Of a DNA stretch of 60,794 bases, positions 1 to 60,794 are shown piece after piece; position 1 is the stretch's first letter, and each line of letters opens with the position of its first letter. The notes beneath the pieces are model-generated. The model was not told the DNA's origin and did no database searches. It worked only from the letters and a program-made list of their open reading frames with translations. The DNA is from Myxococcales bacterium 68-20 (GTDB taxonomy: Bacteria > Myxococcota_A > Polyangia > Polyangiales > Polyangiaceae). Made by a program: the position numbers and the translations under genes. Where the stretch lies: contig MKVQ01000012.1 of NCBI GenBank assembly GCA_001899635.1, positions 275,995-336,788 on the forward strand. Direction: 5' to 3'.

Positions 1-97
1 GGCCGCTCGACGCTCTCGAAACGAGGGCGCAGGGTCTCCGGCGCCCGAACCGAGCACGCGGCGGCCGGGCGGCCACGCATCCGCGACGATGCATCCC

Positions 98-116
98 AGG
101 CCTTCTCGAAAGGCCT
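98..116. terminator. Hairpin, 7-bp stem
   Basis: AGGCCTT and AAGGCCT flank a 5-base loop, and a 14-bp perfect palindrome (TGCCGCC/GGCGGCA, 134-147) lies just downstream. No T-run follows. It sits at the left edge of the window before the first gene, so it may end an upstream gene lying outside or belong to the leader of the methyltransferase. Nothing else is recognised in positions 1-211. Confidence 0.3.
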
Positions 117-211
117 CGAGGCGGGCTATCTGTTGCCGCCGGCGGCAGGACTCTCCCGCCGGCGACGACGCCGCCAATACACATCCCAGAACGCTTCCGA
201 TCCCCTCCACG

Positions 212-1021
212 ATGACCGCTTCAATACCCGACGCGTTCGAGACCCGTCGCCGAGAGCTCGAAGACGAGCTCGGCGAGCCGATCACGGTCGACGGCCTCAC
301 CGCCTCCCTCCGCATTTTCCAGCGCAAGAAGGGACACCGGCACTCGACCGACGATCTGCTGACGGGCTGGTACGCGCTCGAGAAGAGCCCGCTCGTCGGT
401 AGGACGATCGCGAAGCACCTCGACCTCGGGACCGGCATCGGCACCGTCGGGCTGCTCGTCCTCTCGGGGATGCCTCCCGAGACGCACCTCACCTGCATCG
501 AGGCGCAGGACGTCAGCTTCCGCTTCCTCCGCGAGAACCTCCGGGCGAACGGGCTCGAAGATCGCGTCACCGCGCTGCACGGCGACCTCCGCGATCTCGA
601 TCTCGCCGAGCGATTCCCGCTCGTGACGGGGAGCCCGCCCTACTTCGACGTCAGCGCCGGGATCGTCCCCGCGGACTCACAGAAGGCGCACGCACGCTTC
701 GAGCTCCGCGGCGACGTCCGCGACTACGCGCGCGCCGCGAAGAAGCACCTCGAGCCCGGCGGGCTCTTCGTGTTCTGCTTTCCCTGGCCTCAGAAGAAGC
801 GGGCCGTGGACGCCGCCCACGACGAGGGATTCACGATCGTCACCCACCGCGACGTCATCCCGCGCGAAGGCCTGACGCCGCTCTTCTCGCTCTTCGCCTG
901 CCGCCTCGAAGGCGGCGAAGAGCGAGAAGAGGCGCCGGTCGTCGTGCGCCGCGCCGACGGCTCGCACACCGAGGCGATGCACGCCGTCCGCGCGCGCTTC
1001 GGGTGGAGCCCCTCACGCTGA
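212..1021 (+). CDS. TrmN6-like SAM-dependent methyltransferase
   Basis: A 269-residue cytoplasmic class I methyltransferase. Motif I is DLGTGIGTVG (residues 71-80), the ribose-binding acid is in CIEAQ (about 97), and motif IV is GSPPYF (140-145). That last motif is a variant of the NPPY/NPPF signature of N6-adenine and amide methyltransferases such as TrmN6 (YfiC), which modifies A37 of tRNA-Val. The N-terminal stretch ending in RHSTDDLL also fits that family. An in-frame ATG lies 41 codons upstream, but the added residues look non-coding, so the start at 212 is preferred. The substrate could be another RNA or a protein: the change of N to G in motif IV is unusual. The family is secure; the exact target is an inference. 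Confidence 0.75.
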   Translation: MTASIPDAFETRRRELEDELGEPITVDGLTASLRIFQRKKGHRHSTDDLLTGWYALEKSPLVGRTIAKHLDLGTGIGTVGLLVLSGMPPETHLTCIEAQDVSFRFLRENLRANGLEDRVTALHGDLRDLDLAERFPLVTGSPPYFDVSAGIVPADSQKAHARFELRGDVRDYARAAKKHLEPGGLFVFCFPWPQKKRAVDAAHDEGFTIVTHRDVIPREGLTPLFSLFACRLEGGEEREEAPVVVRRADGSHTEAMHAVRARFGWSPSR

Positions 1022-1141
1022 AACGACGCCAGAGTGTGACCGCGCGTTCGCAGGTGCAACGCCAACCGGTTCACGGCCCGCCCGGCGTTTCTCGGAAATG
1101 TGCCATGTTTCTCGGGTACGGCCTTTGCGCTGGGGGAAGGC

Positions 1142-2926
1142 TTGTCCTTCCGCCCGTCACGCGTCGCCCTCGTCGCTTCGATCCTCGCCTGCACGCTCGG
1201 CGTTCCGACGACGGTCGGTGCCGCAGGGGCGGTGCTTCCTCTCGGCGGGCGGCCCGATCCCGCGTTCGTCGACGTGCGGATGGCAGTGGCAGCCACACCC
1301 ACCGGCAGCACCCGCTGGACCGAGATCACCGTCCCCGCCGCCACGACGGCGATGTGGCTCGTTCCCGTCCGCCCCGGCGCGGCGGTCGACTGGGCAGCGG
1401 CTCGATGGCTCGATGCGCTCGACGAGGCGACCGGCCCCCAGATCCTCCCGCCCAGCTACGCGACCGCGTGCGCTGCGCGGAGCACACCGGAGACGCCCGC
1501 ATCGTGGACGACGCCGCGGGCGAAGCAACCTGCCCCCGCCCTCGCCGTCCAGACGACGGCGGACGACGCGCGCGCCTACGTGGCCGAGCGTGGCTATCGT
1601 CTGAGCCCGGCGCTCTCCAGCAAGCTCACGTCGCTCTATGCGGGTGGATGGAACCTCGTCGCGCTCGAGATGTCGGCATCGTCGACGGAGCTGTCGTCGG
1701 GAACCCTTCGCGTGAGCGACGACGGCGGCGCCGTCCTGCCGCTCACGCTCTCGGGAGGTAGCAGCACACGCCTGACCGTCTTCGCGATCGGAGCGGGTGT
1801 CGCTTCCGTCCCCGGAACGCAGGACGTCGACCGGCAAGCGCTTCGCTGGGGCCCGGAGGGAAGCACGTTCGCCGCGTGGCGCAGCGACCTGATCAGGGCA
1901 GGCAACGGCACGACCTGGCTCCGCGAGTCGGCCTCGCACGACGCGCTCTTCGACGGCACCTCGGTGGCCGGCGGAAGCCCGATCTCGTCGGTCGTCACGG
2001 GCTATTTCAGAGGCACGTCCTGCTCCCCCACACCGGCGCTGAGCGTGGGCTCGAACGACGGCGTCGTCGGGATCGCGTGCGCGCCGGGCGCCGCCACTCG
2101 TGTCCCGGGCGGTACCGCCTGCGTGCCCTCGAGCGGCTCACTCGATCCAGCAGCGCTCTCCTGCGTCGCGGACATCGACCTCGCGCTCGCGTTCTCGGGC
2201 CTGAATCCCGCGAGCGCGGTCGTCACGCGCCTCGTCGGGTGGGTCCCGGCAGGCGCGCTCGGAACGAACCTCGATGTCGGCTTCCAGCCCGCGGGAAGTC
2301 GACATTCGCCGGCGATCCGCGCGGGGTCGTACGAGGCATGCGCGCCATCGCCGACCAACGACTCCCCGCTCACCGCGCCGTCGAGCCCGCGCCGCCCCGG
2401 GTCGAGCGGCGGCGGTGCGACCGCCGGCGAACGAGAGGTCTACATCGCGACGAGCGACGGGTGTGGTGGGGGCCCGGTCGCCACCGGCACCACGTACGAC
2501 GAAGAATCGGAGCCAGCTCCAGCAGACGACTCGTCCTCGACGGAGAGCTGCAGCGGCAGCGGCTCGTCCTCCGGCTGGGACGACAGCGATGAAAGCGACG
2601 GCTGGGACGACAGCGACTCCGGAGACTCGTGCTCCAGCGACGACTCGTCTTCTTCGTCGGACTCCTGCTCCGGCGGCTCTTCGAGCTCGTCGAGCTCCTC
2701 CAGCAGCGGAGGAAGCGACGACGGCTGGGACACCGAAGACAGTGACGATGGCTGGGACACCGAAGATGACATGAGCCCGAAGCGCAAGAAGCTCGAGCCC
2801 GCTTCGAAGAAGCCACACGCCAAGGCGACCAAGAAGAAGGCGAGCCCGGTCTCGCGCTACGCGCTCCTCGCGGTGGCGCTGATCCTGCCGCTACGCCGCC
2901 GGCGCCGCGAGCCGGAGGCCGAATGA
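1142..2926 (+). CDS. DUF2330-like exported protein with Ser/Asp-rich tail and C-terminal anchor
   Basis: About 594 residues from TTG at 1142, which has a G-rich ribosome site (1132-1140) and gives a clean signal peptide; a GTG at 1100 would add 14 residues. The N-terminal half (VPVRPGAAVDW, LYAGGWNLVALEM) resembles DUF2330 proteins, though their usual CGGFFC start is missing. Residues about 458-543 are almost only Ser, Asp, Gly, Glu and Cys, with repeated DGWD units. A Lys-rich stretch, a short hydrophobic segment and five arginines close the protein, which resembles the CTERM sorting tails of exported proteins. It is probably extracellular and anchored or sorted at its C-terminus. The function is unknown. 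The DUF2330 link rests on general resemblance only. Confidence 0.7.
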   Translation: MSFRPSRVALVASILACTLGVPTTVGAAGAVLPLGGRPDPAFVDVRMAVAATPTGSTRWTEITVPAATTAMWLVPVRPGAAVDWAAARWLDALDEATGPQILPPSYATACAARSTPETPASWTTPRAKQPAPALAVQTTADDARAYVAERGYRLSPALSSKLTSLYAGGWNLVALEMSASSTELSSGTLRVSDDGGAVLPLTLSGGSSTRLTVFAIGAGVASVPGTQDVDRQALRWGPEGSTFAAWRSDLIRAGNGTTWLRESASHDALFDGTSVAGGSPISSVVTGYFRGTSCSPTPALSVGSNDGVVGIACAPGAATRVPGGTACVPSSGSLDPAALSCVADIDLALAFSGLNPASAVVTRLVGWVPAGALGTNLDVGFQPAGSRHSPAIRAGSYEACAPSPTNDSPLTAPSSPRRPGSSGGGATAGEREVYIATSDGCGGGPVATGTTYDEESEPAPADDSSSTESCSGSGSSSGWDDSDESDGWDDSDSGDSCSSDDSSSSSDSCSGGSSSSSSSSSSGGSDDGWDTEDSDDGWDTEDDMSPKRKKLEPASKKPHAKATKKKASPVSRYALLAVALILPLRRRRREPEAE

Positions 2927-3042
2927 GCATCGCGATGCCACGACTCCGTTCGCGTGCCCCTGGCTCCGGATCGACGCGCTGCCTGCAACACCACCGATCT
3001 TCCGGCGTGCATCGCGCACGCAGATTTCTCGAGGACTTCGCC

Positions 3043-3300
3043 ATGACATGGTTCTCCCGCGTGCTCGTGCTCGCATTCCCGCTCGCTGCCGTCGCGTGCG
3101 CAGCCAGCTCCACGCCCCGCATCCGGGTCGCGCGCGATCTCGGCTGTACGGCCGAAGAGACCACGGTGGTGCGAATCGGAGAGCGGCACTGGCAGGTGAC
3201 CGGGTGCGGCCGCACCGCAACGTACGTGTGCACGTATCCGGTACGCGACTGCTGGCGGGAGGGTGAGATCCATCCCCTCACGCCGAGCGCGTCTCGATGA
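3043..3300 (+). CDS. Small Cys-rich lipoprotein
   Basis: An 85-residue lipoprotein with lipobox LAAVAC near residue 17. The mature part is about 65 residues with four cysteines (LGC, TGCG, VCTY, RDCW). The GCGRxxxYxC pattern is one I associate with small myxobacterial lipoproteins of unknown function. The start at 3043 follows GAGGAC at suitable spacing. A longer frame begins at 2923, overlapping the previous stop as ATGA, but its extra 40 residues would bury the signal peptide. It is probably periplasmic or on the outer membrane. No function can be assigned. Confidence 0.65.
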   Translation: MTWFSRVLVLAFPLAAVACAASSTPRIRVARDLGCTAEETTVVRIGERHWQVTGCGRTATYVCTYPVRDCWREGEIHPLTPSASR

Positions 3301-3456
3301 GACGATCTCCGAACGCTCCGCCCGGCTCACCTTGATCCTGACTCAGGCGTCCGTCCCTCCTCGACGCCGTCCGTCAGTTCGTGTGGAGCGACAGGCGTGG
3401 AAGATGCTCCGACGATTGCCTCGAGCGACAGGGTTCGCCGAACACGGAGAGGAGCC

Positions 3457-4062
3457 ATGACACGGATGCTCGCCATGCCGTCGATCGCGACGTCGATCGC
3501 GTCCTCGTTCGCTCTGCTGATCGCGTGCCGCGGCCCCGAGGCCGCCCCACCCACGCCACGCTCGAGCGCGAGCACGCCTCACGCGGTCCCGGCCGAGGCG
3601 ACCTCCAGCGCACAGGTCGGAGGCGCGATCGAAGTACCGCTCGAGGCGAGGAGCGACGCCAAGCTCAGCGGGAAGGCAACCTTCACCGAGACGCCCGACG
3701 GCGTGCGCATGGTGATGGACGTCGCCGGGATCTCGCCCGGCAAGCACGGGGTGCACGTCCACGAGAAAGGCGACTGCAGCGCGCCCGACGCGATGAGTGC
3801 GGGCGCGCATTTCTCTCCCGAGGGCCATCCGCACGGGCTCCCGCCTACCCAGCCACGACACCTGGGCGACCTCGGCAACCTCGAGGCCGGCGAGGACGGA
3901 CGAGCGCACTTCGAGGCGGTGGCCCCACACGCGAACCTGCAGCCGGGCGATCGCCGGTCCTTCGTCGATCGCTCGATCATCGTCCACGCGAAGCCGGACG
4001 ACGGCTCGCAGCCCAGCGGCAACTCGGGCGCGCGCATCGGCTGCGGGGTGATCCGGCCCTGA
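3457..4062 (+). CDS. sodC: Cu/Zn superoxide dismutase, lipoprotein form
   Basis: It converts superoxide to hydrogen peroxide and oxygen outside the cytoplasm. The 201-residue product has a lipobox ending LLIAC (Cys24), a Pro/Ser/Ala-rich linker, and then the catalytic domain. Copper ligands fit H100, H102 and H177, and the bridging and zinc ligands fit H118, the H124-H126 area, H135 and D138. C107 and C196 match the conserved disulphide. Both family signatures are present (GVHVHEKGDC and GNSGARIGCGVI). The ATG at 3457 follows GAGAGGAG; an upstream in-frame ATG at 3397 lacks support. The enzyme looks complete and active, tethered to the membrane. The neighbouring genes give no further hint of its role. 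Confidence 0.93.
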   Translation: MTRMLAMPSIATSIASSFALLIACRGPEAAPPTPRSSASTPHAVPAEATSSAQVGGAIEVPLEARSDAKLSGKATFTETPDGVRMVMDVAGISPGKHGVHVHEKGDCSAPDAMSAGAHFSPEGHPHGLPPTQPRHLGDLGNLEAGEDGRAHFEAVAPHANLQPGDRRSFVDRSIIVHAKPDDGSQPSGNSGARIGCGVIRP

Positions 4063-4125
4063 CAGGCTCCAGCAGAGGACGACGCGGCGCTTGCTCTCGC
4101 TCGGCGAGGCGACTTTGATGCGCCC

Positions 4126-4776
4126 GTGGCCAACGAGAGCATGCCGAACACGAAGCCGCTGACCGACGAGGAGCGGGCGATCCTCGCAGGACTCCTCGGG
4201 GACGATCCGCCGTTCGATCCCGACGCGATCGACGGGCTGCTCACCGCCGTCGCCGTCGCGCCCGGGCTCGTGCCGCCGTCCGTCTGGCTCCCGCGCGTCC
4301 TGCCGGGAGGCGCTCCGCAACCCGGGGCCGCTGGCGGATCGGAGCTTCTCGGGCTCGTGATGCGTGAGTACGACGCGGTCGTCGCCGGTGTCCAGTCGGG
4401 CACGCTCGTGAAGCCGGACTCGGAGGAGCACGATCGCTGCGTGCAGTTTGCACGCGGTTACATCGCCGGCGCACAGCTCGATCCGGAATGGAACGGGAAC
4501 GAGGCTCGGTGGGGATTCGTCAGCTGGGCCGCGCTCCTCGCGGGGCGTCCCGAGCTCGTCCCCGCAGACGTACGTGCGCAGCTCGCCGGCACCGAGCCGG
4601 CACTCGCGTCCAGCATCGAGATGTTCGTCCTCGCCGCGCGTGACTCGTTCGTCGAGGGCCGCGGGCGCGCGCCGGCCCCCACGGTCGTGCGCGGCGACAA
4701 GGTCGGACGCAACGATCCGTGCCCGTGCGGCTCGGGCAAGAAGTTCAAGCGCTGCTGCGTCGACAAGCAGGCCTGA
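4126..4776 (+). CDS. UPF0149 (YgfB/YecA) family protein with SEC-C zinc motif
   Basis: A 216-residue cytoplasmic protein. Residues 12-180 have the helical UPF0149 pattern ([24 protein letters not shown], then QFARGYIAG). The last 24 residues form a SEC-C motif: CPC at 199-201 and CC at 210-211, a zinc site known from the SecA C-terminus and used in protein binding. YecA-type proteins have this same architecture, and some interact with ribosomes or the Sec machinery. A GTG start at 4126 is used; an ATG at 4141 is an alternative. The gene stands alone, with a 288-base gap downstream. The molecular role is not established for this family. Confidence 0.85.
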
Positions 4777-4972
4777 TCCGGCGCGGCGAGGTCAGCGCCG
4801 ACTGCAACGGAATCGCCCCCGCCGTCGTCGTGGGCTGCTCGAGACGCTGCGTGACGAGGGGCTTGCATGCGGCCTCGACGCGCAAGTAGCCGTAGCCGCG
4901 GCATGCACCGCTGCTTCGTCGCGCCGCGCGTGCTCCGGTACGAGCACTGAGGGTGCCGGCACGGTTGGCTCA

Positions 4973-5000
4973 CCATGCATGATCGCGCGATCATGCATGG
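4973..5000. promoter_or_regulatory. 28-bp perfect palindrome
   Basis: CCATGCATGATCGC is followed at once by its exact reverse complement, with no mismatch and no spacer. It lies 64 bases before the start of the gene at 5065 and about 200 bases after the previous stop. There is no T-run, so an operator for a dimeric regulator is more likely than a terminator. A short hairpin (GGACC/GGTCC, 5000-5013) follows directly. Confidence 0.6.
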
Positions 5001-5022
5001 GACCTCCCGGTCCAAGCAAAAA

Positions 5023-5055
5023 CGAGCTTTTCGTCCGAGGCACGAAAACTGCTCG
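5023..5055 (+). promoter_or_regulatory. Leader hairpin just upstream of a start codon
   Basis: CGAGC plus TTTTCGT pairs with ACGAAAA plus GCTCG. This gives a 12-bp stem with a two-base bulge and a 7-base loop. It ends nine bases before the ATG at 5065 and would cover the ribosome-binding region, so it could control translation of that gene. Confidence 0.4.
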
Positions 5056-5064
5056 CAGCGCCGC

Positions 5065-6645
5065 ATGAGGCGAAGGGGCGGCACAGCGCTCGCGGTAACA
5101 CTCTCCATCGGGCTCTTCCCGCATTGCGACAACGTTTCGCCGGCGGAGACGGCCACGGCCGAGGCGGTCGCGGCACCGCGCTTCGAGCGGAGCGGAACGC
5201 GCCTCGAGGCGCGGGGCTGGGAGGCCGACGGCTTCTTCGTCTTCGACACCTTCTTCGATACGAAGCTCGGGATCGAATGCGTCCCCGGGATCGCGAGCGA
5301 CAACGTCCGCCGCTGTCTCCCGCGGAACGTCTATCGGAAGCTTCCAAAGATCGGTTCTACTCCACCTCAGTACTTCGAGGCCCCCGACTGCAAGGACGGA
5401 CGCCTGATCGAGGTCTGGAAGGGGGAGGGGCGATGCACGGATCCGGCTCGCATCGTCGCCGTCGGGTTCGGCTCCGCCAGCGACTACGAGCGAATCGGCG
5501 AGCCACGGACGCCGGCGAGCGAGTTGAACACCATCTATAGCGGCAAGAGTTGCAGCGAGACGATCGCGCCCCCGGAGTATGAGTTCTTCGCGCCGGGTGC
5601 TCCCATCGCGGCGACGGACCTCGTCGCGTTCACGGTAAGAGAGGTCGACGTCGCGCCGGGCCTGCGCGCCCTCGTGCTCGACGGCGAGGACGGCTCGCGC
5701 TACCCCCAAGGCGACTTCGTCAACGTCGCTCGCGGACAGCCCTGTCATCTCGGGCTCGCGGCGGACGACGTCAAGCGCTGCGTCCCCTCCGCCGGCTCCT
5801 ACAGGTCTTCAGAGGCGTTTGTCGACGAAGCGTGCACGAGCCACGCCGCCATACCGTTGAACGAACTACCGCGGGATGACGGCTCCGCTTGCACTCTCGG
5901 GCCCTGCGACGACCGGGCTGTCACGACCGGAGCATGGCCCTCCGCCGCCAACCCGTGCGCGGAGAAGGTCGCGTATCACGAGAGAGGCCCGGAGCGCCCC
6001 ATCGTCCGCTACACCCGCGCCGGCTCGGCCCCGTGCGAGCCCGCCTCGTCGGACTCGGACCAGGGCTTCTCCTCGTTCGCGATCGGAGAAGAGATCGATC
6101 CGAAGACGCTGCCTAAAGCGACGGACGGGGTGACCACACACGCGCGCCTCGAAGAGCGCACCGTGATCGTCGGCGGCGTGTCGGTGCAGCGCGTGAGCAT
6201 CGTCGATCCGACGCTAGATGATGAGGAGTGCACCTTCGTGACCGCGGCGGACGGAAAGCCTCGCTGCCTCCCCGTGAACGGGCTCCTTGCGCAGCGTCCC
6301 CACCCCAACCGCAGCCTCTCCCCGCTCTACTACGAGGATGAAGGCTGCACGCAGCGCCTCTACTTTCCTCCCACCGATCCTGGCGAGTACTACTTTCCTT
6401 TCGGTGCTCGGACCCAATGCGGTCGCGAAGCAAGATTCGCGCACGTCGTCGAAGGCTCCCCGTGCGCGCCGGTGGTGCGGATTCACGATGTGCGCCCCGC
6501 GACCGCCGCGTTCACGAAGGATGACGCCGGACGATGTGTCACGGCGTCAGGTGTCCTCGACGGCGAGCTGAAGGGCTCCGTATTCGCCCTCGCCGACGAG
6601 GTGCCGGCTGCAAGGTTCGCGGAAGGAACCGCCGTCACGCGGTGA
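5065..6645 (+). CDS. Exported Cys-rich repeat protein of unknown function
   Basis: About 526 residues. The N-terminus is basic then hydrophobic and ends LFPHC (Cys21), a poor but possible lipobox, so it is exported either way. The body holds about four loose repeats, each with a Cys, an RC(L/V)P or RCV motif some 10-15 residues later, and then a Tyr/Phe-rich segment with a DxxC motif (for example RCLP, YYEDEGC; RCVP, FVDEAC). Paired cysteines suggest disulphide-stabilised modules outside the cytoplasm. An in-frame ATG at 4975 lies inside the palindrome described above, so the ATG at 5065 is preferred. No family is recognised with confidence. Confidence 0.7.
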   Translation: MRRRGGTALAVTLSIGLFPHCDNVSPAETATAEAVAAPRFERSGTRLEARGWEADGFFVFDTFFDTKLGIECVPGIASDNVRRCLPRNVYRKLPKIGSTPPQYFEAPDCKDGRLIEVWKGEGRCTDPARIVAVGFGSASDYERIGEPRTPASELNTIYSGKSCSETIAPPEYEFFAPGAPIAATDLVAFTVREVDVAPGLRALVLDGEDGSRYPQGDFVNVARGQPCHLGLAADDVKRCVPSAGSYRSSEAFVDEACTSHAAIPLNELPRDDGSACTLGPCDDRAVTTGAWPSAANPCAEKVAYHERGPERPIVRYTRAGSAPCEPASSDSDQGFSSFAIGEEIDPKTLPKATDGVTTHARLEERTVIVGGVSVQRVSIVDPTLDDEECTFVTAADGKPRCLPVNGLLAQRPHPNRSLSPLYYEDEGCTQRLYFPPTDPGEYYFPFGARTQCGREARFAHVVEGSPCAPVVRIHDVRPATAAFTKDDAGRCVTASGVLDGELKGSVFALADEVPAARFAEGTAVTR

Positions 6646-6732
6646 CGCGCAGCGCGGCGCGCGAGCAGCACCAACCGCCCGCTGGACGGGCGACGTCGAG
6701 CGGCGCTCGCTCGGGTCGACCTCGATCGAGGC

Positions 6733-7863
6733 TCAGTAGCCGGGAGGTCCGCCGAAACCACCGGCGGGAGGAGGAGGACCGCCGTAGCCGCCGCCAGGAG
6801 GCCCGCCGTAGCCGCCTCCGCCGTAGCCACCACTGAATCCGTTCGGCGGAGGACCACCCGAACCATAGCCGTACGGCGCACCTCCATTGTGAACGCCGCC
6901 TCCCGGACCGTACGGATCCGGCGGCAGCGCGCGGAGATCGAGGTCGGGGCTCATCGAGGCGAGGATCTCGAGCGTCCAAGCGCGCTCGAAGACGTAATAC
7001 GGCGCCATCATCGTCTGGTGGATGACCGGCAGGAAGCCAAGGCAACACGTGACCAGCGCGCCGACGATCCCCGCAAGGCCGGCGACGAGAGTGAAGCCCG
7101 CGCCGATGAGCCAGAAGACGACGATCGATCCGACGTGCCCGCGGCCGAGCGACCAGAAGCGCGTCCACGCCTCACGCGCCCCGATCTCGTGCTTCAGCAT
7201 GATCGGCGCCACGAAATTCCGTCCGAGCGACTTCACGATCGCGAGCGGGATCAACGCCACGAGCGCGACGAGCGCGAGCCCCCCGATGAGCGGAAGGAGG
7301 GCATCGAAGCGCTCCTCCTCGCGGATGACCGGCAACGCCGCCGCAACCCCCGCGCCCACGAGCGGGAGGAACACGACGAGGGCGATTCCGGTGAGCGCGA
7401 GCTGGAACTTCAGCATGCGCCCGCCCGAGGTCTGCGTCGCGCGCCATGCCTCCCCGACGTCGGCCATGCCCGTGGCGACGGCGCGGATGGCCATCATCTG
7501 ACCGCGGCTGCCGAGCCAGAACATGAGAAGCACGACCGGCACCGCGATCACGCAGACGATGGCCGCGACCGCCGCGATCTCGGCCCCTCCGATCTTGCCG
7601 AGGTCGGCCCGCGAGAGGAGATCGCTCGGAAGGAGGTTCGCGATCGCGTTGTCGGTGGAGCTGCCCGCGCCCGAGCCGCCATGCCCGCTCCCCCCGCTTC
7701 CGCCGAGATTGGGGATGCGGAAGGTATTACCGCCGCCGCCCTCGGCGCAGCTCTGGAGCGCGAAGACGAATCCGAACGAGAACCACGTCCCGATGTTGAA
7801 AGGGCGGAACAGGATCCGCTTCATCGTCTCCCAGGCCGGGCCGATCGACTCGATTACGCGCAT
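6733..7863 (-). CDS. Polytopic membrane protein with Gly/Pro/Tyr-rich tail
   Basis: A 376-residue inner-membrane protein. The start (WETMKRILFRPFNIGTWFSF) is an amphipathic entry segment like that of DUF4013/DUF7544-type membrane proteins. A Gly/Ser-rich loop follows (residues 42-68), then about five or six hydrophobic segments between 95 and 300. The last 55 residues are repeats of Gly, Pro and Tyr (GGYGGPP type) and are probably a disordered cytoplasmic or surface tail. The gene lies downstream of, and on the same strand as, the GTPase pair, 75 bases from its end, so it could share their transcript. The biochemical role is unknown. Confidence 0.7.
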   Translation of the reverse strand: MRVIESIGPAWETMKRILFRPFNIGTWFSFGFVFALQSCAEGGGGNTFRIPNLGGSGGSGHGGSGAGSSTDNAIANLLPSDLLSRADLGKIGGAEIAAVAAIVCVIAVPVVLLMFWLGSRGQMMAIRAVATGMADVGEAWRATQTSGGRMLKFQLALTGIALVVFLPLVGAGVAAALPVIREEERFDALLPLIGGLALVALVALIPLAIVKSLGRNFVAPIMLKHEIGAREAWTRFWSLGRGHVGSIVVFWLIGAGFTLVAGLAGIVGALVTCCLGFLPVIHQTMMAPYYVFERAWTLEILASMSPDLDLRALPPDPYGPGGGVHNGGAPYGYGSGGPPPNGFSGGYGGGGYGGPPGGGYGGPPPPAGGFGGPPGY

Positions 7864-7938
7864 GACCGATACGATAGCGCGGAGCTCGACCGTGTCACGT
7901 CGGGGCAGGACGAGACGGGCGCGACTGTCGGCGCGCGG

Positions 7939-8676
7939 TCACCCGCGAGACGCGCTCTCGTCGAGGAGGAGCGAGTACGCCACCTCTTCGAGCGCCATCT
8001 CCGCCGCCCATTCAGGGTCGACTTCGACTTGCTCGAGACGACGCAGCACCGTCCCAGCGCCCTCCATCGACTCGAGCGGCACGCGCACCGCTTCGCGCTC
8101 GAGTCGTTCGCCCATCTTCTGGGCGACGGCTCGCACCGCGGCGACCATCGTGTCGACCACGCCGACGTCATCACAAGCGATCGCCTCGAAGCACGGAGAT
8201 CCCTTGCGGCCGAGGGCCTCGAGCAGCTCCGGGCCTCGAAGCGCGCCGGGGCGATCTTGCTTGTTGGCTTGCAGCACGAGCAGCGGCGGTTCGGGGCGCG
8301 ACCGTGCAAGCTCGTCGAGGAGCGCGAGCCCCTCGATCGCGCGCGCGACCCCCCAGCGCGTGCTGTCTGCCACGTAGACGACGGCGTCGGCGCTCGCGAG
8401 CAGGTGACGCCGTCGCTCCGTCAGCACGACCTGCCCGGGAACGCTGACGACCTGACTCGTGACGGGAAAACCGCCGATCAGCCCGCCACGGATCTGAAGC
8501 CAGTCGAAGTAGAGCGTTCGTCCTTCGACTTCTCCCGGAGAATAGACGTCCGCCTTCCTCTGCGCCGCGAAGGAGCGGGCAAGCTGGTGGAGGTTCGTCG
8601 TCTTCCCTGCCCCTGCACCGCCGTCGTAGACGATGCGGATGCAGAGCCGCTGTTCGCGCGGGTCGAACACCGCCAT
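7939..8676 (-). CDS. MglA-type small GTPase
   Basis: A 245-residue Ras-like GTPase of the MglA/bacterial family. It has a canonical P-loop (GGAGAGKTT, residues 19-27), the VPGQV switch II motif typical of MglA (79-83), and NKQD (138-141) for guanine recognition. A helical extension of about 70 residues follows. MglA with the roadblock GAP MglB sets cell polarity and motility in Myxococcus. It is the second gene of a tandem pair, 10 bases after the degenerate GTPase, and a divergent roadblock gene lies nearby. The start at 8676 is chosen because earlier in-frame residues are low complexity. Nucleotide binding and hydrolysis should be intact. Confidence 0.88.
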   Translation of the reverse strand: MAVFDPREQRLCIRIVYDGGAGAGKTTNLHQLARSFAAQRKADVYSPGEVEGRTLYFDWLQIRGGLIGGFPVTSQVVSVPGQVVLTERRRHLLASADAVVYVADSTRWGVARAIEGLALLDELARSRPEPPLLVLQANKQDRPGALRGPELLEALGRKGSPCFEAIACDDVGVVDTMVAAVRAVAQKMGERLEREAVRVPLESMEGAGTVLRRLEQVEVDPEWAAEMALEEVAYSLLLDESASRG

Positions 8677-8686
8677 GGCGCGTTCC

Positions 8687-9931
8687 TCAGCCGAACCAGC
8701 TCTTCTTCGACTTCTTGAGCTCCTCAGTGAGCTCGACGAGGAGCGCCTCGACCCGTTCGGAGCGGGCAAGGGCGTCCTGCAGGTCCCGGGCGAGCGCTTC
8801 ACCGAGCGTCGCGGACCGTGCGGTCGTCGCCGGCAGCGAGCGCGTGATCTCGGCGACCGCGTCGATGCGTCGTTCGAGCTCGCCGAGTCGAGCGGTGAGC
8901 GGTGTGAGTAGCCCCTCGGTCGTCACCTGACGCGTGTCGTTGGCGATGGCATTCGCTGCGCGTTCGGTATGCGCCTTCGCGACGAGGCCGGACTCCTTCA
9001 CGGCCGCAAGCGTTGCTTCGCTCGCGCGCGTGATCTCGCCGCGGAGCGCGCCCATCGTCGTGGCGAGGTCCTCGCGTGTGTGCGCATGACGGGCCGCGCG
9101 CAGGAGCTCGGCGTCGTTCGACAGTGCCTGACGGCGGTAGGCGATGGTCCCCGCGTTCAGAGCGTCGAGGTTCTCGATGAAGCGGGTCACTTGCTGCGTC
9201 GTCTCGTCGATCCGACCTTCGAGGGCCTCGAAGCGCTGTTCGAAGCGCACGCCGAGACGCTCGCCCATCTTGCCGACATGCTCCTCGACGGTGGCCTCGA
9301 GGATCCGACGGAGCGCCGTGAGGAGCGGGTTGCTGTCGGCCTGCTTGGGTCGTGTCGCCTCGTGCTCTTCGCTCTCGAGCTTCGGCTGCGTCATCGCTTG
9401 CATCACGTCATCCACCACTCGGTTGAGGGTTGCTTCGACGCCCTCTCCGCTCCGCGCAGAGGTGGGGACGTTCGGCCATGCGTCGACGCCGAGCTCGCGA
9501 ACGATGTCGTTCGACGCCGTACCGGCGGCCATGTCGACCTTGTTGACCTGAACCACGACCGGAACGGTTCGCGCTTCGAGCAGGTCACGCACGGCGCGGA
9601 CGGAGCGGAGGTTCCGCTCGGCCGCCGCCGGATCGGCATCGACCACCACGACCACGCCGTCGGCATCGTGTAGGAGCGGCCTGGCGGTCTGCGCGCGCAC
9701 CTCACCGCGATGGCCGAAGAGCCGGACGACCATTCCGCAGTCGGGAGCCGCGACGCTGGTGGAGGCTCGCATGGTCAGCGCGAGCTTCTCACCGTCGTCG
9801 ACGAAGCTCTCGGCGCTCGCCCCCTCGGCCTCGCGGAGCCGAGAGAACGTGCTCTGCTTGCCTGCGCGCTCTCCACCGACGTACGCGATTCGAATCTCGA
9901 TCGTCCTCTCGCGGACGTTCAGGTGCGCCAT
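8687..9931 (-). CDS. Degenerate MglA-like GTPase with long coiled-coil tail
   Basis: A 414-residue protein. Residues 10-180 have the MglA-type fold: a P-loop-like GGERAGKQS (19-27) in which Gln replaces the Ser/Thr that binds magnesium, HRGEV (74-78) in place of the PGQV switch, but an intact NKVD (130-133). Residues about 200-410 are strongly helical and charged, predicted coiled coil, and end in KKSWFG. It may bind nucleotide poorly or not hydrolyse it, acting as a partner or scaffold for the intact GTPase encoded 10 bases downstream. The divergent roadblock gene starts 303 bases away. The GTPase ancestry is clear; the loss of activity is an inference from the motifs. Confidence 0.82.
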   Translation of the reverse strand: MAHLNVRERTIEIRIAYVGGERAGKQSTFSRLREAEGASAESFVDDGEKLALTMRASTSVAAPDCGMVVRLFGHRGEVRAQTARPLLHDADGVVVVVDADPAAAERNLRSVRAVRDLLEARTVPVVVQVNKVDMAAGTASNDIVRELGVDAWPNVPTSARSGEGVEATLNRVVDDVMQAMTQPKLESEEHEATRPKQADSNPLLTALRRILEATVEEHVGKMGERLGVRFEQRFEALEGRIDETTQQVTRFIENLDALNAGTIAYRRQALSNDAELLRAARHAHTREDLATTMGALRGEITRASEATLAAVKESGLVAKAHTERAANAIANDTRQVTTEGLLTPLTARLGELERRIDAVAEITRSLPATTARSATLGEALARDLQDALARSERVEALLVELTEELKKSKKSWFG

Positions 9932-10234
9932 ATCCGACGCGAGCGACCAGCAACGCGCGTACCACGAGCGCTCGATCGCCGAACGAGCGCTTCATCGCTG
10001 CACTCGTGTGAATCACCGTGCAGATCTGAAATGCGCCGCGTCTCGTTTCGATGCGTGTCGTGTCCGAATTTCGGCCACGCGGGCGTCCACGCTCTCTGAA
10101 TCTCAGACTCTTCGTCGAGGACTTCCTCGTGGCATGCGCGGTGCATCGTTAACGCTTGCTGCGAACGGCCGTGATGGTTCGAAGCGCGCGCGAGCCGTAG
10201 AGGCCGCGCCTCCACTTCCACGAAAAGGACTGAC
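9932..10234. other. Divergent intergenic region between GTPase and roadblock genes
   Basis: A 303-base gap with no gene. It must hold both promoters. Two short dyads are visible: TCTGA/TCAGA (10095-10107) and CGAGGA/TCCTCG (10116-10129). AAGGAC precedes the roadblock ATG. No recognisable -35/-10 or -24/-12 pair was found. Confidence 0.4.
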
Positions 10235-10594
10235 ATGAACGTCAAAGACGCGCTGACCAAGTTGAACCAGATCGACGGCTTCGTGGGCGCAGGCCTCGTC
10301 GACTCCGAGAGCGGAATGCTTCTCGGTCAGGAAGGCGGCGGCAACATCAACCTCGAGGTCGCGGCTGCGGGCAACACCGAGGTCGTTCGCGCGAAGCGGA
10401 AGGCGATGGCGAGCCTCAACATCAAGGACAGCATCGAGGACATCCTCATCACGCTGGGCAAGCAGTACCACCTGATTCGCCCGCTTCGCGCCCGCAACAC
10501 GGTCTTCTTCTACGTGGCGCTCGATCGTTCCCGCGCGAACCTCGCGATGGCGCGCCTCATGGTCGCGGACGTCGAGAAGGAGCTCTCGCTCTGA
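10235..10594 (+). CDS. Roadblock/LC7 domain protein (MglB-like)
   Basis: A 119-residue single-domain roadblock/LC7 protein. Residues 1-50 (NVKDALTKLNQIDGFVGAGLVD, then SGMLLG) and the central strand-helix pattern are typical, and the YHLIRPL and FFYVALDR segments form the later strands. MglB, of the same fold, is the GTPase-activating partner of MglA. Its position, divergent from two MglA-type genes, suggests it serves them, but sequence alone does not show GAP activity. AAGGAC 5-10 bases upstream supports the start. Confidence 0.88.
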   Translation: MNVKDALTKLNQIDGFVGAGLVDSESGMLLGQEGGGNINLEVAAAGNTEVVRAKRKAMASLNIKDSIEDILITLGKQYHLIRPLRARNTVFFYVALDRSRANLAMARLMVADVEKELSL

Positions 10595-10613
10595 GCGAAG
10601 CCTGCCACCTCGA

Positions 10614-10650
10614 GCCCGGGCACGTCATCGTACGGGAAGACGTGCCGGGC
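10614..10650 (+). terminator. Hairpin after the roadblock gene
   Basis: GCCCGGGCACGTC pairs with GACGTGCCGGGC with a single bulged base, giving a 12-bp GC-rich stem around a 12-base loop. No T-run follows. It lies 20 bases after the roadblock stop and may attenuate read-through into the next gene. Confidence 0.5.
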
Positions 10651-10762
10651 CGAGATGGTTGAAACCTTCGCCGTTCGCTTGTCCGCCTCGGGCGCGTCCG
10701 AGGCGTGCAGCCCAACGTCCTCGTCATCTCGCCATCGGGTCCCCCGCCATCAGAGTCTCACC

Positions 10763-12076
10763 TTGATCCTCGATCCCGAGCCGCTTTCGACCATGATCGC
10801 TCTGGTCCGTGACCACGCGAGTGGCGAGCTCGTGTGCGCGTCCGAGGATCTCGAGGTTCACGTTTACTTTCAGCGCGGGCGCATAGCCTGGGCCACCGAT
10901 GCGTCGCGCCCGCTCGCCTTCACGCGCCACTTGCTCGAGCACACGCGCATCGACACCGATACTTATCGCGAGCTCCTCGAGACCTGCCGCCGCGAGAAGC
11001 GTCCGCTCGGCGAGACGCTCGTCTCGTGGGGCGTCGCCACGCTGGACGAAGTCCGCGACGCGCTCCGCCTGCAGATCGACATGGCCGTGGAGCGCATTCG
11101 GAGCGCCGGCCCGGCGCAGACGCTCTTTCTCCGACGCCCCTCGCAGTTCGAGGGCTATGACACGCGGCTGACCTTCGAGCTCGACGACATCCTGGCCGGT
11201 GTGACGGAGAAGACGGCGAGCAACGAGGGCAACGAGAGCGTCGCCCACGGTGACGCATCGCGCCCGGAGCGCATCACCGAGGTGCGCCTCATCGTGGCCG
11301 AAACGGCTCGCCGTACCGACATCGAACGGATCCGGGCGTCGCTCGACGGTCTCGAGTGGGTGGAGCGGCTCGACGGGACAACGCTCGTCGAGTCGTCGCC
11401 ACCGAGCCCCGGCGCCGTCACGGCGCCGCGCGTTCCGGCCGATGTCGCGGCACGTACGCTGCTCGACGGCGCGCAGCTCGTCGCCCTCCGCCTGGCCGGG
11501 GCGACACTCGCGGGCGTCCACCTCCCGTCGGGACAATCGCTGTGGTGTCAGGTGGCCGCCGAGACGACGGTCGGGGCCATCGTCACGTCGCTTGCCTCGC
11601 TCCTGCCGACACCGGCCGAGGCGACGACCTTCGCGCCGCCCCCCTCGGGTGAGCTCTGGATGTCGGCTTGCGCCGACACCTCACTTGGCCCCACGACGCG
11701 TGAGTTCCTGGAGCGTTGCCCCGAGATTCACGGCGTACTCGTGCTCGATGGCTCGAAGACCGTCCTCGGGATCGGGCGCTCGTCGATCTCGGCCGAGTCC
11801 TTTCATACGCTCGTCAGCGTGCGAGGCAGCGCGCTCACGCTCGCGAACGCGATCGAGTCCGCCGGTCACGAGGCATCCGCGGCAGAGCTCTCGCCGCGCC
11901 GGTTGATGAGCGCGGAGGCGGACTACGTGCTGTTCGCCACGGAGCTTGGTCACCACGGGAGCGGTCGCCTCGTCTGGATCGCGCTCGACCGCGCCTGCTC
12001 GAAGGGACTTGGCTGGGGCTATCTCACGTCGCTCGGGCGGCAGCTCTCGAATCTCTGGCGCACCGAGGCGGCCTGA
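10763..12076 (+). CDS. DUF4388 domain protein
   Basis: About 437 residues. The N-terminus (MIALVRDHASGELVC, then VYFQRGRIAWA) is the DUF4388 (PATAN-like) pattern found in myxobacterial signalling proteins. Residues 60-140 are helical, and the C-terminal 170 residues (from about 265) are alpha/beta and could include a roadblock-like module; that last point is weak. TTG at 10763 keeps the whole first helix. An ATG at 10793 would cut it, and one at 10655 adds 36 residues that look non-coding. It lies 168 bases after the roadblock gene on the same strand, so it is probably part of the same signalling locus. The precise role is unknown. Confidence 0.7.
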   Translation: MILDPEPLSTMIALVRDHASGELVCASEDLEVHVYFQRGRIAWATDASRPLAFTRHLLEHTRIDTDTYRELLETCRREKRPLGETLVSWGVATLDEVRDALRLQIDMAVERIRSAGPAQTLFLRRPSQFEGYDTRLTFELDDILAGVTEKTASNEGNESVAHGDASRPERITEVRLIVAETARRTDIERIRASLDGLEWVERLDGTTLVESSPPSPGAVTAPRVPADVAARTLLDGAQLVALRLAGATLAGVHLPSGQSLWCQVAAETTVGAIVTSLASLLPTPAEATTFAPPPSGELWMSACADTSLGPTTREFLERCPEIHGVLVLDGSKTVLGIGRSSISAESFHTLVSVRGSALTLANAIESAGHEASAAELSPRRLMSAEADYVLFATELGHHGSGRLVWIALDRACSKGLGWGYLTSLGRQLSNLWRTEAA

Positions 12077-12136
12077 AAGCGCGCACGTCCGAGTGCTGCG
12101 CGGGCGCTGCACCACGCGCGTCGGCATCACGGATCT

Positions 12137-12150
12137 CACGAATTATCGTG
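12137..12150. promoter_or_regulatory. Dyad in an AT-rich upstream patch
   Basis: CACGA and TCGTG flank ATTA. It lies inside an unusually AT-rich stretch (about 12135-12225) between the DUF4388 gene and the sigma-54 activator, so it is a candidate operator or promoter element for the activator gene. Confidence 0.3.
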
Positions 12151-12301
12151 CACCAAGAGTCGACCAATCAGTACCGAGGTCAGCCTCGATGGATTAATGT
12201 GAAGTCCTTATCGGATTGCCGTTTCGCGCGCGAGGCACGCGCGGAGCGACTCGGGGAGCGGGACGCGTGGCCTCGGCTTCATTCGGGAGAGATCGCCCCC
12301 C

Positions 12302-13399
12302 ATGACGCTTCCCCGGGCCCCGCGGCCCAATGAGTCGCTCCCCGCGACCGCCACCTCGACACCGTTCGCGCCTTACCGCTCCCGCGCGATGCGCGCGCTC
12401 GAAGAGGACATCGCGAACCTCCGCGATGCGGACTGCACGGTTCTGATCCTCGGCGAGACCGGAACCGGCAAGAGCGTGCTCGCACGACGCATCCACGCCC
12501 TCGGCGCGCGGGCGCGTGGCGCGTTCGTCGACGTGAACTGCGCAGGACTCGCGATCGACTTCGTCGAGAGCGAGCTCTTCGGACACGAGCGCGGCTCGTT
12601 CACCGGCGCCTACGCGCCGAAGAACGGTCTCCTCGACGCCGCGAACGGCGGAACGCTGTTCCTCGACGAGATCGGCGACATGGACCTGCGCGTCCAGGCG
12701 AAGGTGCTCAAGGTCCTCGAGGAGAAGCGCTTTCGTCGCATGGGCAGCGTGCAGGAGCGGACCGTCGACGTGCGCCTCGTGGCGGCAACGCACGCGGACC
12801 TGCTCGAGGCAGTCGCGACCAAATCGTTCCGGCAAGACCTCTACTACCGCATCAGCACGGTCACCCTCACGTTGCCGCCACTGCGAGAGCGCGAGGAAGA
12901 TCTCCTGACCATCGCCTCCCACATGTACGCGCGGCTGTCGGGCGGACGTTCCGTCGAGCTCTCGCGCGACGCCGTCGACAAGCTCCTTGCTCACGCTTGG
13001 CCGGGGAACTTGCGCGAGCTCGGCAACGTGCTCGAGCGCGCGTTCCTCCGCCGCCGCGGGCGCGAGATCCGCGCCGAAGATCTCAACTTCGATCCGGTGC
13101 GCCGCCCGCCGCCGCGACGCTCGCTCGAGTCGACGCCGCCTCCGTCGCGTCGCGCGCTGCCGCCTCCGCTTCTCGCAAACGGCGCCAGCAACGCGAGCCG
13201 ACACGAGATCGAGAAGGAGCACATCCGCGTGGCGCTCGCCGCGGAGCTCGGACAGGTGAAGGCGACCGCCGAACGTCTCGGCATGTCGCGGAGCACGCTC
13301 TACGCGAAGCTGAAGCGCCACGGGATCGACAACGCGCGCCCGTCGCGTGGCAGGAGGCTGGTCGCCGAGAGCATGGCGCCCCCGAGCTCCGCCAAGTAG
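12302..13399 (+). CDS. Sigma-54-dependent transcriptional activator without receiver domain
   Basis: A 365-residue enhancer-binding protein. The AAA+ domain (about 25-250) has Walker A GETGTGKS (51-58), Walker B GTLFLDEI (117-124), and GSFTGA (98-103) where most family members have GAFTGA, the loop that contacts sigma-54. A Pro/Arg/Ser-rich linker leads to a Fis-type helix-turn-helix near the C-terminus (GQVKATAERLGMSRSTLYAKL). There is no N-terminal receiver, PAS, GAF or FHA domain, so activity must be controlled by expression or by a partner. It follows the roadblock/DUF4388 genes, which may be its source of regulation. The ATG at 12302 begins close to the AAA+ domain. Confidence 0.88.
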   Translation: MTLPRAPRPNESLPATATSTPFAPYRSRAMRALEEDIANLRDADCTVLILGETGTGKSVLARRIHALGARARGAFVDVNCAGLAIDFVESELFGHERGSFTGAYAPKNGLLDAANGGTLFLDEIGDMDLRVQAKVLKVLEEKRFRRMGSVQERTVDVRLVAATHADLLEAVATKSFRQDLYYRISTVTLTLPPLREREEDLLTIASHMYARLSGGRSVELSRDAVDKLLAHAWPGNLRELGNVLERAFLRRRGREIRAEDLNFDPVRRPPPRRSLESTPPPSRRALPPPLLANGASNASRHEIEKEHIRVALAAELGQVKATAERLGMSRSTLYAKLKRHGIDNARPSRGRRLVAESMAPPSSAK

Positions 13400-13546
13400 C
13401 CCGCCCGACCGGGCAGCGGTGGGCGCACGCGCGCCGGAACGAAACGCGCTGCTCCGTCAGCTCCGCGACAACAAGGATGCAGGGCGACTTGCTCGCGCGA
13501 CGAGGCCGGCATCACCCCGGTGGGGAAGATCAGCGCGTGGCGCGGA

Positions 13547-14116
13547 TCAGCGGTAGGGCGTGCACTGCCAGCGGAGAACGTCCGCCAGCTCGGGCATCTT
13601 CGCCTTCAGCGCAGCAACGGCGTTCGCGCAACAAGCCTCGTCACGCGCCGTCGGCCCCGAGCCGTCCACGCAGAACCAGGCGAGCAGGTGGTCGTCGCTC
13701 GGGCTCCAGCCGATGTTCGCCTCGACTTCGGCGAGAAACAGGTACCCAGGAGTCTCACGATGCTCCGGACAGTCGGCCTCGTGCTCGGTGAGGTGCCGCG
13801 CGAGCAGCTCGTGCGCAGCGTCGATGGGCCCCTGCGCGTTGATGGCCGCATCCTTCGCGTCGGGACACGTGCTCCATCGCAAGCGGTCAGCGAGCGCCGG
13901 CTCCGCCCTCGTCACGGCTCCAACGAGCGCGACGCCTGCAGCCTCTGCCTGCGCCTTCGTCACGAGATCGCGATCGGCCTGCAGCAGAAAGGAGACGCAG
14001 CTCGGCTTGTCGAGCTCGTAGACCCGCGAGGCGCCGCCGAGGCGAACGACGTCTCGACTCTCTGGACAGCCTTCACGAAGCAGCTCGATTGCACGATCGT
14101 AGAGAGCCGGTTCCAC
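13547..14116 (-). CDS. Hypothetical cytoplasmic protein with conserved-looking cysteines
   Basis: A 189-residue protein without a signal peptide or membrane segment. Eight cysteines are spread along it, several in a repeated context with acidic or His neighbours (EGCPES, STCPDAKD, EADCPEHRE, WQCTPYR). These could form a zinc site or simply two diverged repeats of about 90 residues (LADRLRWSTCPD and LADVLRWQCTPY are clearly alike). The duplication suggests a two-lobed helical protein. No family is recognised. It converges with the sigma-54 activator and diverges from the exported protein at 14363. Confidence 0.6.
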   Translation of the reverse strand: MEPALYDRAIELLREGCPESRDVVRLGGASRVYELDKPSCVSFLLQADRDLVTKAQAEAAGVALVGAVTRAEPALADRLRWSTCPDAKDAAINAQGPIDAAHELLARHLTEHEADCPEHRETPGYLFLAEVEANIGWSPSDDHLLAWFCVDGSGPTARDEACCANAVAALKAKMPELADVLRWQCTPYR

Positions 14117-14235
14117 GAACTACCCATATCGAAGAGGCGCCGCGAGAGTCTACGGACTGCCTCGGCTCGATCGGCTCTTCACTCGTCGCCGTCACGCGGC
14201 CTTCGGGCGGCTCGCCGGGGTCGACCTCGAGGGGC

Positions 14236-14271
14236 GACGAACGTTCGTCACCCGGACGACGAACCGTCGTC
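14236..14271. promoter_or_regulatory. Two adjacent inverted repeats
   Basis: GACGAAC/GTTCGTC (14236-14249) is a 14-bp perfect palindrome. Six bases later GACGAC/GTCGTC (14255-14271) flanks GAACC. Both contain GACGA and lie between two divergent genes, 90-130 bases before the start at 14363: a candidate tandem operator. Confidence 0.4.
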
Positions 14272-14362
14272 GGATTTGCTCGATTGCCCATGAATCCCGC
14301 GTAGAAATCAGTCGCCTCGTGACAGCCGCGTGCTGGAACGAGGGTTGCTGAAACGAGCTGGC

Positions 14363-15115
14363 ATGAGCCGTACTCGAACGCGCTTGACCTGCCTTCCGCT
14401 CTTCCTCCTCCCCTGCATTTCCATCCTCGTTGCGGCCCGCCCCGCAAGCGCCGCGGATCGCCCGGCTTCCACCGAGAGAGCCTCCGCGGGAATCACGCGC
14501 GATCGTGGCGACCTCTTTCCCGGAGCAGGACGCCCTACGGTCGCCGCAGCAACAGGGCTTCCGTTCCTCGGGATCGCCGAGGCCGGCATCGGCGTCACGA
14601 ACGGTTTCGCCATCGGTGTCGTCGGGGGAGTCACGCCGAGCGTCTGGACTGCGGGCATCCGTCCGCGTCTTCGTCTTCCGACGAGCGAGCGCACGGCGCT
14701 CTTGCTCGTGGCGCCGATGCTCTTCTACCCGAAGGCGAGCGCGCCCGGGCCGGGCAACGTCGGAACGAGCTCGTGGGTGCTCACGCGTGCGGAGCTCTTC
14801 TTCGACGGCGCTCTCAACGAGCGCTGGCACCTCGCCGGAGGAATGGGCTTCATCGCAGCGGGATCGACCGAGGCGCTCGGCCAGTTCTTCGCCGGTCGTG
14901 ATTTCAGGATGCCGCCCTACGACGGCTCGAACGAGCCGCGTCGTGGCTTCGCCGGTGGGATCTGGAACACCGTGGCGACTCGCGGCAGCTACGCCTTCGA
15001 TCGTGACACTCACCTCTTCGCCGAAGGAACGATCGTCCTCGAGGGGATTGTGCCGGCAAAAGAGGTCGGCGGTCCGCCCCTCGTCGTCAACTTCGGTATC
15101 CAGCATTCGTTCTGA
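14363..15115 (+). CDS. Exported protein, probable outer-membrane beta-barrel
   Basis: 250 residues beginning with a signal peptide that ends near ARPASAA (residues 25-31). The mature part alternates short amphipathic strands (TNGFAIGVVGGVTP, WTAGIRPRLRLP, TALLLVAPMLFYP) and ends in Phe (GIQHSF), the C-terminal aromatic expected of outer-membrane beta-barrels. The size fits an 8-10 strand barrel. The lipoprotein gene at 15130 starts 14 bases later, so the two are probably co-transcribed. The start at 14363 is chosen because it gives a normal signal peptide. Function is unknown. Confidence 0.65.
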   Translation: MSRTRTRLTCLPLFLLPCISILVAARPASAADRPASTERASAGITRDRGDLFPGAGRPTVAAATGLPFLGIAEAGIGVTNGFAIGVVGGVTPSVWTAGIRPRLRLPTSERTALLLVAPMLFYPKASAPGPGNVGTSSWVLTRAELFFDGALNERWHLAGGMGFIAAGSTEALGQFFAGRDFRMPPYDGSNEPRRGFAGGIWNTVATRGSYAFDRDTHLFAEGTIVLEGIVPAKEVGGPPLVVNFGIQHSF

Positions 15116-15129
15116 GCACGAGCCCAGAG

Positions 15130-16248
15130 ATGAACGCGCATCCATCGATGTTCAAACGCGTGCTTCCGTTCGCGCTCGGCTTCCTTGCAGTGGCGTGCCG
15201 TTGGGAGACGGACTTGCCAAGCGACGCGAAGGCCATTCACGTCCAGCCGAACCGCGAGCTCCTGATCACGGCTCCGGACATCGTGTCCGGCCCGCTCGCG
15301 TCCAATCGCGAGAGCGGCCCGCTCTCGTTCCGGCACGCCGTGGGTGCGCTTCCGCTGGCAGAGGACGCGACGCTGGCGTGGCTCGACGCCTGGTCCCGAC
15401 GACTTGCGGAGGAAGGCAACACGGAGCGGGCACGCGTGTTCGACGAGAAGCTCACGTGCCGCTGGCTCCGCGCAACCGCGACGAACCACTGCGATGAGAG
15501 CTGCACTTCGTGCGAGAGTCGACATCTGGCGATGGATGCAGCGCCGTTCCGCCTCACTGCGGTGGTGAATCGAACCGACCTCTCCGTGATGCCGGACCGC
15601 GCAGCGGAGGGCGGCGAAGGGCGTCTCCTCTTCGCCTTGACCGACGGTGCCTCCAGCGCGCTGCCGTTCGCGGTAATCCTGGAATACGCACAGGCAGGCT
15701 CGGCACGCGAGTGGACGGAGCGCTGGCACGCGCTCGGGAGCGCGCTCGACTTCCCGGCCGCGCTGACGGCGCTGACCGAGACATTCGTCGCGAGCGGCGC
15801 GCTCGCTCAGATCCGGACCGCCGACGCATGGACGGGCCCGATGGTATTTCACCAGTTCCAGCTCGAGAGCGGCGCCATCGTCCCCGTCAACGTACGTAAT
15901 ACTCCCGACTGGACGGCGGTCACGGCCGACTCTCTCCGCACCTTCGCGAGCGGGAATGCGAAGGCGATCGAGGAAGGCACCGCTGTCCTTCCCGAACCCT
16001 GGTGGGCATCGTATTCGTCGCCTGCGCTCGTGCCGCCCCCGTGGCTCACGGAGGTGCCGCAAGGTGATGCGATCGTCCGCGGGACGTGTGCGGGCTGCCA
16101 CGCACAGTCGGCGAGCGGGTTCCATGTCGCCCCGACGGCGAAGGGAGACCGGCAGGCATCGAGCTTCCTCGTCGCCCCGTCACGGGAGCGTGACGAGCTC
16201 CGGCGCCGCGTGGAGTGGATGCAGCTCGCGCTCGTCCGTCCCGATTGA
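15130..16248 (+). CDS. Lipoprotein with C-terminal CxxCH motif
   Basis: A 372-residue lipoprotein (lipobox LAVAC, Cys23 from the first ATG; an ATG at 15148 is an alternative start). The central domain contains FRLTAVVNRTDL and GEGRLLFAL, a signature I associate with a recurrent myxobacterial exported family of unknown function. Near the C-terminus, CAGCH (320-324) could bind haem c; the following 50 residues are short for a full cytochrome. It follows the barrel-like protein by 14 bases, suggesting a surface pair. Whether haem is attached cannot be decided from sequence. Confidence 0.7.
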   Translation: MNAHPSMFKRVLPFALGFLAVACRWETDLPSDAKAIHVQPNRELLITAPDIVSGPLASNRESGPLSFRHAVGALPLAEDATLAWLDAWSRRLAEEGNTERARVFDEKLTCRWLRATATNHCDESCTSCESRHLAMDAAPFRLTAVVNRTDLSVMPDRAAEGGEGRLLFALTDGASSALPFAVILEYAQAGSAREWTERWHALGSALDFPAALTALTETFVASGALAQIRTADAWTGPMVFHQFQLESGAIVPVNVRNTPDWTAVTADSLRTFASGNAKAIEEGTAVLPEPWWASYSSPALVPPPWLTEVPQGDAIVRGTCAGCHAQSASGFHVAPTAKGDRQASSFLVAPSRERDELRRRVEWMQLALVRPD

Positions 16249-16352
16249 AGGACCAGCGGCCCGCCCCCGCCGCGCATCGAGCACCGTCGACCCAATCTTG
16301 ATCCTCGAGATCGCGTTGCCTGCGGATAGTCTACCGGCACCACGGGCTGACC

Positions 16353-17285
16353 ATGATCGCGCGCACACGCACTCTCCGTCCTCATGCGAGCATCTCGATG
16401 GCGTGTGCGGCGTTCATCGCGACGAGCGCCTGGTCGATCCACGCGCACGCGCAGCAGGCACCGACGATCGACGTATCGATCGCCGATGCGGCGGTGATCG
16501 CGACTGCAGCGGCCGGGACGTTCGCTCTCTCGCGCTTGCCCGTGACGCCATCGAGGTGGCAAGACGAGCCGTTCTCGTTCGACGAGGGAACGCGCGGCGT
16601 GCTCTCGACCACGCACTCCAGGATCGCCGACGTTCTCTTGCTCTCGAGCATCGTCGCGCCCGTAGCCGTCGGCGCGGCGCGCGACGACGACGAGCGAGCT
16701 CCCAAGCTCGTCGTGTATGCCGAATCACTGGCGGTCGCAGGCCTCCTGAACGGGCTCGCGAAGTACGTGGTGCAGCGGCCCCGGCCTCATTCCTACGGGA
16801 CCTCCCCCGAGGCGACCGCCTACACCGAGAGCCGCGGAGCCGACGCCTATCTTTCGTTCTTCTCCGGACACGCGACGCTCGCATTCACCTCGGCAGTCGC
16901 AGGGAGCTACCTCTACGCGTACGGCAACACCGACACGACCTCTCGCGCCATCCTGTGGGGTGTCGAGATGGCACTCGCGAGCGCGACCGCGACCGAGCGC
17001 GTACGCGCGGGGAAGCACTTCCCGTCCGACGTCGTCGTCGGAGCGGCGGTGGGAACCAGCATCGGGCTCCTCGTGCCGCGCGCGCACATGAGTGACCGCT
17101 CGGACGTCTCGATGAGCGTCGGGGAGTGGGTCGCGATCGGGAGCGGCCTCGTCGTCGGAACGACGACATCGCTCCTCCTCCCGCCGCTTCGATCGGACGG
17201 AGCGACGGCCGGAGGAGTCGAGATGTCACTGACTCCGACATTCGCCGCGGGCGGCGCGGGCATCTCGGCGAGCGGACGCTTCTGA
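16353..17285 (+). CDS. PAP2-family phosphatase
   Basis: A 310-residue exported or membrane protein with a signal peptide ending near HAHAQQ (residue 35). The three PAP2 motifs are present: K137 with RP at 142-143, SFFSGH (168-173) with the catalytic histidine, and R218 to HFPSD (222-226). This family removes phosphate from lipids such as undecaprenyl pyrophosphate or phosphatidic acid on the periplasmic face. Several hydrophobic segments between 90 and 260 fit a membrane-embedded enzyme. Motif spacing is normal, so activity is likely; the substrate is not clear. Confidence 0.85.
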   Translation: MIARTRTLRPHASISMACAAFIATSAWSIHAHAQQAPTIDVSIADAAVIATAAAGTFALSRLPVTPSRWQDEPFSFDEGTRGVLSTTHSRIADVLLLSSIVAPVAVGAARDDDERAPKLVVYAESLAVAGLLNGLAKYVVQRPRPHSYGTSPEATAYTESRGADAYLSFFSGHATLAFTSAVAGSYLYAYGNTDTTSRAILWGVEMALASATATERVRAGKHFPSDVVVGAAVGTSIGLLVPRAHMSDRSDVSMSVGEWVAIGSGLVVGTTTSLLLPPLRSDGATAGGVEMSLTPTFAAGGAGISASGRF

Positions 17286-17439
17286 AGCGCTCGCAGTCTG
17301 GCTGGCGAGAAGAGCAGCTCTCGAACTTTCGGTGAGAGCGCCGCTCCCGCGCAGCGCGAAAGCTACGAAGACGGCTGCGCGACGCCCCTCGCGCTCGCTC
17401 TCCCCGTCACCAATGCCCATGCCATAATCGTCGCCTCGC

Positions 17440-17925
17440 ATGGTCGTCTCTCGACGGATCCTCGACGCCATCACGCTCTTCGATCCGCAGCCGGGCGAAG
17501 AGCTGTTCGAGATCGGTTGCGGCACCGGCCAGGCGATCGAGGCGCTCCTTACGCGCGCGCCGGACGCACGGATCGACGCGATCGATCGCTCGGAGAAAGC
17601 CGTCGCCCGTGCCCTCGAGGTCAACCGTGACGCGGTCGCGCGCGGGCGCGTCACGATCGCCGTCGGCGACATCGAGCACGGACCGGCGACGAAGCGACCT
17701 CGCCGGCGCGGATTCGCGATCCGGGTCAACACCTTCTGGACGCGCCCCGGCATCGCGATCCCGTCTCTTGCCGCGAGCCTCCGGCCTGGTGGTGAGCTCT
17801 GGATTCTCTACGACACGCGAGAAGCGAAGATCGAGCAGCCGATCAAGCGCTCCTTCACCGCCGCCGGATGGTCGGTTCGCCGCGTGTCCGGCCCGGGAGC
17901 CTTCGGCCTCGTGTGCTCGCGCTGA
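17440..17925 (+). CDS. SAM-dependent methyltransferase (class I)
   Basis: A 161-residue cytoplasmic protein. Motif I EIGCGTG is at residues 24-30, IDAIDRSE forms the acid loop of motif II, and SLRPGGELWILYDT corresponds to the post-I strand. It is short for the family, holding little more than the Rossmann core, so the acceptor-binding part is minimal. No neighbouring gene suggests a substrate. The next gene, a serpin, follows after 88 bases on the same strand. Confidence 0.75.
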   Translation: MVVSRRILDAITLFDPQPGEELFEIGCGTGQAIEALLTRAPDARIDAIDRSEKAVARALEVNRDAVARGRVTIAVGDIEHGPATKRPRRRGFAIRVNTFWTRPGIAIPSLAASLRPGGELWILYDTREAKIEQPIKRSFTAAGWSVRRVSGPGAFGLVCSR

Positions 17926-18013
17926 ACGCGTTGCACCGGCGTTGCGCCCCGACGAGCGAAGAACCACGCTGGTTCGGTGCCCGCGGGCCGAGGCCGATTG
18001 ATAGAGTGGGGCC

Positions 18014-19333
18014 ATGCTTCGACGCACGGTCATGGCGGTCTCCGCTCTTGGTCTCCTGACTGCCGGCGCCAATCTCCTGACCGCTTGCGACAAGACGAAG
18101 CCCGTGACCGACGCGCCGACGTCTGCGACCGACGCGCGGCCGAGCATCGAACGAAACGCCACCACCACGCCCACACCGATGCCTTCCGACATTCCGCGAG
18201 CGCTGGCCGTCGGTTCGAACGCCTTAGCCTTCGACCTGTGGGGGCAGCTGGCCAAGGGCGGAAGGTCGAACGCAGCGTTCTCGCCGGCGAGCATCTCGAT
18301 CGCGTTTGCGATGACGTACGGCGGAGCAAAGGGCGAGACGGCGGAGCAGATCGAGAAGGTGCTCCACTTCGAAGGCGAGCCCGCGGCGCTCGGCGCCTCG
18401 TGGGGCGCGCTCGGGCGTGAGCTGTCGGATCCGTCGCGACCGATCAAGCTGCGGATCGCCAATCGTCTCTACGGCGAGAAGACGTACGCGTTCGTCCCGG
18501 AGTTCCTCGAGCGGACGAAGACGTCGTTCGGAGCCCCGCTCGAGCTGGTCGACTTCAAGACCGCGCCCGAGCCGGCACGCCAGACGATCAACGCGTGGGT
18601 CGAACAGCAGACGGAGAAGCGGATCAAGGGTCTGCTCCCGCCGCAGTCGCTCGAGCCGCTCACGCGGATGGTGCTGGTGAACGCGATCTACTTCCTCGGC
18701 GATTGGGCAAAGCCGTTCGAGCCGTCACGCACGAGCGACGAGCCGTTCCACACGAGTGCGAGCGCGACGAAGCGCGTGCCGACGATGAAGCAGACGGACT
18801 ACTTCGGCGTCGGGCGCACGGCCGGCGTGAATGTCCTCGAGCTTCCGTACAAGGGCAACACGGCGTCGCTGCTCCTCGTCGTTCCGGAGAATGTCGACGG
18901 TCTGGCCGCGGTCGAAGCCACGCTCTCGTCGTCGACCCTCGAGACCTGGAAGCGCGCGGCGACGCCGCAGAACGTGAGCGTCTGGCTCCCGCGCTTCGAG
19001 GTGAATCCGGCGGAATCACTTCCGCTGTCGAAGCATCTCACCGCGCTCGGGATGCCGATCGCCTTCGATCGCGACAAGGCGGACTTCACGGGGATCGGCA
19101 ATCCCAAAGACGAGCGCGAGAAGCTTCACATCGCTGAGGCCTTCCACAAGGCGTTCGTGAAGGTCGACGAGAAAGGCACCGAGGCTGCTGCGGCCACCGC
19201 GGTCGTCACGGCCGAGGGCGCAGGCATGCCCGCAAAGCCGATCGAGCTCAAGATCGACCGGCCCTTCCTCTTCTTCGTGCTCGACAAGCCGACCGGTCTC
19301 GTCCTCTTCATGGGACGGGTCACCGAGCCGTGA
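18014..19333 (+). CDS. Serpin (serine protease inhibitor), lipoprotein
   Basis: A 439-residue lipoprotein (lipobox LLTAC, Cys25), a Thr/Pro/Ala-rich linker to about residue 60, and then a complete serpin domain (SPASISIAFAMTYGGAKG, LVNAIYFLGDW, and DRPFLFFVLD near the end). The hinge of the reactive loop, GTEAAAAT (388-395), keeps the small residues needed for loop insertion, so it should be inhibitory. The scissile bond lies near residue 402, but the loop is about four residues longer than in antitrypsin, so P1 is uncertain (Gly, Met and Lys are the candidates). It would protect the cell surface against serine proteases, its own or those of prey. Confidence 0.92.
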   Translation: MLRRTVMAVSALGLLTAGANLLTACDKTKPVTDAPTSATDARPSIERNATTTPTPMPSDIPRALAVGSNALAFDLWGQLAKGGRSNAAFSPASISIAFAMTYGGAKGETAEQIEKVLHFEGEPAALGASWGALGRELSDPSRPIKLRIANRLYGEKTYAFVPEFLERTKTSFGAPLELVDFKTAPEPARQTINAWVEQQTEKRIKGLLPPQSLEPLTRMVLVNAIYFLGDWAKPFEPSRTSDEPFHTSASATKRVPTMKQTDYFGVGRTAGVNVLELPYKGNTASLLLVVPENVDGLAAVEATLSSSTLETWKRAATPQNVSVWLPRFEVNPAESLPLSKHLTALGMPIAFDRDKADFTGIGNPKDEREKLHIAEAFHKAFVKVDEKGTEAAAATAVVTAEGAGMPAKPIELKIDRPFLFFVLDKPTGLVLFMGRVTEP

Positions 19334-19369
19334 GCACACGCCGAGGCTTCGTCGCCCGGCGCCCTCCGC

Positions 19370-20272
19370 TCACTTGATCGAGATGAGCTCGATGTCGAAG
19401 ACGAGCGGGCCCGCGGGCGCTCCCGGGCGCTTCGGCGTGTCGCCGTAGGCGAGGGCGCTCGGGATCCAGAAGCGCGTCTTCTCACCCTCGACCATGAGCT
19501 GAACGCCTTCGGTCCAGCCTGGAATGACCTGGTTCAGACCGAACGACGTGGGCTCGCCACGCACGACGGAGCTGTCGAACATCTTTCCGTCGGGCGTCCA
19601 CCCCGAATAGTGCACCGAAACGCGGTCCGTCGCGGCCGGATGCTTGGTGCCCTTTCCCTTCGTGAGGACTTTGTACGCGAGCCCCGACGCCGTCTTCTTC
19701 GCGTCCGCGGGCGCCGCCTTCACGTCGGCGGGAACCTCGGGCGGCTTGGGACCTTGCTTGACCTCGAGGAGCTCGACGTCGAACACCAGATCGCCGGCAG
19801 GTGCGCCACCGCGAGGCCGCTCGCCGTACGCGAGCGCGGCGGGGATCCACAAACGGCGCTTCTCTCCGGTGACCATGAGCTGAAGCCCTTCGGTCCATCC
19901 AGTGATCACGTCGCCGACGCCGAACTCCAGCGGGTCCTTGCCGATCGAGCTGTCGAAGACCTTCCCGTCCTTCGTCCAGCCCGTGTAGTGCACCTTCACC
20001 TTGTCCGTCGGTCCCGGATGATCTTTGCCGGTGCCCGCGGTGAGCACCTTCGATGCGACGCCGGACGACGTCTTCGTCGCGTCCGCCGGCGCCGCGCCGA
20101 CGTCGGCAGGTGCAGGCGGCGCGTTCGGGAATGGGCTCACCGGCAGCGTGGACGCATGGCCCGACGCGGATGCCGCGGCGGTCGCCGAGCTGCTCGTGCT
20201 CGTAGTGCTCGACGACGAGCTGTTGTTGCAGGCAAGCATGAAACCGAAGCCGAGAAGGAGGAGGGATCGCAT
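19370..20272 (-). CDS. Tandem FKBP-type peptidyl-prolyl isomerase, lipoprotein
   Basis: A 300-residue lipoprotein (lipobox MLAC, Cys15) with a Ser/Thr/Ala-rich linker, then two FKBP domains at about 70-165 and 185-300. Each has the family pattern: [16 protein letters not shown] with GWTEGLQLM and IPAALAYG, then [16 protein letters not shown] with GWTEGVQLM and IPSALAYG. The two are close duplicates. The enzyme would speed proline isomerisation and assist folding of exported proteins. An upstream in-frame extension is non-coding in character, so the ATG at 20272 is used. It converges with the serpin gene, 36 bases apart, and diverges from the ABC exporter. Confidence 0.9.
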
Positions 20273-20540
20273 CGAGGCCGGCAGTCTACATGAAGCGGGG
20301 ACCACCGAGCTCGTTCCGGTTTTGCACGCTTCGGTACAGGCGCGTGGATGCGTTCGTCCGCGAGCAAGCTGCGACCGCGCGTCGATGTCCGAGTCGCCGT
20401 CAGCGTCGATGCGCCCACCTCGGGCCTCGTGCGCCCGCCGTTCCCGGCACACCCTCGCCGCAACGCTCGTGCTTGCAGGCGGCCGCCTTCGACGGGCCGT
20501 TCGCCGCCTGAGCGATGACAGGCTAGGGAGCCGTCCCCTC

Positions 20541-22364
20541 GTGACCCGTCTCTCGAACTCTGCCGATGACGAGGCCGACACCGGTCGACTGCGTGCGGCG
20601 CTGGCGCTCGTCCTCCGTCGCTATGGGCGGCAGGTCCGCGCACGGCCATGGCTCGCCGGCTCGGCGCTCCTCCTCCCAGGCGTTGGCAACGTCTTCGTCT
20701 TCTACGTCCCACCGCTCGCGATCGCTCACCTCCTCGAAGCGCTCTCCCAGAACAGGCAGCTATCCGTCACGGAGCTCGCGCTGCCGGTCCTCCTCCTCTT
20801 CCTCGCGTGGCTCGGCGGTGAAGGTCTCTGGCGCCTCGGCAGCTGGATGACGAGCCGCTTCGAGTACCACGGCATCTCGGCGCTCTACGTCGAGGCGATG
20901 GACGAGCTTTCGGCGAAGCACGTCGGCTTCTTCCACGAGAACTTCGCGGGGTCCCTCACGAAGAAGGCGCTCGGTTATGCGCGGCGATTCGAAGACGTCT
21001 TCGACGCGTGCGCCTTCTCGATCTGCGGCAACCTCCTGCCCCTCGCGTTCGCGGTGGTGGTGCTCGGGCGCTTCTCGCCATGGCTCGTCGTCGTGCTCGT
21101 CTCGATGCTGGCGATCACCTTCGCGATCGTGCGCCCCCTCCTCACGCGCCGGCACGCGCTCGTCCAGATCCGGGAGGAGGCGAGCAACGTCCTCGCCGGA
21201 CACGTCGCCGACACGATCAGCAATGCCGAATCGGTCCGCGCCTTCGCGCGGGAGAAGGAGGAAGCGGCCGTCCACGAGCGCAACGTCCGTGACTTCACGA
21301 AGAAGATGCTCCGGTCGTGGGACTACCAGAACAACCGCGTCGATTTCGTCACCTCCCCTCTCTACGTCCTGACGAACACGCTCGGTCTCGTCACGGCCCT
21401 CGCGCTCGGTCGGAGTCACGGTATCGGCATCAAGGAGGTCTTCCTCACCTTCAGCTATTTCGCGACCGCAACGCGTGTGGTGTGGGAGTTCAATCGCATC
21501 TACCGCAACCTCGAGACCGCCCTCACGGACGCGGCGCAGTTCACCGAGCTTCTCCTCGAGCCGCCCGCGATCGTCGACGCGGCCCCCACGGAGCCCTTCG
21601 CGCCGGCCGACGCGAGCGTCCACTTCCGCGCCGTTCGTTTCGCCCATGGCGGACGCCGTCCCCTCTTCGACGGCTTCGACCTGAGGATCCGCGCGGGCGA
21701 GAAGGTCGGCCTCGTCGGGCGCTCCGGCGGCGGCAAGACGACGCTCACGCGACTCCTCCTTCGCTTCGCGGACATCTCCGCCGGCACCATCGAGATCGGC
21801 AGCCAGGACATCGCGCGCGTCCCGCAAGCCTCGCTCCGCGGCTTCATCGCGAGCGTCCCTCAGGACCCGGCAATGTTCCATCGCACGATCGCGGACAACA
21901 TTCGCTTCGGCCGGCCCTCGGCCTCCCAAGAAGAGGTCCGCCGCGCCGCAGAGCTCGCGCACGCATCGGAGTTCATCGAGGCGCTCCCGAACGGCTACGA
22001 AACACTGGTCGGCGAGCGCGGCATCAAGCTCTCCGGCGGGCAGCGCCAGCGCATCGCGATTGCGCGCGCCATCCTCAAGGACGCGCGGATCCTCGTCCTC
22101 GACGAGGCCACGAGCGCGCTCGACTCCGAGAGCGAAGGGCACATCCAAGAGGCCCTCTCGACGCTGATGAAGGACCGCACCTCGATCGTCATCGCGCACC
22201 GCCTCTCGACCGTTCGCCGCATGGACCGGCTCGTCGTCCTCGAGGCCGGTCGCATCGTGGAGCAAGGCACGCACGAGGAACTGCTCGCGAAAGGCGGCAT
22301 CTACGCGGCGCTCTGGGCGCACCAGTCCGGCGGCTTCCTAGCCGACGCGCGTCTAATCTCGTGA
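20541..22364 (+). CDS. ABC exporter (fused membrane and ATPase domains)
   Basis: A 607-residue half-transporter of the exporter type. Residues about 30-330 form the six-helix membrane domain. The ATPase domain has Walker [10 protein letters not shown] (near 393), signature LSGGQRQR (near 496), Walker [13 protein letters not shown] (near 516-527) and an H-loop (IVIAHRLST). It should work as a homodimer; lipid, peptide or drug export are all possible. GTG at 20541 is the first sensible start, since the frame upstream overlaps the FKBP gene antisense. AGGGAG lies 10 bases before it. No partner or substrate gene is adjacent. Confidence 0.9.
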
Positions 22365-22421
22365 TCGCGACATGCTTCGCAAGCTTGGAACGGGGCGACG
22401 TCCCCTCTACGTTGCGTAACC

Positions 22422-24482
22422 ATGCCCCTCCGTCGCTTCTCGTCTCGAACGTCCCTCCTCCTGGCGGTCTTGGGAGCCGCGTCCGTCGTAGCCGCGTGCT
22501 CCGGAGACGACGGCTCGGTCACCAGTCCCGCCGACGCAGGGACGGACGCGCAGGAGCCGGGGCGCACGGACGGTGGCGCCGAGCCCACATACGACTGCGC
22601 AAACCTCGACTGCGATGACGGGAACGCGTGCACCGTCGACACCTGTGATGCCAACAAGGGGTGCTCGCACGAAGCCCGCAACGGCTCGATGACGTTCGAT
22701 CCGCCGGTCGCCGACTTCGTCACGACGAATGGCGCGGTCACCCCCCAGCCGTTCAAGGCGCTTCAAAGCGGAGTCGACGTCACCCAATGCGTCGACTGGT
22801 CACTCGACGACGCGTCGATCGGGACCTTGAACGGCTCCGTCTTCACCCCCAACGGCACGTTCGGCGGAAAGGCCACGCTGAGCGCGAAGCTGGGCACCAC
22901 GACGAGCACACTGCCGATCACGGTAACGGCGATCGTCCAGTCGAACTCCGGCAACCTCACGGACGGTGACCGGACGGCGCTCGACACCCCTTCCGCGACC
23001 CCGGACCCTTCGCTCGACGTCACATATCCCGAAGACCACACCGTCTTCCCTCTCGACGTCTTGTCTCCGCTCGTTCAATGGAACGGCGGGCAGGCCAATG
23101 ACCTTTACCGCATTCAGGTCAAATCTCGATATTTCGAGGCGGTCGACTACGTCAGCGCGACACCACCTTCCCGCTACGAAATCTCGGACGCCGTTTGGCA
23201 GGCTCTCGGGCGTTCTGGTCAGGGCGCCGAGAGCGATCCGGTCACCGTCACACTCACCCGTTCGAGCGCCAATGTCACCTACGCTCCGGCGACGCGAACC
23301 TGGCACGTCGCTCAAGGGCGCTTGAGCGGCAGCGTCTACTACCGCGAGCTGCCAGGCCTCGGCGGAGGAGCCCCAAACGGAAGGCTCGCGGTGCTACGCC
23401 CGGACACCGGAAGCGCCACCACCGTCACTGGTGGTGGGGCGTGCAACTCGTGCCACTCCGTCTCGCGGAACGGTCGACACTTGCTGTCCTCCTTCGACAG
23501 CGGGCCCCCGTTCGACTTGCGACTCACGGATCTCACTCAAGCCCCTCCGACGACCGGGCCTGCAGGGCTCGGCGCAAACGTGAAGGGAACGTTTTCGGCC
23601 TTCAATCCGGCGGGCGACAAGGCGCTCGTCTCGTTCGATGCGGCCAACGGCACCTTCAGTCTCTCGATCGTCAACCTGAGCAACGGGCAATCCGTGGCGA
23701 GCGACGTGCTCGGTTCCAAGTGCGCCGAGCCCTCCTGGTCTCCCGACGGCTCACGCATCGCGGCGATCTGCGGCCTGCAAGGCGGAGGCTGGGCGTTCGA
23801 TCACACGGGCGGGTCCCTGCGCATCGGCACCGTCAATGCCGATGGTGTCACGATCGACAGCAGCACGGATCTCGTTCTTGCGAACGCCGGCCAAGGCCGC
23901 CCGAGCTATCCGAAGTTCTCTCCCGACTCCGCCTTCATCGCCTATTCGCGCACGACCACCGGCTCGCGCTCCACCGGCAACGGCCAACTCTGGCTCGTCG
24001 CGGTCGACGGTAGCTTCAACAAGCAGCTCACCACGATCTCTCGAGGAAACCACGAGTACTATCCGTCCTTCGCGCCTCGTCGCGCGGGTGGGTACTACTG
24101 GCTCGCGTTCACGTCGAAGCGCTCCTACGGCAACACGACCATCGACAAGCCCCAGATCTGGGTCGCCGCGATCAAGGACCCGCCGAACGAGACGGATCCT
24201 TCGCGTCCCGCGTTCTACCTCCGAGGCCAGGTCGCCTCCACGATGGCGTACGAGACGGACTTCGCGGCGAACGTGTGCGTCGACGACGGAGCAACGTGCA
24301 GCAGCGGGACTGACTGCTGCGGTGGCACGTGCGTGGTGACCACGCCGGGCTCGACGGGAACCTGCGGCGCGCAGCCGGCGGGCGCGTGCGTCGCCGAAAG
24401 CAATCGATGCTCGAAGAGCAGCGACTGCTGCGGTAGCGCGCAAGCCTGCATCGACAAGGTCTGCCAGCGCACCGCGCTGTAG
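22422..24482 (+). CDS. Lipoprotein with CxxCH motif, TolB-like propeller and Cys-knot-like tail
   Basis: A 686-residue lipoprotein (lipobox VVAAC, Cys26). A short Cys-rich segment (DCDDGNACTVDTC) is followed by an Ig-like region, then CNSCHSVS (341-345), a possible haem-c site at the start of a TolB/PD40-type beta-propeller (WSPDGSRIAAICG, FSPDSAFIAYSR). The C-terminal 70 residues carry two CC-containing knots (TDCCGGTC and SDCCGSAQAC). The combination suggests a surface protein with several binding modules. Redox activity depends on whether haem is attached. It is the last gene before a 243-base gap. Confidence 0.75.
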   Translation: MPLRRFSSRTSLLLAVLGAASVVAACSGDDGSVTSPADAGTDAQEPGRTDGGAEPTYDCANLDCDDGNACTVDTCDANKGCSHEARNGSMTFDPPVADFVTTNGAVTPQPFKALQSGVDVTQCVDWSLDDASIGTLNGSVFTPNGTFGGKATLSAKLGTTTSTLPITVTAIVQSNSGNLTDGDRTALDTPSATPDPSLDVTYPEDHTVFPLDVLSPLVQWNGGQANDLYRIQVKSRYFEAVDYVSATPPSRYEISDAVWQALGRSGQGAESDPVTVTLTRSSANVTYAPATRTWHVAQGRLSGSVYYRELPGLGGGAPNGRLAVLRPDTGSATTVTGGGACNSCHSVSRNGRHLLSSFDSGPPFDLRLTDLTQAPPTTGPAGLGANVKGTFSAFNPAGDKALVSFDAANGTFSLSIVNLSNGQSVASDVLGSKCAEPSWSPDGSRIAAICGLQGGGWAFDHTGGSLRIGTVNADGVTIDSSTDLVLANAGQGRPSYPKFSPDSAFIAYSRTTTGSRSTGNGQLWLVAVDGSFNKQLTTISRGNHEYYPSFAPRRAGGYYWLAFTSKRSYGNTTIDKPQIWVAAIKDPPNETDPSRPAFYLRGQVASTMAYETDFAANVCVDDGATCSSGTDCCGGTCVVTTPGSTGTCGAQPAGACVAESNRCSKSSDCCGSAQACIDKVCQRTAL

Positions 24483-24493
24483 CTCGATCGAGC
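24482..24493. repeat. 12-bp palindrome overlapping a stop codon
   Basis: GCTCGATCGAGC begins on the last base of the TAG ending the previous gene. It is too tight for a normal hairpin loop; it may be chance. Confidence 0.25.
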
Positions 24494-24725
24494 AGAGCCT
24501 CGAAGCCGCCGCCCGCGAGCCCCGCGCGCGGTGACGAATCAGAGACCGAGATCGTTTCGCTCGGGCTTCGAACTCCCCCAACATGAGCTCCGCTTCGCAC
24601 CGGCTTGGCTTGGCGCGAACGGGGCGCTCGCTACGGTCGCGCTTCAACAACGCCGGCCGAGCTGTACCGTCCGCCCGCACGCGAACGCCTCGTCACGCCG
24701 TCTTTCGTCGTGCGATAGTCGAGCC

Positions 24726-25724
24726 ATGCGCAATGCGCTGGCGGGCTGCGTCGCGTTTGCGGTCGCGACGACGCTGATGCGCGATGCGCGAGCGAGCGAG
24801 GCGGAATTCGACCTCGACTATCGAGCACCGGCCGTGTGCCCGAGCGAAGCGGCTTTCGTCTCGGACGTTCGCGCGCGCCTCGTCGATCGAGGCTCCTCGA
24901 GCGCAGACAGGCGGTTCTTCCGGATCCGGATCGTCGAGGAGCGCGGGGCCTTTCGCGGCGCGCTCGAGACGCTCGAGCCGCCTTCGTCGCGCGAAGTCGG
25001 TGGTGATACATGCGAGGAGGTCGCTCGTGCCCTCATCGTGTTCCTCGCGCTGGCACTGAGCCCCGGCGACGAGCCACCGCCAATGCCCACCGGGGTCTCG
25101 CCCTCCCCGCCTCTGTCCTCCGACGTCGCCGCCGGCCCGCAAGTGCCGCTGCGGCCACCATCATCCAACACCGCCGAGGCCGCCCCATCGCCATCGACGA
25201 CGAGGCGGCTACGCATGGCGGTGGACGCTCGAGCTCTCGCGGCGGCTGGCCTCGCGCCGGAGCTCGCGCCGGGCGGGGCGCTAGCTGCACAGCTCGTGAT
25301 CGAGAGTCGCCCTTCGTTTCGCTGGCTCATCCACGCCGGCGGAGCGCTGGCGTACACGGAGACCGCCGCCGCGTTCGGCGGTGCCTTCAGCTTTCTCTGG
25401 TACACCGCGCGCTTCGACGGAGGCCCTGCTCTCGACCTCGGTCCCGTTCGATTGAGCGCCGGGCCGGTGGTCCACGCGGGCGTGCTCTCGGTCGGTGCGC
25501 GGAACCTCCCTTCGGCGGCTCGCTACGGCTCGCTCTGGGGGGACATCGGAGCCTTTGCGCGCGTCGATCACAGCCTCACGCGGCACGTCGCGCTCTCGCT
25601 CATGGTCGAGCTTGTTGCTCCGCTTCAGCGTCGATCTTTTGGCATTCAAGGAATCGAAACGCCGGTGCACGAGATCCCACTCGCGATCGGTATCGTTTCG
25701 GCCGGTATCACGGTGGGTCCGTAA
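24726..25724 (+). CDS. Exported protein, possible outer-membrane protein
   Basis: A 332-residue protein with a signal peptide (cleavage near DARASEA, residues 19-25). Residues 25-110 include two cysteines (VCPSEA, DTCEEV) and end in a helical segment (ARALIVFLALALSP). A Pro/Ser-rich linker (115-160) leads to about 170 residues of alternating strands (AQLVIESRPSFRWLIHAGGALAYTE, SFLWYTARFDGGP) that look like a small beta-barrel. This two-part layout recurs in myxobacterial surface proteins encoded beside ECF sigma genes, as here: the sigma factor begins 60 bases downstream. The function is unknown. Confidence 0.65.
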   Translation: MRNALAGCVAFAVATTLMRDARASEAEFDLDYRAPAVCPSEAAFVSDVRARLVDRGSSSADRRFFRIRIVEERGAFRGALETLEPPSSREVGGDTCEEVARALIVFLALALSPGDEPPPMPTGVSPSPPLSSDVAAGPQVPLRPPSSNTAEAAPSPSTTRRLRMAVDARALAAAGLAPELAPGGALAAQLVIESRPSFRWLIHAGGALAYTETAAAFGGAFSFLWYTARFDGGPALDLGPVRLSAGPVVHAGVLSVGARNLPSAARYGSLWGDIGAFARVDHSLTRHVALSLMVELVAPLQRRSFGIQGIETPVHEIPLAIGIVSAGITVGP

Positions 25725-25784
25725 AAAAGAATCGCCTTAGTTACGAAATTGGGAAGAAAGCGGACGTGAGCGGCGACTCATCGC
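25725..25784 (+). promoter_or_regulatory. AT-rich probable promoter of the ECF operon
   Basis: The first 35 bases after the preceding stop are markedly AT-rich for this genome (an A6 run, then TTAGTTACGAAATT). As the only gap before the sigma-factor operon, it is the likely promoter, possibly autoregulated by the ECF factor itself. No exact -35/-10 motif can be assigned. Confidence 0.4.
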
Positions 25785-26351
25785 ATGCCTGCGCAGGCGC
25801 TGCAGCTCGACGTCGCTCCGACACTCGCCATGTCGGTGCGTGAGACCGAGCACCGTGAACGTCTCTCGGAGCTCGTCCGGGAGAAGTACTCGTTCGTCTG
25901 GCGAAATTTGCGTCGCCTCGGCGTTTCGCACGCCGAGGTGGACGATGCCGTCCAGGAGGTATTCCTCACGACGGGGCGGCGTCTGCCCGAGATCCGCCCC
26001 GGCGCCGAGAGCGCCTTCCTCTTTCGGGCCTGCGAGTTCGTCGCGCTGCGCTTCCGGCGGCGGTTCGCACGACGGCGCGAGGTGGGCGACGACGAGCTCG
26101 TCCGCTCGGTCGATCCACGCGCGACCCCGGAGCAGCGCGCGGTGCAGAGCGAGGCGCGTGAAGCGCTCCAGCAAATCCTCGACTCGATGCCGGACGAGTA
26201 CCGGAGCGTCTTCGTGCTCTTCGAAATGGAACAGCTCTCGACCGCCGAGATCGCAACGACTCTCGACCTGCCCCCGGGCACGGTCAGCTCACGAATCTTC
26301 CGCGCGCGCCGCTTCTTCGAGCGTGCCGTGGAGAGGCAAGGCAAGCGATGA
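25785..26351 (+). CDS. ECF-family RNA polymerase sigma factor
   Basis: A 188-residue sigma-70-family factor with only regions 2 and 4. Region 2 spans about 28-95 (VWRNLRRLGVSHAEVDDAVQEVF, binding core polymerase and the -10 element), and region 4 about 135-185 (MPDEYRSVFVLFEMEQLS, then a helix-turn-helix ending SSRIFRARR). It should direct polymerase to promoters of its regulon, most directly its own operon. Its stop overlaps the next start by four bases (ATGA), so production is coupled to the probable anti-sigma factor. An ATG at 25830 is an alternative start. Assignment to the ECF family is secure; the regulon is inferred. Confidence 0.92.
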   Translation: MPAQALQLDVAPTLAMSVRETEHRERLSELVREKYSFVWRNLRRLGVSHAEVDDAVQEVFLTTGRRLPEIRPGAESAFLFRACEFVALRFRRRFARRREVGDDELVRSVDPRATPEQRAVQSEAREALQQILDSMPDEYRSVFVLFEMEQLSTAEIATTLDLPPGTVSSRIFRARRFFERAVERQGKR

Positions 26352-27154
26352 AGGATCCGCAGCGTCTCATCCAGAACGGAAGCTCGCGGGCGAAGGCGCT
26401 CCTAGCGTCCCTCGACGACGACGTCCCGCCGGATCCGGTCGGGGCCCAGGCACGACTCCTCCGCGCGCTCGATGGCGCTCCGAACAGCACCGGTGAGCTG
26501 CGCGTGCAGCCGCATGGCGGCGCGATGCGCAAATGGTTGGCTCTCGCATCCGTCGGCGGATTGCTCGTCGTGTCTGCAGCAGCGTACGAGCTTGCCCAGC
26601 GCGACGGCGAGGCGAGCGTGGTGGAGGTGCCGGCTGCGCAACACGAGGCGACGCCGACGCGCACGCCCGCGGAGCATCCCGAGCCCCCCGGGCCTCGAGC
26701 CGACGTGCCCCCGGCCCCACTCCAGAGTGTCGACGTCCACGCCCTGGCCGCCGCCCCTCCCGCCGACCGCGTCGAGCCGAGCGCCGTGCGTACGACGCGC
26801 AGCGCCCCCTCCCGAGATCCTGGCGAAGCAACACCTCCGAGCTCGACTCGTACGACGACCGCGCGCGAAACATCCGACGAGCTCGCCCTGCTCGAGGCTG
26901 CACAAGCAGCGACTTCGCGCGGCCGTCCGGAAGAAGCTCTCTCGCTCGTCACACGTCATCGTCGCGACTTCCCGCGCGGCCGCTTCGCCGTCGAGATGAG
27001 CGTCGTCGAGATCGAGGCGCTCGCCCGGACCGGTCGCGTCGAAGAAGCGACCGTCCGCGGCAGGCGGTTCCTCGAGGCTCATCCCGGCTCGCCGTACACG
27101 CGGAGGGTCGAAGCGGTCGTTCGCTCGCAGAATCAGAAGGAACAGACTCGATGA
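26348..27154 (+). CDS. Probable anti-sigma factor, single-pass membrane protein
   Basis: 268 residues: a cytoplasmic N-terminus of about 60 residues, one membrane helix (about 63-81), a Pro/Thr/Ala-rich periplasmic linker (90-165) and a C-terminal helical TPR-like module (about 170-260, with ALSLVTRHRRDFPRGRFAVEM). Position directly after, and overlapping, an ECF sigma gene and the single membrane span fit an anti-sigma factor that would hold the sigma factor until an envelope signal arrives. The short N-terminus lacks the HxxxCxxC zinc motif of many anti-sigma factors, so the sigma-binding mode is unclear. The TPR-like end could sense an assembly state of the surface proteins. Confidence 0.7.
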   Translation: MKDPQRLIQNGSSRAKALLASLDDDVPPDPVGAQARLLRALDGAPNSTGELRVQPHGGAMRKWLALASVGGLLVVSAAAYELAQRDGEASVVEVPAAQHEATPTRTPAEHPEPPGPRADVPPAPLQSVDVHALAAAPPADRVEPSAVRTTRSAPSRDPGEATPPSSTRTTTARETSDELALLEAAQAATSRGRPEEALSLVTRHRRDFPRGRFAVEMSVVEIEALARTGRVEEATVRGRRFLEAHPGSPYTRRVEAVVRSQNQKEQTR

Positions 27155-28383
27155 AGCGTCTTCTGTTGATCGCCGGGATGCTCTTCGTCGCGGTCGCCGG
27201 GTCGGCGAGCTGCTCCGCGACGGAGCGCGTGGACCTCGCATCGCCGCCGCCGTCGCCGACGACCGGCCCCGTCTTCACCGATCCATCCCGCTCCGATGCA
27301 TCGATCGAAGACGCGGCCGGGCCCGTCCTCGCATGCATCGCCACCGAGTGCCCTGACTCATACGCGACATGCACCTCAGAGACCGGGTCTACGTTCAAGT
27401 GCGGCACCAACCTCGCGCAGGACAACAACAACTGCGGCGCGTGCGGGAACAAGTGCCCCAACGACATCAATCTTTGGATGATGCTCAACATGACGTCGCG
27501 CTGTGTCGACGGCGCGTGCGCGTACCAGTGTTACAAACACTATTCGCTCGTCAGTAACGGGTTCGAGGACTGGACCGATTGCAACGGCCTGATCGAGGAT
27601 GGCTGCGAGGCCAACCTCACGAACGACGCCAACAACTGCGGAGTCTGCGGGAACCAATGCGCTGCAGGCACCCCGTGCATCGACGGGAAATGTGGCTGTC
27701 CCACCGGCTTGCTGTTCTGCAACGGGGAATGCGTCGATCCGCAATGGGACGACTACAACTGCGGCGCGTGCGGCAACGCCTGCGAAGTCCCGGCGGACGC
27801 CTGTGAGCAGCCGCACGTGGCGTATGGCTGCGTGCTCGGCCAGTGCGGCCAGAAGAAGTGCGCGGTCGAGAACAACACTCAGTACTACGACTGCAACAAA
27901 GACGTATTCGCCAACACGTGCACCGGTGACGGATGCGAGGTCGACAGCCTCAAGACGACCGAAAATTGCGGCACGTGCGGAAACAAGTGCGCCGCCAACG
28001 AAGAGTGCGTCAACGAGGGTAACGGTTACGAGTGCGCCGTCCCCTGCGAGCGGTCCGGCAAGGTGCGATGCAGCAACACGTGCGTCGATCTCCTCAACGA
28101 CGTACAGAACTGCGGCACGTGCGGCAACGCTTGCCGCTTCGGTGGAGACGACGAGAGCAAGCTGAAGGAAACGGCGTCTTGCAAAGAGGGGCTCTGCGTC
28201 TACGAGTGTCAGCCGGGCTTCGCTGACTGCAACAACGATCCGTCCGATGGCTGCGAGACGGACTTGAGCGTTCACTCCAAGAACTGCGGTGCGTGCGGCG
28301 TGACGTGCGACGTCGCGGCCGGTCAGCCTTGCATCGAAGGAAAGTGCCTGATGCAGGAGTGTGATGCAGGAGTGACGAAATGA
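27151..28383 (+). CDS. Cys-rich repeat surface lipoprotein
   Basis: A 410-residue lipoprotein (Cys21 after VAGSAS). The mature protein carries six repeats with the core NCGxCGNxC (NNCGACGNKC, NNCGVCGNQC, YNCGACGNAC, ENCGTCGNKC, QNCGTCGNAC, KNCGACGVTC), spaced 40-60 residues apart and joined by further Cys pairs. More than 40 cysteines must form disulphides, so the protein is extracellular and rod-like. Such repeats are common in myxobacterial surface proteins and resemble EGF-like modules in style, not in detail. The start overlaps the anti-sigma stop (ATGA), and the stop overlaps the next start. Ligand unknown. Confidence 0.8.
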   Translation: MKRLLLIAGMLFVAVAGSASCSATERVDLASPPPSPTTGPVFTDPSRSDASIEDAAGPVLACIATECPDSYATCTSETGSTFKCGTNLAQDNNNCGACGNKCPNDINLWMMLNMTSRCVDGACAYQCYKHYSLVSNGFEDWTDCNGLIEDGCEANLTNDANNCGVCGNQCAAGTPCIDGKCGCPTGLLFCNGECVDPQWDDYNCGACGNACEVPADACEQPHVAYGCVLGQCGQKKCAVENNTQYYDCNKDVFANTCTGDGCEVDSLKTTENCGTCGNKCAANEECVNEGNGYECAVPCERSGKVRCSNTCVDLLNDVQNCGTCGNACRFGGDDESKLKETASCKEGLCVYECQPGFADCNNDPSDGCETDLSVHSKNCGACGVTCDVAAGQPCIEGKCLMQECDAGVTK

Positions 28384-29612
28384 AGCGCTCACGAATCATG
28401 GGGGTGACGCTCTCGTCCGGGCTCGGGCTCGTTTCGGCAATACCCTGGCTGCTTGCGAGCTGCGCTACGACCGATGGCGCGGAGCCCTCCTCGCCCGACT
28501 CATCGACGCGTCTCGACGCCAGCGGAGCGTCCGATGCGGGCGATGCCGATGACGGCGCGGACGACTGCGATGCGTCCGACGAGAACTGCGTGACGACGCC
28601 CGTCGCCTGCGAAGACGCGTACTGGTGTCCGGTCGCGACGAACGTGAGCAAGTTCTACACGCTCACGAGCGTCTGGGGTTCGGGCAAGAATGACGTCTGG
28701 GCCACGGGCTCGGGCGGCACCGTGATCCACTGGGATGGAGTCGAGTGGACGCCGACGATCGTACCGTCGGAGACGACACTGCCAATCCGAGACACCTTCC
28801 GCGCACTCTGGGGGAGTGGCCCGAACGACGTCTGGATCGCGAGCGCGACCGACATGATCTACCACTCCGATGGCTTCAAGAACGGCACCGCGAACTGGGA
28901 GCTCACTCCGAGCGCGACGGACTCCGATTTCGACCGAAGGGCCCTCTTCACTGCCTGGGGCACCAGCCCCGACGATGTCCGTTTCGGTGGTGGCAGCAGC
29001 AGCTACTTCGATAGCGAGATCATGGAGGCCGTCTACACCAATCAGGTCGTGCGAAAGCCGTCCGCGGCAGGCATCGAGTGGACCCGCGCCAAAGGCCTCG
29101 CCACGGTCTACGGGCTCTGGGGTCCGTCGGCAAACGAGCTGTGGCTGATCGGCGACAACCGACCGTACGGCCCGCAGATCGCGATGACCCTTCACGGAAC
29201 GCGCAAGGACGACGGCGACGTCGTCTGGACGCAGGTCGACAGCCGGGCAACCGTCATCCTTCGAGGGATCTGGGGCAGCTCCGCAAGCGACGTCTGGACC
29301 GTTGGCGGCAACGGGACGATCCGCCACTTCGGCCCGAACGCGAGCGCGTGGGCCATCGTGGATGCTCCGACGAGGGCGAACCTCAACGCGGTATGGGGCT
29401 CGGGTCCGAACGACATCTGGGTGGTCGGAGACTACGGAACGATCTTGCACTGGGACGGAAAGACCTGGACCGAGTCGGACGCTGCTTTCCCGGCGCGCAA
29501 AGCGAAACCCCATCTCTACGGCATCTGGGGAAGCGGCCCCGACGACATCTGGATCGTCGGCAACGACATCGCGCTTCACCACGGGCCTCGCCAGACGGGA
29601 GGTGCGAAGTGA
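28380..29612 (+). CDS. Surface lipoprotein with WGSG propeller repeats (first copy)
   Basis: A 410-residue lipoprotein (lipobox LLASC, Cys28). An acidic Asp/Ala-rich linker leads to six or seven repeats of the type WGSGPNDVWxxG followed by GTIxHWDGxxW (for example SVWGSGKNDVWATG, AVWGSGPNDIWVVG, GIWGSGPDDIWIVG). Each is a four-strand blade, so the domain is a beta-propeller. These domains usually bind partners or sugars rather than catalyse. The start overlaps the previous stop (ATGA), and the next gene begins on its stop codon. It is a paralogue of the following gene. Confidence 0.8.
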   Translation: MKRSRIMGVTLSSGLGLVSAIPWLLASCATTDGAEPSSPDSSTRLDASGASDAGDADDGADDCDASDENCVTTPVACEDAYWCPVATNVSKFYTLTSVWGSGKNDVWATGSGGTVIHWDGVEWTPTIVPSETTLPIRDTFRALWGSGPNDVWIASATDMIYHSDGFKNGTANWELTPSATDSDFDRRALFTAWGTSPDDVRFGGGSSSYFDSEIMEAVYTNQVVRKPSAAGIEWTRAKGLATVYGLWGPSANELWLIGDNRPYGPQIAMTLHGTRKDDGDVVWTQVDSRATVILRGIWGSSASDVWTVGGNGTIRHFGPNASAWAIVDAPTRANLNAVWGSGPNDIWVVGDYGTILHWDGKTWTESDAAFPARKAKPHLYGIWGSGPDDIWIVGNDIALHHGPRQTGGAK

Positions 29613-30850
29613 TGCTCTCGCTCGGTCGTGCGCGCAGCGTCGCGCTGTTGGTCGGCATCGTCGCTCTCGGCGCCGGCGCGGCATGTGCGAGCTCAGAGGC
29701 GGATGACACGGCTCTTCCGCCGGATGGCGACGGTGGCGCGTCGATACTGCCGGAGGGCGGGGAGGAAGACCTCGACGCGGAGGCTCCGGCGCCAGCCAAA
29801 GACGCGGGGATCGACGCCGGACCGAAGACCTGCTCCGACCATGGCTTCTGTCCAACGACGCTCCCGGGCGACCAGACGGTGAACGGTCTCTGGGGCGACG
29901 GGACGGGCGTCGTGTGGGCAGTGACCAAGGAAGGCGACGTGCTCCGATGGGACGGAAGTGCGTGGTCCGTACATACGTCCGGCCTCGGCGAGCTCAAGAC
30001 CATCTGGGGCAGCAGCCCGACCGACATCTGGGTCGGCGGAAGCCAAGGCTTGCAGCATGGGACGGGAGAGAGCTCGACCTCGCTGACCTTCGCGTCGTCC
30101 GCCCTTCCGGGAGAATGGCTGCCGCCGATTCAATCCATCTGGGGCGCGTCCGCAAACGACGTTTGGGCCGTCGCGAGCTGGGGCTTCGCAGGCTCCGGAT
30201 TCGCATTCCACTTCTCCGGCCCGCGCGATGGTGGCACTGAATGGGAGCTCGACCCGATCTCGACGGCAGATGTCGGCTTCACCCGTGTCTGGGGTGGTCA
30301 CGGTACCGTGTGGCTCGGCGGCGGCCGCATGTCGACGGAGACATGGGCGAACGAGACCATCGTTCTCTACAAGTCGGGCAATGGCGAGTTCACCGAGCTG
30401 ACGCTGCCGGTCAATCCGGATCCGAAGCTCCGTGACCACGAGAAATACGCCCTCTTGACCGGCGCGATCGTGTCGACGAGCACGTCGGTCGTGATCTATG
30501 GCCAACCGGAGTCGATGTTCGTGCAGCCTTCGGTCTGGCGCGGAACGAGCGCAGACGGCGGCAAGACCTTCCAGTTCACCTGGGCCGCCGACCCGCGGAG
30601 AGACATCCCGAGGATCCACGCCGTCGCCGGCGTTGCGGCAAACAACGTCTGGGCAGTTGGTGAATACGGTCGCCTTCTCCACTGGAGCGGGACGAGCTGG
30701 GCGCCGACGGCGATCAGCATCACCGGTCAGCCCGTGCCAGATCCGTTCTTCGCGGTCTGGACGCGCGGCTCTTCCGAGATCTGGGTTGGCGGCAAGGGAA
30801 TGGCGCTGCGGTTCGATCCGGCGCACGCAAAGGATGGAGGTGCACAGTGA
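29612..30850 (+). CDS. Surface lipoprotein with WGSG propeller repeats (second copy)
   Basis: A 412-residue lipoprotein (AGAAC, Cys25), followed by an Asp/Glu/Pro-rich linker and a propeller of the same class as its neighbour (GLWGDGTGVVWAVT, TIWGSSPTDIWVGG, SIWGASANDVWAVA). Blades are more diverged, with longer insertions. The pair probably arose by tandem duplication. ATG at 29612 shares one base with the preceding TGA; a GTG at 29609 is an alternative. Its stop overlaps the next start (GTGA). Likely outer-membrane display; partner unknown. Confidence 0.8.
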   Translation: MLSLGRARSVALLVGIVALGAGAACASSEADDTALPPDGDGGASILPEGGEEDLDAEAPAPAKDAGIDAGPKTCSDHGFCPTTLPGDQTVNGLWGDGTGVVWAVTKEGDVLRWDGSAWSVHTSGLGELKTIWGSSPTDIWVGGSQGLQHGTGESSTSLTFASSALPGEWLPPIQSIWGASANDVWAVASWGFAGSGFAFHFSGPRDGGTEWELDPISTADVGFTRVWGGHGTVWLGGGRMSTETWANETIVLYKSGNGEFTELTLPVNPDPKLRDHEKYALLTGAIVSTSTSVVIYGQPESMFVQPSVWRGTSADGGKTFQFTWAADPRRDIPRIHAVAGVAANNVWAVGEYGRLLHWSGTSWAPTAISITGQPVPDPFFAVWTRGSSEIWVGGKGMALRFDPAHAKDGGAQ

Positions 30851-32337
30851 CCGCACGCCGACCTGACCGGCGAGGCAACCTCGACGTGGACCAGCTCACC
30901 TCCGCGGGCACTCGGCACGGGAGCTCCAAGCTCGCCCGGCGGCGAGGATTCTCCTCGACGCTCGTCGTCGTGGGCGTGTTCGCCGGAACTGCGAGCATCT
31001 TCTCGGTGGCGTGCTCGGACGACGTGATCGCAACAGCCGACACGACGCTCGATGCCGGCACGGACGTGTCGCGCGAGACGCCCGATACGTCGGTGCCCCC
31101 GCCCCCGCCCCCAACCGACGCCGGGGTCGATCCGGACGCACGCGGGCCGTACGATCCTGCCGACGTGCCGGTCGTCTGCGACGCGTCTCCGTGCGCGACG
31201 CAGATCGTCGCGGGCAGTGATCACTTCTGCACGCGAATGAGCGACAGCACCGTGCGCTGCTGGGGCAAGAATCAATCGGGCGTGCTGGGCAACTCGAGCG
31301 CCGGCGCCGGCAGCGACGCGGGCACGACGACCCGCGACGTCGGAGGTCTCTCCGGAATCACGCAGCTCAGCGCCTCGGAGCGAAACAACTGTGCGCTCCT
31401 CGAAGATGGCAGCGTGAAGTGCTGGGGTGCCAACGATTACTACCAGCTCGGCATCACGACGAATCGATACGGGGCGCACCCCGTCCCGAATACCGTCCCC
31501 CTTCCGTCGACCGCGACGCGCGTCGAGCTCGGGCCGTATCACGCGTGCGCATTCCTCTCGTCAGGCGAGCTGTGGTGCTGGGGCGCGGATCCCTATCTCC
31601 AACACCTGCGCAACGACGCCGAGTTCGAGGCCAATCCCATCCGGGCGCGCTTGCCCGGAAGGGCGCAGATCGAGCCGCTCGCCCTCACCGATCTCGCGAT
31701 GAGCAACAACACGCTCTTCGGCATCAGCGAGCAAGGCGAGGTCTGGAGCTGGGGAGCGGTCGGCGGCGACGACGGGACCATCGCCGGGCGAGTCGGGTCG
31801 ATCACGCCCGATACGACTCCGAAACGGCTCGCGTCACTCGAGAAGGTGACGAGCCTCGCCGCGAGCCCGCTGCTCAACACGTACCCGATCCGCATGCGGG
31901 GACACGCGTGTGCGAACGCGAACGGCGAGGTCTATTGCTGGGGACGCAGCTATGCAGGCGCGCTCTGCACGGGTGTTCCCGACGAGGAACGAGAGCCAGC
32001 CCATGCACCGTTCCCGAGCACGCTCCCGACCTGGCCGCAGCAGCTCGCGGCCGGCGACGAGATCACGTGCGCGCGGATGACGGACGGGAGCGTCTACTGC
32101 TGCGGAAGCGACGTCCGCGGCAGGCTCGGCACCGGCGCGATGATCAGCATGAGCCCGTTCTTCACGAAGGCCGCCGCATTCACGGGGCGCGCCGTACAGG
32201 TCGCGACCAGCAATCAGGCCGTCTGCGCCCTCGTGGAGGACGGCACCGTCGAGTGCTGGGGGAGCAACCAGAATGGTGAGCTCGGCATGCGCCCGGATGA
32301 CGAAGACCACCCGACGCCCGTGAAGGTCGCTTTCTAG
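30847..32337 (+). CDS. Surface lipoprotein with RCC1-type repeats
   Basis: A 496-residue protein from a GTG that overlaps the preceding stop. A long basic N-terminus of about 35 residues precedes the hydrophobic core and FSVAC (Cys56). A Pro/Asp-rich linker follows, then about seven RCC1-type repeats with the core CxLxxGxVxCWGxNxxGxLG (TVRCWGKNQSGVLG, SVKCWGANDYYQLG, TVECWGSNQNGELG). These form a seven-bladed propeller. Cys pairs within blades indicate an extracellular location. In eukaryotes RCC1 folds act as exchange factors; bacterial secreted ones are binding platforms of unknown target. Confidence 0.8.
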   Translation: MTARRPDRRGNLDVDQLTSAGTRHGSSKLARRRGFSSTLVVVGVFAGTASIFSVACSDDVIATADTTLDAGTDVSRETPDTSVPPPPPPTDAGVDPDARGPYDPADVPVVCDASPCATQIVAGSDHFCTRMSDSTVRCWGKNQSGVLGNSSAGAGSDAGTTTRDVGGLSGITQLSASERNNCALLEDGSVKCWGANDYYQLGITTNRYGAHPVPNTVPLPSTATRVELGPYHACAFLSSGELWCWGADPYLQHLRNDAEFEANPIRARLPGRAQIEPLALTDLAMSNNTLFGISEQGEVWSWGAVGGDDGTIAGRVGSITPDTTPKRLASLEKVTSLAASPLLNTYPIRMRGHACANANGEVYCWGRSYAGALCTGVPDEEREPAHAPFPSTLPTWPQQLAAGDEITCARMTDGSVYCCGSDVRGRLGTGAMISMSPFFTKAAAFTGRAVQVATSNQAVCALVEDGTVECWGSNQNGELGMRPDDEDHPTPVKVAF

Positions 32338-32349
32338 AGAGGTCGATTC

Positions 32350-34185
32350 ATGTCCCGCGTATTTGCTTTTCTCGTGGCAGCCGCCACCGTTGGAGTGTCG
32401 ACCCTCGGCGCGTGCGGAAGCGATCGCGGCGAATTCGTCGACAACGATCCGCTACCGTTCGATCGGAACGATGCCGCTACCTCCGACGATGCTCAGTGTG
32501 GCTTCCGCTGCTCGCGCGACCTGAAGAAGGTCCTCACAGGCTGCGGTGACGACGAAGGGCAGGTCGTGGCGGAGTGTCCGGCCGGCCAGGGCTGCGGCAT
32601 CGACAAGTGTGTCGATGCCTGCACGAGCGCCGCGCTCTCGAAAGGCTCGATGGGCTGCTCCTTCTGGATGCTCCCGCCCGACGAGTCCTTGGTCGAGAAC
32701 GGCGCCGGTGCTTGCTACGCGACCATGGTCACGAACACGTGGGACATCCCGATCGAGATCAACGCCGAATGGGGCATTGATTCGCTCGACATCTCGAAAT
32801 CGATCTACACGGTGACGCGACCGAACCCGAACGAAGACCCGGTGTACGCGCCGCTGGCGGGAGCGCTTCCACCAGGAGAGGTGGCCGTCATCTTCCTGTC
32901 CCAGTCGACCAACACGGCAGATCACGATCCCGTCTGCCCCCAGTGCGAATACAAGTGCCCGCCGGGGGTCGTGCCTGCGGTCATGGAGGACCCGATCAAG
33001 CACGGCACGACGAAGACGAAGGCATTCCACCTCACGACGACTGCACCGGTCTCTGCATATTCGGTTTACCCGTACGGTGGTGCAAAGAGCTTCATTCCGT
33101 CCGCCACGGTCCTCTTGCCCGTGACGTCGTGGGACACCGGCTACGTCGCCGTCGCAACGGCGGACTTCGGCCGGAGCCAGCGTCCGGAGCTTCACCGCCG
33201 GACGATCCAGCTCGTCGCGAACGACGACGAGACGAAGATCTCGATGCGCCCGACGGTCGACATTGCGCAGGGCGTCGGCGTCGAGCCCGCCCTGACGGGT
33301 GAGCTCGTCGAGTGGACCCTTTCGAAGGGGCAGGTCCTACAGATCACGCAGCTCGCCTCGCCGTCCGGCAGCCGCATCGTCTCGAACAAACCGGTTGGCA
33401 TGTTCGGTGGCTCGCCGTGCACGTTCATTCCGGCCGAATACCAATATTGCGATACGACCCAGCAGCAGATCCCGCCATTTTCCCAGTGGGGCACGTCCTA
33501 CGCGCTCGTTCCGTATCAGACGCGCCTCAGGGGCACGGGGGGAAGCACACCTGCCGAGCAGGTCTACTGGAGCTTCGTCGGCGCCGTCGACGGCACCGTG
33601 CTCACGTATGATCCGGCGAGACCGACCGGCGCTCCCGAGACGCTGGCGGCTGGAGAGGTCGCGACCTTCAAGACCAACGCGATCGTCACGGTCACGAGCC
33701 AGGGAGCAGCGCATCCCTTCCACGCCTCGGTCTACATGACGGGGGCGGACTACAACGGCGGGTCGGGCGCCGCCGGGCAGACGTTCGGTGATCCTGAGTT
33801 CGTGAGCCTTGTCCCCTCCGAGCAGTTCCTCGATCGGTACGTCTTCTTCACCGATTACACGTTCCCCGAGACGTCCCTCACGTTCGTCCGTCGCAAGACG
33901 TCAGCCGGCTTCAAGCCCGTGACGCTCGACTGCGGCGGCGAGCTCGACGGGTGGCTCCCGCTGGGCAACTCGGGCGAATACGAATACACCTGGGTGCGCC
34001 TCACGACCGGCTACATCCCGCAGACCATCGGCTCTGGGACCTGCGGCTACGGCCGCCACGAAGCGAAGAGCGACGGCGCGTTCGGCGTCTACGTCTGGGG
34101 CACGGCGCCGTTCGCGAGCTACGGCTACGCAGGTGGCATGGGCTCTCGCCCCGTCAACGCAGCGCCTCCGCTGATCATCCCCTGA
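32350..34185 (+). CDS. IgGFc-binding-protein-like surface lipoprotein
   Basis: A 611-residue lipoprotein (TLGAC, Cys22). A Cys-rich N-terminal segment (residues 48-105) is followed by a large beta domain (SVYPYGGAKSFIPSATVLLP, HASVYMTGADYNGG, and VPSEQFLDRYVFFTDYTFPETSL) matching the pattern of the IgGFc-binding N-terminal domain (PF17517). That domain is named from a mucin-type protein, and bacterial copies are probably adhesins. It starts 12 bases after the RCC1 gene stop with GAGAGG as ribosome site, so it closes the ECF operon. Cysteines suggest disulphides outside the cell. Confidence 0.8.
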   Translation: MSRVFAFLVAAATVGVSTLGACGSDRGEFVDNDPLPFDRNDAATSDDAQCGFRCSRDLKKVLTGCGDDEGQVVAECPAGQGCGIDKCVDACTSAALSKGSMGCSFWMLPPDESLVENGAGACYATMVTNTWDIPIEINAEWGIDSLDISKSIYTVTRPNPNEDPVYAPLAGALPPGEVAVIFLSQSTNTADHDPVCPQCEYKCPPGVVPAVMEDPIKHGTTKTKAFHLTTTAPVSAYSVYPYGGAKSFIPSATVLLPVTSWDTGYVAVATADFGRSQRPELHRRTIQLVANDDETKISMRPTVDIAQGVGVEPALTGELVEWTLSKGQVLQITQLASPSGSRIVSNKPVGMFGGSPCTFIPAEYQYCDTTQQQIPPFSQWGTSYALVPYQTRLRGTGGSTPAEQVYWSFVGAVDGTVLTYDPARPTGAPETLAAGEVATFKTNAIVTVTSQGAAHPFHASVYMTGADYNGGSGAAGQTFGDPEFVSLVPSEQFLDRYVFFTDYTFPETSLTFVRRKTSAGFKPVTLDCGGELDGWLPLGNSGEYEYTWVRLTTGYIPQTIGSGTCGYGRHEAKSDGAFGVYVWGTAPFASYGYAGGMGSRPVNAAPPLIIP

Positions 34186-34239
34186 GTCCACCATGATCGA
34201 TCGCCTCGCCGTCGCGATCCAGCGCGTCACCGCTCCGCG

Positions 34240-34255
34240 CGCCGCCTCGGCGGCG
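34240..34255. terminator. Hairpin between convergent genes
   Basis: CGCCGCC and GGCGGCG pair around TC (in practice a 6-bp stem closed by a CTCG tetraloop). It lies between the ECF operon and the converging tldE stop, so it could end both transcripts. Confidence 0.45.
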
Positions 34256-34280
34256 AGATGATGGCGCCCATGCGAAGACT

Positions 34281-35621
34281 TCACACCGCGGCAGACGGCG
34301 AGGCCATCGTGAACTCGTGCGTCCGGAGCGCCGGGACATGCCACGCCCCGCCGTAGGCTACGGCCCGCCACGTCGTCCGCGTCATCGCATCGACGTTCTT
34401 CAGCACCGTGACCGGCGACTCGTTGTAGCGAAAGTTCGCGACCGGGCCAGTGACCTTGCCGTCCTCGATCAGGAAGACGCCGTCGCGCGTGAGACCGGTG
34501 ATCGTCACCGTCTGCGGCTCGAGCATGCGGTTGTACCAGAAGCGCGTGACGAGCAGACCGCGCTTGGTCCCGCGCACGAGCTCGTCGATGTTCGCAGCCG
34601 TCCCGCCGCTCAGGTGGAAGACGCTGTGGCGGCCGGTCGGCTCGAGCTTCTTCTTCTTCGCCCACCAACGTGACACCGCGAGCTTGTTCACGCGGCCGTC
34701 GACGATCCAGGGCTGCCTCGCGAACGCGAGGCCCTCGGAGTCGAACGCGGCGCCCGGCGTGAGCGGGGCGGCCGGATCGCTCCGGAGCGAGACGAAGTCG
34801 GCGAAGAGCTTCTGGCCGATCTTGCCGGCGAAGAACGAGCGCCCCTCGTCCGCGAGTCTTTGATCCATCTGACCGACGAGGAAGGCCAGCATCTCGAAGA
34901 CGGCCTGCGGCTCGAGGACGACGGTGTACTTGCCGGGAGGCAGCGGCTTGGCGCCCGCCGACCGCGCCGCCTTGTCGATCGCCGTGCTCGCCAGGACCTC
35001 GTCCTCCAGCTGGGCGGCGCGGTGGAGCTCGCGCCCGCCCCAGCCGGAGCCCGTCCCGTCCGGCGTCCGCGCGGTGACGGTGTACTGGGCGGACGTCTCG
35101 CGATGTCGCGCGACGAGGCCTGCGCTGTTCTGCATCGCGGTCTCCTCGAGCTCGCGCTCGAAGAAGCCGGCGATCTGAACCTTCGCCTGATCGCCGCGCG
35201 CGACGGCACGGGCAGCGACCGCGGCGCGCTCCTTCGGCCCCATCGCGGCAAGCCCGTCGTCGAAGGCGCTCGGCACGGACATGTACGTCTGCGGGCCGAG
35301 CAACGGCATCTTCTCCGGATCCTCGGGAGAGAGCTTCGCCATCGCGAGCGCTCGCGTGGCCAGCTTCGCCAGGCTCTCGTCGTCGGTCTGGTTCACCGAC
35401 GTGGAGGCGTGACGCTGGCCGACCGCCACCCAAGCGGACACGGTCATCTCGTCCGACTCGCCCGCGGTCGTCGCCTCGTTGCGAGCGAAGCGCACGTTGG
35501 CGGCCGCACGATGGCGGACGTCGATCTTCACCTCGGCGTCCGGATGTCCGTCCCGCTTCATCGCCTCGAGGGCGATCCCGAGCGCACGCGTGGCGACGAC
35601 GGCGGTGTCTTCCGTGCCCAT
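34281..35621 (-). CDS. tldE: TldE/PmbA-family metalloprotease subunit
   Basis: A 446-residue protein matching the TldE (PmbA) subunit: an alpha/beta N-terminal half (RFARNEATTAGESDE) and a beta-rich C-terminal half (IDELVRGTKRGLLVTRFWYNR, LTRDGVFLIEDGKVTGPVANFRYNES). TldE lacks its own zinc site and pairs with TldD to degrade unfolded or short peptides. No signal peptide is present, although its partner has one. The start codon shares one base with the TldD stop (TGATG), so the subunits are made together. About the usual length for the family (450). Confidence 0.9.
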   Translation of the reverse strand: MGTEDTAVVATRALGIALEAMKRDGHPDAEVKIDVRHRAAANVRFARNEATTAGESDEMTVSAWVAVGQRHASTSVNQTDDESLAKLATRALAMAKLSPEDPEKMPLLGPQTYMSVPSAFDDGLAAMGPKERAAVAARAVARGDQAKVQIAGFFERELEETAMQNSAGLVARHRETSAQYTVTARTPDGTGSGWGGRELHRAAQLEDEVLASTAIDKAARSAGAKPLPPGKYTVVLEPQAVFEMLAFLVGQMDQRLADEGRSFFAGKIGQKLFADFVSLRSDPAAPLTPGAAFDSEGLAFARQPWIVDGRVNKLAVSRWWAKKKKLEPTGRHSVFHLSGGTAANIDELVRGTKRGLLVTRFWYNRMLEPQTVTITGLTRDGVFLIEDGKVTGPVANFRYNESPVTVLKNVDAMTRTTWRAVAYGGAWHVPALRTHEFTMASPSAAV

Positions 35622-37228
35622 CAGCAATCGTCCTTTCCCGGCCTCACGCCGCCGGAGGTCGACTTGCCTCTCGTGTTGACGTTGAGGATGTCGACCTGAC
35701 GAAAGCGCGCCGGCGGACAGCCGTGGCTGACCGCGTTCGACTGGCCCGGCTCGCCCTTTCCGTCCCACAGCGTGCCGTGGAGCTCCCACGACTTCTCGCC
35801 ACCGATCATGTCGCACGCGTTCCAGAACTCGAGCGTGCTCGACTGGTACGCGACGTCGCGGAGCGCCCGCGTGATCTTGCCGCTCTTCACCTCGTGGAAC
35901 ATCTGCCCCGAGAACTGGAAGTTGTAGCGCTGCTGATCGATCGACCAGGACCCGTTGCCGGTCACGAGCACACCGTTGTCCGTCGCGGCGATGATGTCGG
36001 CGAGCGCGGTATCCTTCGTCGAAGACGCGAGCGACACGTTCGGCATGCGCTGGAACGCGACCGACGCGTGATCCTGCGCGTACGATGTGCCGCGCGACGA
36101 CGTCTCGCCGATCCACCGAGCCAGATCGCGCGTCGTCTGGAGGCCCACGAGCACGCCGTCCTTCACGAGGTCCCAGCGCTGCGTGGCGACGCCCTCGTCG
36201 TCCCAGCCGCAGCTCGCGAGCCCCCCCGGAGCGGTCTTGTCGGCATAGAGCGTGACGAGGTCCGCTGCGTACTTCAGCTTCGCGAGCTGATCGGTCTTCA
36301 CGAACGACGTCCCCGCGAAGTTCGCCTCGAAGCCGAGGATGCGATCGAGCTCGGTGGGGTGACCGACCGACTCGTGAATCGTCAGCCAGAGATTGCTCGG
36401 CGCGAGGATCAGATCCCGCTTGCCGGGAGTCACCGACGGGCTCTTCAGCTTCTTCACCGCGTCTTCGGCGATGCGCCGCGCGTCCTTCGCGATCGACGAG
36501 CTCGTCACGTACTCCCAGCCGGCCTGCATCGGCGGGACCTCGGACGCGCGCGACTCGAACTGTCCGCCCTCGACGGCGGTGACCGAGAACGACGGCCAGA
36601 TGCGCGTCTGCGTCTGCTCGACCAGCGAGCCCTCGCTCGATGCGAAGATCTTGTGCTCGCCGAGCGACTCGATCGCGCCGCTCGCGAACTTCACGAGCGC
36701 GACGTCCCTCACGAGAGGCCAGAGCGAGAGCAGGTACGCTGCCTTGTCGGCGAGCGGCACCTCGAAGGGATCGATGTCCATCTTCGTCTGCCACTTGCCC
36801 TTGGCGACTGGCGCGGGCGCGAGCTCCACGGGATGCTTCAACGCGGGACGTGCGGCGCGCGCAATCGCGACGGCCTTCCTCGCGGCCTCCTCCGCCGCTC
36901 CGCCCGTCACGGTCGGGCTCGAGGCGAAGCCCCACGCGCCGTCGGCGATGACGCGCACACCGATGCCGTACGTCTCGGCCGAGGTGACCGAGACGACATG
37001 ATCCTCGCGCGTCGCGACTCGCTCCGTTCGTCGGCGAACGATGCGCGCGTCGGCGTAGGTCGCGCCAGCCTTCTTCGCCGAGTCGAGCGCCTGCGCCAGG
37101 ACATCCTCGACCGTCGCCGCGGTGCGCCTCGGAACTGGCAGCGCCGGAGCAGGCTTCTGGCACGCGGCTCCGCTCGTCGCGGCCGCGATCGCGGAGCCGC
37201 CGATGAACCGGCGTCGGGTGACGGGCAT
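35621..37228 (-). CDS. tldD: TldD-family metalloprotease subunit with Tat-type lipoprotein signal
   Basis: A 535-residue protein. Residues 1-25 begin with TRRRFIG and end GAAC (Cys23): a twin-arginine signal with a possible lipobox. The TldD domain follows, with HESVGH (near 284-290) supplying two zinc histidines and NAVSHGCPPARF near the C-terminus supplying a Cys that may act as the third ligand. The E. coli protein is cytoplasmic and about 480 residues; here the extra length is the signal. An in-frame ATG 49 codons upstream would bury the Tat motif. Co-translated with TldE. Likely target: exported peptides. Confidence 0.9.
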   Translation of the reverse strand: MPVTRRRFIGGSAIAAATSGAACQKPAPALPVPRRTAATVEDVLAQALDSAKKAGATYADARIVRRRTERVATREDHVVSVTSAETYGIGVRVIADGAWGFASSPTVTGGAAEEAARKAVAIARAARPALKHPVELAPAPVAKGKWQTKMDIDPFEVPLADKAAYLLSLWPLVRDVALVKFASGAIESLGEHKIFASSEGSLVEQTQTRIWPSFSVTAVEGGQFESRASEVPPMQAGWEYVTSSSIAKDARRIAEDAVKKLKSPSVTPGKRDLILAPSNLWLTIHESVGHPTELDRILGFEANFAGTSFVKTDQLAKLKYAADLVTLYADKTAPGGLASCGWDDEGVATQRWDLVKDGVLVGLQTTRDLARWIGETSSRGTSYAQDHASVAFQRMPNVSLASSTKDTALADIIAATDNGVLVTGNGSWSIDQQRYNFQFSGQMFHEVKSGKITRALRDVAYQSSTLEFWNACDMIGGEKSWELHGTLWDGKGEPGQSNAVSHGCPPARFRQVDILNVNTRGKSTSGGVRPGKDDC

Positions 37229-37404
37229 GGGCGGAGGGTACACGACGGCGCGACACCGATGAACGAGGGCAACCAGCCGCGCTCGCGCGCGGAGCCGCGC
37301 GCACCGCGTCGTGCGATCGGAAACGTCAGCGCCTGCGCATCGAACACGCAGAGCGAAGGGAGCACCTCCGCCCACCCGTAAAGGAGAGCCCCGCTCGCCC
37401 GTGA

Positions 37405-38385
<981 letters not shown>

Positions 38386-38436
38386 GGCGCGCGGCGGAGG
38401 ACAACTCTTTCTCGACTCGTCGCGGGCCGTGCCACC

Positions 38437-39303
38437 ATGCGTGGCATCGCTCCGCGGCGCACGACGATCGAGGACTACGAACGCCGCATTCTTCGCGCGC
38501 AGCGGCTCCTCGAACAGCGGCTCGACGAAGCGATCACGCCCGTCGAGCTCGCCGAGGCGGCTCACTTCTCGCTGCATCATTTCCACCGCGTCTTTCGCGC
38601 ACAGCTCGGCGAGACGGTGATGCAGCACGTGCGCCGTCTTCGCCTCGAGCGTGCAGCACGGCGGATGCGAGCTTCGGAGGAGCGCATCCTCGAGATCGCG
38701 CTCGAGGCAGGGTACGAATCCCACGAGGCCTTCACGCGCGCCTTCGTCGATCGGTTCGGGATCTCGCCCTCGGAGTTTCGCGACCAGCCCTCGGCTCGCC
38801 TCCTCGAGTGGGAGACGAAGCGCGACGACGCGGTGAAGGCCGAGGTGAGCGTGAAGACGCTCCCCGCACTGCGCGTGGCGTTCCGGCGCCACCGCGGCGG
38901 GTACCACGAGGTCCCCGCGCTCTGGCGGCCGATGATGCAGTGGGCGGCGGAGCGCGGGCTCACCGCGCAGCCCGCGCCGTTCTACGGGGTCTGCCCCGAC
39001 GATCCCGACGTCACCGCCGAGGAGCACCTTCGCTTCGATGCCTGCGTCGTCGTCGGCAACGACTTCACAGCAGACGAATCCGTGAGCATCGCCGAGATCC
39101 CCGCCGGCACGTACGCCGTCGGGATCCACGTCGGACCGTTCGATCGTCTCGCCGAGACGTATCTCGACGTCATCGGGAGATGGTTTCCGAAGAGCGGGTA
39201 CGAGCTCGCGCCGGAGGCCGTCGTCGAGCATTACCTCGACGATCCTTCGATCGTTCCACCGGGGAAGCTTCGCACCGAGGTCTGCGTCAGGATCGCCGAG
39301 TAG
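38437..39303 (+). CDS. AraC-family regulator with GyrI-like effector domain
   Basis: A 288-residue regulator. Residues about 12-115 hold the two AraC helix-turn-helix motifs (ITPVELAEAAHFSLHHFHRVF and ILEIALEAGYESHEAFTRAF). Residues about 130-286 form a GyrI-like (SOUL-type) small-molecule-binding domain, as in Rob and SbmC-type proteins. Members often sense hydrophobic drugs and activate export or resistance genes. It starts 51 bases after the iminopeptidase stop, and the separate GyrI-like gene converges from 15 bases downstream. Confidence 0.88.
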   Translation: MRGIAPRRTTIEDYERRILRAQRLLEQRLDEAITPVELAEAAHFSLHHFHRVFRAQLGETVMQHVRRLRLERAARRMRASEERILEIALEAGYESHEAFTRAFVDRFGISPSEFRDQPSARLLEWETKRDDAVKAEVSVKTLPALRVAFRRHRGGYHEVPALWRPMMQWAAERGLTAQPAPFYGVCPDDPDVTAEEHLRFDACVVVGNDFTADESVSIAEIPAGTYAVGIHVGPFDRLAETYLDVIGRWFPKSGYELAPEAVVEHYLDDPSIVPPGKLRTEVCVRIAE

Positions 39304-39318
39304 CCGCAGGCGCTCGCC

Positions 39319-39783
39319 TCACGAGAGGCCGACCATGACGTCAGCCTCGACCGAGCTCGCCGACATCGCGCCGGGCGCGTACCGCTCGAAGTCGGCGATG
39401 AAGCGCCGGCGCTCGCGCTCCTTCCACTCCGAGCTCACGTACGTCCAGGTCTGCCAGATCACCTGGGCCGGATCGCCCTTCGCCGCGAACGAGGCGTACC
39501 TGCCGACGGGAACGCGCACGCGCCTGAGCCCCGGGGGCACGACCGTGTCCGGCTCGACCGCGACGCCGAGCACCATCGTGTAGGGCCCGCGATGATCCGA
39601 CTCGTAGTCGCAATAGACGGCATAGAGATGAGCGTCGCCGGCCTTCGCCGCGATCGTGCTCGCGATCCCCTCACGCATGAATCTCTGCCAGTGGGGGCCG
39701 ATCTCCGTGACCGCGCGTTCGGGCGACGTTCGCAGCGGGAGACCAATGACGACGAGGTCGGCGGCAAGCTCGGTGGGGGTCAT
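39319..39783 (-). CDS. GyrI-like small-molecule-binding protein
   Basis: A 154-residue single-domain protein of the GyrI/AraC effector-binding type (DLVVIGLPLRTS at the start, GVAVEPDTVVPPGLRRVRVPVGRYA in the middle, WTYVSSEW near the end). It has no DNA-binding part. Such proteins bind or hydrolyse small compounds, or protect gyrase in the case of E. coli SbmC. It resembles the second domain of its convergent neighbour in fold class but is diverged in sequence. The ATG at 39783 is preferred; the upstream extension is Arg-rich and non-coding in character. Confidence 0.75.
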   Translation of the reverse strand: MTPTELAADLVVIGLPLRTSPERAVTEIGPHWQRFMREGIASTIAAKAGDAHLYAVYCDYESDHRGPYTMVLGVAVEPDTVVPPGLRRVRVPVGRYASFAAKGDPAQVIWQTWTYVSSEWKERERRRFIADFERYAPGAMSASSVEADVMVGLS

Positions 39784-40016
39784 TCGCAATGGAAGCTCCT
39801 TTCGGTGAGCGCCGCGAGCGGCGTCGGTCCGAGAACCTACGGCTCCGCCATCTCCATCGCTTGATGGCGCGTGCGATCTTCGCCTGCCCCGAAGACGGCC
39901 AAGGAGGCGGGTGCTCGTTGCTGCGGCGCGCAATCGGCTCAGGTTGCGATCGAGTCCTGGTTCCGCGAGGAATACGTGGAAAACGGACGGCACTCGCGCT
40001 AACTAGTGGCCCGCGA

Positions 40017-40271
40017 ATGTCGACGACGACGAATGGCCGCGAAGCACACTCGGAGGAAATCGTCTTCGAGCTCGCGACACGCCTCCTGCAAGGGGCGACC
40101 ATCGACGTGACCGACAACGTCGGACGGACGTGGCAAGCCACGGCTTCGACACTCTCCTGGAACGACGGGGTCACGCAGACGCTGGTCCTCGATCAGGCCA
40201 ACGCGTTCGACGTCCTGACCGAGCTCGCCGAGCGTCTCGCCGCTCCACCCGGCCCGCCAGCGGTCGGCTGA
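40017..40271 (+). CDS. Small hypothetical protein
   Basis: An 84-residue acidic protein with no signal or membrane segment. The sequence alternates a helix (SEEIVFELATRLLQGATI), two strands (RTWQATASTL, TQTLVLDQ) and a C-terminal helix (AFDVLTELAERL). Composition and codon use look like a real gene. The ATG at 40017 follows an apparently non-coding 233-base gap. No family is recognised. It could be a small DNA- or protein-binding factor. Confidence 0.5.
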   Translation: MSTTTNGREAHSEEIVFELATRLLQGATIDVTDNVGRTWQATASTLSWNDGVTQTLVLDQANAFDVLTELAERLAAPPGPPAVG

Positions 40272-40539
40272 AGCGCGTCGCGCGCTCCCGCGCCTCCCGC
40301 CCCTGAGCCTCACGCGCCGGGACGTCGCGCTCGCGCGTCCATGCTGCGCCAGACGCAAGCAGGTCACCGGACGCGCCCGTGCGGCCTCGGGGCGAGCGCA
40401 CTCGTGCCCCATTGAATGTGCCGAGCCCAGGCAACAGATCGATGGAGTCGCCTCATCTGGTGAGTGGCTCGGAAGGATCGAAGCTGGGTGACGAAGGGCG
40501 GAGGCGAGTCGTCGTATGCCGACGAGACGAGAGCAGGCC

Positions 40540-41031
40540 ATGAAGAAGGATCGAACGACGCTGCTCGTGCTCTGCTCGCTCGCGGTCGTGATCGCTTGCA
40601 GCGGCTCCAGGAACGAGGACCTGCTGCAGGCGAGCGGCACGGACCGCGTGGTCCTCGACGTCCGCTGCTCCGCCGACGGCGATTGCCCCAGCGGCTTCGA
40701 GTGCGAGAGCGAGAACGAGCACGGAACGTCGACGAGCTACTGCAAGTCGCATCGGAGCACGGGCTCGAACGGCGACGATGCAGGCGCAGGAGCCTCGCGA
40801 TGTCCGGCCGGCTTCGAACAAGAGACCGAGCATGCGGGTACGTTCTGCAAGCCGCATGGTGGCAAGGACGACGGCGAGGTACCGGCGGCCGGCGCGGCCC
40901 CCAGCGGTGCGGCGTGTACCACCGACGCCGATTGCGCGCCGGGGCTCGAATGCGAGCTCGAGCTCGAGCACGGCCTGACGACGGCGTTCTGCAAACCGCA
41001 CGGCCGAAGAAGCAAGGGCGGGAAGAACTGA
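40540..41031 (+). CDS. Small lipoprotein with three Cys-containing repeats
   Basis: A 163-residue lipoprotein (lipobox VIAC, Cys20). The mature protein is three related repeats: SADGDCPSGFECESENEH ending YCKSHR, CPAGFEQETEH ending FCKPHG, and TTDADCAPGLECELELEH ending FCKPHG. Each holds a C-x-x-G-(L/F)-E core, a run of acidic residues, and a C-K-x-H end, so Cys, Glu and His recur at fixed spacing. That pattern could bind metal ions or form disulphides. Pro/Ala/Gly linkers separate the repeats. The ATG at 40540 gives a standard signal. Function unknown. Confidence 0.65.
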   Translation: MKKDRTTLLVLCSLAVVIACSGSRNEDLLQASGTDRVVLDVRCSADGDCPSGFECESENEHGTSTSYCKSHRSTGSNGDDAGAGASRCPAGFEQETEHAGTFCKPHGGKDDGEVPAAGAAPSGAACTTDADCAPGLECELELEHGLTTAFCKPHGRRSKGGKN

Positions 41032-41530
41032 CGCTGCAGCTCCCGGCCAGGTGGCGGCAGTCTCCCGATTCCGTCGTTCTCCGCTGAATCACGTCCCGCG
41101 GATACCGAGGGCAGCGTGGCTCACGCCAAGCGTGCAGTCGCGGAGCTGGACGTGGCGCGGCGCCGAGCGTCTCGCGCCGGACGGGCGATGTCGAGGGCTG
41201 GCAGTCTCACGCCTGCAGGCGACGATACGCGCGAGCCACGCTGTGTCGGCCCGGACGGCAACGCACGATCTCGCTCGCTCGCGACGTCGATCGTTCGGTC
41301 GCGTAGATCGACGATGTCCTTGAGGCACGGGGCTCGGAATGTCAGCCCCGTCCTGGCCCAGACGATCGCGCGGACCTCGGGCCGACCTCGCCTCCCGCCA
41401 AGACGGGTTTGAATCCCGCGTCGTCCGACCGAGCACCGAACTTCGGGTGCATCGCCCCCTCGTTTCGGTGCGCGCCTTGCTGAGCTGCGCCCACGGCCGA
41501 TGTCGTGTCGGTCACCCGCATGAGGGTCAG
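41032..41530. other. 499-base region without a recognisable gene
   Basis: No reading frame here looks coding in either strand. Two hairpins are visible: ACGGGGCT/AGCCCCGT around nine bases (41327-41351) and GCACC/GGTGC around eight bases (41433-41450). Between them, GGGTTTGAATCCC resembles a tRNA T-arm, but no matching acceptor or anticodon arm could be found. It could hold a small RNA or the promoter of the peroxidase gene. Confidence 0.4.
41327..41351 (+). terminator. Perfect 8-bp hairpin
   Basis: ACGGGGCT pairs with AGCCCCGT around a nine-base loop. There is no T-run, and it lies 296 bases after the nearest upstream stop, so it may belong to an unannotated RNA and not be a terminator. Confidence 0.4.
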
Positions 41531-44089
41531 ATGGTCCTTTCGACGAAGACAACGAGAATGCGCAACGTCCTCATGACGAGCGCGCCCGTCATCTCGCTGC
41601 TCACGCTCCTGGCAATCGGATGCGCATCGGGAGAGGGACAGGACATCGCTGGCGATACGTCCGTGCAGCGCGATCCGCTCGCCCTCGACGCTCCTCCGGA
41701 TGACACCTCTCCCAGCGACACTCGCCAGCTCGCACGCGAACGCACGGGATCGCTCAAGATGGTCAGCCTCGAGGACCCGAGCACCCTCGAACGGTTCATC
41801 AAGGATCGCAAGACCGCCCTGCGGCTCGGAAAGGCGCTCTTCTGGGATCAGCAGGTCGGCAGCGACGGCCAGGCTTGCGCGAGCTGCCACTTCCATGCTG
41901 GCGCCGACAACCGTTCGAAGAGCCAGCTCAATCCGGGCTTCCGCAACGAGATCCCCGGGATCAATCCCAATGCCTTCAACGACCTGACGGGCTTCGGCCC
42001 CAACAAGAACAAGTTCGGCCCGAACTATCAGCTCACGGCCGCGGACTTCCCGTTTCGCAAGCTCTCCGACCCGACCGATCGCAATTCGACCGTCATCTCC
42101 GACACCAACGATGTCGCGTCGTCGCAGGGCGTTTTCAACGCCGGCTTCGTCGCGACGGCCATCCCCAACGACGTGGGCATTCCGTCGCTCGAGGGCAACG
42201 GAGCGGTCTTCAATGTCGACGACATCCTCGTGCGGAACGTGGAGCCACGGCAGACGCCAACGGTGTTCAACGCTGCGTTCAACCATCGCAACTTCTGGGA
42301 CGGGCGCGCTCGATTCGAGTTCAACGGGATGAATCCGATCGGGCAGCTCGATCCGGGCGCGCGCGTCGTCGAGCGACTGTGGTGGGGCATCCCCGCGCTC
42401 GTCACCGTTCGCGTCCCGCGGAGCTCGCTCGCATCTCAGGCCGTGGGCCCCGTCACGAGCGATCTGGAGGTGGCCTTCGGCGCCCCGACGGCCGCGTTCA
42501 TCGGCCGCCGCTTCCAGGACGTCGCCCGCAAGCTGCTCGCCCCCTCGGTCGTCCCGCTCGGACAGCAGCTCGTCTCACCGGACGACAGCGTCCTCGGTGC
42601 CCTCGCGTTGCCGCAGGCAGGCATCAAGGGCTACTACGCGCAAATGATCCGCGACGCGTTCCACGACCGCTGGTGGAACGCGCCCGGCTTCATCGTGGAC
42701 ATCTCGGGCAAGCAGCCAGTGCTGAAGAAGCAGAACGCACCGAAGGGTCCGAACCAGTTCACCGTGATGGAGTACAACTTCGCGCTCTTCTTCGGGCTCG
42801 CGGTCCAAGAGTACGAGAAGACGCTCGTGAGCGACGACAGCCCGTTCGATCGCTTCATGGAAGGCGACGACAATGCACTGTCGGCCACCGAGCAGAAGGG
42901 GCTTCGGCTCTTCCTCGACAAGGGGAAGTGCATCAACTGCCACGGCGGCCCCGAGTTCACGAATGCGTCGCTCCAGAACGTGCGGAAAAACGAGGTCATC
43001 GAGCGCATGGTGATGGGGGACAACCGCGTCGCGGTCTACGACAACGGCTTCTACAACATCGGCGTACGCCCGACGCACGAGGACATCGGCGTCGGAGGAC
43101 GGATCGGCCCGCGCAACCTGCCGCTGTCGAACTCACGCCTGTTCCAGCGTGAGCTCGGGCAGCTCGTGTCGCTTCTCCAGGCATTCGGCGTCCCGAGGGA
43201 CCAGGCGATCCGACTCGCCAACAAGACCCTCGGGATCCCACGCATCCAGGCGCGACCGGAGGAGGCCGAGCCTCTCCTGAAGAAGACGGCGCCCGACGCT
43301 GCTGCGGAGCTCGAAGCGGCGCGCTCCAAGCTCGCAACCGCGGTCGCGACGCTCCCTCTGGGGTTGCGGAAGAACGCGCAGAAAAAGCTCGATCAGGTCA
43401 GCGCGCTCCTCGCTGCAGCCAGCGCATCGCTCGCCGGCGGCTCGGTCAACGACGCAGCTCCGAAGCTCGCTGAAGCAGCCGACAAGCTGGACGAGCTCGC
43501 CCGCACACTCCGCACGAGCGTCGCCTCGCAGACGAACAAGGCACGCGACCTCCTCGCCCCGGGCTTGAGCCTCCTGCCGGACCCGATCGATCCGGGTCCC
43601 GACCCGCTCCACCCGAACGGTCCTCCGCTGCGTCCCGACGAGCGGGTCGCCGTCGACGGCGCCTTCAAGACGCCCTCGCTTCGGAACGTCTCGGAGACCG
43701 CCCCCTACTTCCACAACGGTGGCCAGGCGACGCTCGACCAGGTCGTCGAGTTCTACAACCGCGGCGGTGACTTCGCGAACGTCAACCGCGACAACCTCGA
43801 TCCGGACATCCAGCCTCTCGGCCTGACCGCCGACGAGCGGGCCGCGCTCGTCGCCTTCCTTCATACGCTCACCGACGAGCGCGTTCGGTACGATCGCGCG
43901 CCGTTCGATCACCCGAGCCTGCCCCTCCCGAACGGGGGCACCGCGCCGGTGATGACGCCGATCTTCCCCGATACCCCCGTGCTCGAGGACCGCATCACGC
44001 TCCCGGCCGTCGGAGCCGGCGGCAGCGGCATCAAGCTCGGGACGTCCGGTACCCCCTTCGCCCACTTCCTCCAGCCGTTGACGAAGTAA
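41531..44089 (+). CDS. Di-haem cytochrome c peroxidase (MauG/CcpA family), lipoprotein
   Basis: An 852-residue lipoprotein (LAIGC, Cys31). Two c-type haem sites are present: CASCH (116-120) and CINCH (467-471). The C-terminal signature (AFKTPSLRNV, then APYFHNGG and FYNRGGDF) is typical of MauG/CcpA enzymes, which reduce hydrogen peroxide or oxidise protein residues. Common members are 350-450 residues. Here a long insertion separates the haems, and a helical, Ala/Lys/Leu-rich coiled-coil-like block (about 575-678) plus a Pro-rich linker precede the C-terminal signature. GAGGG sits before the ATG at 41531. It is anchored in the periplasm or on the surface. Confidence 0.87.
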   Translation: MVLSTKTTRMRNVLMTSAPVISLLTLLAIGCASGEGQDIAGDTSVQRDPLALDAPPDDTSPSDTRQLARERTGSLKMVSLEDPSTLERFIKDRKTALRLGKALFWDQQVGSDGQACASCHFHAGADNRSKSQLNPGFRNEIPGINPNAFNDLTGFGPNKNKFGPNYQLTAADFPFRKLSDPTDRNSTVISDTNDVASSQGVFNAGFVATAIPNDVGIPSLEGNGAVFNVDDILVRNVEPRQTPTVFNAAFNHRNFWDGRARFEFNGMNPIGQLDPGARVVERLWWGIPALVTVRVPRSSLASQAVGPVTSDLEVAFGAPTAAFIGRRFQDVARKLLAPSVVPLGQQLVSPDDSVLGALALPQAGIKGYYAQMIRDAFHDRWWNAPGFIVDISGKQPVLKKQNAPKGPNQFTVMEYNFALFFGLAVQEYEKTLVSDDSPFDRFMEGDDNALSATEQKGLRLFLDKGKCINCHGGPEFTNASLQNVRKNEVIERMVMGDNRVAVYDNGFYNIGVRPTHEDIGVGGRIGPRNLPLSNSRLFQRELGQLVSLLQAFGVPRDQAIRLANKTLGIPRIQARPEEAEPLLKKTAPDAAAELEAARSKLATAVATLPLGLRKNAQKKLDQVSALLAAASASLAGGSVNDAAPKLAEAADKLDELARTLRTSVASQTNKARDLLAPGLSLLPDPIDPGPDPLHPNGPPLRPDERVAVDGAFKTPSLRNVSETAPYFHNGGQATLDQVVEFYNRGGDFANVNRDNLDPDIQPLGLTADERAALVAFLHTLTDERVRYDRAPFDHPSLPLPNGGTAPVMTPIFPDTPVLEDRITLPAVGAGGSGIKLGTSGTPFAHFLQPLTK

Positions 44090-44200
44090 GCAGAGAGCAT
44101 CGTCGCATCAGCGACGGCGACTCGACCACGGGACCGGGAGCGCGCACCACGCGCTTCCGGTCTTCGCGCTTTCGACGAGCGGGCCAAAGCGTCGCTGCGC

Positions 44201-44227
44201 CGCAACAATGAATGTTGCGTTGCACAA
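44201..44227. promoter_or_regulatory. Inverted repeat and PhaR-like operator before phaZ
   Basis: CGCAACA and TGTTGCG flank ATGAA (44201-44219), overlapped by TTGCGTTGCACAA (44215-44227). TGC-rich, TTGCNNTGCACAA-like sites are, as I recall, bound by the PHA-granule regulator PhaR in proteobacteria. It lies 50-76 bases before the preferred phaZ start and would be a sensible operator. Confidence 0.45.
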
Positions 44228-44276
44228 ACGCCGGTTTGGAGTCATGCTCTCGGCGATGTCCTCGGGGCAAGACTCC

Positions 44277-45518
44277 ATGCTGTACGCGCTGCACGCCATC
44301 CAGCGAAGTTTCCTGAATCCTGTCGCTAACTTTTCCCAAAAGGCGAGCGATCTCCTGGAAGGAAACGACGGGCTCCCCGCGCGCATGTTGCGCGCGAATC
44401 TCGCTTCGCTGCACCGCATCACGAAGGCATTCGACAAGCCCGCGTTCGGGATCACCCACGCGAACGCTCACGGGGCCGAGATGGTCGTGGTCGAGGAAGA
44501 GATCGACTGCCACCCATTCTGCCGCCTGGTGCGCTTTGCGCGGCGCTCCGAAGAACCGACGACGGCAGCGGCCCTCGCCGCAGATCCGCGCGTGTTGGTG
44601 GTGGCACCGCTCTCCGGCCACTTCGCGACGTTGCTCCGCGACACGGTCGCGACCTTGCTTCGCGATCACGACGTCTACGTCACCGACTGGGTCGACGCGC
44701 GCGACGTGCCGGTAGCCGAGGGCGCTTTCAGCCTCGACGACTACGTCGTCACGGTGCAGCGGTTCATCCGCAAGCTCGGCGCGGCGAACCTTCACGTCAT
44801 CGCGGTGTGTCAGCCGACGGTTCCGGTGCTCGGAGCGGTCGCTCTGATGGCCGGCGACGGCGAGCCCACGCCGCGCTCGCTGACGCTGATGGGGGGCCCG
44901 GTCGACGCGCGCCGGAGTCCGACGGAGGTGAACCGACTCGCCACCGAGCACACGCTCGCGTGGTTCGAGACGAACATGATCCACCGCGTGCCGGCTGGCT
45001 ACGCCGGCCACGGGCGCGCCGTCTACCCGGGGTTCCTGCAGCTGACCGCCTTCACGATGATGAACCCGGAGCGCCACGCGGAGTCGTACGGCCTCTACTG
45101 GCTGGATCGCTTTCGCGGAGCCGCAGGGGCCGAACGAGCGAAGACGCACGAGACCTTCTACGACGAATACAACGCCGTCCTCGACATGGACGCGGCCTAC
45201 TACCTCGATACGGTGGAGAAGGTCTTCCAGCAGTTCGCGCTCGCGCGCGGCACGTGGGTCGTGAACGACGAGCGGGTGAGACCCGAGACGATCTCGACGA
45301 CGGCGCTCTTCACGATCGAGGGGGCGAACGACGACATCTCCGGACTCGGCCAGACCGAGGCCGCGCACGACCTCTGCACGGCCATTCCGAAGGAGCGGCG
45401 ACGCCACCTCGTGGCGGAGGGCTGCGGCCACTACGGCATCTTCTCCGGGCGCCGCTGGCGGGAGGCGATCTACCCCGAAGTCCGTGCGTTCATCCGAGCG
45501 GCGGAGGCAGCGCGATGA
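44277..45518 (+). CDS. phaZ: Intracellular polyhydroxybutyrate depolymerase
   Basis: It breaks stored polyhydroxybutyrate granules into 3-hydroxybutyrate or its oligomers. The 413-residue protein matches the PhaZ1 type of Ralstonia throughout: LYALHAIQRS at the start, VCQPTVPVLGA with the nucleophile Cys178 (Cys in place of Ser is normal here), GANDDISG with Asp352/353, and CGHYGIFSGRRWR with His385. The family normally begins MLY(Q/A)LH, so the ATG at 44277 is preferred to upstream ATGs at 44208 and 44244; the first of these lies inside the operator-like repeat. The stop overlaps the dehydrogenase start (ATGA). Confidence 0.93.
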   Translation: MLYALHAIQRSFLNPVANFSQKASDLLEGNDGLPARMLRANLASLHRITKAFDKPAFGITHANAHGAEMVVVEEEIDCHPFCRLVRFARRSEEPTTAAALAADPRVLVVAPLSGHFATLLRDTVATLLRDHDVYVTDWVDARDVPVAEGAFSLDDYVVTVQRFIRKLGAANLHVIAVCQPTVPVLGAVALMAGDGEPTPRSLTLMGGPVDARRSPTEVNRLATEHTLAWFETNMIHRVPAGYAGHGRAVYPGFLQLTAFTMMNPERHAESYGLYWLDRFRGAAGAERAKTHETFYDEYNAVLDMDAAYYLDTVEKVFQQFALARGTWVVNDERVRPETISTTALFTIEGANDDISGLGQTEAAHDLCTAIPKERRRHLVAEGCGHYGIFSGRRWREAIYPEVRAFIRAAEAAR

Positions 45519-46288
45519 GCCTCCACGGCAAGACTGCGCTCGTGACCGGCTCGACGAGCGGCATCGGCCTCGCCATCGCCGAGGCCCTCGCCGAAGCCGG
45601 CGCATCGGTGATCCTGAACGGGTTCGGCAACGTCGATGAGGCTCGCGAGCGCGTCGCCCGCGCCGGCGGACGCGTCGGCTACCACGGCGCCGATCTCGGG
45701 CGCGTCGACGAGATCGACGCGATGATGCGCTACGCGTCGGACGAATTCGGCGGCGTTGACGTCCTCGTGAACAACGCCGGGATCCAGCACGTCGCTCCCG
45801 TGGAGGCCTTTCCGGTCGAGCGCTGGGACGCCGTCCTCTGCCTCAACCTGTCCGCCGCATTCCACACGACCCGTCTCGCGCTTCCCCCGATGCGCGCGAA
45901 GAACTGGGGCCGGATCGTCAACGTGGCCTCGGTCCACGGGCTCGTGGCGTCGGCCAACAAGTCCGCCTATGTCGCGGCCAAACACGGCCTCGTCGGTCTC
46001 ACGAAGGTCACCGCGCTCGAGACGGCGTCCACCGGGATCACCTGCAACGCGATGTGCCCCGGCTGGGTGCTGACGCCGCTCGTCCAGAAGCAGGTCGACG
46101 ACCGCGCCGCTCGTGACGGCCTCTCCGACAGCGAGGCTCGAGCGGCGCTGCTCCACGAGAAGCAGCCCTCCGGGGATTTCGTTGTCCCGGCGCACATCGG
46201 TGCGATGGCGACCTTCCTCTGCAGCGAGGCCGCGAGCCAGATCCGCGGCGCAGCGTGGACCGTCGACGGCGGCTGGACCGCGCAATAG
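45515..46288 (+). CDS. bdhA: 3-hydroxybutyrate dehydrogenase
   Basis: It oxidises (R)-3-hydroxybutyrate to acetoacetate with NAD, the next step after depolymerisation. The 257-residue short-chain dehydrogenase has TGSTSGIG (11-18) for cofactor binding, NNAG (86-89), and the catalytic Ser139, Tyr152 and Lys156. PGWVLTPLV followed by a Gln/Lys-rich loop and ALLHEKQPS is typical of D-3-hydroxybutyrate dehydrogenases. It overlaps phaZ by four bases, so depolymerisation and oxidation are produced together. The final GGWTAQ matches the usual family end. Confidence 0.92.
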   Translation: MSLHGKTALVTGSTSGIGLAIAEALAEAGASVILNGFGNVDEARERVARAGGRVGYHGADLGRVDEIDAMMRYASDEFGGVDVLVNNAGIQHVAPVEAFPVERWDAVLCLNLSAAFHTTRLALPPMRAKNWGRIVNVASVHGLVASANKSAYVAAKHGLVGLTKVTALETASTGITCNAMCPGWVLTPLVQKQVDDRAARDGLSDSEARAALLHEKQPSGDFVVPAHIGAMATFLCSEAASQIRGAAWTVDGGWTAQ

Positions 46289-46307
46289 CCGGCCGCGGAG
46301 AGCCGGC
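46288..46307. terminator. Hairpin after the PHB operon
   Basis: GCCGGC repeats eight bases apart (each self-complementary) start on the last base of the TAG stop. A second hairpin, TGCCGG/CCGGCA with a three-base loop, lies at 46366-46380, in front of the converging regulator's stop. Confidence 0.45.
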
Positions 46308-46510
46308 GCGGGCTCCTGGGAAAAAGGATCCGTGCGACGGTTCCTTCCCATTGCGTCAATCGGCATGCCGGACGCCGGCAGCGACGGCCCGGCAACGATT
46401 CGGACGCGAGCATCTCGCGATGCCGAGCCCCGATTGGGATCGCGTCGACGACCGGACCGGCCACGTCGAGTGCCGACGTCGCGCGCGTCGACTGAGGAGC
46501 TCGACGGCGA

Positions 46511-49500
46511 TCAGCTCGCGCGGCCGAAGTCGATGCGACGCCGGACGCCGACCGGCGCGCCACCTGCGAGCCGGTAGCGCTCGCCGTCGTGCGCGATCGA
46601 GACGTCGTCCGCGAACGGCCGCAGGCTGTCCTTCAGCCGTGCGAGCGCGACGTAGACCGCGTTGCGGTGGCGGAGCGGATGGAACGTGCCCTTCCACACC
46701 CGAGCGAAGAGCTCCTCGAGCGTGACGCCGTCGTCGCCGGCCTCCGCGAGCGCGCACAGGAGGGCGACACGCTGCTCGGGCAGCGAGAGCGAGCGCCCGT
46801 CGTCCGCGCGGACCTTGCGCGCATCGACCTCGACCGCACACGCGACCTTCTCCGGCGGCGGGTCGCCGGAAGCCCTGAGCCACGAGCGCGCACCGATGCG
46901 CCACAGGACCTCCGCCGGTTTCGCGAGACCGAGACGGTCGACCATCGCTGCCCATGGACCGCGCGCGATCGGTCGCGGGCGCGCCTCGAAGGCCGTGATC
47001 GCTCCCGCGCGTCGCGCAGCCAGAACGAGCGTCGCGTCGGCGCCCTCGCCAGCCACACCGAGCGCATCGCCGAGCGCCGAAGCCGCGGCGTCGAGATCGC
47101 CGCGCGACTCGCAGATCGCCGCACGCACGAGACACGCGCCGACGACGATCGGGGCATACCCGCGCGGCGCGGCGACGGCGACGCACGCGTCGAGCGTCCT
47201 CTCCGCGCGAACGAGGAGGTCGACTTGCGGCGGAGCGGGGCGGTCGCCGCCGTTCTTCGCTGCACGCTTCTTCGTCGTCGCGCTCCGGCTCGGATCGCGT
47301 TCGCCCGTGCCCATGCCCTGCCGCGCGAGCGCTTCCGCGAGGGCGAGATGGGCGCGCGCTGCCTCGTGATGCAGCCCGGCCTCCGCGTAGAACTGGACCG
47401 CGACCTCGGCCATGCGAGCCGCATCGTCGAGCGCGCCCGCCGCCACCGCGCCCTCCGCGCCGCACAGGGAAGCGTAGGCGCGGGCGATCGGCGGATCGGT
47501 ATCGTCGGACCTCGGGACGAGGCCGTGGATCACCGCGCGGTCGGTCGCGATGAACGGTGAGCCCGGGATCGTCCTGTGCGCGCGATCGATCTTCTCGACG
47601 GCGCGTGCATGGTCCCCCTTTGCCACCGCGAGCCGCGCGTCCTCGGCATCGCAGATCGGGCGGAGCGTCGCGAGCCCCGGCTCGTCGGCACCGGCCTCCG
47701 TGAGGCGAAGCATCCGCGTGGCGCGCGCCATGTCGCCGAGCGCCAGCGCGGCGCGCGTGAGGTCCCGCGCCACGACGGAGCGAAGGAGGAGATCCGCGCG
47801 CCGTCCCAGCGCGGAGAGGGCGACGTCGCCGAGCTCGAGCGCCTGGAGCGCCTCTCCGCGACGCATGAGGAGCGCGACCTCCAGCATCGGGCCGATCGGA
47901 CGGCCGCGCGCTTCTCGGTTGACCACCTCCTCCGCGCGCTCGACGAGCCCGAGCCCGAGCAGTGCGTGGACATCGAGAATCGTGACCACCGGCTCGAGCG
48001 GAATGCCGGCGGCGCGCTGCGCCGCGCGTGCGTGCGAAATCCACTCGTGCGTGCGCTCGTAGCGCTCCTCGTAGAGCCAGCTCGCCGCGATCTCGACGGC
48101 GCGCCGCGCCTCGAGCGTCGCCGAGCGCGCCGTCATCGGGGCGAGGCGCTCTGCCAGCGAGCGGGCCTCCGTGAGCTCGCCGCGCAGGATCGCGAGCTGC
48201 GCTTGCGTCAGCGCGAGCGCGGCCCCTGGAGGTCCGCTGTTCTTGCGCGAGAGCAGCTCGTCGATCGCCCGCTGCGCGGCCTCCGGCTCGCCGGCTCGCA
48301 CGTGACACTCCGCGCGAAGAAGCGCCGCGCGCTCGGCGTCCTGGCGTGTTCGCGGGCGCGGCAGATCGTCGAGCGTACGGCGCGCCGCCTCGTAGTCTGC
48401 AGCGCGGAGTTGCTCGCGCGCGAGGAGACGGAGCGCATCGAGCCGATGATCCGCGCTCCGAGCAGCGACGTCGCGCAGGATCCGCTCGAGCCGCGCAGGA
48501 GCCGCGGCCGCCCGCGCGAGCGGATGCTCTTTCAGGACGAGGAGCGCCCCCTCCGCGTCATCGAGCTCGACCCGCGCGCGCGCAGCGACCAGCACCGCCG
48601 CGTCGTCGTTGGGCGACGCCGCGAGGACACGATCGCCGAGACGGGCGAGCGCCTTCCACGTCACCGGCTTGGGCTCCCCGAGCACGTCGCGCACGAGCGC
48701 CGCTGCCGGTGCCGTGATCGAGACGCGCTTGCGTTCGCGCACGACGATCAGGTGCTTGCGGAGCTCGTCGATCGCCGCTTCCGCCCCCTTCCCCGCCGCG
48801 CGTACGACTTCTGCTTCGTCGAGTGCCGTGTCGGCAGCCGAGAGGAGCGCAAGGACGCTTCCCTCGGCGCCGCTCCGACACGCCTCGATCGCATGGCGAA
48901 GCGCCTCGGTCGGATCTTGCGAGACACGCGCGCCGAGCACATCACCCGCGAGCGCGAGGTGGATCAGCATCGGGTTGCCACCGGTCGCCTCGGCGATGTC
49001 AGCGGCGAGCGAACGACCGCGCGCCTCCTCGACCGCGCGAACGAGCTCGATCGACGCCTCCTCGCAGAGCGGCTTCACCTCGAACACGGGCGCCCGAAAC
49101 GCGACCTCCTTCGAGCTCATGAAGCGGCGCGACACGAGCACGAGACGAGAGAGCGTCCGCTGCGCCGCGAAGCGCGCGACGAGCGGCGCGAGCTTGCGCG
49201 AAGACTCGAGCTCGAGGTCGTCCCAGATCAGGGTCGCGGGCGCGCCGACGAGGAGCCGCGCGAGCTCATCGTCATCGGAGGCGCGGCGCTCGGGCCTCGG
49301 GATGCCCATGGTGCGAGCGGTCCGATCGATCGCCTCGCGCGCTCCACTCACGCCTTCGAGCGACACGATGAACGTCGTCGGAACCTCGCGCATCTCGGAT
49401 GCCGCGCCGAGCGCAGCGCGGAGGAGCGCGGTCTTGCCGACCCCGGCAGCACCGTAGACGAAGACGACGGGGCTCTGCGCCACGAGGGCGCGCACCGCCG

Positions 49501-49537
49501 CAGCGTCTTCGTCACGGCCGATGAGAGGCAGCTTCAC
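46511..49537 (-). CDS. Large STAND-like ATPase regulator with C-terminal winged helix
   Basis: About 1008 residues from GTG at 49537. An NTPase domain comes first (Walker A GAAGVGKT, 29-36; an acidic Walker B, LIWDDLE, near 105), followed by a long helical TPR-like array (about 300-870) and a C-terminal winged-helix DNA-binding domain of the OmpR/SARP class (SLPEQRVALLCALAEAG, LEELFARVWKGTFH, about 920-1000). This order, with the DNA-binding domain last, resembles LuxR-MalT-type regulators with a swapped DNA-binding module. A longer frame reaches 49885 but is low complexity and crosses a 24-bp palindrome. It diverges from lysS. Ligand and targets are unknown. Confidence 0.78.
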   Translation of the reverse strand: MKLPLIGRDEDAAAVRALVAQSPVVFVYGAAGVGKTALLRAALGAASEMREVPTTFIVSLEGVSGAREAIDRTARTMGIPRPERRASDDDELARLLVGAPATLIWDDLELESSRKLAPLVARFAAQRTLSRLVLVSRRFMSSKEVAFRAPVFEVKPLCEEASIELVRAVEEARGRSLAADIAEATGGNPMLIHLALAGDVLGARVSQDPTEALRHAIEACRSGAEGSVLALLSAADTALDEAEVVRAAGKGAEAAIDELRKHLIVVRERKRVSITAPAAALVRDVLGEPKPVTWKALARLGDRVLAASPNDDAAVLVAARARVELDDAEGALLVLKEHPLARAAAAPARLERILRDVAARSADHRLDALRLLAREQLRAADYEAARRTLDDLPRPRTRQDAERAALLRAECHVRAGEPEAAQRAIDELLSRKNSGPPGAALALTQAQLAILRGELTEARSLAERLAPMTARSATLEARRAVEIAASWLYEERYERTHEWISHARAAQRAAGIPLEPVVTILDVHALLGLGLVERAEEVVNREARGRPIGPMLEVALLMRRGEALQALELGDVALSALGRRADLLLRSVVARDLTRAALALGDMARATRMLRLTEAGADEPGLATLRPICDAEDARLAVAKGDHARAVEKIDRAHRTIPGSPFIATDRAVIHGLVPRSDDTDPPIARAYASLCGAEGAVAAGALDDAARMAEVAVQFYAEAGLHHEAARAHLALAEALARQGMGTGERDPSRSATTKKRAAKNGGDRPAPPQVDLLVRAERTLDACVAVAAPRGYAPIVVGACLVRAAICESRGDLDAAASALGDALGVAGEGADATLVLAARRAGAITAFEARPRPIARGPWAAMVDRLGLAKPAEVLWRIGARSWLRASGDPPPEKVACAVEVDARKVRADDGRSLSLPEQRVALLCALAEAGDDGVTLEELFARVWKGTFHPLRHRNAVYVALARLKDSLRPFADDVSIAHDGERYRLAGGAPVGVRRRIDFGRAS

Positions 49538-49935
49538 GGGCTCGAGCCCATCATAGATGGTCAGGCGCCGACTTTTGTGCGCTTCGTCGGGCCTTCCGGC
49601 GTTTCGTCCTCGGCCTGCGCCAGGCACGGTCCTCGCGGCGCCGAGCGCGTCTTTCCCCTGCGCGGCCTGCGCAGCGTGCGCACGCTGCGCATCGACCTCG
49701 GTCAGTGCCGTTACCGGGCGGACGCCGTGAGCCCGCAGCTCCGCTCGAACGCGATCGCGGCCCGGTCCCGACCGCGTCCGTTCGCGCCCCCACCATGCAC
49801 GCTCGTCCGGCTCCACGGATCCGGGGGGAGACGCGGGGTATCGTGGGCCGGCACGGGAGCTCGACAGAAGCGAGAGAACGCCCAAATTGTCGACGCTTTA
49901 CGTCGCAACGAGCCCGCGCTAAACGCCGCCGGGCC
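49538..49935. other. Divergent region between the regulator and lysS
   Basis: A 398-base gap with no supported gene. It contains the 24-bp palindrome listed separately and CGCGG/CCGCG flanking 11 bases near 49755-49790. Both promoters must be here. If the regulator began upstream of 49537, part of it would be coding, but composition argues against that. Confidence 0.4.
49668..49691. promoter_or_regulatory. 24-bp perfect palindrome
   Basis: TGCGCAGCGTGC is followed directly by its exact reverse complement. It lies between two divergent starts, 131 bases from the regulator GTG and 245 bases from lysS. A dimeric winged-helix protein such as the regulator itself could bind it. Confidence 0.55.
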
Positions 49936-51654
49936 ATGTCCGACGCACGTCCACAGTCACCAGTGGGAGAGACCAGCTCGTCTGCGGAGGACGCGCTCAT
50001 CGCGTCGCGCCGCGCCAAGGCAGACAAGCTCCGGGCTCGTGGAGAGAACCCGTTCGCCAACGACGTCGTACCGCGAGCAGGCGGCACGACCGTCGACATC
50101 GCGGATCTCCGCGAGCGCGCGAAGAGCGCGCGCGGCGACGACGGCAAGTACACCGAAGACGCCGTGAAGGCGGCGACCAAGGACGCGGTGTTCCACATCC
50201 GCGGCCGCGTGATCGCGTTCCGCTCGACCGGCGGTCTCTCCTTCCTTCGCCTCCGTGATCGCACGGGCGAGGTCCAGCTCCTCATCAGCGAGGCGAGCAT
50301 GGGCGAGGCGTACGCGCGCCTCGAGGAGATCGACCTCGGCGACATCGTCGAGTCGGAAGGCACGCTCACGGCGAGCAAGCGCGGCGAGCTCTCGATCGAG
50401 CCGTCCCGCGTGCGGATCCTGACGAAGGCGCTCCGGCCACCGCCGGAGAAGTGGCACGGCCTCCAGGACGTCGAGACGCGCTACCGCCAGCGCTACGTCG
50501 ACCTCGTCGCCAACCCGCACGTCGCCGAGGTGTTCCGCGCGCGGAGCTACATCGTGCGCGCGACCCGCAAGGTGTTCGACGAGACCGGCTTCCTCGAGGT
50601 CGAGACGCCGACGATGCACACGCTCATCGGCGGCGCGGCCGCGAAGCCGTTCAACACGCACCACAACGCGCTCGACATGCAGCTCTTCATGCGCATCGCG
50701 CCGGAGCTGTACCTGAAGCGTCTCCTCGTCGGCGGGCTCGAGCGCGTCTACGAGATCGGCCGCTGCTACCGCAACGAGGGCATCTCGACCCGGCACAACC
50801 CGGAGTTCACGATGCTCGAGTACTACTGGGCCTACGCGACCTACGCGGAGCTCATGGACTTCACGGAGAAGATGCTCCGCGCGATCGACGCCGAGCTCGC
50901 CCGCGCCATGCCCGAGGCGCAAGCGCGCTGGAGCGCCGAGCGTCCGTTCACGTTCGAGGAGCCGTTCGCCCGCGTGCCGATGAACGAGGCCGTCCGAAGC
51001 GCCGCGAAGGCGACGAAGGTCGCTGCGTGGGAAGCCGCCGTGGAGAAGGACGGCGCCCAGAGTGGTGGAAGAGGCCTGGTCGCGCTCCTCAACGGCATGG
51101 GCGACTTCGGCGGCAGCATGAAGGAGTGGTCGAAGAGCTCGCCGCGCGCGAAGGCGATCGACTGGGGCAACCTCCGCAAGGGCTGGATGAAGTGCGAGAA
51201 CGACGGCGAGCGCCTGTTCGCCCTCTACGAGTACCTCTCCGAGCCCTTCCTCACGGAGGACTACAAGGCGAGCGACGGCAAGCGCAGCCTCCCCGTCTTC
51301 GTCATGGACTACCCGTTCGAGACGTCGCCGCTGGCGCGCAGGAATGACGCCCGCCCCGACCTGGTTGACCGGTTCGAGCTGTTCGTCCACGGCCGCGAGC
51401 TCTGCAACGCCTTCAGCGAGCTCAACGACCCCGACGATCAGGCGGAGCGCTTCCGCGAGCAGGTGCGGAAGAAGGCTGCCGGGGCGGAAGAGACGATGGA
51501 CTTCGACGAGGACTACATCCGCGCGCTCGAGCAGGGCATGCCGCCCGCAGCCGGCTTCGGCATGGGCATGGACCGGCTCACGATGATGCTCACGAACTCG
51601 CCGTCGATCCGCGACGTCGTCCTCTTCCCGCTCCTCCGCAAAGAAACCACCTGA
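49936..51654 (+). CDS. lysS: Lysyl-tRNA synthetase, class II
   Basis: It charges tRNA-Lys with lysine in the cytoplasm. The 572-residue enzyme has an OB-fold anticodon-binding domain (about 75-185) and a class II catalytic core with motif 2 (RCYRNEGISTRHNPEF, near 278-293) and motif 3 (GFGMGMDRLTMML, near 540-552). An insertion of about 60 residues (WEAAVEKDGAQSGG to LRKGWMKCEN) falls in the usual middle region. It is slightly longer than the bacterial average (about 500). The stop shares one base with the following permease start (TGATG). Confidence 0.96.
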   Translation: MSDARPQSPVGETSSSAEDALIASRRAKADKLRARGENPFANDVVPRAGGTTVDIADLRERAKSARGDDGKYTEDAVKAATKDAVFHIRGRVIAFRSTGGLSFLRLRDRTGEVQLLISEASMGEAYARLEEIDLGDIVESEGTLTASKRGELSIEPSRVRILTKALRPPPEKWHGLQDVETRYRQRYVDLVANPHVAEVFRARSYIVRATRKVFDETGFLEVETPTMHTLIGGAAAKPFNTHHNALDMQLFMRIAPELYLKRLLVGGLERVYEIGRCYRNEGISTRHNPEFTMLEYYWAYATYAELMDFTEKMLRAIDAELARAMPEAQARWSAERPFTFEEPFARVPMNEAVRSAAKATKVAAWEAAVEKDGAQSGGRGLVALLNGMGDFGGSMKEWSKSSPRAKAIDWGNLRKGWMKCENDGERLFALYEYLSEPFLTEDYKASDGKRSLPVFVMDYPFETSPLARRNDARPDLVDRFELFVHGRELCNAFSELNDPDDQAERFREQVRKKAAGAEETMDFDEDYIRALEQGMPPAAGFGMGMDRLTMMLTNSPSIRDVVLFPLLRKETT

Positions 51655-54146
51655 TGTCGACGAACGAGCCCGAGCAGGCGGCCGCGGAAGCTCAGGACGC
51701 GCGCGAGGTCATCGCGAGCGCACCCACGCCCGCAGGGCGCTGGACCACGGAGGACATCGATCAGCCGTGGAGCATCGGCGAGGCCATCGGCGTCACGATG
51801 CGGGCCGTCCGCGGCCACTTCTTCTCGCTGACGCTGCCGCTCCTCGTCGTGTACGTCGTCGGCGGGGCCCTCACGGCGGCTCCGGCCGCCTACGCCGTCC
51901 TCATGATCGGCGTGAAGGCGCTCCTCGGCGGCCCGCCGAGCTCGAGCCCGTTCGGCGTCACTCCTCCACCGCCGATCCCACCGGGGATCGCGGCGGGAGG
52001 CATCGGGCTCACCGCCGTCTTCGCGCTCGTCACGTCGGCGATCGGCATGTCGCTCCTCGTCGAGGCGGCGCTCGCGGCGGTTCGCGACGAGCGCGTCCCG
52101 AGCGGGCGCGTCGGCCGAGCGCTCCGCCGGGCGCCGAAGATCCTCCTCTGGCAGATCGTCTTCCTCCTCGCCGTCGCGCTCTTCCCGGGGCTCGTCCTCG
52201 GCATCCCCGCCCTCGTCGCGAGGCTCCAGGGCGAGCCCGAGACGCATGGGGTCTGGGACCTCGCCGGCATCGTCCCGCCGCTCTTCATTGCGACGGGCTA
52301 CCTCGTCGCGTTCGGCTGGGCGCCCTTCTTCATGGTGGACGACAAGGCGTCGTTCCTCGTGTCGATGCGGAAGAGCTGGAGGAGCTCGAAGCAGTACATC
52401 GGCAACATCCTCCTCTTCTTCATCGCGCTCGCGCCGATCGCGCTCCTCATCGTCGCGCCGCTCGTCGGCCTGGTCGCTCAGGCGTTCGTGTGGCTCGGCC
52501 TCGCTTACGGCTACGTCCGCGCGACGGGTCGGAACGACCTCCCCTGGTATGCGGCCGACTTCGCCAGCCGCTCGATCCGCACCTTCCTCAAGGTCACCCT
52601 GGTCGCGCTCGGCCTCGTCGCCGGCTCGCTCGTGGTCTGGGTGAAGGGACTCCCGACCATGCGCGGCACGGCCTGGTCGATCCAGGACACGGCCATCCGC
52701 GCAGCCGCGATCCTCTCGTCCGTCGCCGTCATCATCGTCGTGCTGGCGCTCCTCCTGCCGTATCTGCTCGATCGGCTCGAGGGTCGGCGGTTCACCTCGT
52801 TCGTCGCCGCGCGCCACGTGCGCTCGCAGAAGAGCGGCTTCCTCACCGTCATCAGCGTGCTTTCGATCTGCGGTGTCGCGATCTCGTCATGCGCGCTCTC
52901 CAGCGTCGTCAGCGTGATGGGCGGCTTCAGCCAGGACCTGAAGCGGAAGATCCTCGGCAACAACGCCCACATCGTGATCGACACGACCGCGGCCACGCCC
53001 TGGGGCGACTACGAGCAGACGCTCGAGGCGGTCCGGAAGGTCCCCGGCGTGACCGGCGCCACCCCCGTCGTGCACGGCGAGGTCATGGCCTCGAGCGCGT
53101 CGAACCTCGCGGGCGTCGTCGTCACCGGCATCGATCCGACGAGCATCAACGCGGTCATCGACCTCAGACACAACATCGAGGTCGGCAAGATGGACTACCT
53201 CGTCCATCCGGAGCTCCTGACCAAGCTCCCGGCGGACGAGGTCATCGGCATCGGCCCCGGCGGCGAGCAGTACTACAAGGGCACGGAGCTTCCGCCGCTC
53301 CAGGACGACGATCTCGATCCCGAGGTCCGGGCGGTGCTCATCAGCAAGCCCGATCGCCCCGGGATCATCCTCGGCCGCGAGCTCGCCAAGACGCTCCACG
53401 TGTACGTCGGGGACGAGGTGACGCTCGTCTCGCCGCTCGGCGATCTCGGTCCGATGGGGATCATGCCCCGCACCAAGCGCTTCCGCGTCGCCGCGATCTT
53501 CTACAGCGGCATGTACGAGTACGACGCGATGAGCGTCTACACGATGCTCGATCAGGCGCAGGACTACTTCGCCACCGGCGGGAACATCAGCGCGATCGAC
53601 ATCAAGGTGGACGACGCCGAGGGCGCCGATCGCATCGCGCCTGCCGTCGTCGCCGCGGTGGATCGAACCGAGCTTCGCATCCGTGACTGGCGCGAGATCA
53701 ACAAGAACCTCTTCAGCGCGCTGAAGCTCGAACGTTTCGCCACGTTCATCATCCTCTCGATCGCGATCATGGTCGCGAGCTTCTGCATCGTCTGCACGCT
53801 GCTCCTCATGGTGACGGAGAAGGGCAAGGAGATCGCCATCCTCAAGGCGATCGGCGCGAGCGACGGCGCGATCCTGCGCACGTTCATGATCGAGGGCATG
53901 ATCATCGGCGGGATCGGCACCGTGTTCGGCGTCGTCACCGGCCTCGCCATGTGCACCGGACTCAAGTGGTTCGGGCTCCGGCTCGATCCCGATGTCTATT
54001 ACATCGATCGTCTGCCCATCAGCGTGAACGGCTGGGACTTCCTCACCGTCGCCGCCGCCGCGCTCACGATCTGCACGCTCTCGACGGTCTACCCGGCCTA
54101 CGCGGCGTCCCGCCTCCGCCCGGTCGACGGCCTCCGCTACGAATAG
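51654..54146 (+). CDS. LolC/E-type permease fused to an N-terminal membrane domain
   Basis: An 830-residue inner-membrane protein. Residues 1-380 form an extra domain with about seven hydrophobic segments that I do not recognise. Residues 380-830 are a MacB/FtsX-type permease of the LolC/E class: FVAARHVRSQKSGFLTVIS, ISVLSICGVAISS, a large periplasmic domain (GVTGATPVVHGEVMASS), then KGKEIAILKAIGASDGAILRTF and YPAYAASRLRPVDGLRYE. LolC/E move lipoproteins toward the outer membrane. It is coupled to lysS by TGATG. No LolD-type ATPase follows: the next gene is on the other strand, so the ATPase must be elsewhere. Confidence 0.85.
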   Translation: MSTNEPEQAAAEAQDAREVIASAPTPAGRWTTEDIDQPWSIGEAIGVTMRAVRGHFFSLTLPLLVVYVVGGALTAAPAAYAVLMIGVKALLGGPPSSSPFGVTPPPPIPPGIAAGGIGLTAVFALVTSAIGMSLLVEAALAAVRDERVPSGRVGRALRRAPKILLWQIVFLLAVALFPGLVLGIPALVARLQGEPETHGVWDLAGIVPPLFIATGYLVAFGWAPFFMVDDKASFLVSMRKSWRSSKQYIGNILLFFIALAPIALLIVAPLVGLVAQAFVWLGLAYGYVRATGRNDLPWYAADFASRSIRTFLKVTLVALGLVAGSLVVWVKGLPTMRGTAWSIQDTAIRAAAILSSVAVIIVVLALLLPYLLDRLEGRRFTSFVAARHVRSQKSGFLTVISVLSICGVAISSCALSSVVSVMGGFSQDLKRKILGNNAHIVIDTTAATPWGDYEQTLEAVRKVPGVTGATPVVHGEVMASSASNLAGVVVTGIDPTSINAVIDLRHNIEVGKMDYLVHPELLTKLPADEVIGIGPGGEQYYKGTELPPLQDDDLDPEVRAVLISKPDRPGIILGRELAKTLHVYVGDEVTLVSPLGDLGPMGIMPRTKRFRVAAIFYSGMYEYDAMSVYTMLDQAQDYFATGGNISAIDIKVDDAEGADRIAPAVVAAVDRTELRIRDWREINKNLFSALKLERFATFIILSIAIMVASFCIVCTLLLMVTEKGKEIAILKAIGASDGAILRTFMIEGMIIGGIGTVFGVVTGLAMCTGLKWFGLRLDPDVYYIDRLPISVNGWDFLTVAAAALTICTLSTVYPAYAASRLRPVDGLRYE

Positions 54147-54157
54147 TCAAGGTCCGA

Positions 54158-54188
54158 GGCCTTCTTCGAGCAGAGGCTCGAGAAGGCC
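54158..54188. terminator. Hairpin between convergent genes (first of three)
   Basis: GGCCTTC plus TCGAGC pairs with GCTCGA plus GAAGGCC with one bulged T and an AGAG loop: a 13-bp stem starting 12 bases after the permease stop. The best terminator candidate in the window. Confidence 0.6.
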
Positions 54189-54208
54189 AAAGCCGGCGCG
54201 AAAGCGGG

Positions 54209-54230
54209 AGCTCGAAGGGCTACTCGAGCT
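54209..54230. terminator. Hairpin between convergent genes (second of three)
   Basis: AGCTCGA and TCGAGCT pair perfectly around eight bases. Together with its neighbours it forms a bidirectional terminator region. Confidence 0.4.
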
Positions 54231-54270
54231 TGAACGCTAGCAGCAGCCTCCGCCCGCCGCGGACGGCGCG

Positions 54271-54292
54271 GAGCACCGGACGCGCGGTGCTC
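54271..54292. terminator. Hairpin between convergent genes (third of three)
   Basis: GAGCACCG and CGGTGCTC pair over eight base pairs around a six-base loop, 46 bases before the end of the converging gene at 54338, and probably serve that gene. Confidence 0.45.
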
Positions 54293-54337
54293 GGTCCGTC
54301 GGACGGAGCTCAGCGACGACGCCCCCGCCTCCCCCCG

Positions 54338-56029
54338 TCAGGGCAGTAGCTTCTCGAGGAGGCCGATGGCATCCAGCGACGTGCCGCGGGCGAGCGACGC
54401 CAGATCGTGGAGCAAGACGGAGGTGAATTGCCTCTTCGCAGGGTCCGAGGCCTTCTTGGGAGCTCGGTACTCGAGAGCCCGCGTCGTCGTCACCCGCGTC
54501 GCGGCGATCTTGCCAAGGGCCGCCAGGTCGATACGCGCGCGGTAGGCGTCATCGGGCAGCTCGTCCGTCGAGCCGCGCTCGTCCTCCGTCCCACCGAGCA
54601 TCGCGTTCTGCCAAACGTTGCTCAGGATCCACGCCGTGCATGCCCCCGAGCGCTGGAAGAGGATCGCCGCCGACCTGCCTGCCGGACCGCCGCTCGCATC
54701 AGGGAGATCCCCGAGCTTCGGGCGCTGTGCGTCGAGCTTCGCGCGGCATTCATCGAGCAGTGGTCGCAGCGCCACGAGCTCCGCGAACGACGTCGGGGCG
54801 CTGCGCTTCCTCCATTCGTTCGCCTCGGACTGGAGCCCCGCGAGCTCGAGCCAGTACGGCGTGCCCACCGTCACGTACCAGTCCATCCCGAGCTGACCGG
54901 CGGCCTCGTAGCTCGGGCCCTCTGACCCGGACGCCAAGATGCGCGGCAAGAGCGGCAGCAGTCGCTCCTGCCTCTCGCGATCGAAGAAGTGACTCGCGAC
55001 CTGCTCGGCGACGGACATCACGAGCGGGCGCACGACTTCGGGGGTCTCGTAGTCCCACTCTTTCGCGCGTCGCTGCTTGGGTGTCCCCCCGAGGTAGGCG
55101 AGGGCAGCTCCGAGGCTGAGCACCGGAGGCACCGCGCCGGACGCTCGAAGCGAGACGTGCTCGAGGGTAACCGCAGTGCCCTCCTTCCACGTCGACTTTG
55201 GAGGCGGAGGGGGATCCGCAGAACAGAACTTCTCGAGGCCGCCGAGCACCTCGACGTATTCGAGCTTGCTCGCGGCTTCCTCCACACTCGGCGGTTTGCC
55301 ACCGGTCGATGGCTGGGCCTTTGCGCTCGCTCGCTTTTCCGGCCCTTGCTCTCGCTTCACCCCGACCGAGCTCCGTCCCGATCGCGGCTTGCTCTCGTAC
55401 TCGCCCACCCGCCGCAGGCGAAACGCCTGAACCATCACCCTCTCGACGGATCCATCGGGATGCTCCACGTCGCCGCCGAACTCCCTCACCTCGAGCTCGT
55501 CGACGGCGTACTCACCCGCCGGCAGGTCGATGATGAGAAACGGCTCACCCTTCGACGGACGCGACCTGCCCTCCGCGGCGGCCGCGTCCAATGCCTTGGT
55601 GATCGTCCGACCATCCACCGTTCCGTGGAGGAGGACCAGGCCTCCCGCCGGGACCCTCCACTTCCGCAGCTCGAGTGGTCGGTACGCTTGGGTGAGCGCA
55701 ACGCCGAGCACCGCCGCCGCGCTCTTCGCGCCCACCCACCGAACGAGGAAGCCGCCGCTGTCCGAAGGAACGAACGACGTCCCCGCCACTTCATGCAACA
55801 CGAACACGTCCTCGTCGCCCACGCGGAAGAGGGCCCCGTTTGCGTCGGTGGCCTCCTGGTAGTGCGAGTCGGTGCACGACTCGCCGTCCTCGTCGAAGGC
55901 GCCCCAATATCGGGTGAGCACCGAGCGCGGCACGATCACGCAAGGGCCACCGTCCCCATGGCCGACGAAGTAGAGCTCCTTGGCTTGTTCGCGATGAGCG
56001 TCCGTGAGCACGAGATCGGCCTTCGTCAT
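54338..56029 (-). CDS. Large hypothetical cytoplasmic protein
   Basis: A 563-residue protein without a signal peptide or membrane segment. The N-terminal 220 residues are mixed alpha/beta (KELYFVGHGDGGPCVIVPRS; DVFVLHEVAGTSFV; GEYAVDELEVREFGG). A Lys/Ser/Pro-rich linker (about 225-260) separates it from a mainly helical C-terminal part (RERQERLLPLLPRIL; SFAELVALRPLLDECRAKLD; VWQNAMLGGTED) that ends in two helices. No catalytic signature is apparent. An upstream in-frame extension to 56986 is low complexity, so the ATG at 56029 is used, although no clear ribosome site precedes it. No family is recognised. Confidence 0.6.
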   Translation of the reverse strand: MTKADLVLTDAHREQAKELYFVGHGDGGPCVIVPRSVLTRYWGAFDEDGESCTDSHYQEATDANGALFRVGDEDVFVLHEVAGTSFVPSDSGGFLVRWVGAKSAAAVLGVALTQAYRPLELRKWRVPAGGLVLLHGTVDGRTITKALDAAAAEGRSRPSKGEPFLIIDLPAGEYAVDELEVREFGGDVEHPDGSVERVMVQAFRLRRVGEYESKPRSGRSSVGVKREQGPEKRASAKAQPSTGGKPPSVEEAASKLEYVEVLGGLEKFCSADPPPPPKSTWKEGTAVTLEHVSLRASGAVPPVLSLGAALAYLGGTPKQRRAKEWDYETPEVVRPLVMSVAEQVASHFFDRERQERLLPLLPRILASGSEGPSYEAAGQLGMDWYVTVGTPYWLELAGLQSEANEWRKRSAPTSFAELVALRPLLDECRAKLDAQRPKLGDLPDASGGPAGRSAAILFQRSGACTAWILSNVWQNAMLGGTEDERGSTDELPDDAYRARIDLAALGKIAATRVTTTRALEYRAPKKASDPAKRQFTSVLLHDLASLARGTSLDAIGLLEKLLP

Positions 56030-56431
56030 GCCCGGAGTACAGCTGGGTTTGGGGGTGGACGAAAGACTCGATTCGCTCGCTCGCCCCAATCGGAGCTCCG
56101 CGGGTAACGGCTGGCCCGCCGAGCGAGATGCGGACGTAGCGGCACGTGGGTGCCGCGCGCTCGGGGTGGGCGAGCTCGCCCTGCAGGGACTTTCACGTTG
56201 AACGAGCTTCGCGATAGGCCTGACACGATCATCCGTGGGACGACGAGAGCCGCGGCCTTGCTCGCTCATCGCGCGCGAAGCGAAGAGAACGCGTACGACG
56301 ACTATACCGACGCGAGCACGGGCAAGGCGGGCTGCGCGCGGATGACGGGAGGCGCTGCGTCCCTCGCCGCCGATCGAATCAAGCTCGGCCCACAGCTGCG
56401 CAGCGGGCCGTCCAACGATAGGCTTCGACAC
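56030..56431. other. Divergent region with several palindromes
   Basis: 402 bases between divergent genes. GCGGCAC/GTGCCGC with a four-base loop (56139-56156) and the overlapping palindromes GGGCGAG/CTCGCCC (56168-56181) and CCCTG/CAGGG (56179-56188) form a compact dyad cluster that probably holds both promoters. An ATG at 56342 is an alternative start for the lipoprotein. Confidence 0.45.
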
Positions 56432-56962
56432 GTGCTGCTTCGGCTCTTTGCGGTCTGCTCGATCGTGGGGCTCCTCGCGTGCGCGAGTGCGCCGCGAGCC
56501 CCAGCCGTGGCACACGAGGAGGAGGCCGATGCTGCGGTCTCCGAGGAGGCGCCTCCGCCCGTCGAGACCGCGATCCTCGACGCACCGGAGCGGTCGCGTC
56601 CGCCTTCGACCGCGAGCTACGCGGAGGCGATGTCGACGCCCGAGGCGCTGGACGTCCACGACGACCACGCGCACCTGTCTGATGGGCAGCTCACCGGCCC
56701 CATGGGGGGCGTCACCAGAGGATGCCGGCTGCCGTCGAACGCGAAGGTCACGATCAAGACCGCCGTGCAATACGGGCGCGCCATCGGCGTCACAGTCGAC
56801 GTGAGATTGATCAAGCCGAAGTCGGCGCGCCGTCGTAGCAAGGCGGCCGCGCGTGCCGAAGCGAAGGCCCTCGCGAAGATCGCCGCGTGCATCGATCGCA
56901 ACGTCCGCGCCGTCGTTTGGCCACCGAGCCGCCGCCGCGATTCGTTCACGATGGATCTTTGA
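56432..56962 (+). CDS. Lipoprotein with TonB-C/AgmX-like C-terminal domain
   Basis: A 176-residue lipoprotein from GTG at 56432 (lipobox LLAC, Cys17); an ATG at 56342 would add 30 N-terminal residues. An acidic Glu/Ala/Pro-rich linker leads to HLSDGQLTGPMGGVTRGCRLPSN, then VQYGRAIGVTVDV and CIDRNVRAVVWP ending DSFTMDL. This pattern of a short alpha/beta domain with two cysteines is one I know from many myxobacterial proteins and is similar in style to the TonB/AgmX C-terminal fold. It may bind a partner in the periplasm. Function unknown. Confidence 0.65.
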   Translation: MLLRLFAVCSIVGLLACASAPRAPAVAHEEEADAAVSEEAPPPVETAILDAPERSRPPSTASYAEAMSTPEALDVHDDHAHLSDGQLTGPMGGVTRGCRLPSNAKVTIKTAVQYGRAIGVTVDVRLIKPKSARRRSKAAARAEAKALAKIAACIDRNVRAVVWPPSRRRDSFTMDL

Positions 56963-57236
56963 AGCGAGTCCGTACGCAGAACGCATCCTGCGACGCCGGA
57001 CGGGAGACGTCCTCGCGTGCGAGCGGTGACCGGCAAAGCTCTACCTTCATACGAGCTCCCTTCCTCCTGCGGTTCGCCGACGGCGATGCTCGATTGAGAT
57101 GATCGCGATCCAGGAGTGGGAAGGCTGTCATCCATCCCGATTCGCCCACCTCACCGCGCAACCGTTCAATTTGCCTCGTTTTCCGATGGTCGCGCGTCGC
57201 TCGCGGACGGCATGGGCAGTGCACAACGGCCTACAT

Positions 57237-57851
57237 ATGGCGCACATCACTCGCCCCCTCGCCGTGATCCTCCTCGCCCTCTCGTCGCTTGCTGGCTGCA
57301 GCACCAGCGATCCCGCGGACGACGGCTCGGACGAGATGGCCGAGGAGAACGAGAGCGCGCTCGGCGCGACGTGCGCGGCCTCGCGCGGCGCCGGCATCGT
57401 CTCCCGCCACAAGAAGGCGCTTCACGATTCGATCGCCTTCGCGGAGGGCACCGAGAACCGTGGCAAGGACGGCTACAACATCGCCTTCACCCACCGAACC
57501 TTCGCGTCGTGCTCGCGCCATCCGAACATGAACATCTGCTCCGGCGGTCTCTGTTCGACCGCCGCCGGGCGCTACCAGTTCTTGAAGCGGACGTGGGACT
57601 CCGTCGCGCGAGGGATCGGCGCGCGTAACTTCGAGCCCGAGAACCAGGAGAAGGGCGCGAACTACCTCATCAAGACGGTTCGACGCGTCAACGTCCCCGA
57701 GGGACGCGCGATGACCGCGTCCGAGTTCTCGAACGCGATGTCGAAGCTCTCGTACGAGTGGGCCTCGTTGCCTCCGGGGCGCTACGGGCAACCGAACAAG
57801 ACGCAGGCGCAGATGCGAACCGATTACTGCAGGAACCTCGGAGGCTGCTAG
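57237..57851 (+). CDS. Phage lambda R-type muramidase made as a lipoprotein
   Basis: A 204-residue lipoprotein (SLAGC, Cys21) whose mature domain matches the lambda R endolysin (GH104 type, lytic transglycosylase): AFAEGTE with the catalytic Glu near residue 70, TAAGRYQFLKRTWD, and EWASLPPGRYGQP. It cuts the glycan strands of peptidoglycan. Six further cysteines (46, 92, 101, 106, 198, 204), absent from the phage protein, suggest disulphides and an extracytoplasmic life. The ATG at 57237 gives a normal signal; an upstream ATG at 57099 is not convincing. The next gene starts two bases after its stop. Likely roles are wall remodelling or attack on prey. Confidence 0.87.
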   Translation: MAHITRPLAVILLALSSLAGCSTSDPADDGSDEMAEENESALGATCAASRGAGIVSRHKKALHDSIAFAEGTENRGKDGYNIAFTHRTFASCSRHPNMNICSGGLCSTAAGRYQFLKRTWDSVARGIGARNFEPENQEKGANYLIKTVRRVNVPEGRAMTASEFSNAMSKLSYEWASLPPGRYGQPNKTQAQMRTDYCRNLGGC

Positions 57852-57853
57852 GC

Positions 57854-58711
57854 ATGCGGCGAACCGTCGGCGTCCTCGTCGGCGCCGGCGTCGCGATCGC
57901 CCTGGGTGTCCGGATCTACCAGGCAGACAAGCCTGCTCCGCGAGCCGATGCGCCGACGGCATCGAGCGCCGAAGCCGATCCCGGTGGACAGCATGAGCGA
58001 TCGTCGCCGGACGCCCCGCTCGCGCAGCCTACGACGAGGCCTCACACGCCGCGCGAGCGCAGCAACGGAGCGCTGTCGCCGCGAGCCGTCGTGAACGCTG
58101 GGAAGGAAGCGAGCAGCGACACACTCGTCGCCGTCCGCAGAGCGATCGCCGAAAAGACGGATGCGACGACGCAGACGCTCATGCGCGCGCTCGACTCCGA
58201 CGACTCGGTGGCGAAGCTCGAAGCCATCGACGAGCTTGCGCGACGTAGGCATGTCGCCGCCATCCAACCGCTGTTGAAGGTCGATCCGGCGGATGATCCG
58301 TTCGTCGGCCCCACCGCGCTGCTCGCTCTCGGTCGCCTCGCCCACGAGGCCGGCGGAGGTCCTGGTGAGGCAGCGGTCGCGCGCCTCTCCAAGCTGCTCG
58401 AAGCCGAGAAGGCTCGCCAGGGCTCGGACAGCCCCGGCAACATCCTCCTCATCTTCGAAGCGCTCGGACACACGAAGATCCCCAGCGGCGCTCGCGTGCT
58501 CGAGCGCGAGCTCGTCGCCCCCGAGCATGGCACCGCCGCGAAGGTGGCGATCGTCGACGCGCTCGAGGCCTGCGGTCAGCGCAGCAGCGCCGGCGACCTC
58601 GCCGCCTACCGCGAGACGTTCCAGATCAGCGCCGCGGACGCGTTCGAGCGAGAGCTGGAGAAGGACCTGGCGGCGGCGCTCGATCGTGCGCTCGCCGCGC
58701 TCAGCCAGTGA
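57854..58711 (+). CDS. Membrane-anchored HEAT-repeat protein
   Basis: A 285-residue protein: an N-terminal signal anchor (VGVLVGAGVAIALGV, 5-19), a Pro/Ser/Arg-rich linker to about residue 75, and four or five HEAT-type helical repeats (LMRALDSDDSVAKLEAIDELARRRHVAAIQPLL; VGPTALLALGRLA; KVAIVDALEACGQ). HEAT repeats bind proteins. It starts two bases after the muramidase stop, so the two are surely co-transcribed; it may regulate, localise or neutralise that enzyme. No other function can be read from sequence. Confidence 0.75.
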   Translation: MRRTVGVLVGAGVAIALGVRIYQADKPAPRADAPTASSAEADPGGQHERSSPDAPLAQPTTRPHTPRERSNGALSPRAVVNAGKEASSDTLVAVRRAIAEKTDATTQTLMRALDSDDSVAKLEAIDELARRRHVAAIQPLLKVDPADDPFVGPTALLALGRLAHEAGGGPGEAAVARLSKLLEAEKARQGSDSPGNILLIFEALGHTKIPSGARVLERELVAPEHGTAAKVAIVDALEACGQRSSAGDLAAYRETFQISAADAFERELEKDLAAALDRALAALSQ

Positions 58712-58713
58712 GC

Positions 58714-58730
58714 GCCGGCCGCCCGCCGGC
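58714..58730 (+). terminator. Hairpin after the muramidase-HEAT pair
   Basis: GCCGGC twice, five bases apart, three bases after the HEAT gene stop. The 6-mers are self-complementary, so the stem is perfect. There is no T-run. Confidence 0.45.
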
Positions 58731-58830
58731 ACGACACGCTCGGGTGCCAGCGGTCACGCGCGCTCGCTCCACCGAGGGGCGAAATTTCCGGACGTAGCGC
58801 GACCATCCTCCGTGTGCCATCAGTTGCGCC

Positions 58831-60411
58831 ATGCGACTCCGCGACTCCGGGGCTTCCGCCATCTCGGGAGCAGCGACCTCGTTCGCGCTCGCTTCGCTCC
58901 TCGCGACGTTCGCGACCGGCGCCTGCTCCAGCGAAGCGATCTCGCCCGAGCTTCATGGCAGCGGGACGTCGAGCACCGAGAGCACACCAACCGACGGCGG
59001 CCCGCTGGCCGAGGAGGCGAGCGCGCCCGCGCCCGCGAAGCAGCCGGTGCCGGGCCTCCACGCCGAGTACTTCGACGACTACCACGACAAGACCGTCGAG
59101 CGCGTCGAGCCGAACCTCGATCATGACTGGAAGGCCGACGCGCCCGCGCCTGGCATCAGCAAGGACCGCTTCTCTGCGCGCTGGACCGGCACATTGACGC
59201 CCGCCGTGACCGGCAAGACGACGATCACGATCGACGGCGACGACGGAACCCGCGTCTGGATCGACGGCAAGCTCGTGATCGACGACTGGCGCGCGCACTT
59301 CGTCGAGCGCCACTCTGCAGAGGTCGAGCTCACGAAGGACGTCCCTGTCTCGATCCGCGTCGACTACTTCGAGATCGACCGCGAGGCGTCGCTGCGCCTC
59401 TCGTGGTCCGCGGGCGCGGCGCTCCCGGAGCAGGTCATCCCCGGCGACCGTTTCACGACGACGAACGAGCCGAGCGGCCTCCCCGGACCGAAGCCTCCAT
59501 TCACGAACCCCGTCATTCCGTTCGACTGTCCCGATCCGGGCGTGCTCGCTGCCAGCGGGAAGTTCTACGCGGCCTGCACGGGCGGCTCCTTTCCGATCCG
59601 ATCGTCGCGCGACCTCGTGACATGGAAGAACGTCCCCGGCGCCGCGATCCTCCCTGCGGGTAAGCCGGCGTGGGCAGCCAACGGTGGCCGCAACTGGGCG
59701 CCCGAGATCCATGGCGTCGGCAATGGGTTCCTCGCCTATTACACGAGCGTCAACAGAGCCAATGTCCTCTCGATCGGCGTCGCGAGCGCGCCGGCACCGA
59801 CGGGGCCATGGACCGACAAAGGCTCGCCGCTCGTCGAGAACGCAGACGGCGTCATCGACGCGACCTTCTTCGAGGACGACGACGGCTCACGCTGGCTCTT
59901 CTACAAGATCGACGGCAACGCGAAGGGAAAGCCGACGCCGATCTTCGTCCGGAAGCTCTCGGCCGACGGCCTCTCGTTCGGCGCGGGCAGCGCGCAAACG
60001 CAGGTGCTCACGAACGACACGGGCACGTGGGAAGGCGGCGTCGTCGAAGCGCCGTGGGTCGTGAAGCGCGACGGTCGCTACTACATGTTCTACAGCGGCA
60101 ACGTGTATGACCATCGCTACCGGACGGGCGTCGCTCGCGCGAAGAGCATCACGGGGCCGTGGGAGAAGAAGGGGCCGCCGATCCTCGAGAACAACGGCAG
60201 CTGGGTCGGGCCAGGCCACGGGTCGGTCGTCCGCGTGAACGACTCCGACTACTTCCTGTACCACGCGTGGAAAAACGCCGGGAACGGCACCGCCGCTCCG
60301 GGCGGCCGCATGGTCCTCGCGGACAAGATCACGTGGAAGAACGGCTGGCCGTCGATCGCGAACGGCTCTCCGAGCACCACACCGCACCCCTACCCGGGCG
60401 AGCCGTTCTGA
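58831..60411 (+). CDS. PA14-GH43 glycosidase, lipoprotein
   Basis: A 526-residue lipoprotein (ATGAC, Cys32). A linker is followed by a PA14 carbohydrate-binding domain (about 73-215; FDDYHDKTVERVEPNLDHDW, TITIDGDDGTRVWIDGKLVIDDW) and a GH43 five-bladed catalytic domain (about 225-520). The catalytic acids fit D232/D235 (FDCPDPGVLAA), D343 (VIDATFFED) and E406 (VVEAPWV). GH43 enzymes cleave arabinose- or xylose-containing polysaccharides, inverting the sugar centre. It is probably surface-anchored for plant-type or extracellular polysaccharide use. No other carbohydrate genes are nearby. Confidence 0.9.
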   Translation: MRLRDSGASAISGAATSFALASLLATFATGACSSEAISPELHGSGTSSTESTPTDGGPLAEEASAPAPAKQPVPGLHAEYFDDYHDKTVERVEPNLDHDWKADAPAPGISKDRFSARWTGTLTPAVTGKTTITIDGDDGTRVWIDGKLVIDDWRAHFVERHSAEVELTKDVPVSIRVDYFEIDREASLRLSWSAGAALPEQVIPGDRFTTTNEPSGLPGPKPPFTNPVIPFDCPDPGVLAASGKFYAACTGGSFPIRSSRDLVTWKNVPGAAILPAGKPAWAANGGRNWAPEIHGVGNGFLAYYTSVNRANVLSIGVASAPAPTGPWTDKGSPLVENADGVIDATFFEDDDGSRWLFYKIDGNAKGKPTPIFVRKLSADGLSFGAGSAQTQVLTNDTGTWEGGVVEAPWVVKRDGRYYMFYSGNVYDHRYRTGVARAKSITGPWEKKGPPILENNGSWVGPGHGSVVRVNDSDYFLYHAWKNAGNGTAAPGGRMVLADKITWKNGWPSIANGSPSTTPHPYPGEPF

Positions 60412-60794
60412 TCGGCGACGCTCCCGAGCTAGTGTCCCTTCAGCCGCTAGACCTCCGACGAAGACGAGATCGATCCATCTCGCGCGGCCCCCGGGAGAGG
60501 AGGCGACGAGCCAAAGGCTTCGAGGGCGCCGAGCCCAGAAGCCGGCGTGGAGGCGACGAGCGGAGGGCACGCGCACGCTCGAGCCCGTATCGGCACCGCC
60601 ACGCCCAGCGGGAAGGACGGACGGCGGAAACGGCGAGGCAGACGCGGCGATCGGCCCTCGAGCGCTTCGGAACGCCGACCCCCGAGCCAAGCGGAGACCC
60701 GCAAGTCGCCGGCAGGCCGGAAGGCGAGAAACAAAATGGCGAAAGCCCAGAAGTCGCGCTGAGCGCGGTCTTCTGGGCTTCGTGGGAAAAATCC
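60412..60794. other. Terminal 383 bases without a supported gene
   Basis: Frames of 71 codons (+, from GTG 60547) and 95 codons (-, from 60734) are Arg/Ser-rich and look non-coding. A 13-base direct repeat, GGAGGCGACGAGC, occurs near 60498 and 60549. GCCCAGAAG occurs at about 60532 and again in the hairpin at 60743. A minor gene or RNA cannot be excluded. Confidence 0.4.
60743..60780. terminator. Strong hairpin at the window end
   Basis: AAGCCCAGAAG pairs with CTTCTGGGCTT (11 bp), with an inner CGCGC/GCGCG stem closed by TGA. On the minus strand it is followed by a T-rich tail (TTCGCCATTTTGTTTC), so it looks like an intrinsic terminator for a gene entering from the right. The 5' arm also encodes an 8-codon frame (MAKAQKSR) on the plus strand. 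Confidence 0.6.

Follow-up and report, generated by a model that had tools for sequence, protein, structure and literature searches.

What is the operon of an ECF sigma factor and five lipoprotein-like genes that lies in a 60,794-nucleotide stretch of the genome of the soil bacterium Myxococcales bacterium 68-20 (the window), and does its regulator belong to its cargo? A first-pass annotation read seven genes, from the sigma factor onwards, as a single self-contained system. All seven open reading frames lie where it had placed them, spaced as it described. The operon does not start at the sigma factor, as had been supposed: U, one gene earlier, belongs to the unit, which comprises eight genes in the order U-S-A-C-W-W-R-I (Table 1). 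We think it likely that the locus is a member of a cassette family of the genus holding Labilithrix sp. ACE_MYX5, in which a sensor head (U, S, A) and a payload tail (C, W, W, R, I) form a mix-and-match repertoire.

Table 1. Features of the cassette in the window (positions counted from the first letter of the window)
Feature	Coordinates	Strand	Description
U	24726-25724	+	predicted outer-membrane protein; signal peptide, periplasmic beta-alpha domain, Pro-rich linker, 8-stranded beta-barrel
S	25785-26351	+	ECF sigma factor; Sigma70_r2 and Sigma70_r4_2 (Pfam)
A	26348-27154	+	probable anti-sigma protein; ATGA overlap with S
C, whole gene (Cys-rich)	27151-28383	+	ATGA overlap with A
C signal peptide, lipobox and linker	27151-27333	+	goes with the head module in close pairs
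Joint	27334-27336	+	first Cys codon of the C globular domain; position by homology with other cassettes
C globular part	27334-28383	+	Cys-rich, STIG1 / MXAN_6577-like repeats; tail module
W1	28380-29612	+	WGSG beta-propeller lipoprotein, tail; ATGA overlap with C
W2	29612-30850	+	second WGSG protein, tail; TGATG overlap with W1
R	30847-32337	+	RCC1-repeat lipoprotein, tail; GTGA overlap with W2
I	32350-34185	+	IgGFc_binding-domain lipoprotein, tail; 12-base gap after R

A census of the genome rules out a single unusual locus. The genome holds some 110 to 120 eight-gene cassettes that are related to one another, and the supposedly self-contained system is one paralogue among them. There are 110 complete S-A-C-W-W-R-I cores, a count that leaves out contig ends and cassettes that lack genes or have additional ones; U stands directly 5' of S in 97 of them, the exact USACWWRI order is found in 90 copies, and the family occupies ~1.2 Mb, roughly 10% of the 11.9-Mb genome. 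Repetition of this gene order in 110 complete cores shows that the operon is not a product of chance. The genome has at least 150 ECF matches (150 scored among 259 candidates) and 141 matches to PF17517, the family of I, three of them fragments. A same-strand PF17517 match follows downstream of 120 of the 150 scored ECFs, with distance quartiles of 6534-6755 b, which leaves 30 of the 150 ECFs and 21 of the 141 PF17517 matches unpaired. The tightly packed, co-directional arrangement described for the operon in the window is supported across the family, and the gene order is conserved; a 4-base start/stop overlap is available at S-A in 115/147, C-W in 112/132, W-W in 114/125 and R-I in 75/124 cases, counts that are biased towards overlaps because the start codon closest to the preceding stop was used. 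The fetched loci contain 140 copies of the U family, by HMM, and 258 W genes. Solo heads also occur, with open reading frames present behind them.

Do regulator and cargo share a history? Among the 96 cassettes in which the eight genes are all present and the start of U can be called (97 have U by order), the two halves have separate histories. Spearman correlations between identity matrices are 0.41-0.49 within the head and 0.74-0.85 within the tail, but -0.08 to 0.06 across the two, and head versus tail overall gives r = 0.01. Gene trees give the same result: U and S have 25 supported splits in common and R and I have 39, head and tail only one; the tail contradicts 60 of 61 supported head splits, while 8 of 55 are contradicted between R and I. 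Unrelated heads sit on tails up to 88% identical. Close tails have a median dS of 0.30-0.46, depending on the gene, and a co-inherited head would therefore still be recognisable. The sigma/anti-sigma pair, read in the first-pass annotation as probably driving production of this cargo, is not tied to it in evolution and reassorts against it. The five cargo genes are inherited together, in one block, which fits products that function jointly. Against full unlinking, the 55 pairs with S and A identity above 0.55 have a median tail identity of 0.45 versus 0.31 overall, and pairs with the same head and the same tail number 16 against 6.6 expected; whole-cassette duplication occurs in some cases.

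Where do the halves meet? In close tail pairs the identity switches inside C, between the signal peptide and the globular domain, 158-290 nt past the A stop (10th-90th percentile; 34 non-independent pairs), and this intragenic joint recurs. Its consensus was anchored on the first Cys codon of the C globular domain (94/96 and 99/110). The first 30 residues of C have a similarity of 0.26 among the 55 pairs with the closest heads; for the 55 pairs with the closest tails, as for all pairs, the value is 0.11. Over all pairs the C signal peptide shows no correlation with either half (r -0.002 and 0.027), and the linker correlates with the tail (r 0.39); the joint therefore depends on the closest pairs, and these are non-independent. 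As a further sign that head and tail are not wholly unlinked, C and a head gene have the same nearest neighbour in 7-9 of 96 cassettes. Exchange also takes place inside C, as two or more breakpoints lie far into the gene (656 and 963 nt) and its dS is higher than in other tail genes. At the 3' end, tail homology between paralogues stops between -16 and +45 nt from the I stop in 22 of 24 pairs. The joint in C might be an active exchange point, continually making new sensor-payload pairings, so that a population would hold a combinatorial code setting which signal turns on which surface assembly, for prey, kin or surface recognition, although we consider this unlikely.

The relatives give the same picture. 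The gene order is present in three other genomes of the genus (G003, G006 and G009), often with other pairings, while the 28 loci from outside the genus yielded no complete cassette. The pairing of head and tail is kept in 5 of 14 distinct relative loci and changed in 9, two of the 9 being ambiguous. Parts of the cassette were found in 2 of the 28 outside loci, and an origin within the genus alone is weakened by them: L240 has a partial cassette and L229 a head adjoining an I gene.

The head proteins are consistent with a signalling unit. The U of the window has no Pfam match, and a scan of 24 U members returned one weak low-complexity match (PARP) and did not class them as TonB-dependent receptors. 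A low-confidence AF2 model built from 6 sequences (pLDDT 65.5, pTM 0.46) places 8 barrel strands within residues 161-330, and its best Foldseek hits are NspA (E 5.5e-6) and OmpA (1.3e-5); U is thus predicted to be an 8-stranded barrel of the OmpA type that also carries a periplasmic domain. S (188 aa) is an ECF sigma factor by its sigma-70 regions, with PF04542 and PF08281 above cut-off and TIGR02937 of NCBIfam at 71.4 bits (cut-off 42.9). A has a cytosolic N-terminus of ~60 aa, one transmembrane segment, a Pro-rich linker and a weak TPR domain with TPR/BamD-like matches. A transmembrane-like segment is found in 99 of 110 family members at a median position of 63, and its flanking charges (+1.7/-0.4) follow the positive-inside rule, with the N-terminus in. 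A scan of 25 members of the A family at E<=0.001 gave no anti-sigma Pfam family and no FecR match; a gene adjoining that of the sigma factor, a single pass and a cytosolic N-terminus make A a probable membrane anti-sigma protein. A lipobox is called in 1 of 110 S and 1 of 110 A proteins.

The cargo had been described as five lipoproteins of unrelated fold. Lipoboxes are called in 63-89 of 110 members of each tail gene, in keeping with the first half of this description, and not called in 21-47. The folds are not all unrelated. Neither W1 nor W2 reaches any Pfam cut-off; W1 is modelled by AF2 as a beta-propeller (pLDDT 72, pTM 0.73) whose best solved Foldseek neighbours are YCF48 propellers (E 1.7e-14), W2 belongs to the same HMM family, and RCC1 repeats, which R carries by PF13540 (4e-45) and PF00415, are themselves propellers. 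For W2 an alternative GTG start is available at 29609. C matches Stig1 above the Pfam cut-off (E 1.9e-10) and reaches 89.1 bits against the MXAN_6577-like NF041328, below the curated cut-off of 100. I scores 332.3 bits against PF17517 (gathering score 25.6); a search for solved relatives gave only antibody light chains at chance level. IgGFc_binding is a family name only, and nothing in the analysis points to IgG as the ligand.

Based on these observations we propose the following mechanism. The head, together with the C signal peptide in close pairs, would act as the sensing and switching unit. A signal would be received by U, the barrel in the outer membrane, together with the TPR-like domain of A in the periplasm; A would then release S, and the freed sigma factor would transcribe its own cassette. 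The tail would be the payload: C in its globular part, the two WGSG propellers, the RCC1 propeller R, and I with its IgGFc-binding domain. For the most part these carry lipoprotein signals, and they probably form one cell-surface recognition or adhesion assembly.

Other candidates were set aside. Searches for a universal ECF promoter by k-mer counts and EM left a motif that fewer than half of the U-S gaps contain (TTTCGTGATC-like, above 8 bits in 41 of 109 as a 10-mer or 49 as a 14-mer), and control regions gave signals equal to it or stronger; a first strong promoter signal was discarded as partly the coding end of U. Direct U-A contact was not borne out by window-wise co-variation, in which correlations spread over U, A and S with no single interface. 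Positive selection on the tail was not seen in 30 close pairs (dN/dS 0.30-0.42). A role in anti-phage defence was rejected, as 0 of 8 proteins match PADLOC models at E<=0.001.

Might the new pairings lack adaptive meaning? They could be a passive by-product of concerted evolution, with gene conversion copying tails as far as homology extends, an account that is possible if somewhat improbable. In 12 neighbouring same-strand cassette pairs the tails are alike (median identity 0.58 versus 0.31, p 2e-4) but the heads are not (0.28 versus 0.26, p 0.15), and the tail is bordered on both sides by the points at which homologous coding sequence ends. Conversion tracts, however, normally begin and end within homology and would leave mosaic tails, yet the tail genes largely agree, as the splits of R and I attest, and pairings differ between species too. 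That whole cassettes were duplicated and heads merely diverged faster than tails is highly improbable: mean identity is indeed lower for head genes (0.22 for U, 0.27 for A and 0.34 for S) than for most tail genes (0.30-0.46) and some whole-cassette duplicates exist, but close head relatives are found on other tails, nearest neighbours agree for S and I in 3 of 96 cassettes against 46 of 96 for S and U, and the identity matrices and supported splits contradict duplication as the main process. An assembly artefact in a draft genome rich in repeats (52 contigs, contamination estimated at 4.2%) is hardly credible, given that the longest exact stretch common to two of the 110 cores is 48 nt near the joint and 108 nt anywhere, that G003 keeps the pairing of one cassette (C33_77347) 1:1 over all eight genes, and that one pairing is common to three relatives.

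Two further readings concern function. PUL-like nutrient capture, in which each sensor detects a polymer that its own tail binds, would fit the presence of many ECF/anti-sigma-controlled outer-membrane operons per genome, by analogy with Bacteroides glycan loci, but is decidedly unlikely, as neither Pfam nor NCBIfam scans detected a SusC/SusD, TonB receptor or glycan enzyme family in the cassette proteins. A large recombining surface-protein family also recalls antigenic variation with one expressed copy and silent donors; against this very unlikely reading stand 110 complete copies, each with its own sigma and anti-sigma genes, and partial copies that are fewer than complete ones in the fetched loci.

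How does a repertoire of sensor heads and payload tails compare with known systems? Bacteroides Sus-like loci likewise comprise numerous paralogous operons that have an ECF pair apiece; the cassettes lack any SusC/D or enzyme family that we could find, and their regulator and payload halves reassort at a joint inside a gene. The var, vsg and msp2 genes are recombining surface multigene families, and the cassettes similarly form a large paralogous, putatively surface-exposed repertoire with recombination, but 110 cassettes are complete with their own regulator and recombination joins regulator to payload. W1 resembles the photosystem II assembly factor YCF48 in its modelled fold, yet it has 14-18% identity in YCF48 matches, is a lipoprotein and has no photosystem to serve. 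Cell-surface signalling of the FecA-FecR-FecI type, as outlined in PMC2729926, combines an outer-membrane protein, a membrane anti-sigma and an ECF sigma factor. The cassette has the same three elements and a proposed control of an envelope operon, but U is a predicted 8-stranded barrel rather than a TonB-dependent receptor, A matches TPR-like rather than FecR-like domains, and the payload is five lipoprotein-like proteins. Very many sigma factors are also found in Sorangium cellulosum (109) and Gemmata obscuriglobus (over 115 ECFs), according to PMC4598750; unlike in these, most of the scored ECFs here (120/150) lie upstream of one cargo type.

What are the implications of such a family? Its parts (ECF, RCC1, IgGFc_binding, Cys-rich) were already known. 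We know of no described system with this cassette organisation, and a search of the open-access literature by title and abstract, mostly among top-ranked matches, found no description of one. About a tenth of a 12-Mb genome is a single cassette family in which a signalling head and a proposed surface payload have separate histories. The copy number of PF17517 varies steeply within the genus, from 0 to 141, and the selective cause is therefore open to comparative study. The family raises testable questions: by what means more than 100 ECF systems working in parallel are kept from crosstalk, whether the five lipoproteins assemble into a single complex, and which targets, perhaps prey, kin or substrate, the repertoire lets Labilithrix-type myxobacteria recognise. 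With dozens of sensor types on dozens of payload types, the cassettes amount to a natural experiment in regulatory rewiring.

The window operon is one of more than 100 cassettes in the 11.89-Mb genome of Myxococcales bacterium 68-20. In 160 loci fetched from this genome, a census based on profile HMMs made from the window genes, with genes ordered by domain position, gave 90 cassettes of the exact order U-S-A-C-W-W-R-I (U, barrel; S, ECF sigma factor; A, anti-sigma-like; C, Cys-rich; W1 and W2, WGSG; R, RCC1; I, IgGFc-binding) and 110 complete S-A-C-W-W-R-I cores, with U present in 97 and a callable U start in 96. Together the stretches that carry cassettes cover 1.219 Mb, roughly 10% of the sequence. 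There are at least 150 sigma factor matches (150 of 259 candidates scored), at least 127 anti-sigma matches (among 150 scored of 419 candidates) and 141 matches to the IgGFc_binding family PF17517, including 3 short fragments; PF17517 was found in none of 14 control genomes. A same-strand PF17517 match lies downstream of 120 of the 150 ECF genes, and the spacing is strikingly uniform (quartiles 6534-6755 bases). Such numbers are precedented, as passages of PMC4598750 list 109 sigma factors for Sorangium cellulosum and over 115 ECFs for Gemmata; those of PMC8999054 hold nothing further on this.

The genes are tightly packed. Because the start codon closest to the preceding stop was used, counts are biased towards overlaps, and 4-base start/stop overlaps (ATGA, GTGA or TTGA) are available at 115/147 S-A, 112/132 C-W, 114/125 W-W and 75/124 R-I junctions. 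W-R favours a 26-base overlap (53/127; 4-base in 33/127), and A-C is looser (4 bases in 39/125, a gap of 31-150 in 43/125), as is U-S (median gap 42). The seven window ORFs and overlaps reported by the first-pass annotation are present, and its names ECF sigma, STIG1-type Cys-rich, RCC1 and IgGFc_binding hold. Its operon began at the sigma gene; the unit in fact includes U, directly upstream. Nor are the five cargo folds all unrelated, as it had supposed: W1 is modelled as a beta-propeller (closest solved fold, YCF48), W2 shares its sequence family, and a propeller is also the fold of RCC1 repeats. The large lipoprotein-like gene preceding U matches just itself in the fetched loci and is therefore probably not a cassette member.

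What is the relation between the head (U, S, A) and the tail (the globular part of C, W1, W2, R, I)? Comparison of pairwise-identity matrices over 96 cassettes indicates that the two halves have separate histories. Spearman r is 0.41-0.49 within the head and 0.74-0.85 within the tail, and all fifteen head-tail values fall between -0.08 and 0.06 (largest among 100 S-I permutations, 0.12). Nearest neighbours coincide for S and U in 46/96 cassettes, for R and I in 59/96 and for S and I in 3/96; that of C coincides with a head gene's in 7-9 of 96, with about 1 expected. Supported tree splits in common number 25 for U/S, 39 for R/I and one for head/tail, and of the 61 head splits with support the tail contradicts 60. 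Grouped at identity cut-offs of 0.45 and 0.60, heads fall into 49 families and tails into 50, and the 96 cassettes represent 84 different combinations. In 34 of 35 tail pairs above 0.7 identity, S,A identity is below 0.40, with a median of 0.29, equal to the all-pairs median; close tails have diverged so little (median dS only 0.30-0.46 by gene, 30 pairs) that a head inherited along with them could still be recognised. The head-tail link is not zero in close pairs: 16 pairs share both head and tail families (6.6 expected), and the 55 pairs whose S,A identity exceeds 0.55 have a median tail identity of 0.45, against 0.31 overall, so some whole cassettes duplicate. Same-strand neighbouring cassettes (12 pairs) have more similar tails (identity 0.58 vs 0.31, p 2e-4) and show no head sharing; local tail duplication or conversion is therefore part of the process. 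Assembly error is not a likely source of the head-tail junctions; among 110 cores the longest exact stretch common to two is 48 nt near the joint and 108 nt anywhere, and all eight genes of one locus in G003, another genome of the genus, match a single cassette here (L191; C33_77347).

In close tail pairs the joint between head and tail lies inside C. In these pairs DNA identity climbs at a single point from about 45%, a level that amounts to no homology, to 70-90%. Fitted to 34 pairs that are not independent, the change-point falls 158-290 nt after the A stop (10th-90th percentile; range 138-963), typically just 5' of the first Cys of the C globular domain, in an Asp/Pro-rich linker. At the far border, tail homology ends -16 to +45 nt from the I stop codon in 22/24 pairs. 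Of the tail genes, C shows the lowest conservation in 24 of 30 close pairs (identity >0.72). Mean normalised similarity over the first 30 residues of C is 0.26 for the 55 closest head pairs; for the 55 closest tail pairs it is 0.11, equal to all pairs. Among close pairs the C signal peptide travels with the head. In W1, W2, R and I the corresponding stretch scores 0.50-0.60 among close tail pairs. When all pairs are taken, the signal peptide of C shows no correlation with either half (r -0.002, 0.027) and the 25 residues just ahead of the joint track the tail (r 0.39); the linker is therefore itself mixed. The dS of C is higher in tail pairs above 0.72 identity (0.46 vs 0.30-0.40 for other tail genes), which suggests extra exchange inside C. 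Strong co-inheritance of the five tail genes, with the cut near the C globular start, is what a requirement for physical fit would give; a limit set by homology could produce it as well.

Coordinates of window features, U protein segments and variant loci
Feature	Position	Strand	Description
Gene preceding U, window	22422-24482	+	PD40 propeller and Dicty_CTDC matches
U gene, window	24726-25724
U-S gap, window	25725-25784		GC dip
Joint in C, window	about 27334		Placed by homology
U protein (AF2 model)	28-111		Beta-alpha-beta-beta-beta-alpha domain, after signal peptide
U protein (AF2 model)	161-330		Eight strands, after Pro-rich linker
L099	C23:241697/241967	opposite	Head divergently adjoining tail
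L160	C44:198785/198415	opposite	Head divergently adjoining tail
L131	C40:228426-222345	-	S-A pair, then different lipoprotein (about 410-420 aa, 23 Cys); RCC1 gene next
L150	C43:346735-343106	-	S-A pair, then different lipoprotein (about 410-420 aa, 23 Cys)
L240 (G072, another family of the class)	1408-8465	-	S overlapping weak A match, gap, weakly W-like lipoprotein overlapping I
L229 (G115, same family)	1111-6329		U-S-A trio divergent beside solo I (IgGFc) gene

Variant arrangements also occur. Some tails have no same-strand head, and the order S-A-U precedes the tail in three loci, one of them without I. L131 and L150, where the S-A pair runs directly into the other lipoprotein gene and U lies further downstream, read as heads with other payloads. 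Eleven other genomes of the genus hold 0 to 46 PF17517 matches (G003 46, G006 17, G009 9, G011 9). The gene order that the first-pass annotation proposed to seek elsewhere recurs in G003, G006 and G009; no complete cassette was found in 28 loci outside the genus (20 in 11 genomes, L222-L241; 3 in 2 genomes, L208-L210; 5 named matches, L217-L221), of which L219, L227, L229, L231 and L235 have too little upstream sequence to reveal one. L240 and L229 hold parts; thus, in this sample picked by PF17517 score, the genus alone yielded the complete form. Less elaborate arrangements may be the older ones, and in view of L229 the head module may have existed before the cassette. L223 has an S-A pair separated from I by about 5 kb that contains opposite-strand genes. 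L220 and L221, weak PF17517-like matches, are Bacteroidales records (Proteiniphilum, Paludibacteraceae). In L201 head and tail adjoin on opposite strands. Among the relatives, 15 loci include a head; their closest head and tail in the window genome belong to the same cassette in 6 and to different ones in 9. L194 and L216 being one locus, the distinct counts are 5/14 and 9/14, with L198 and L213 ambiguous (the cassette with the best-matching head has the second-ranked tail). One pairing recurs in loci of G003, G006 and G009: a head like C40_496198 with a tail like C27_6075, which sit in two separate cassettes in the window genome.

The cassette parts are already known, yet we know of no described system with this organisation, and among the open-access matches listed, judged by title and abstract, none describes it. 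Overall it resembles cell-surface signalling, but lacks the defining TonB-dependent receptor and FecR domain. The U model is modest (pLDDT 65.5, pTM 0.46, six sequences); its best solved neighbours are NspA (E 5.5e-6) and the OmpA barrel (E 1.3e-5), and 58/96 U proteins carry an aromatic among the last three residues, a feature typical of barrel C-termini. Among A proteins, 99/110 carry a TM-like segment (median position 63), and their net charge of +1.7 before and -0.4 after this segment points to an N-in topology; a minority of members have weak TPR/BamD-like matches at the C-terminus, and none of those scanned matches an anti-sigma or FecR family. With the start codons used, lipoboxes were called in C 63/110, W1 87/110, W2 89/110, R 77/110 and I 85/110, compared with S 1/110, A 1/110 and U 10/96. 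Asp after the lipobox Cys is an inner-membrane signal in E. coli; it occurs 3 times among 396 listed residues (of 401). By that rule, which may not hold in myxobacteria, these proteins are likely bound for the outer membrane. No universal promoter was found in the U-S gaps. Scores above 8 bits for a TTTCGTGATC-like motif occur in 41/109 (10-mer) or 49/109 (14-mer) gaps, with equal or stronger signals in control regions. A GC dip and this motif, in the U-S gaps of a subset of cassettes, mark a possible ECF promoter element. Packing, topology and co-inheritance are read from the sequence; beyond these, we propose that U and A most likely sense the state of the envelope or surface, that A would then release S, which would activate the cassette from a putative promoter, and that the five lipoproteins would be exported and displayed together, presumably as a complex.
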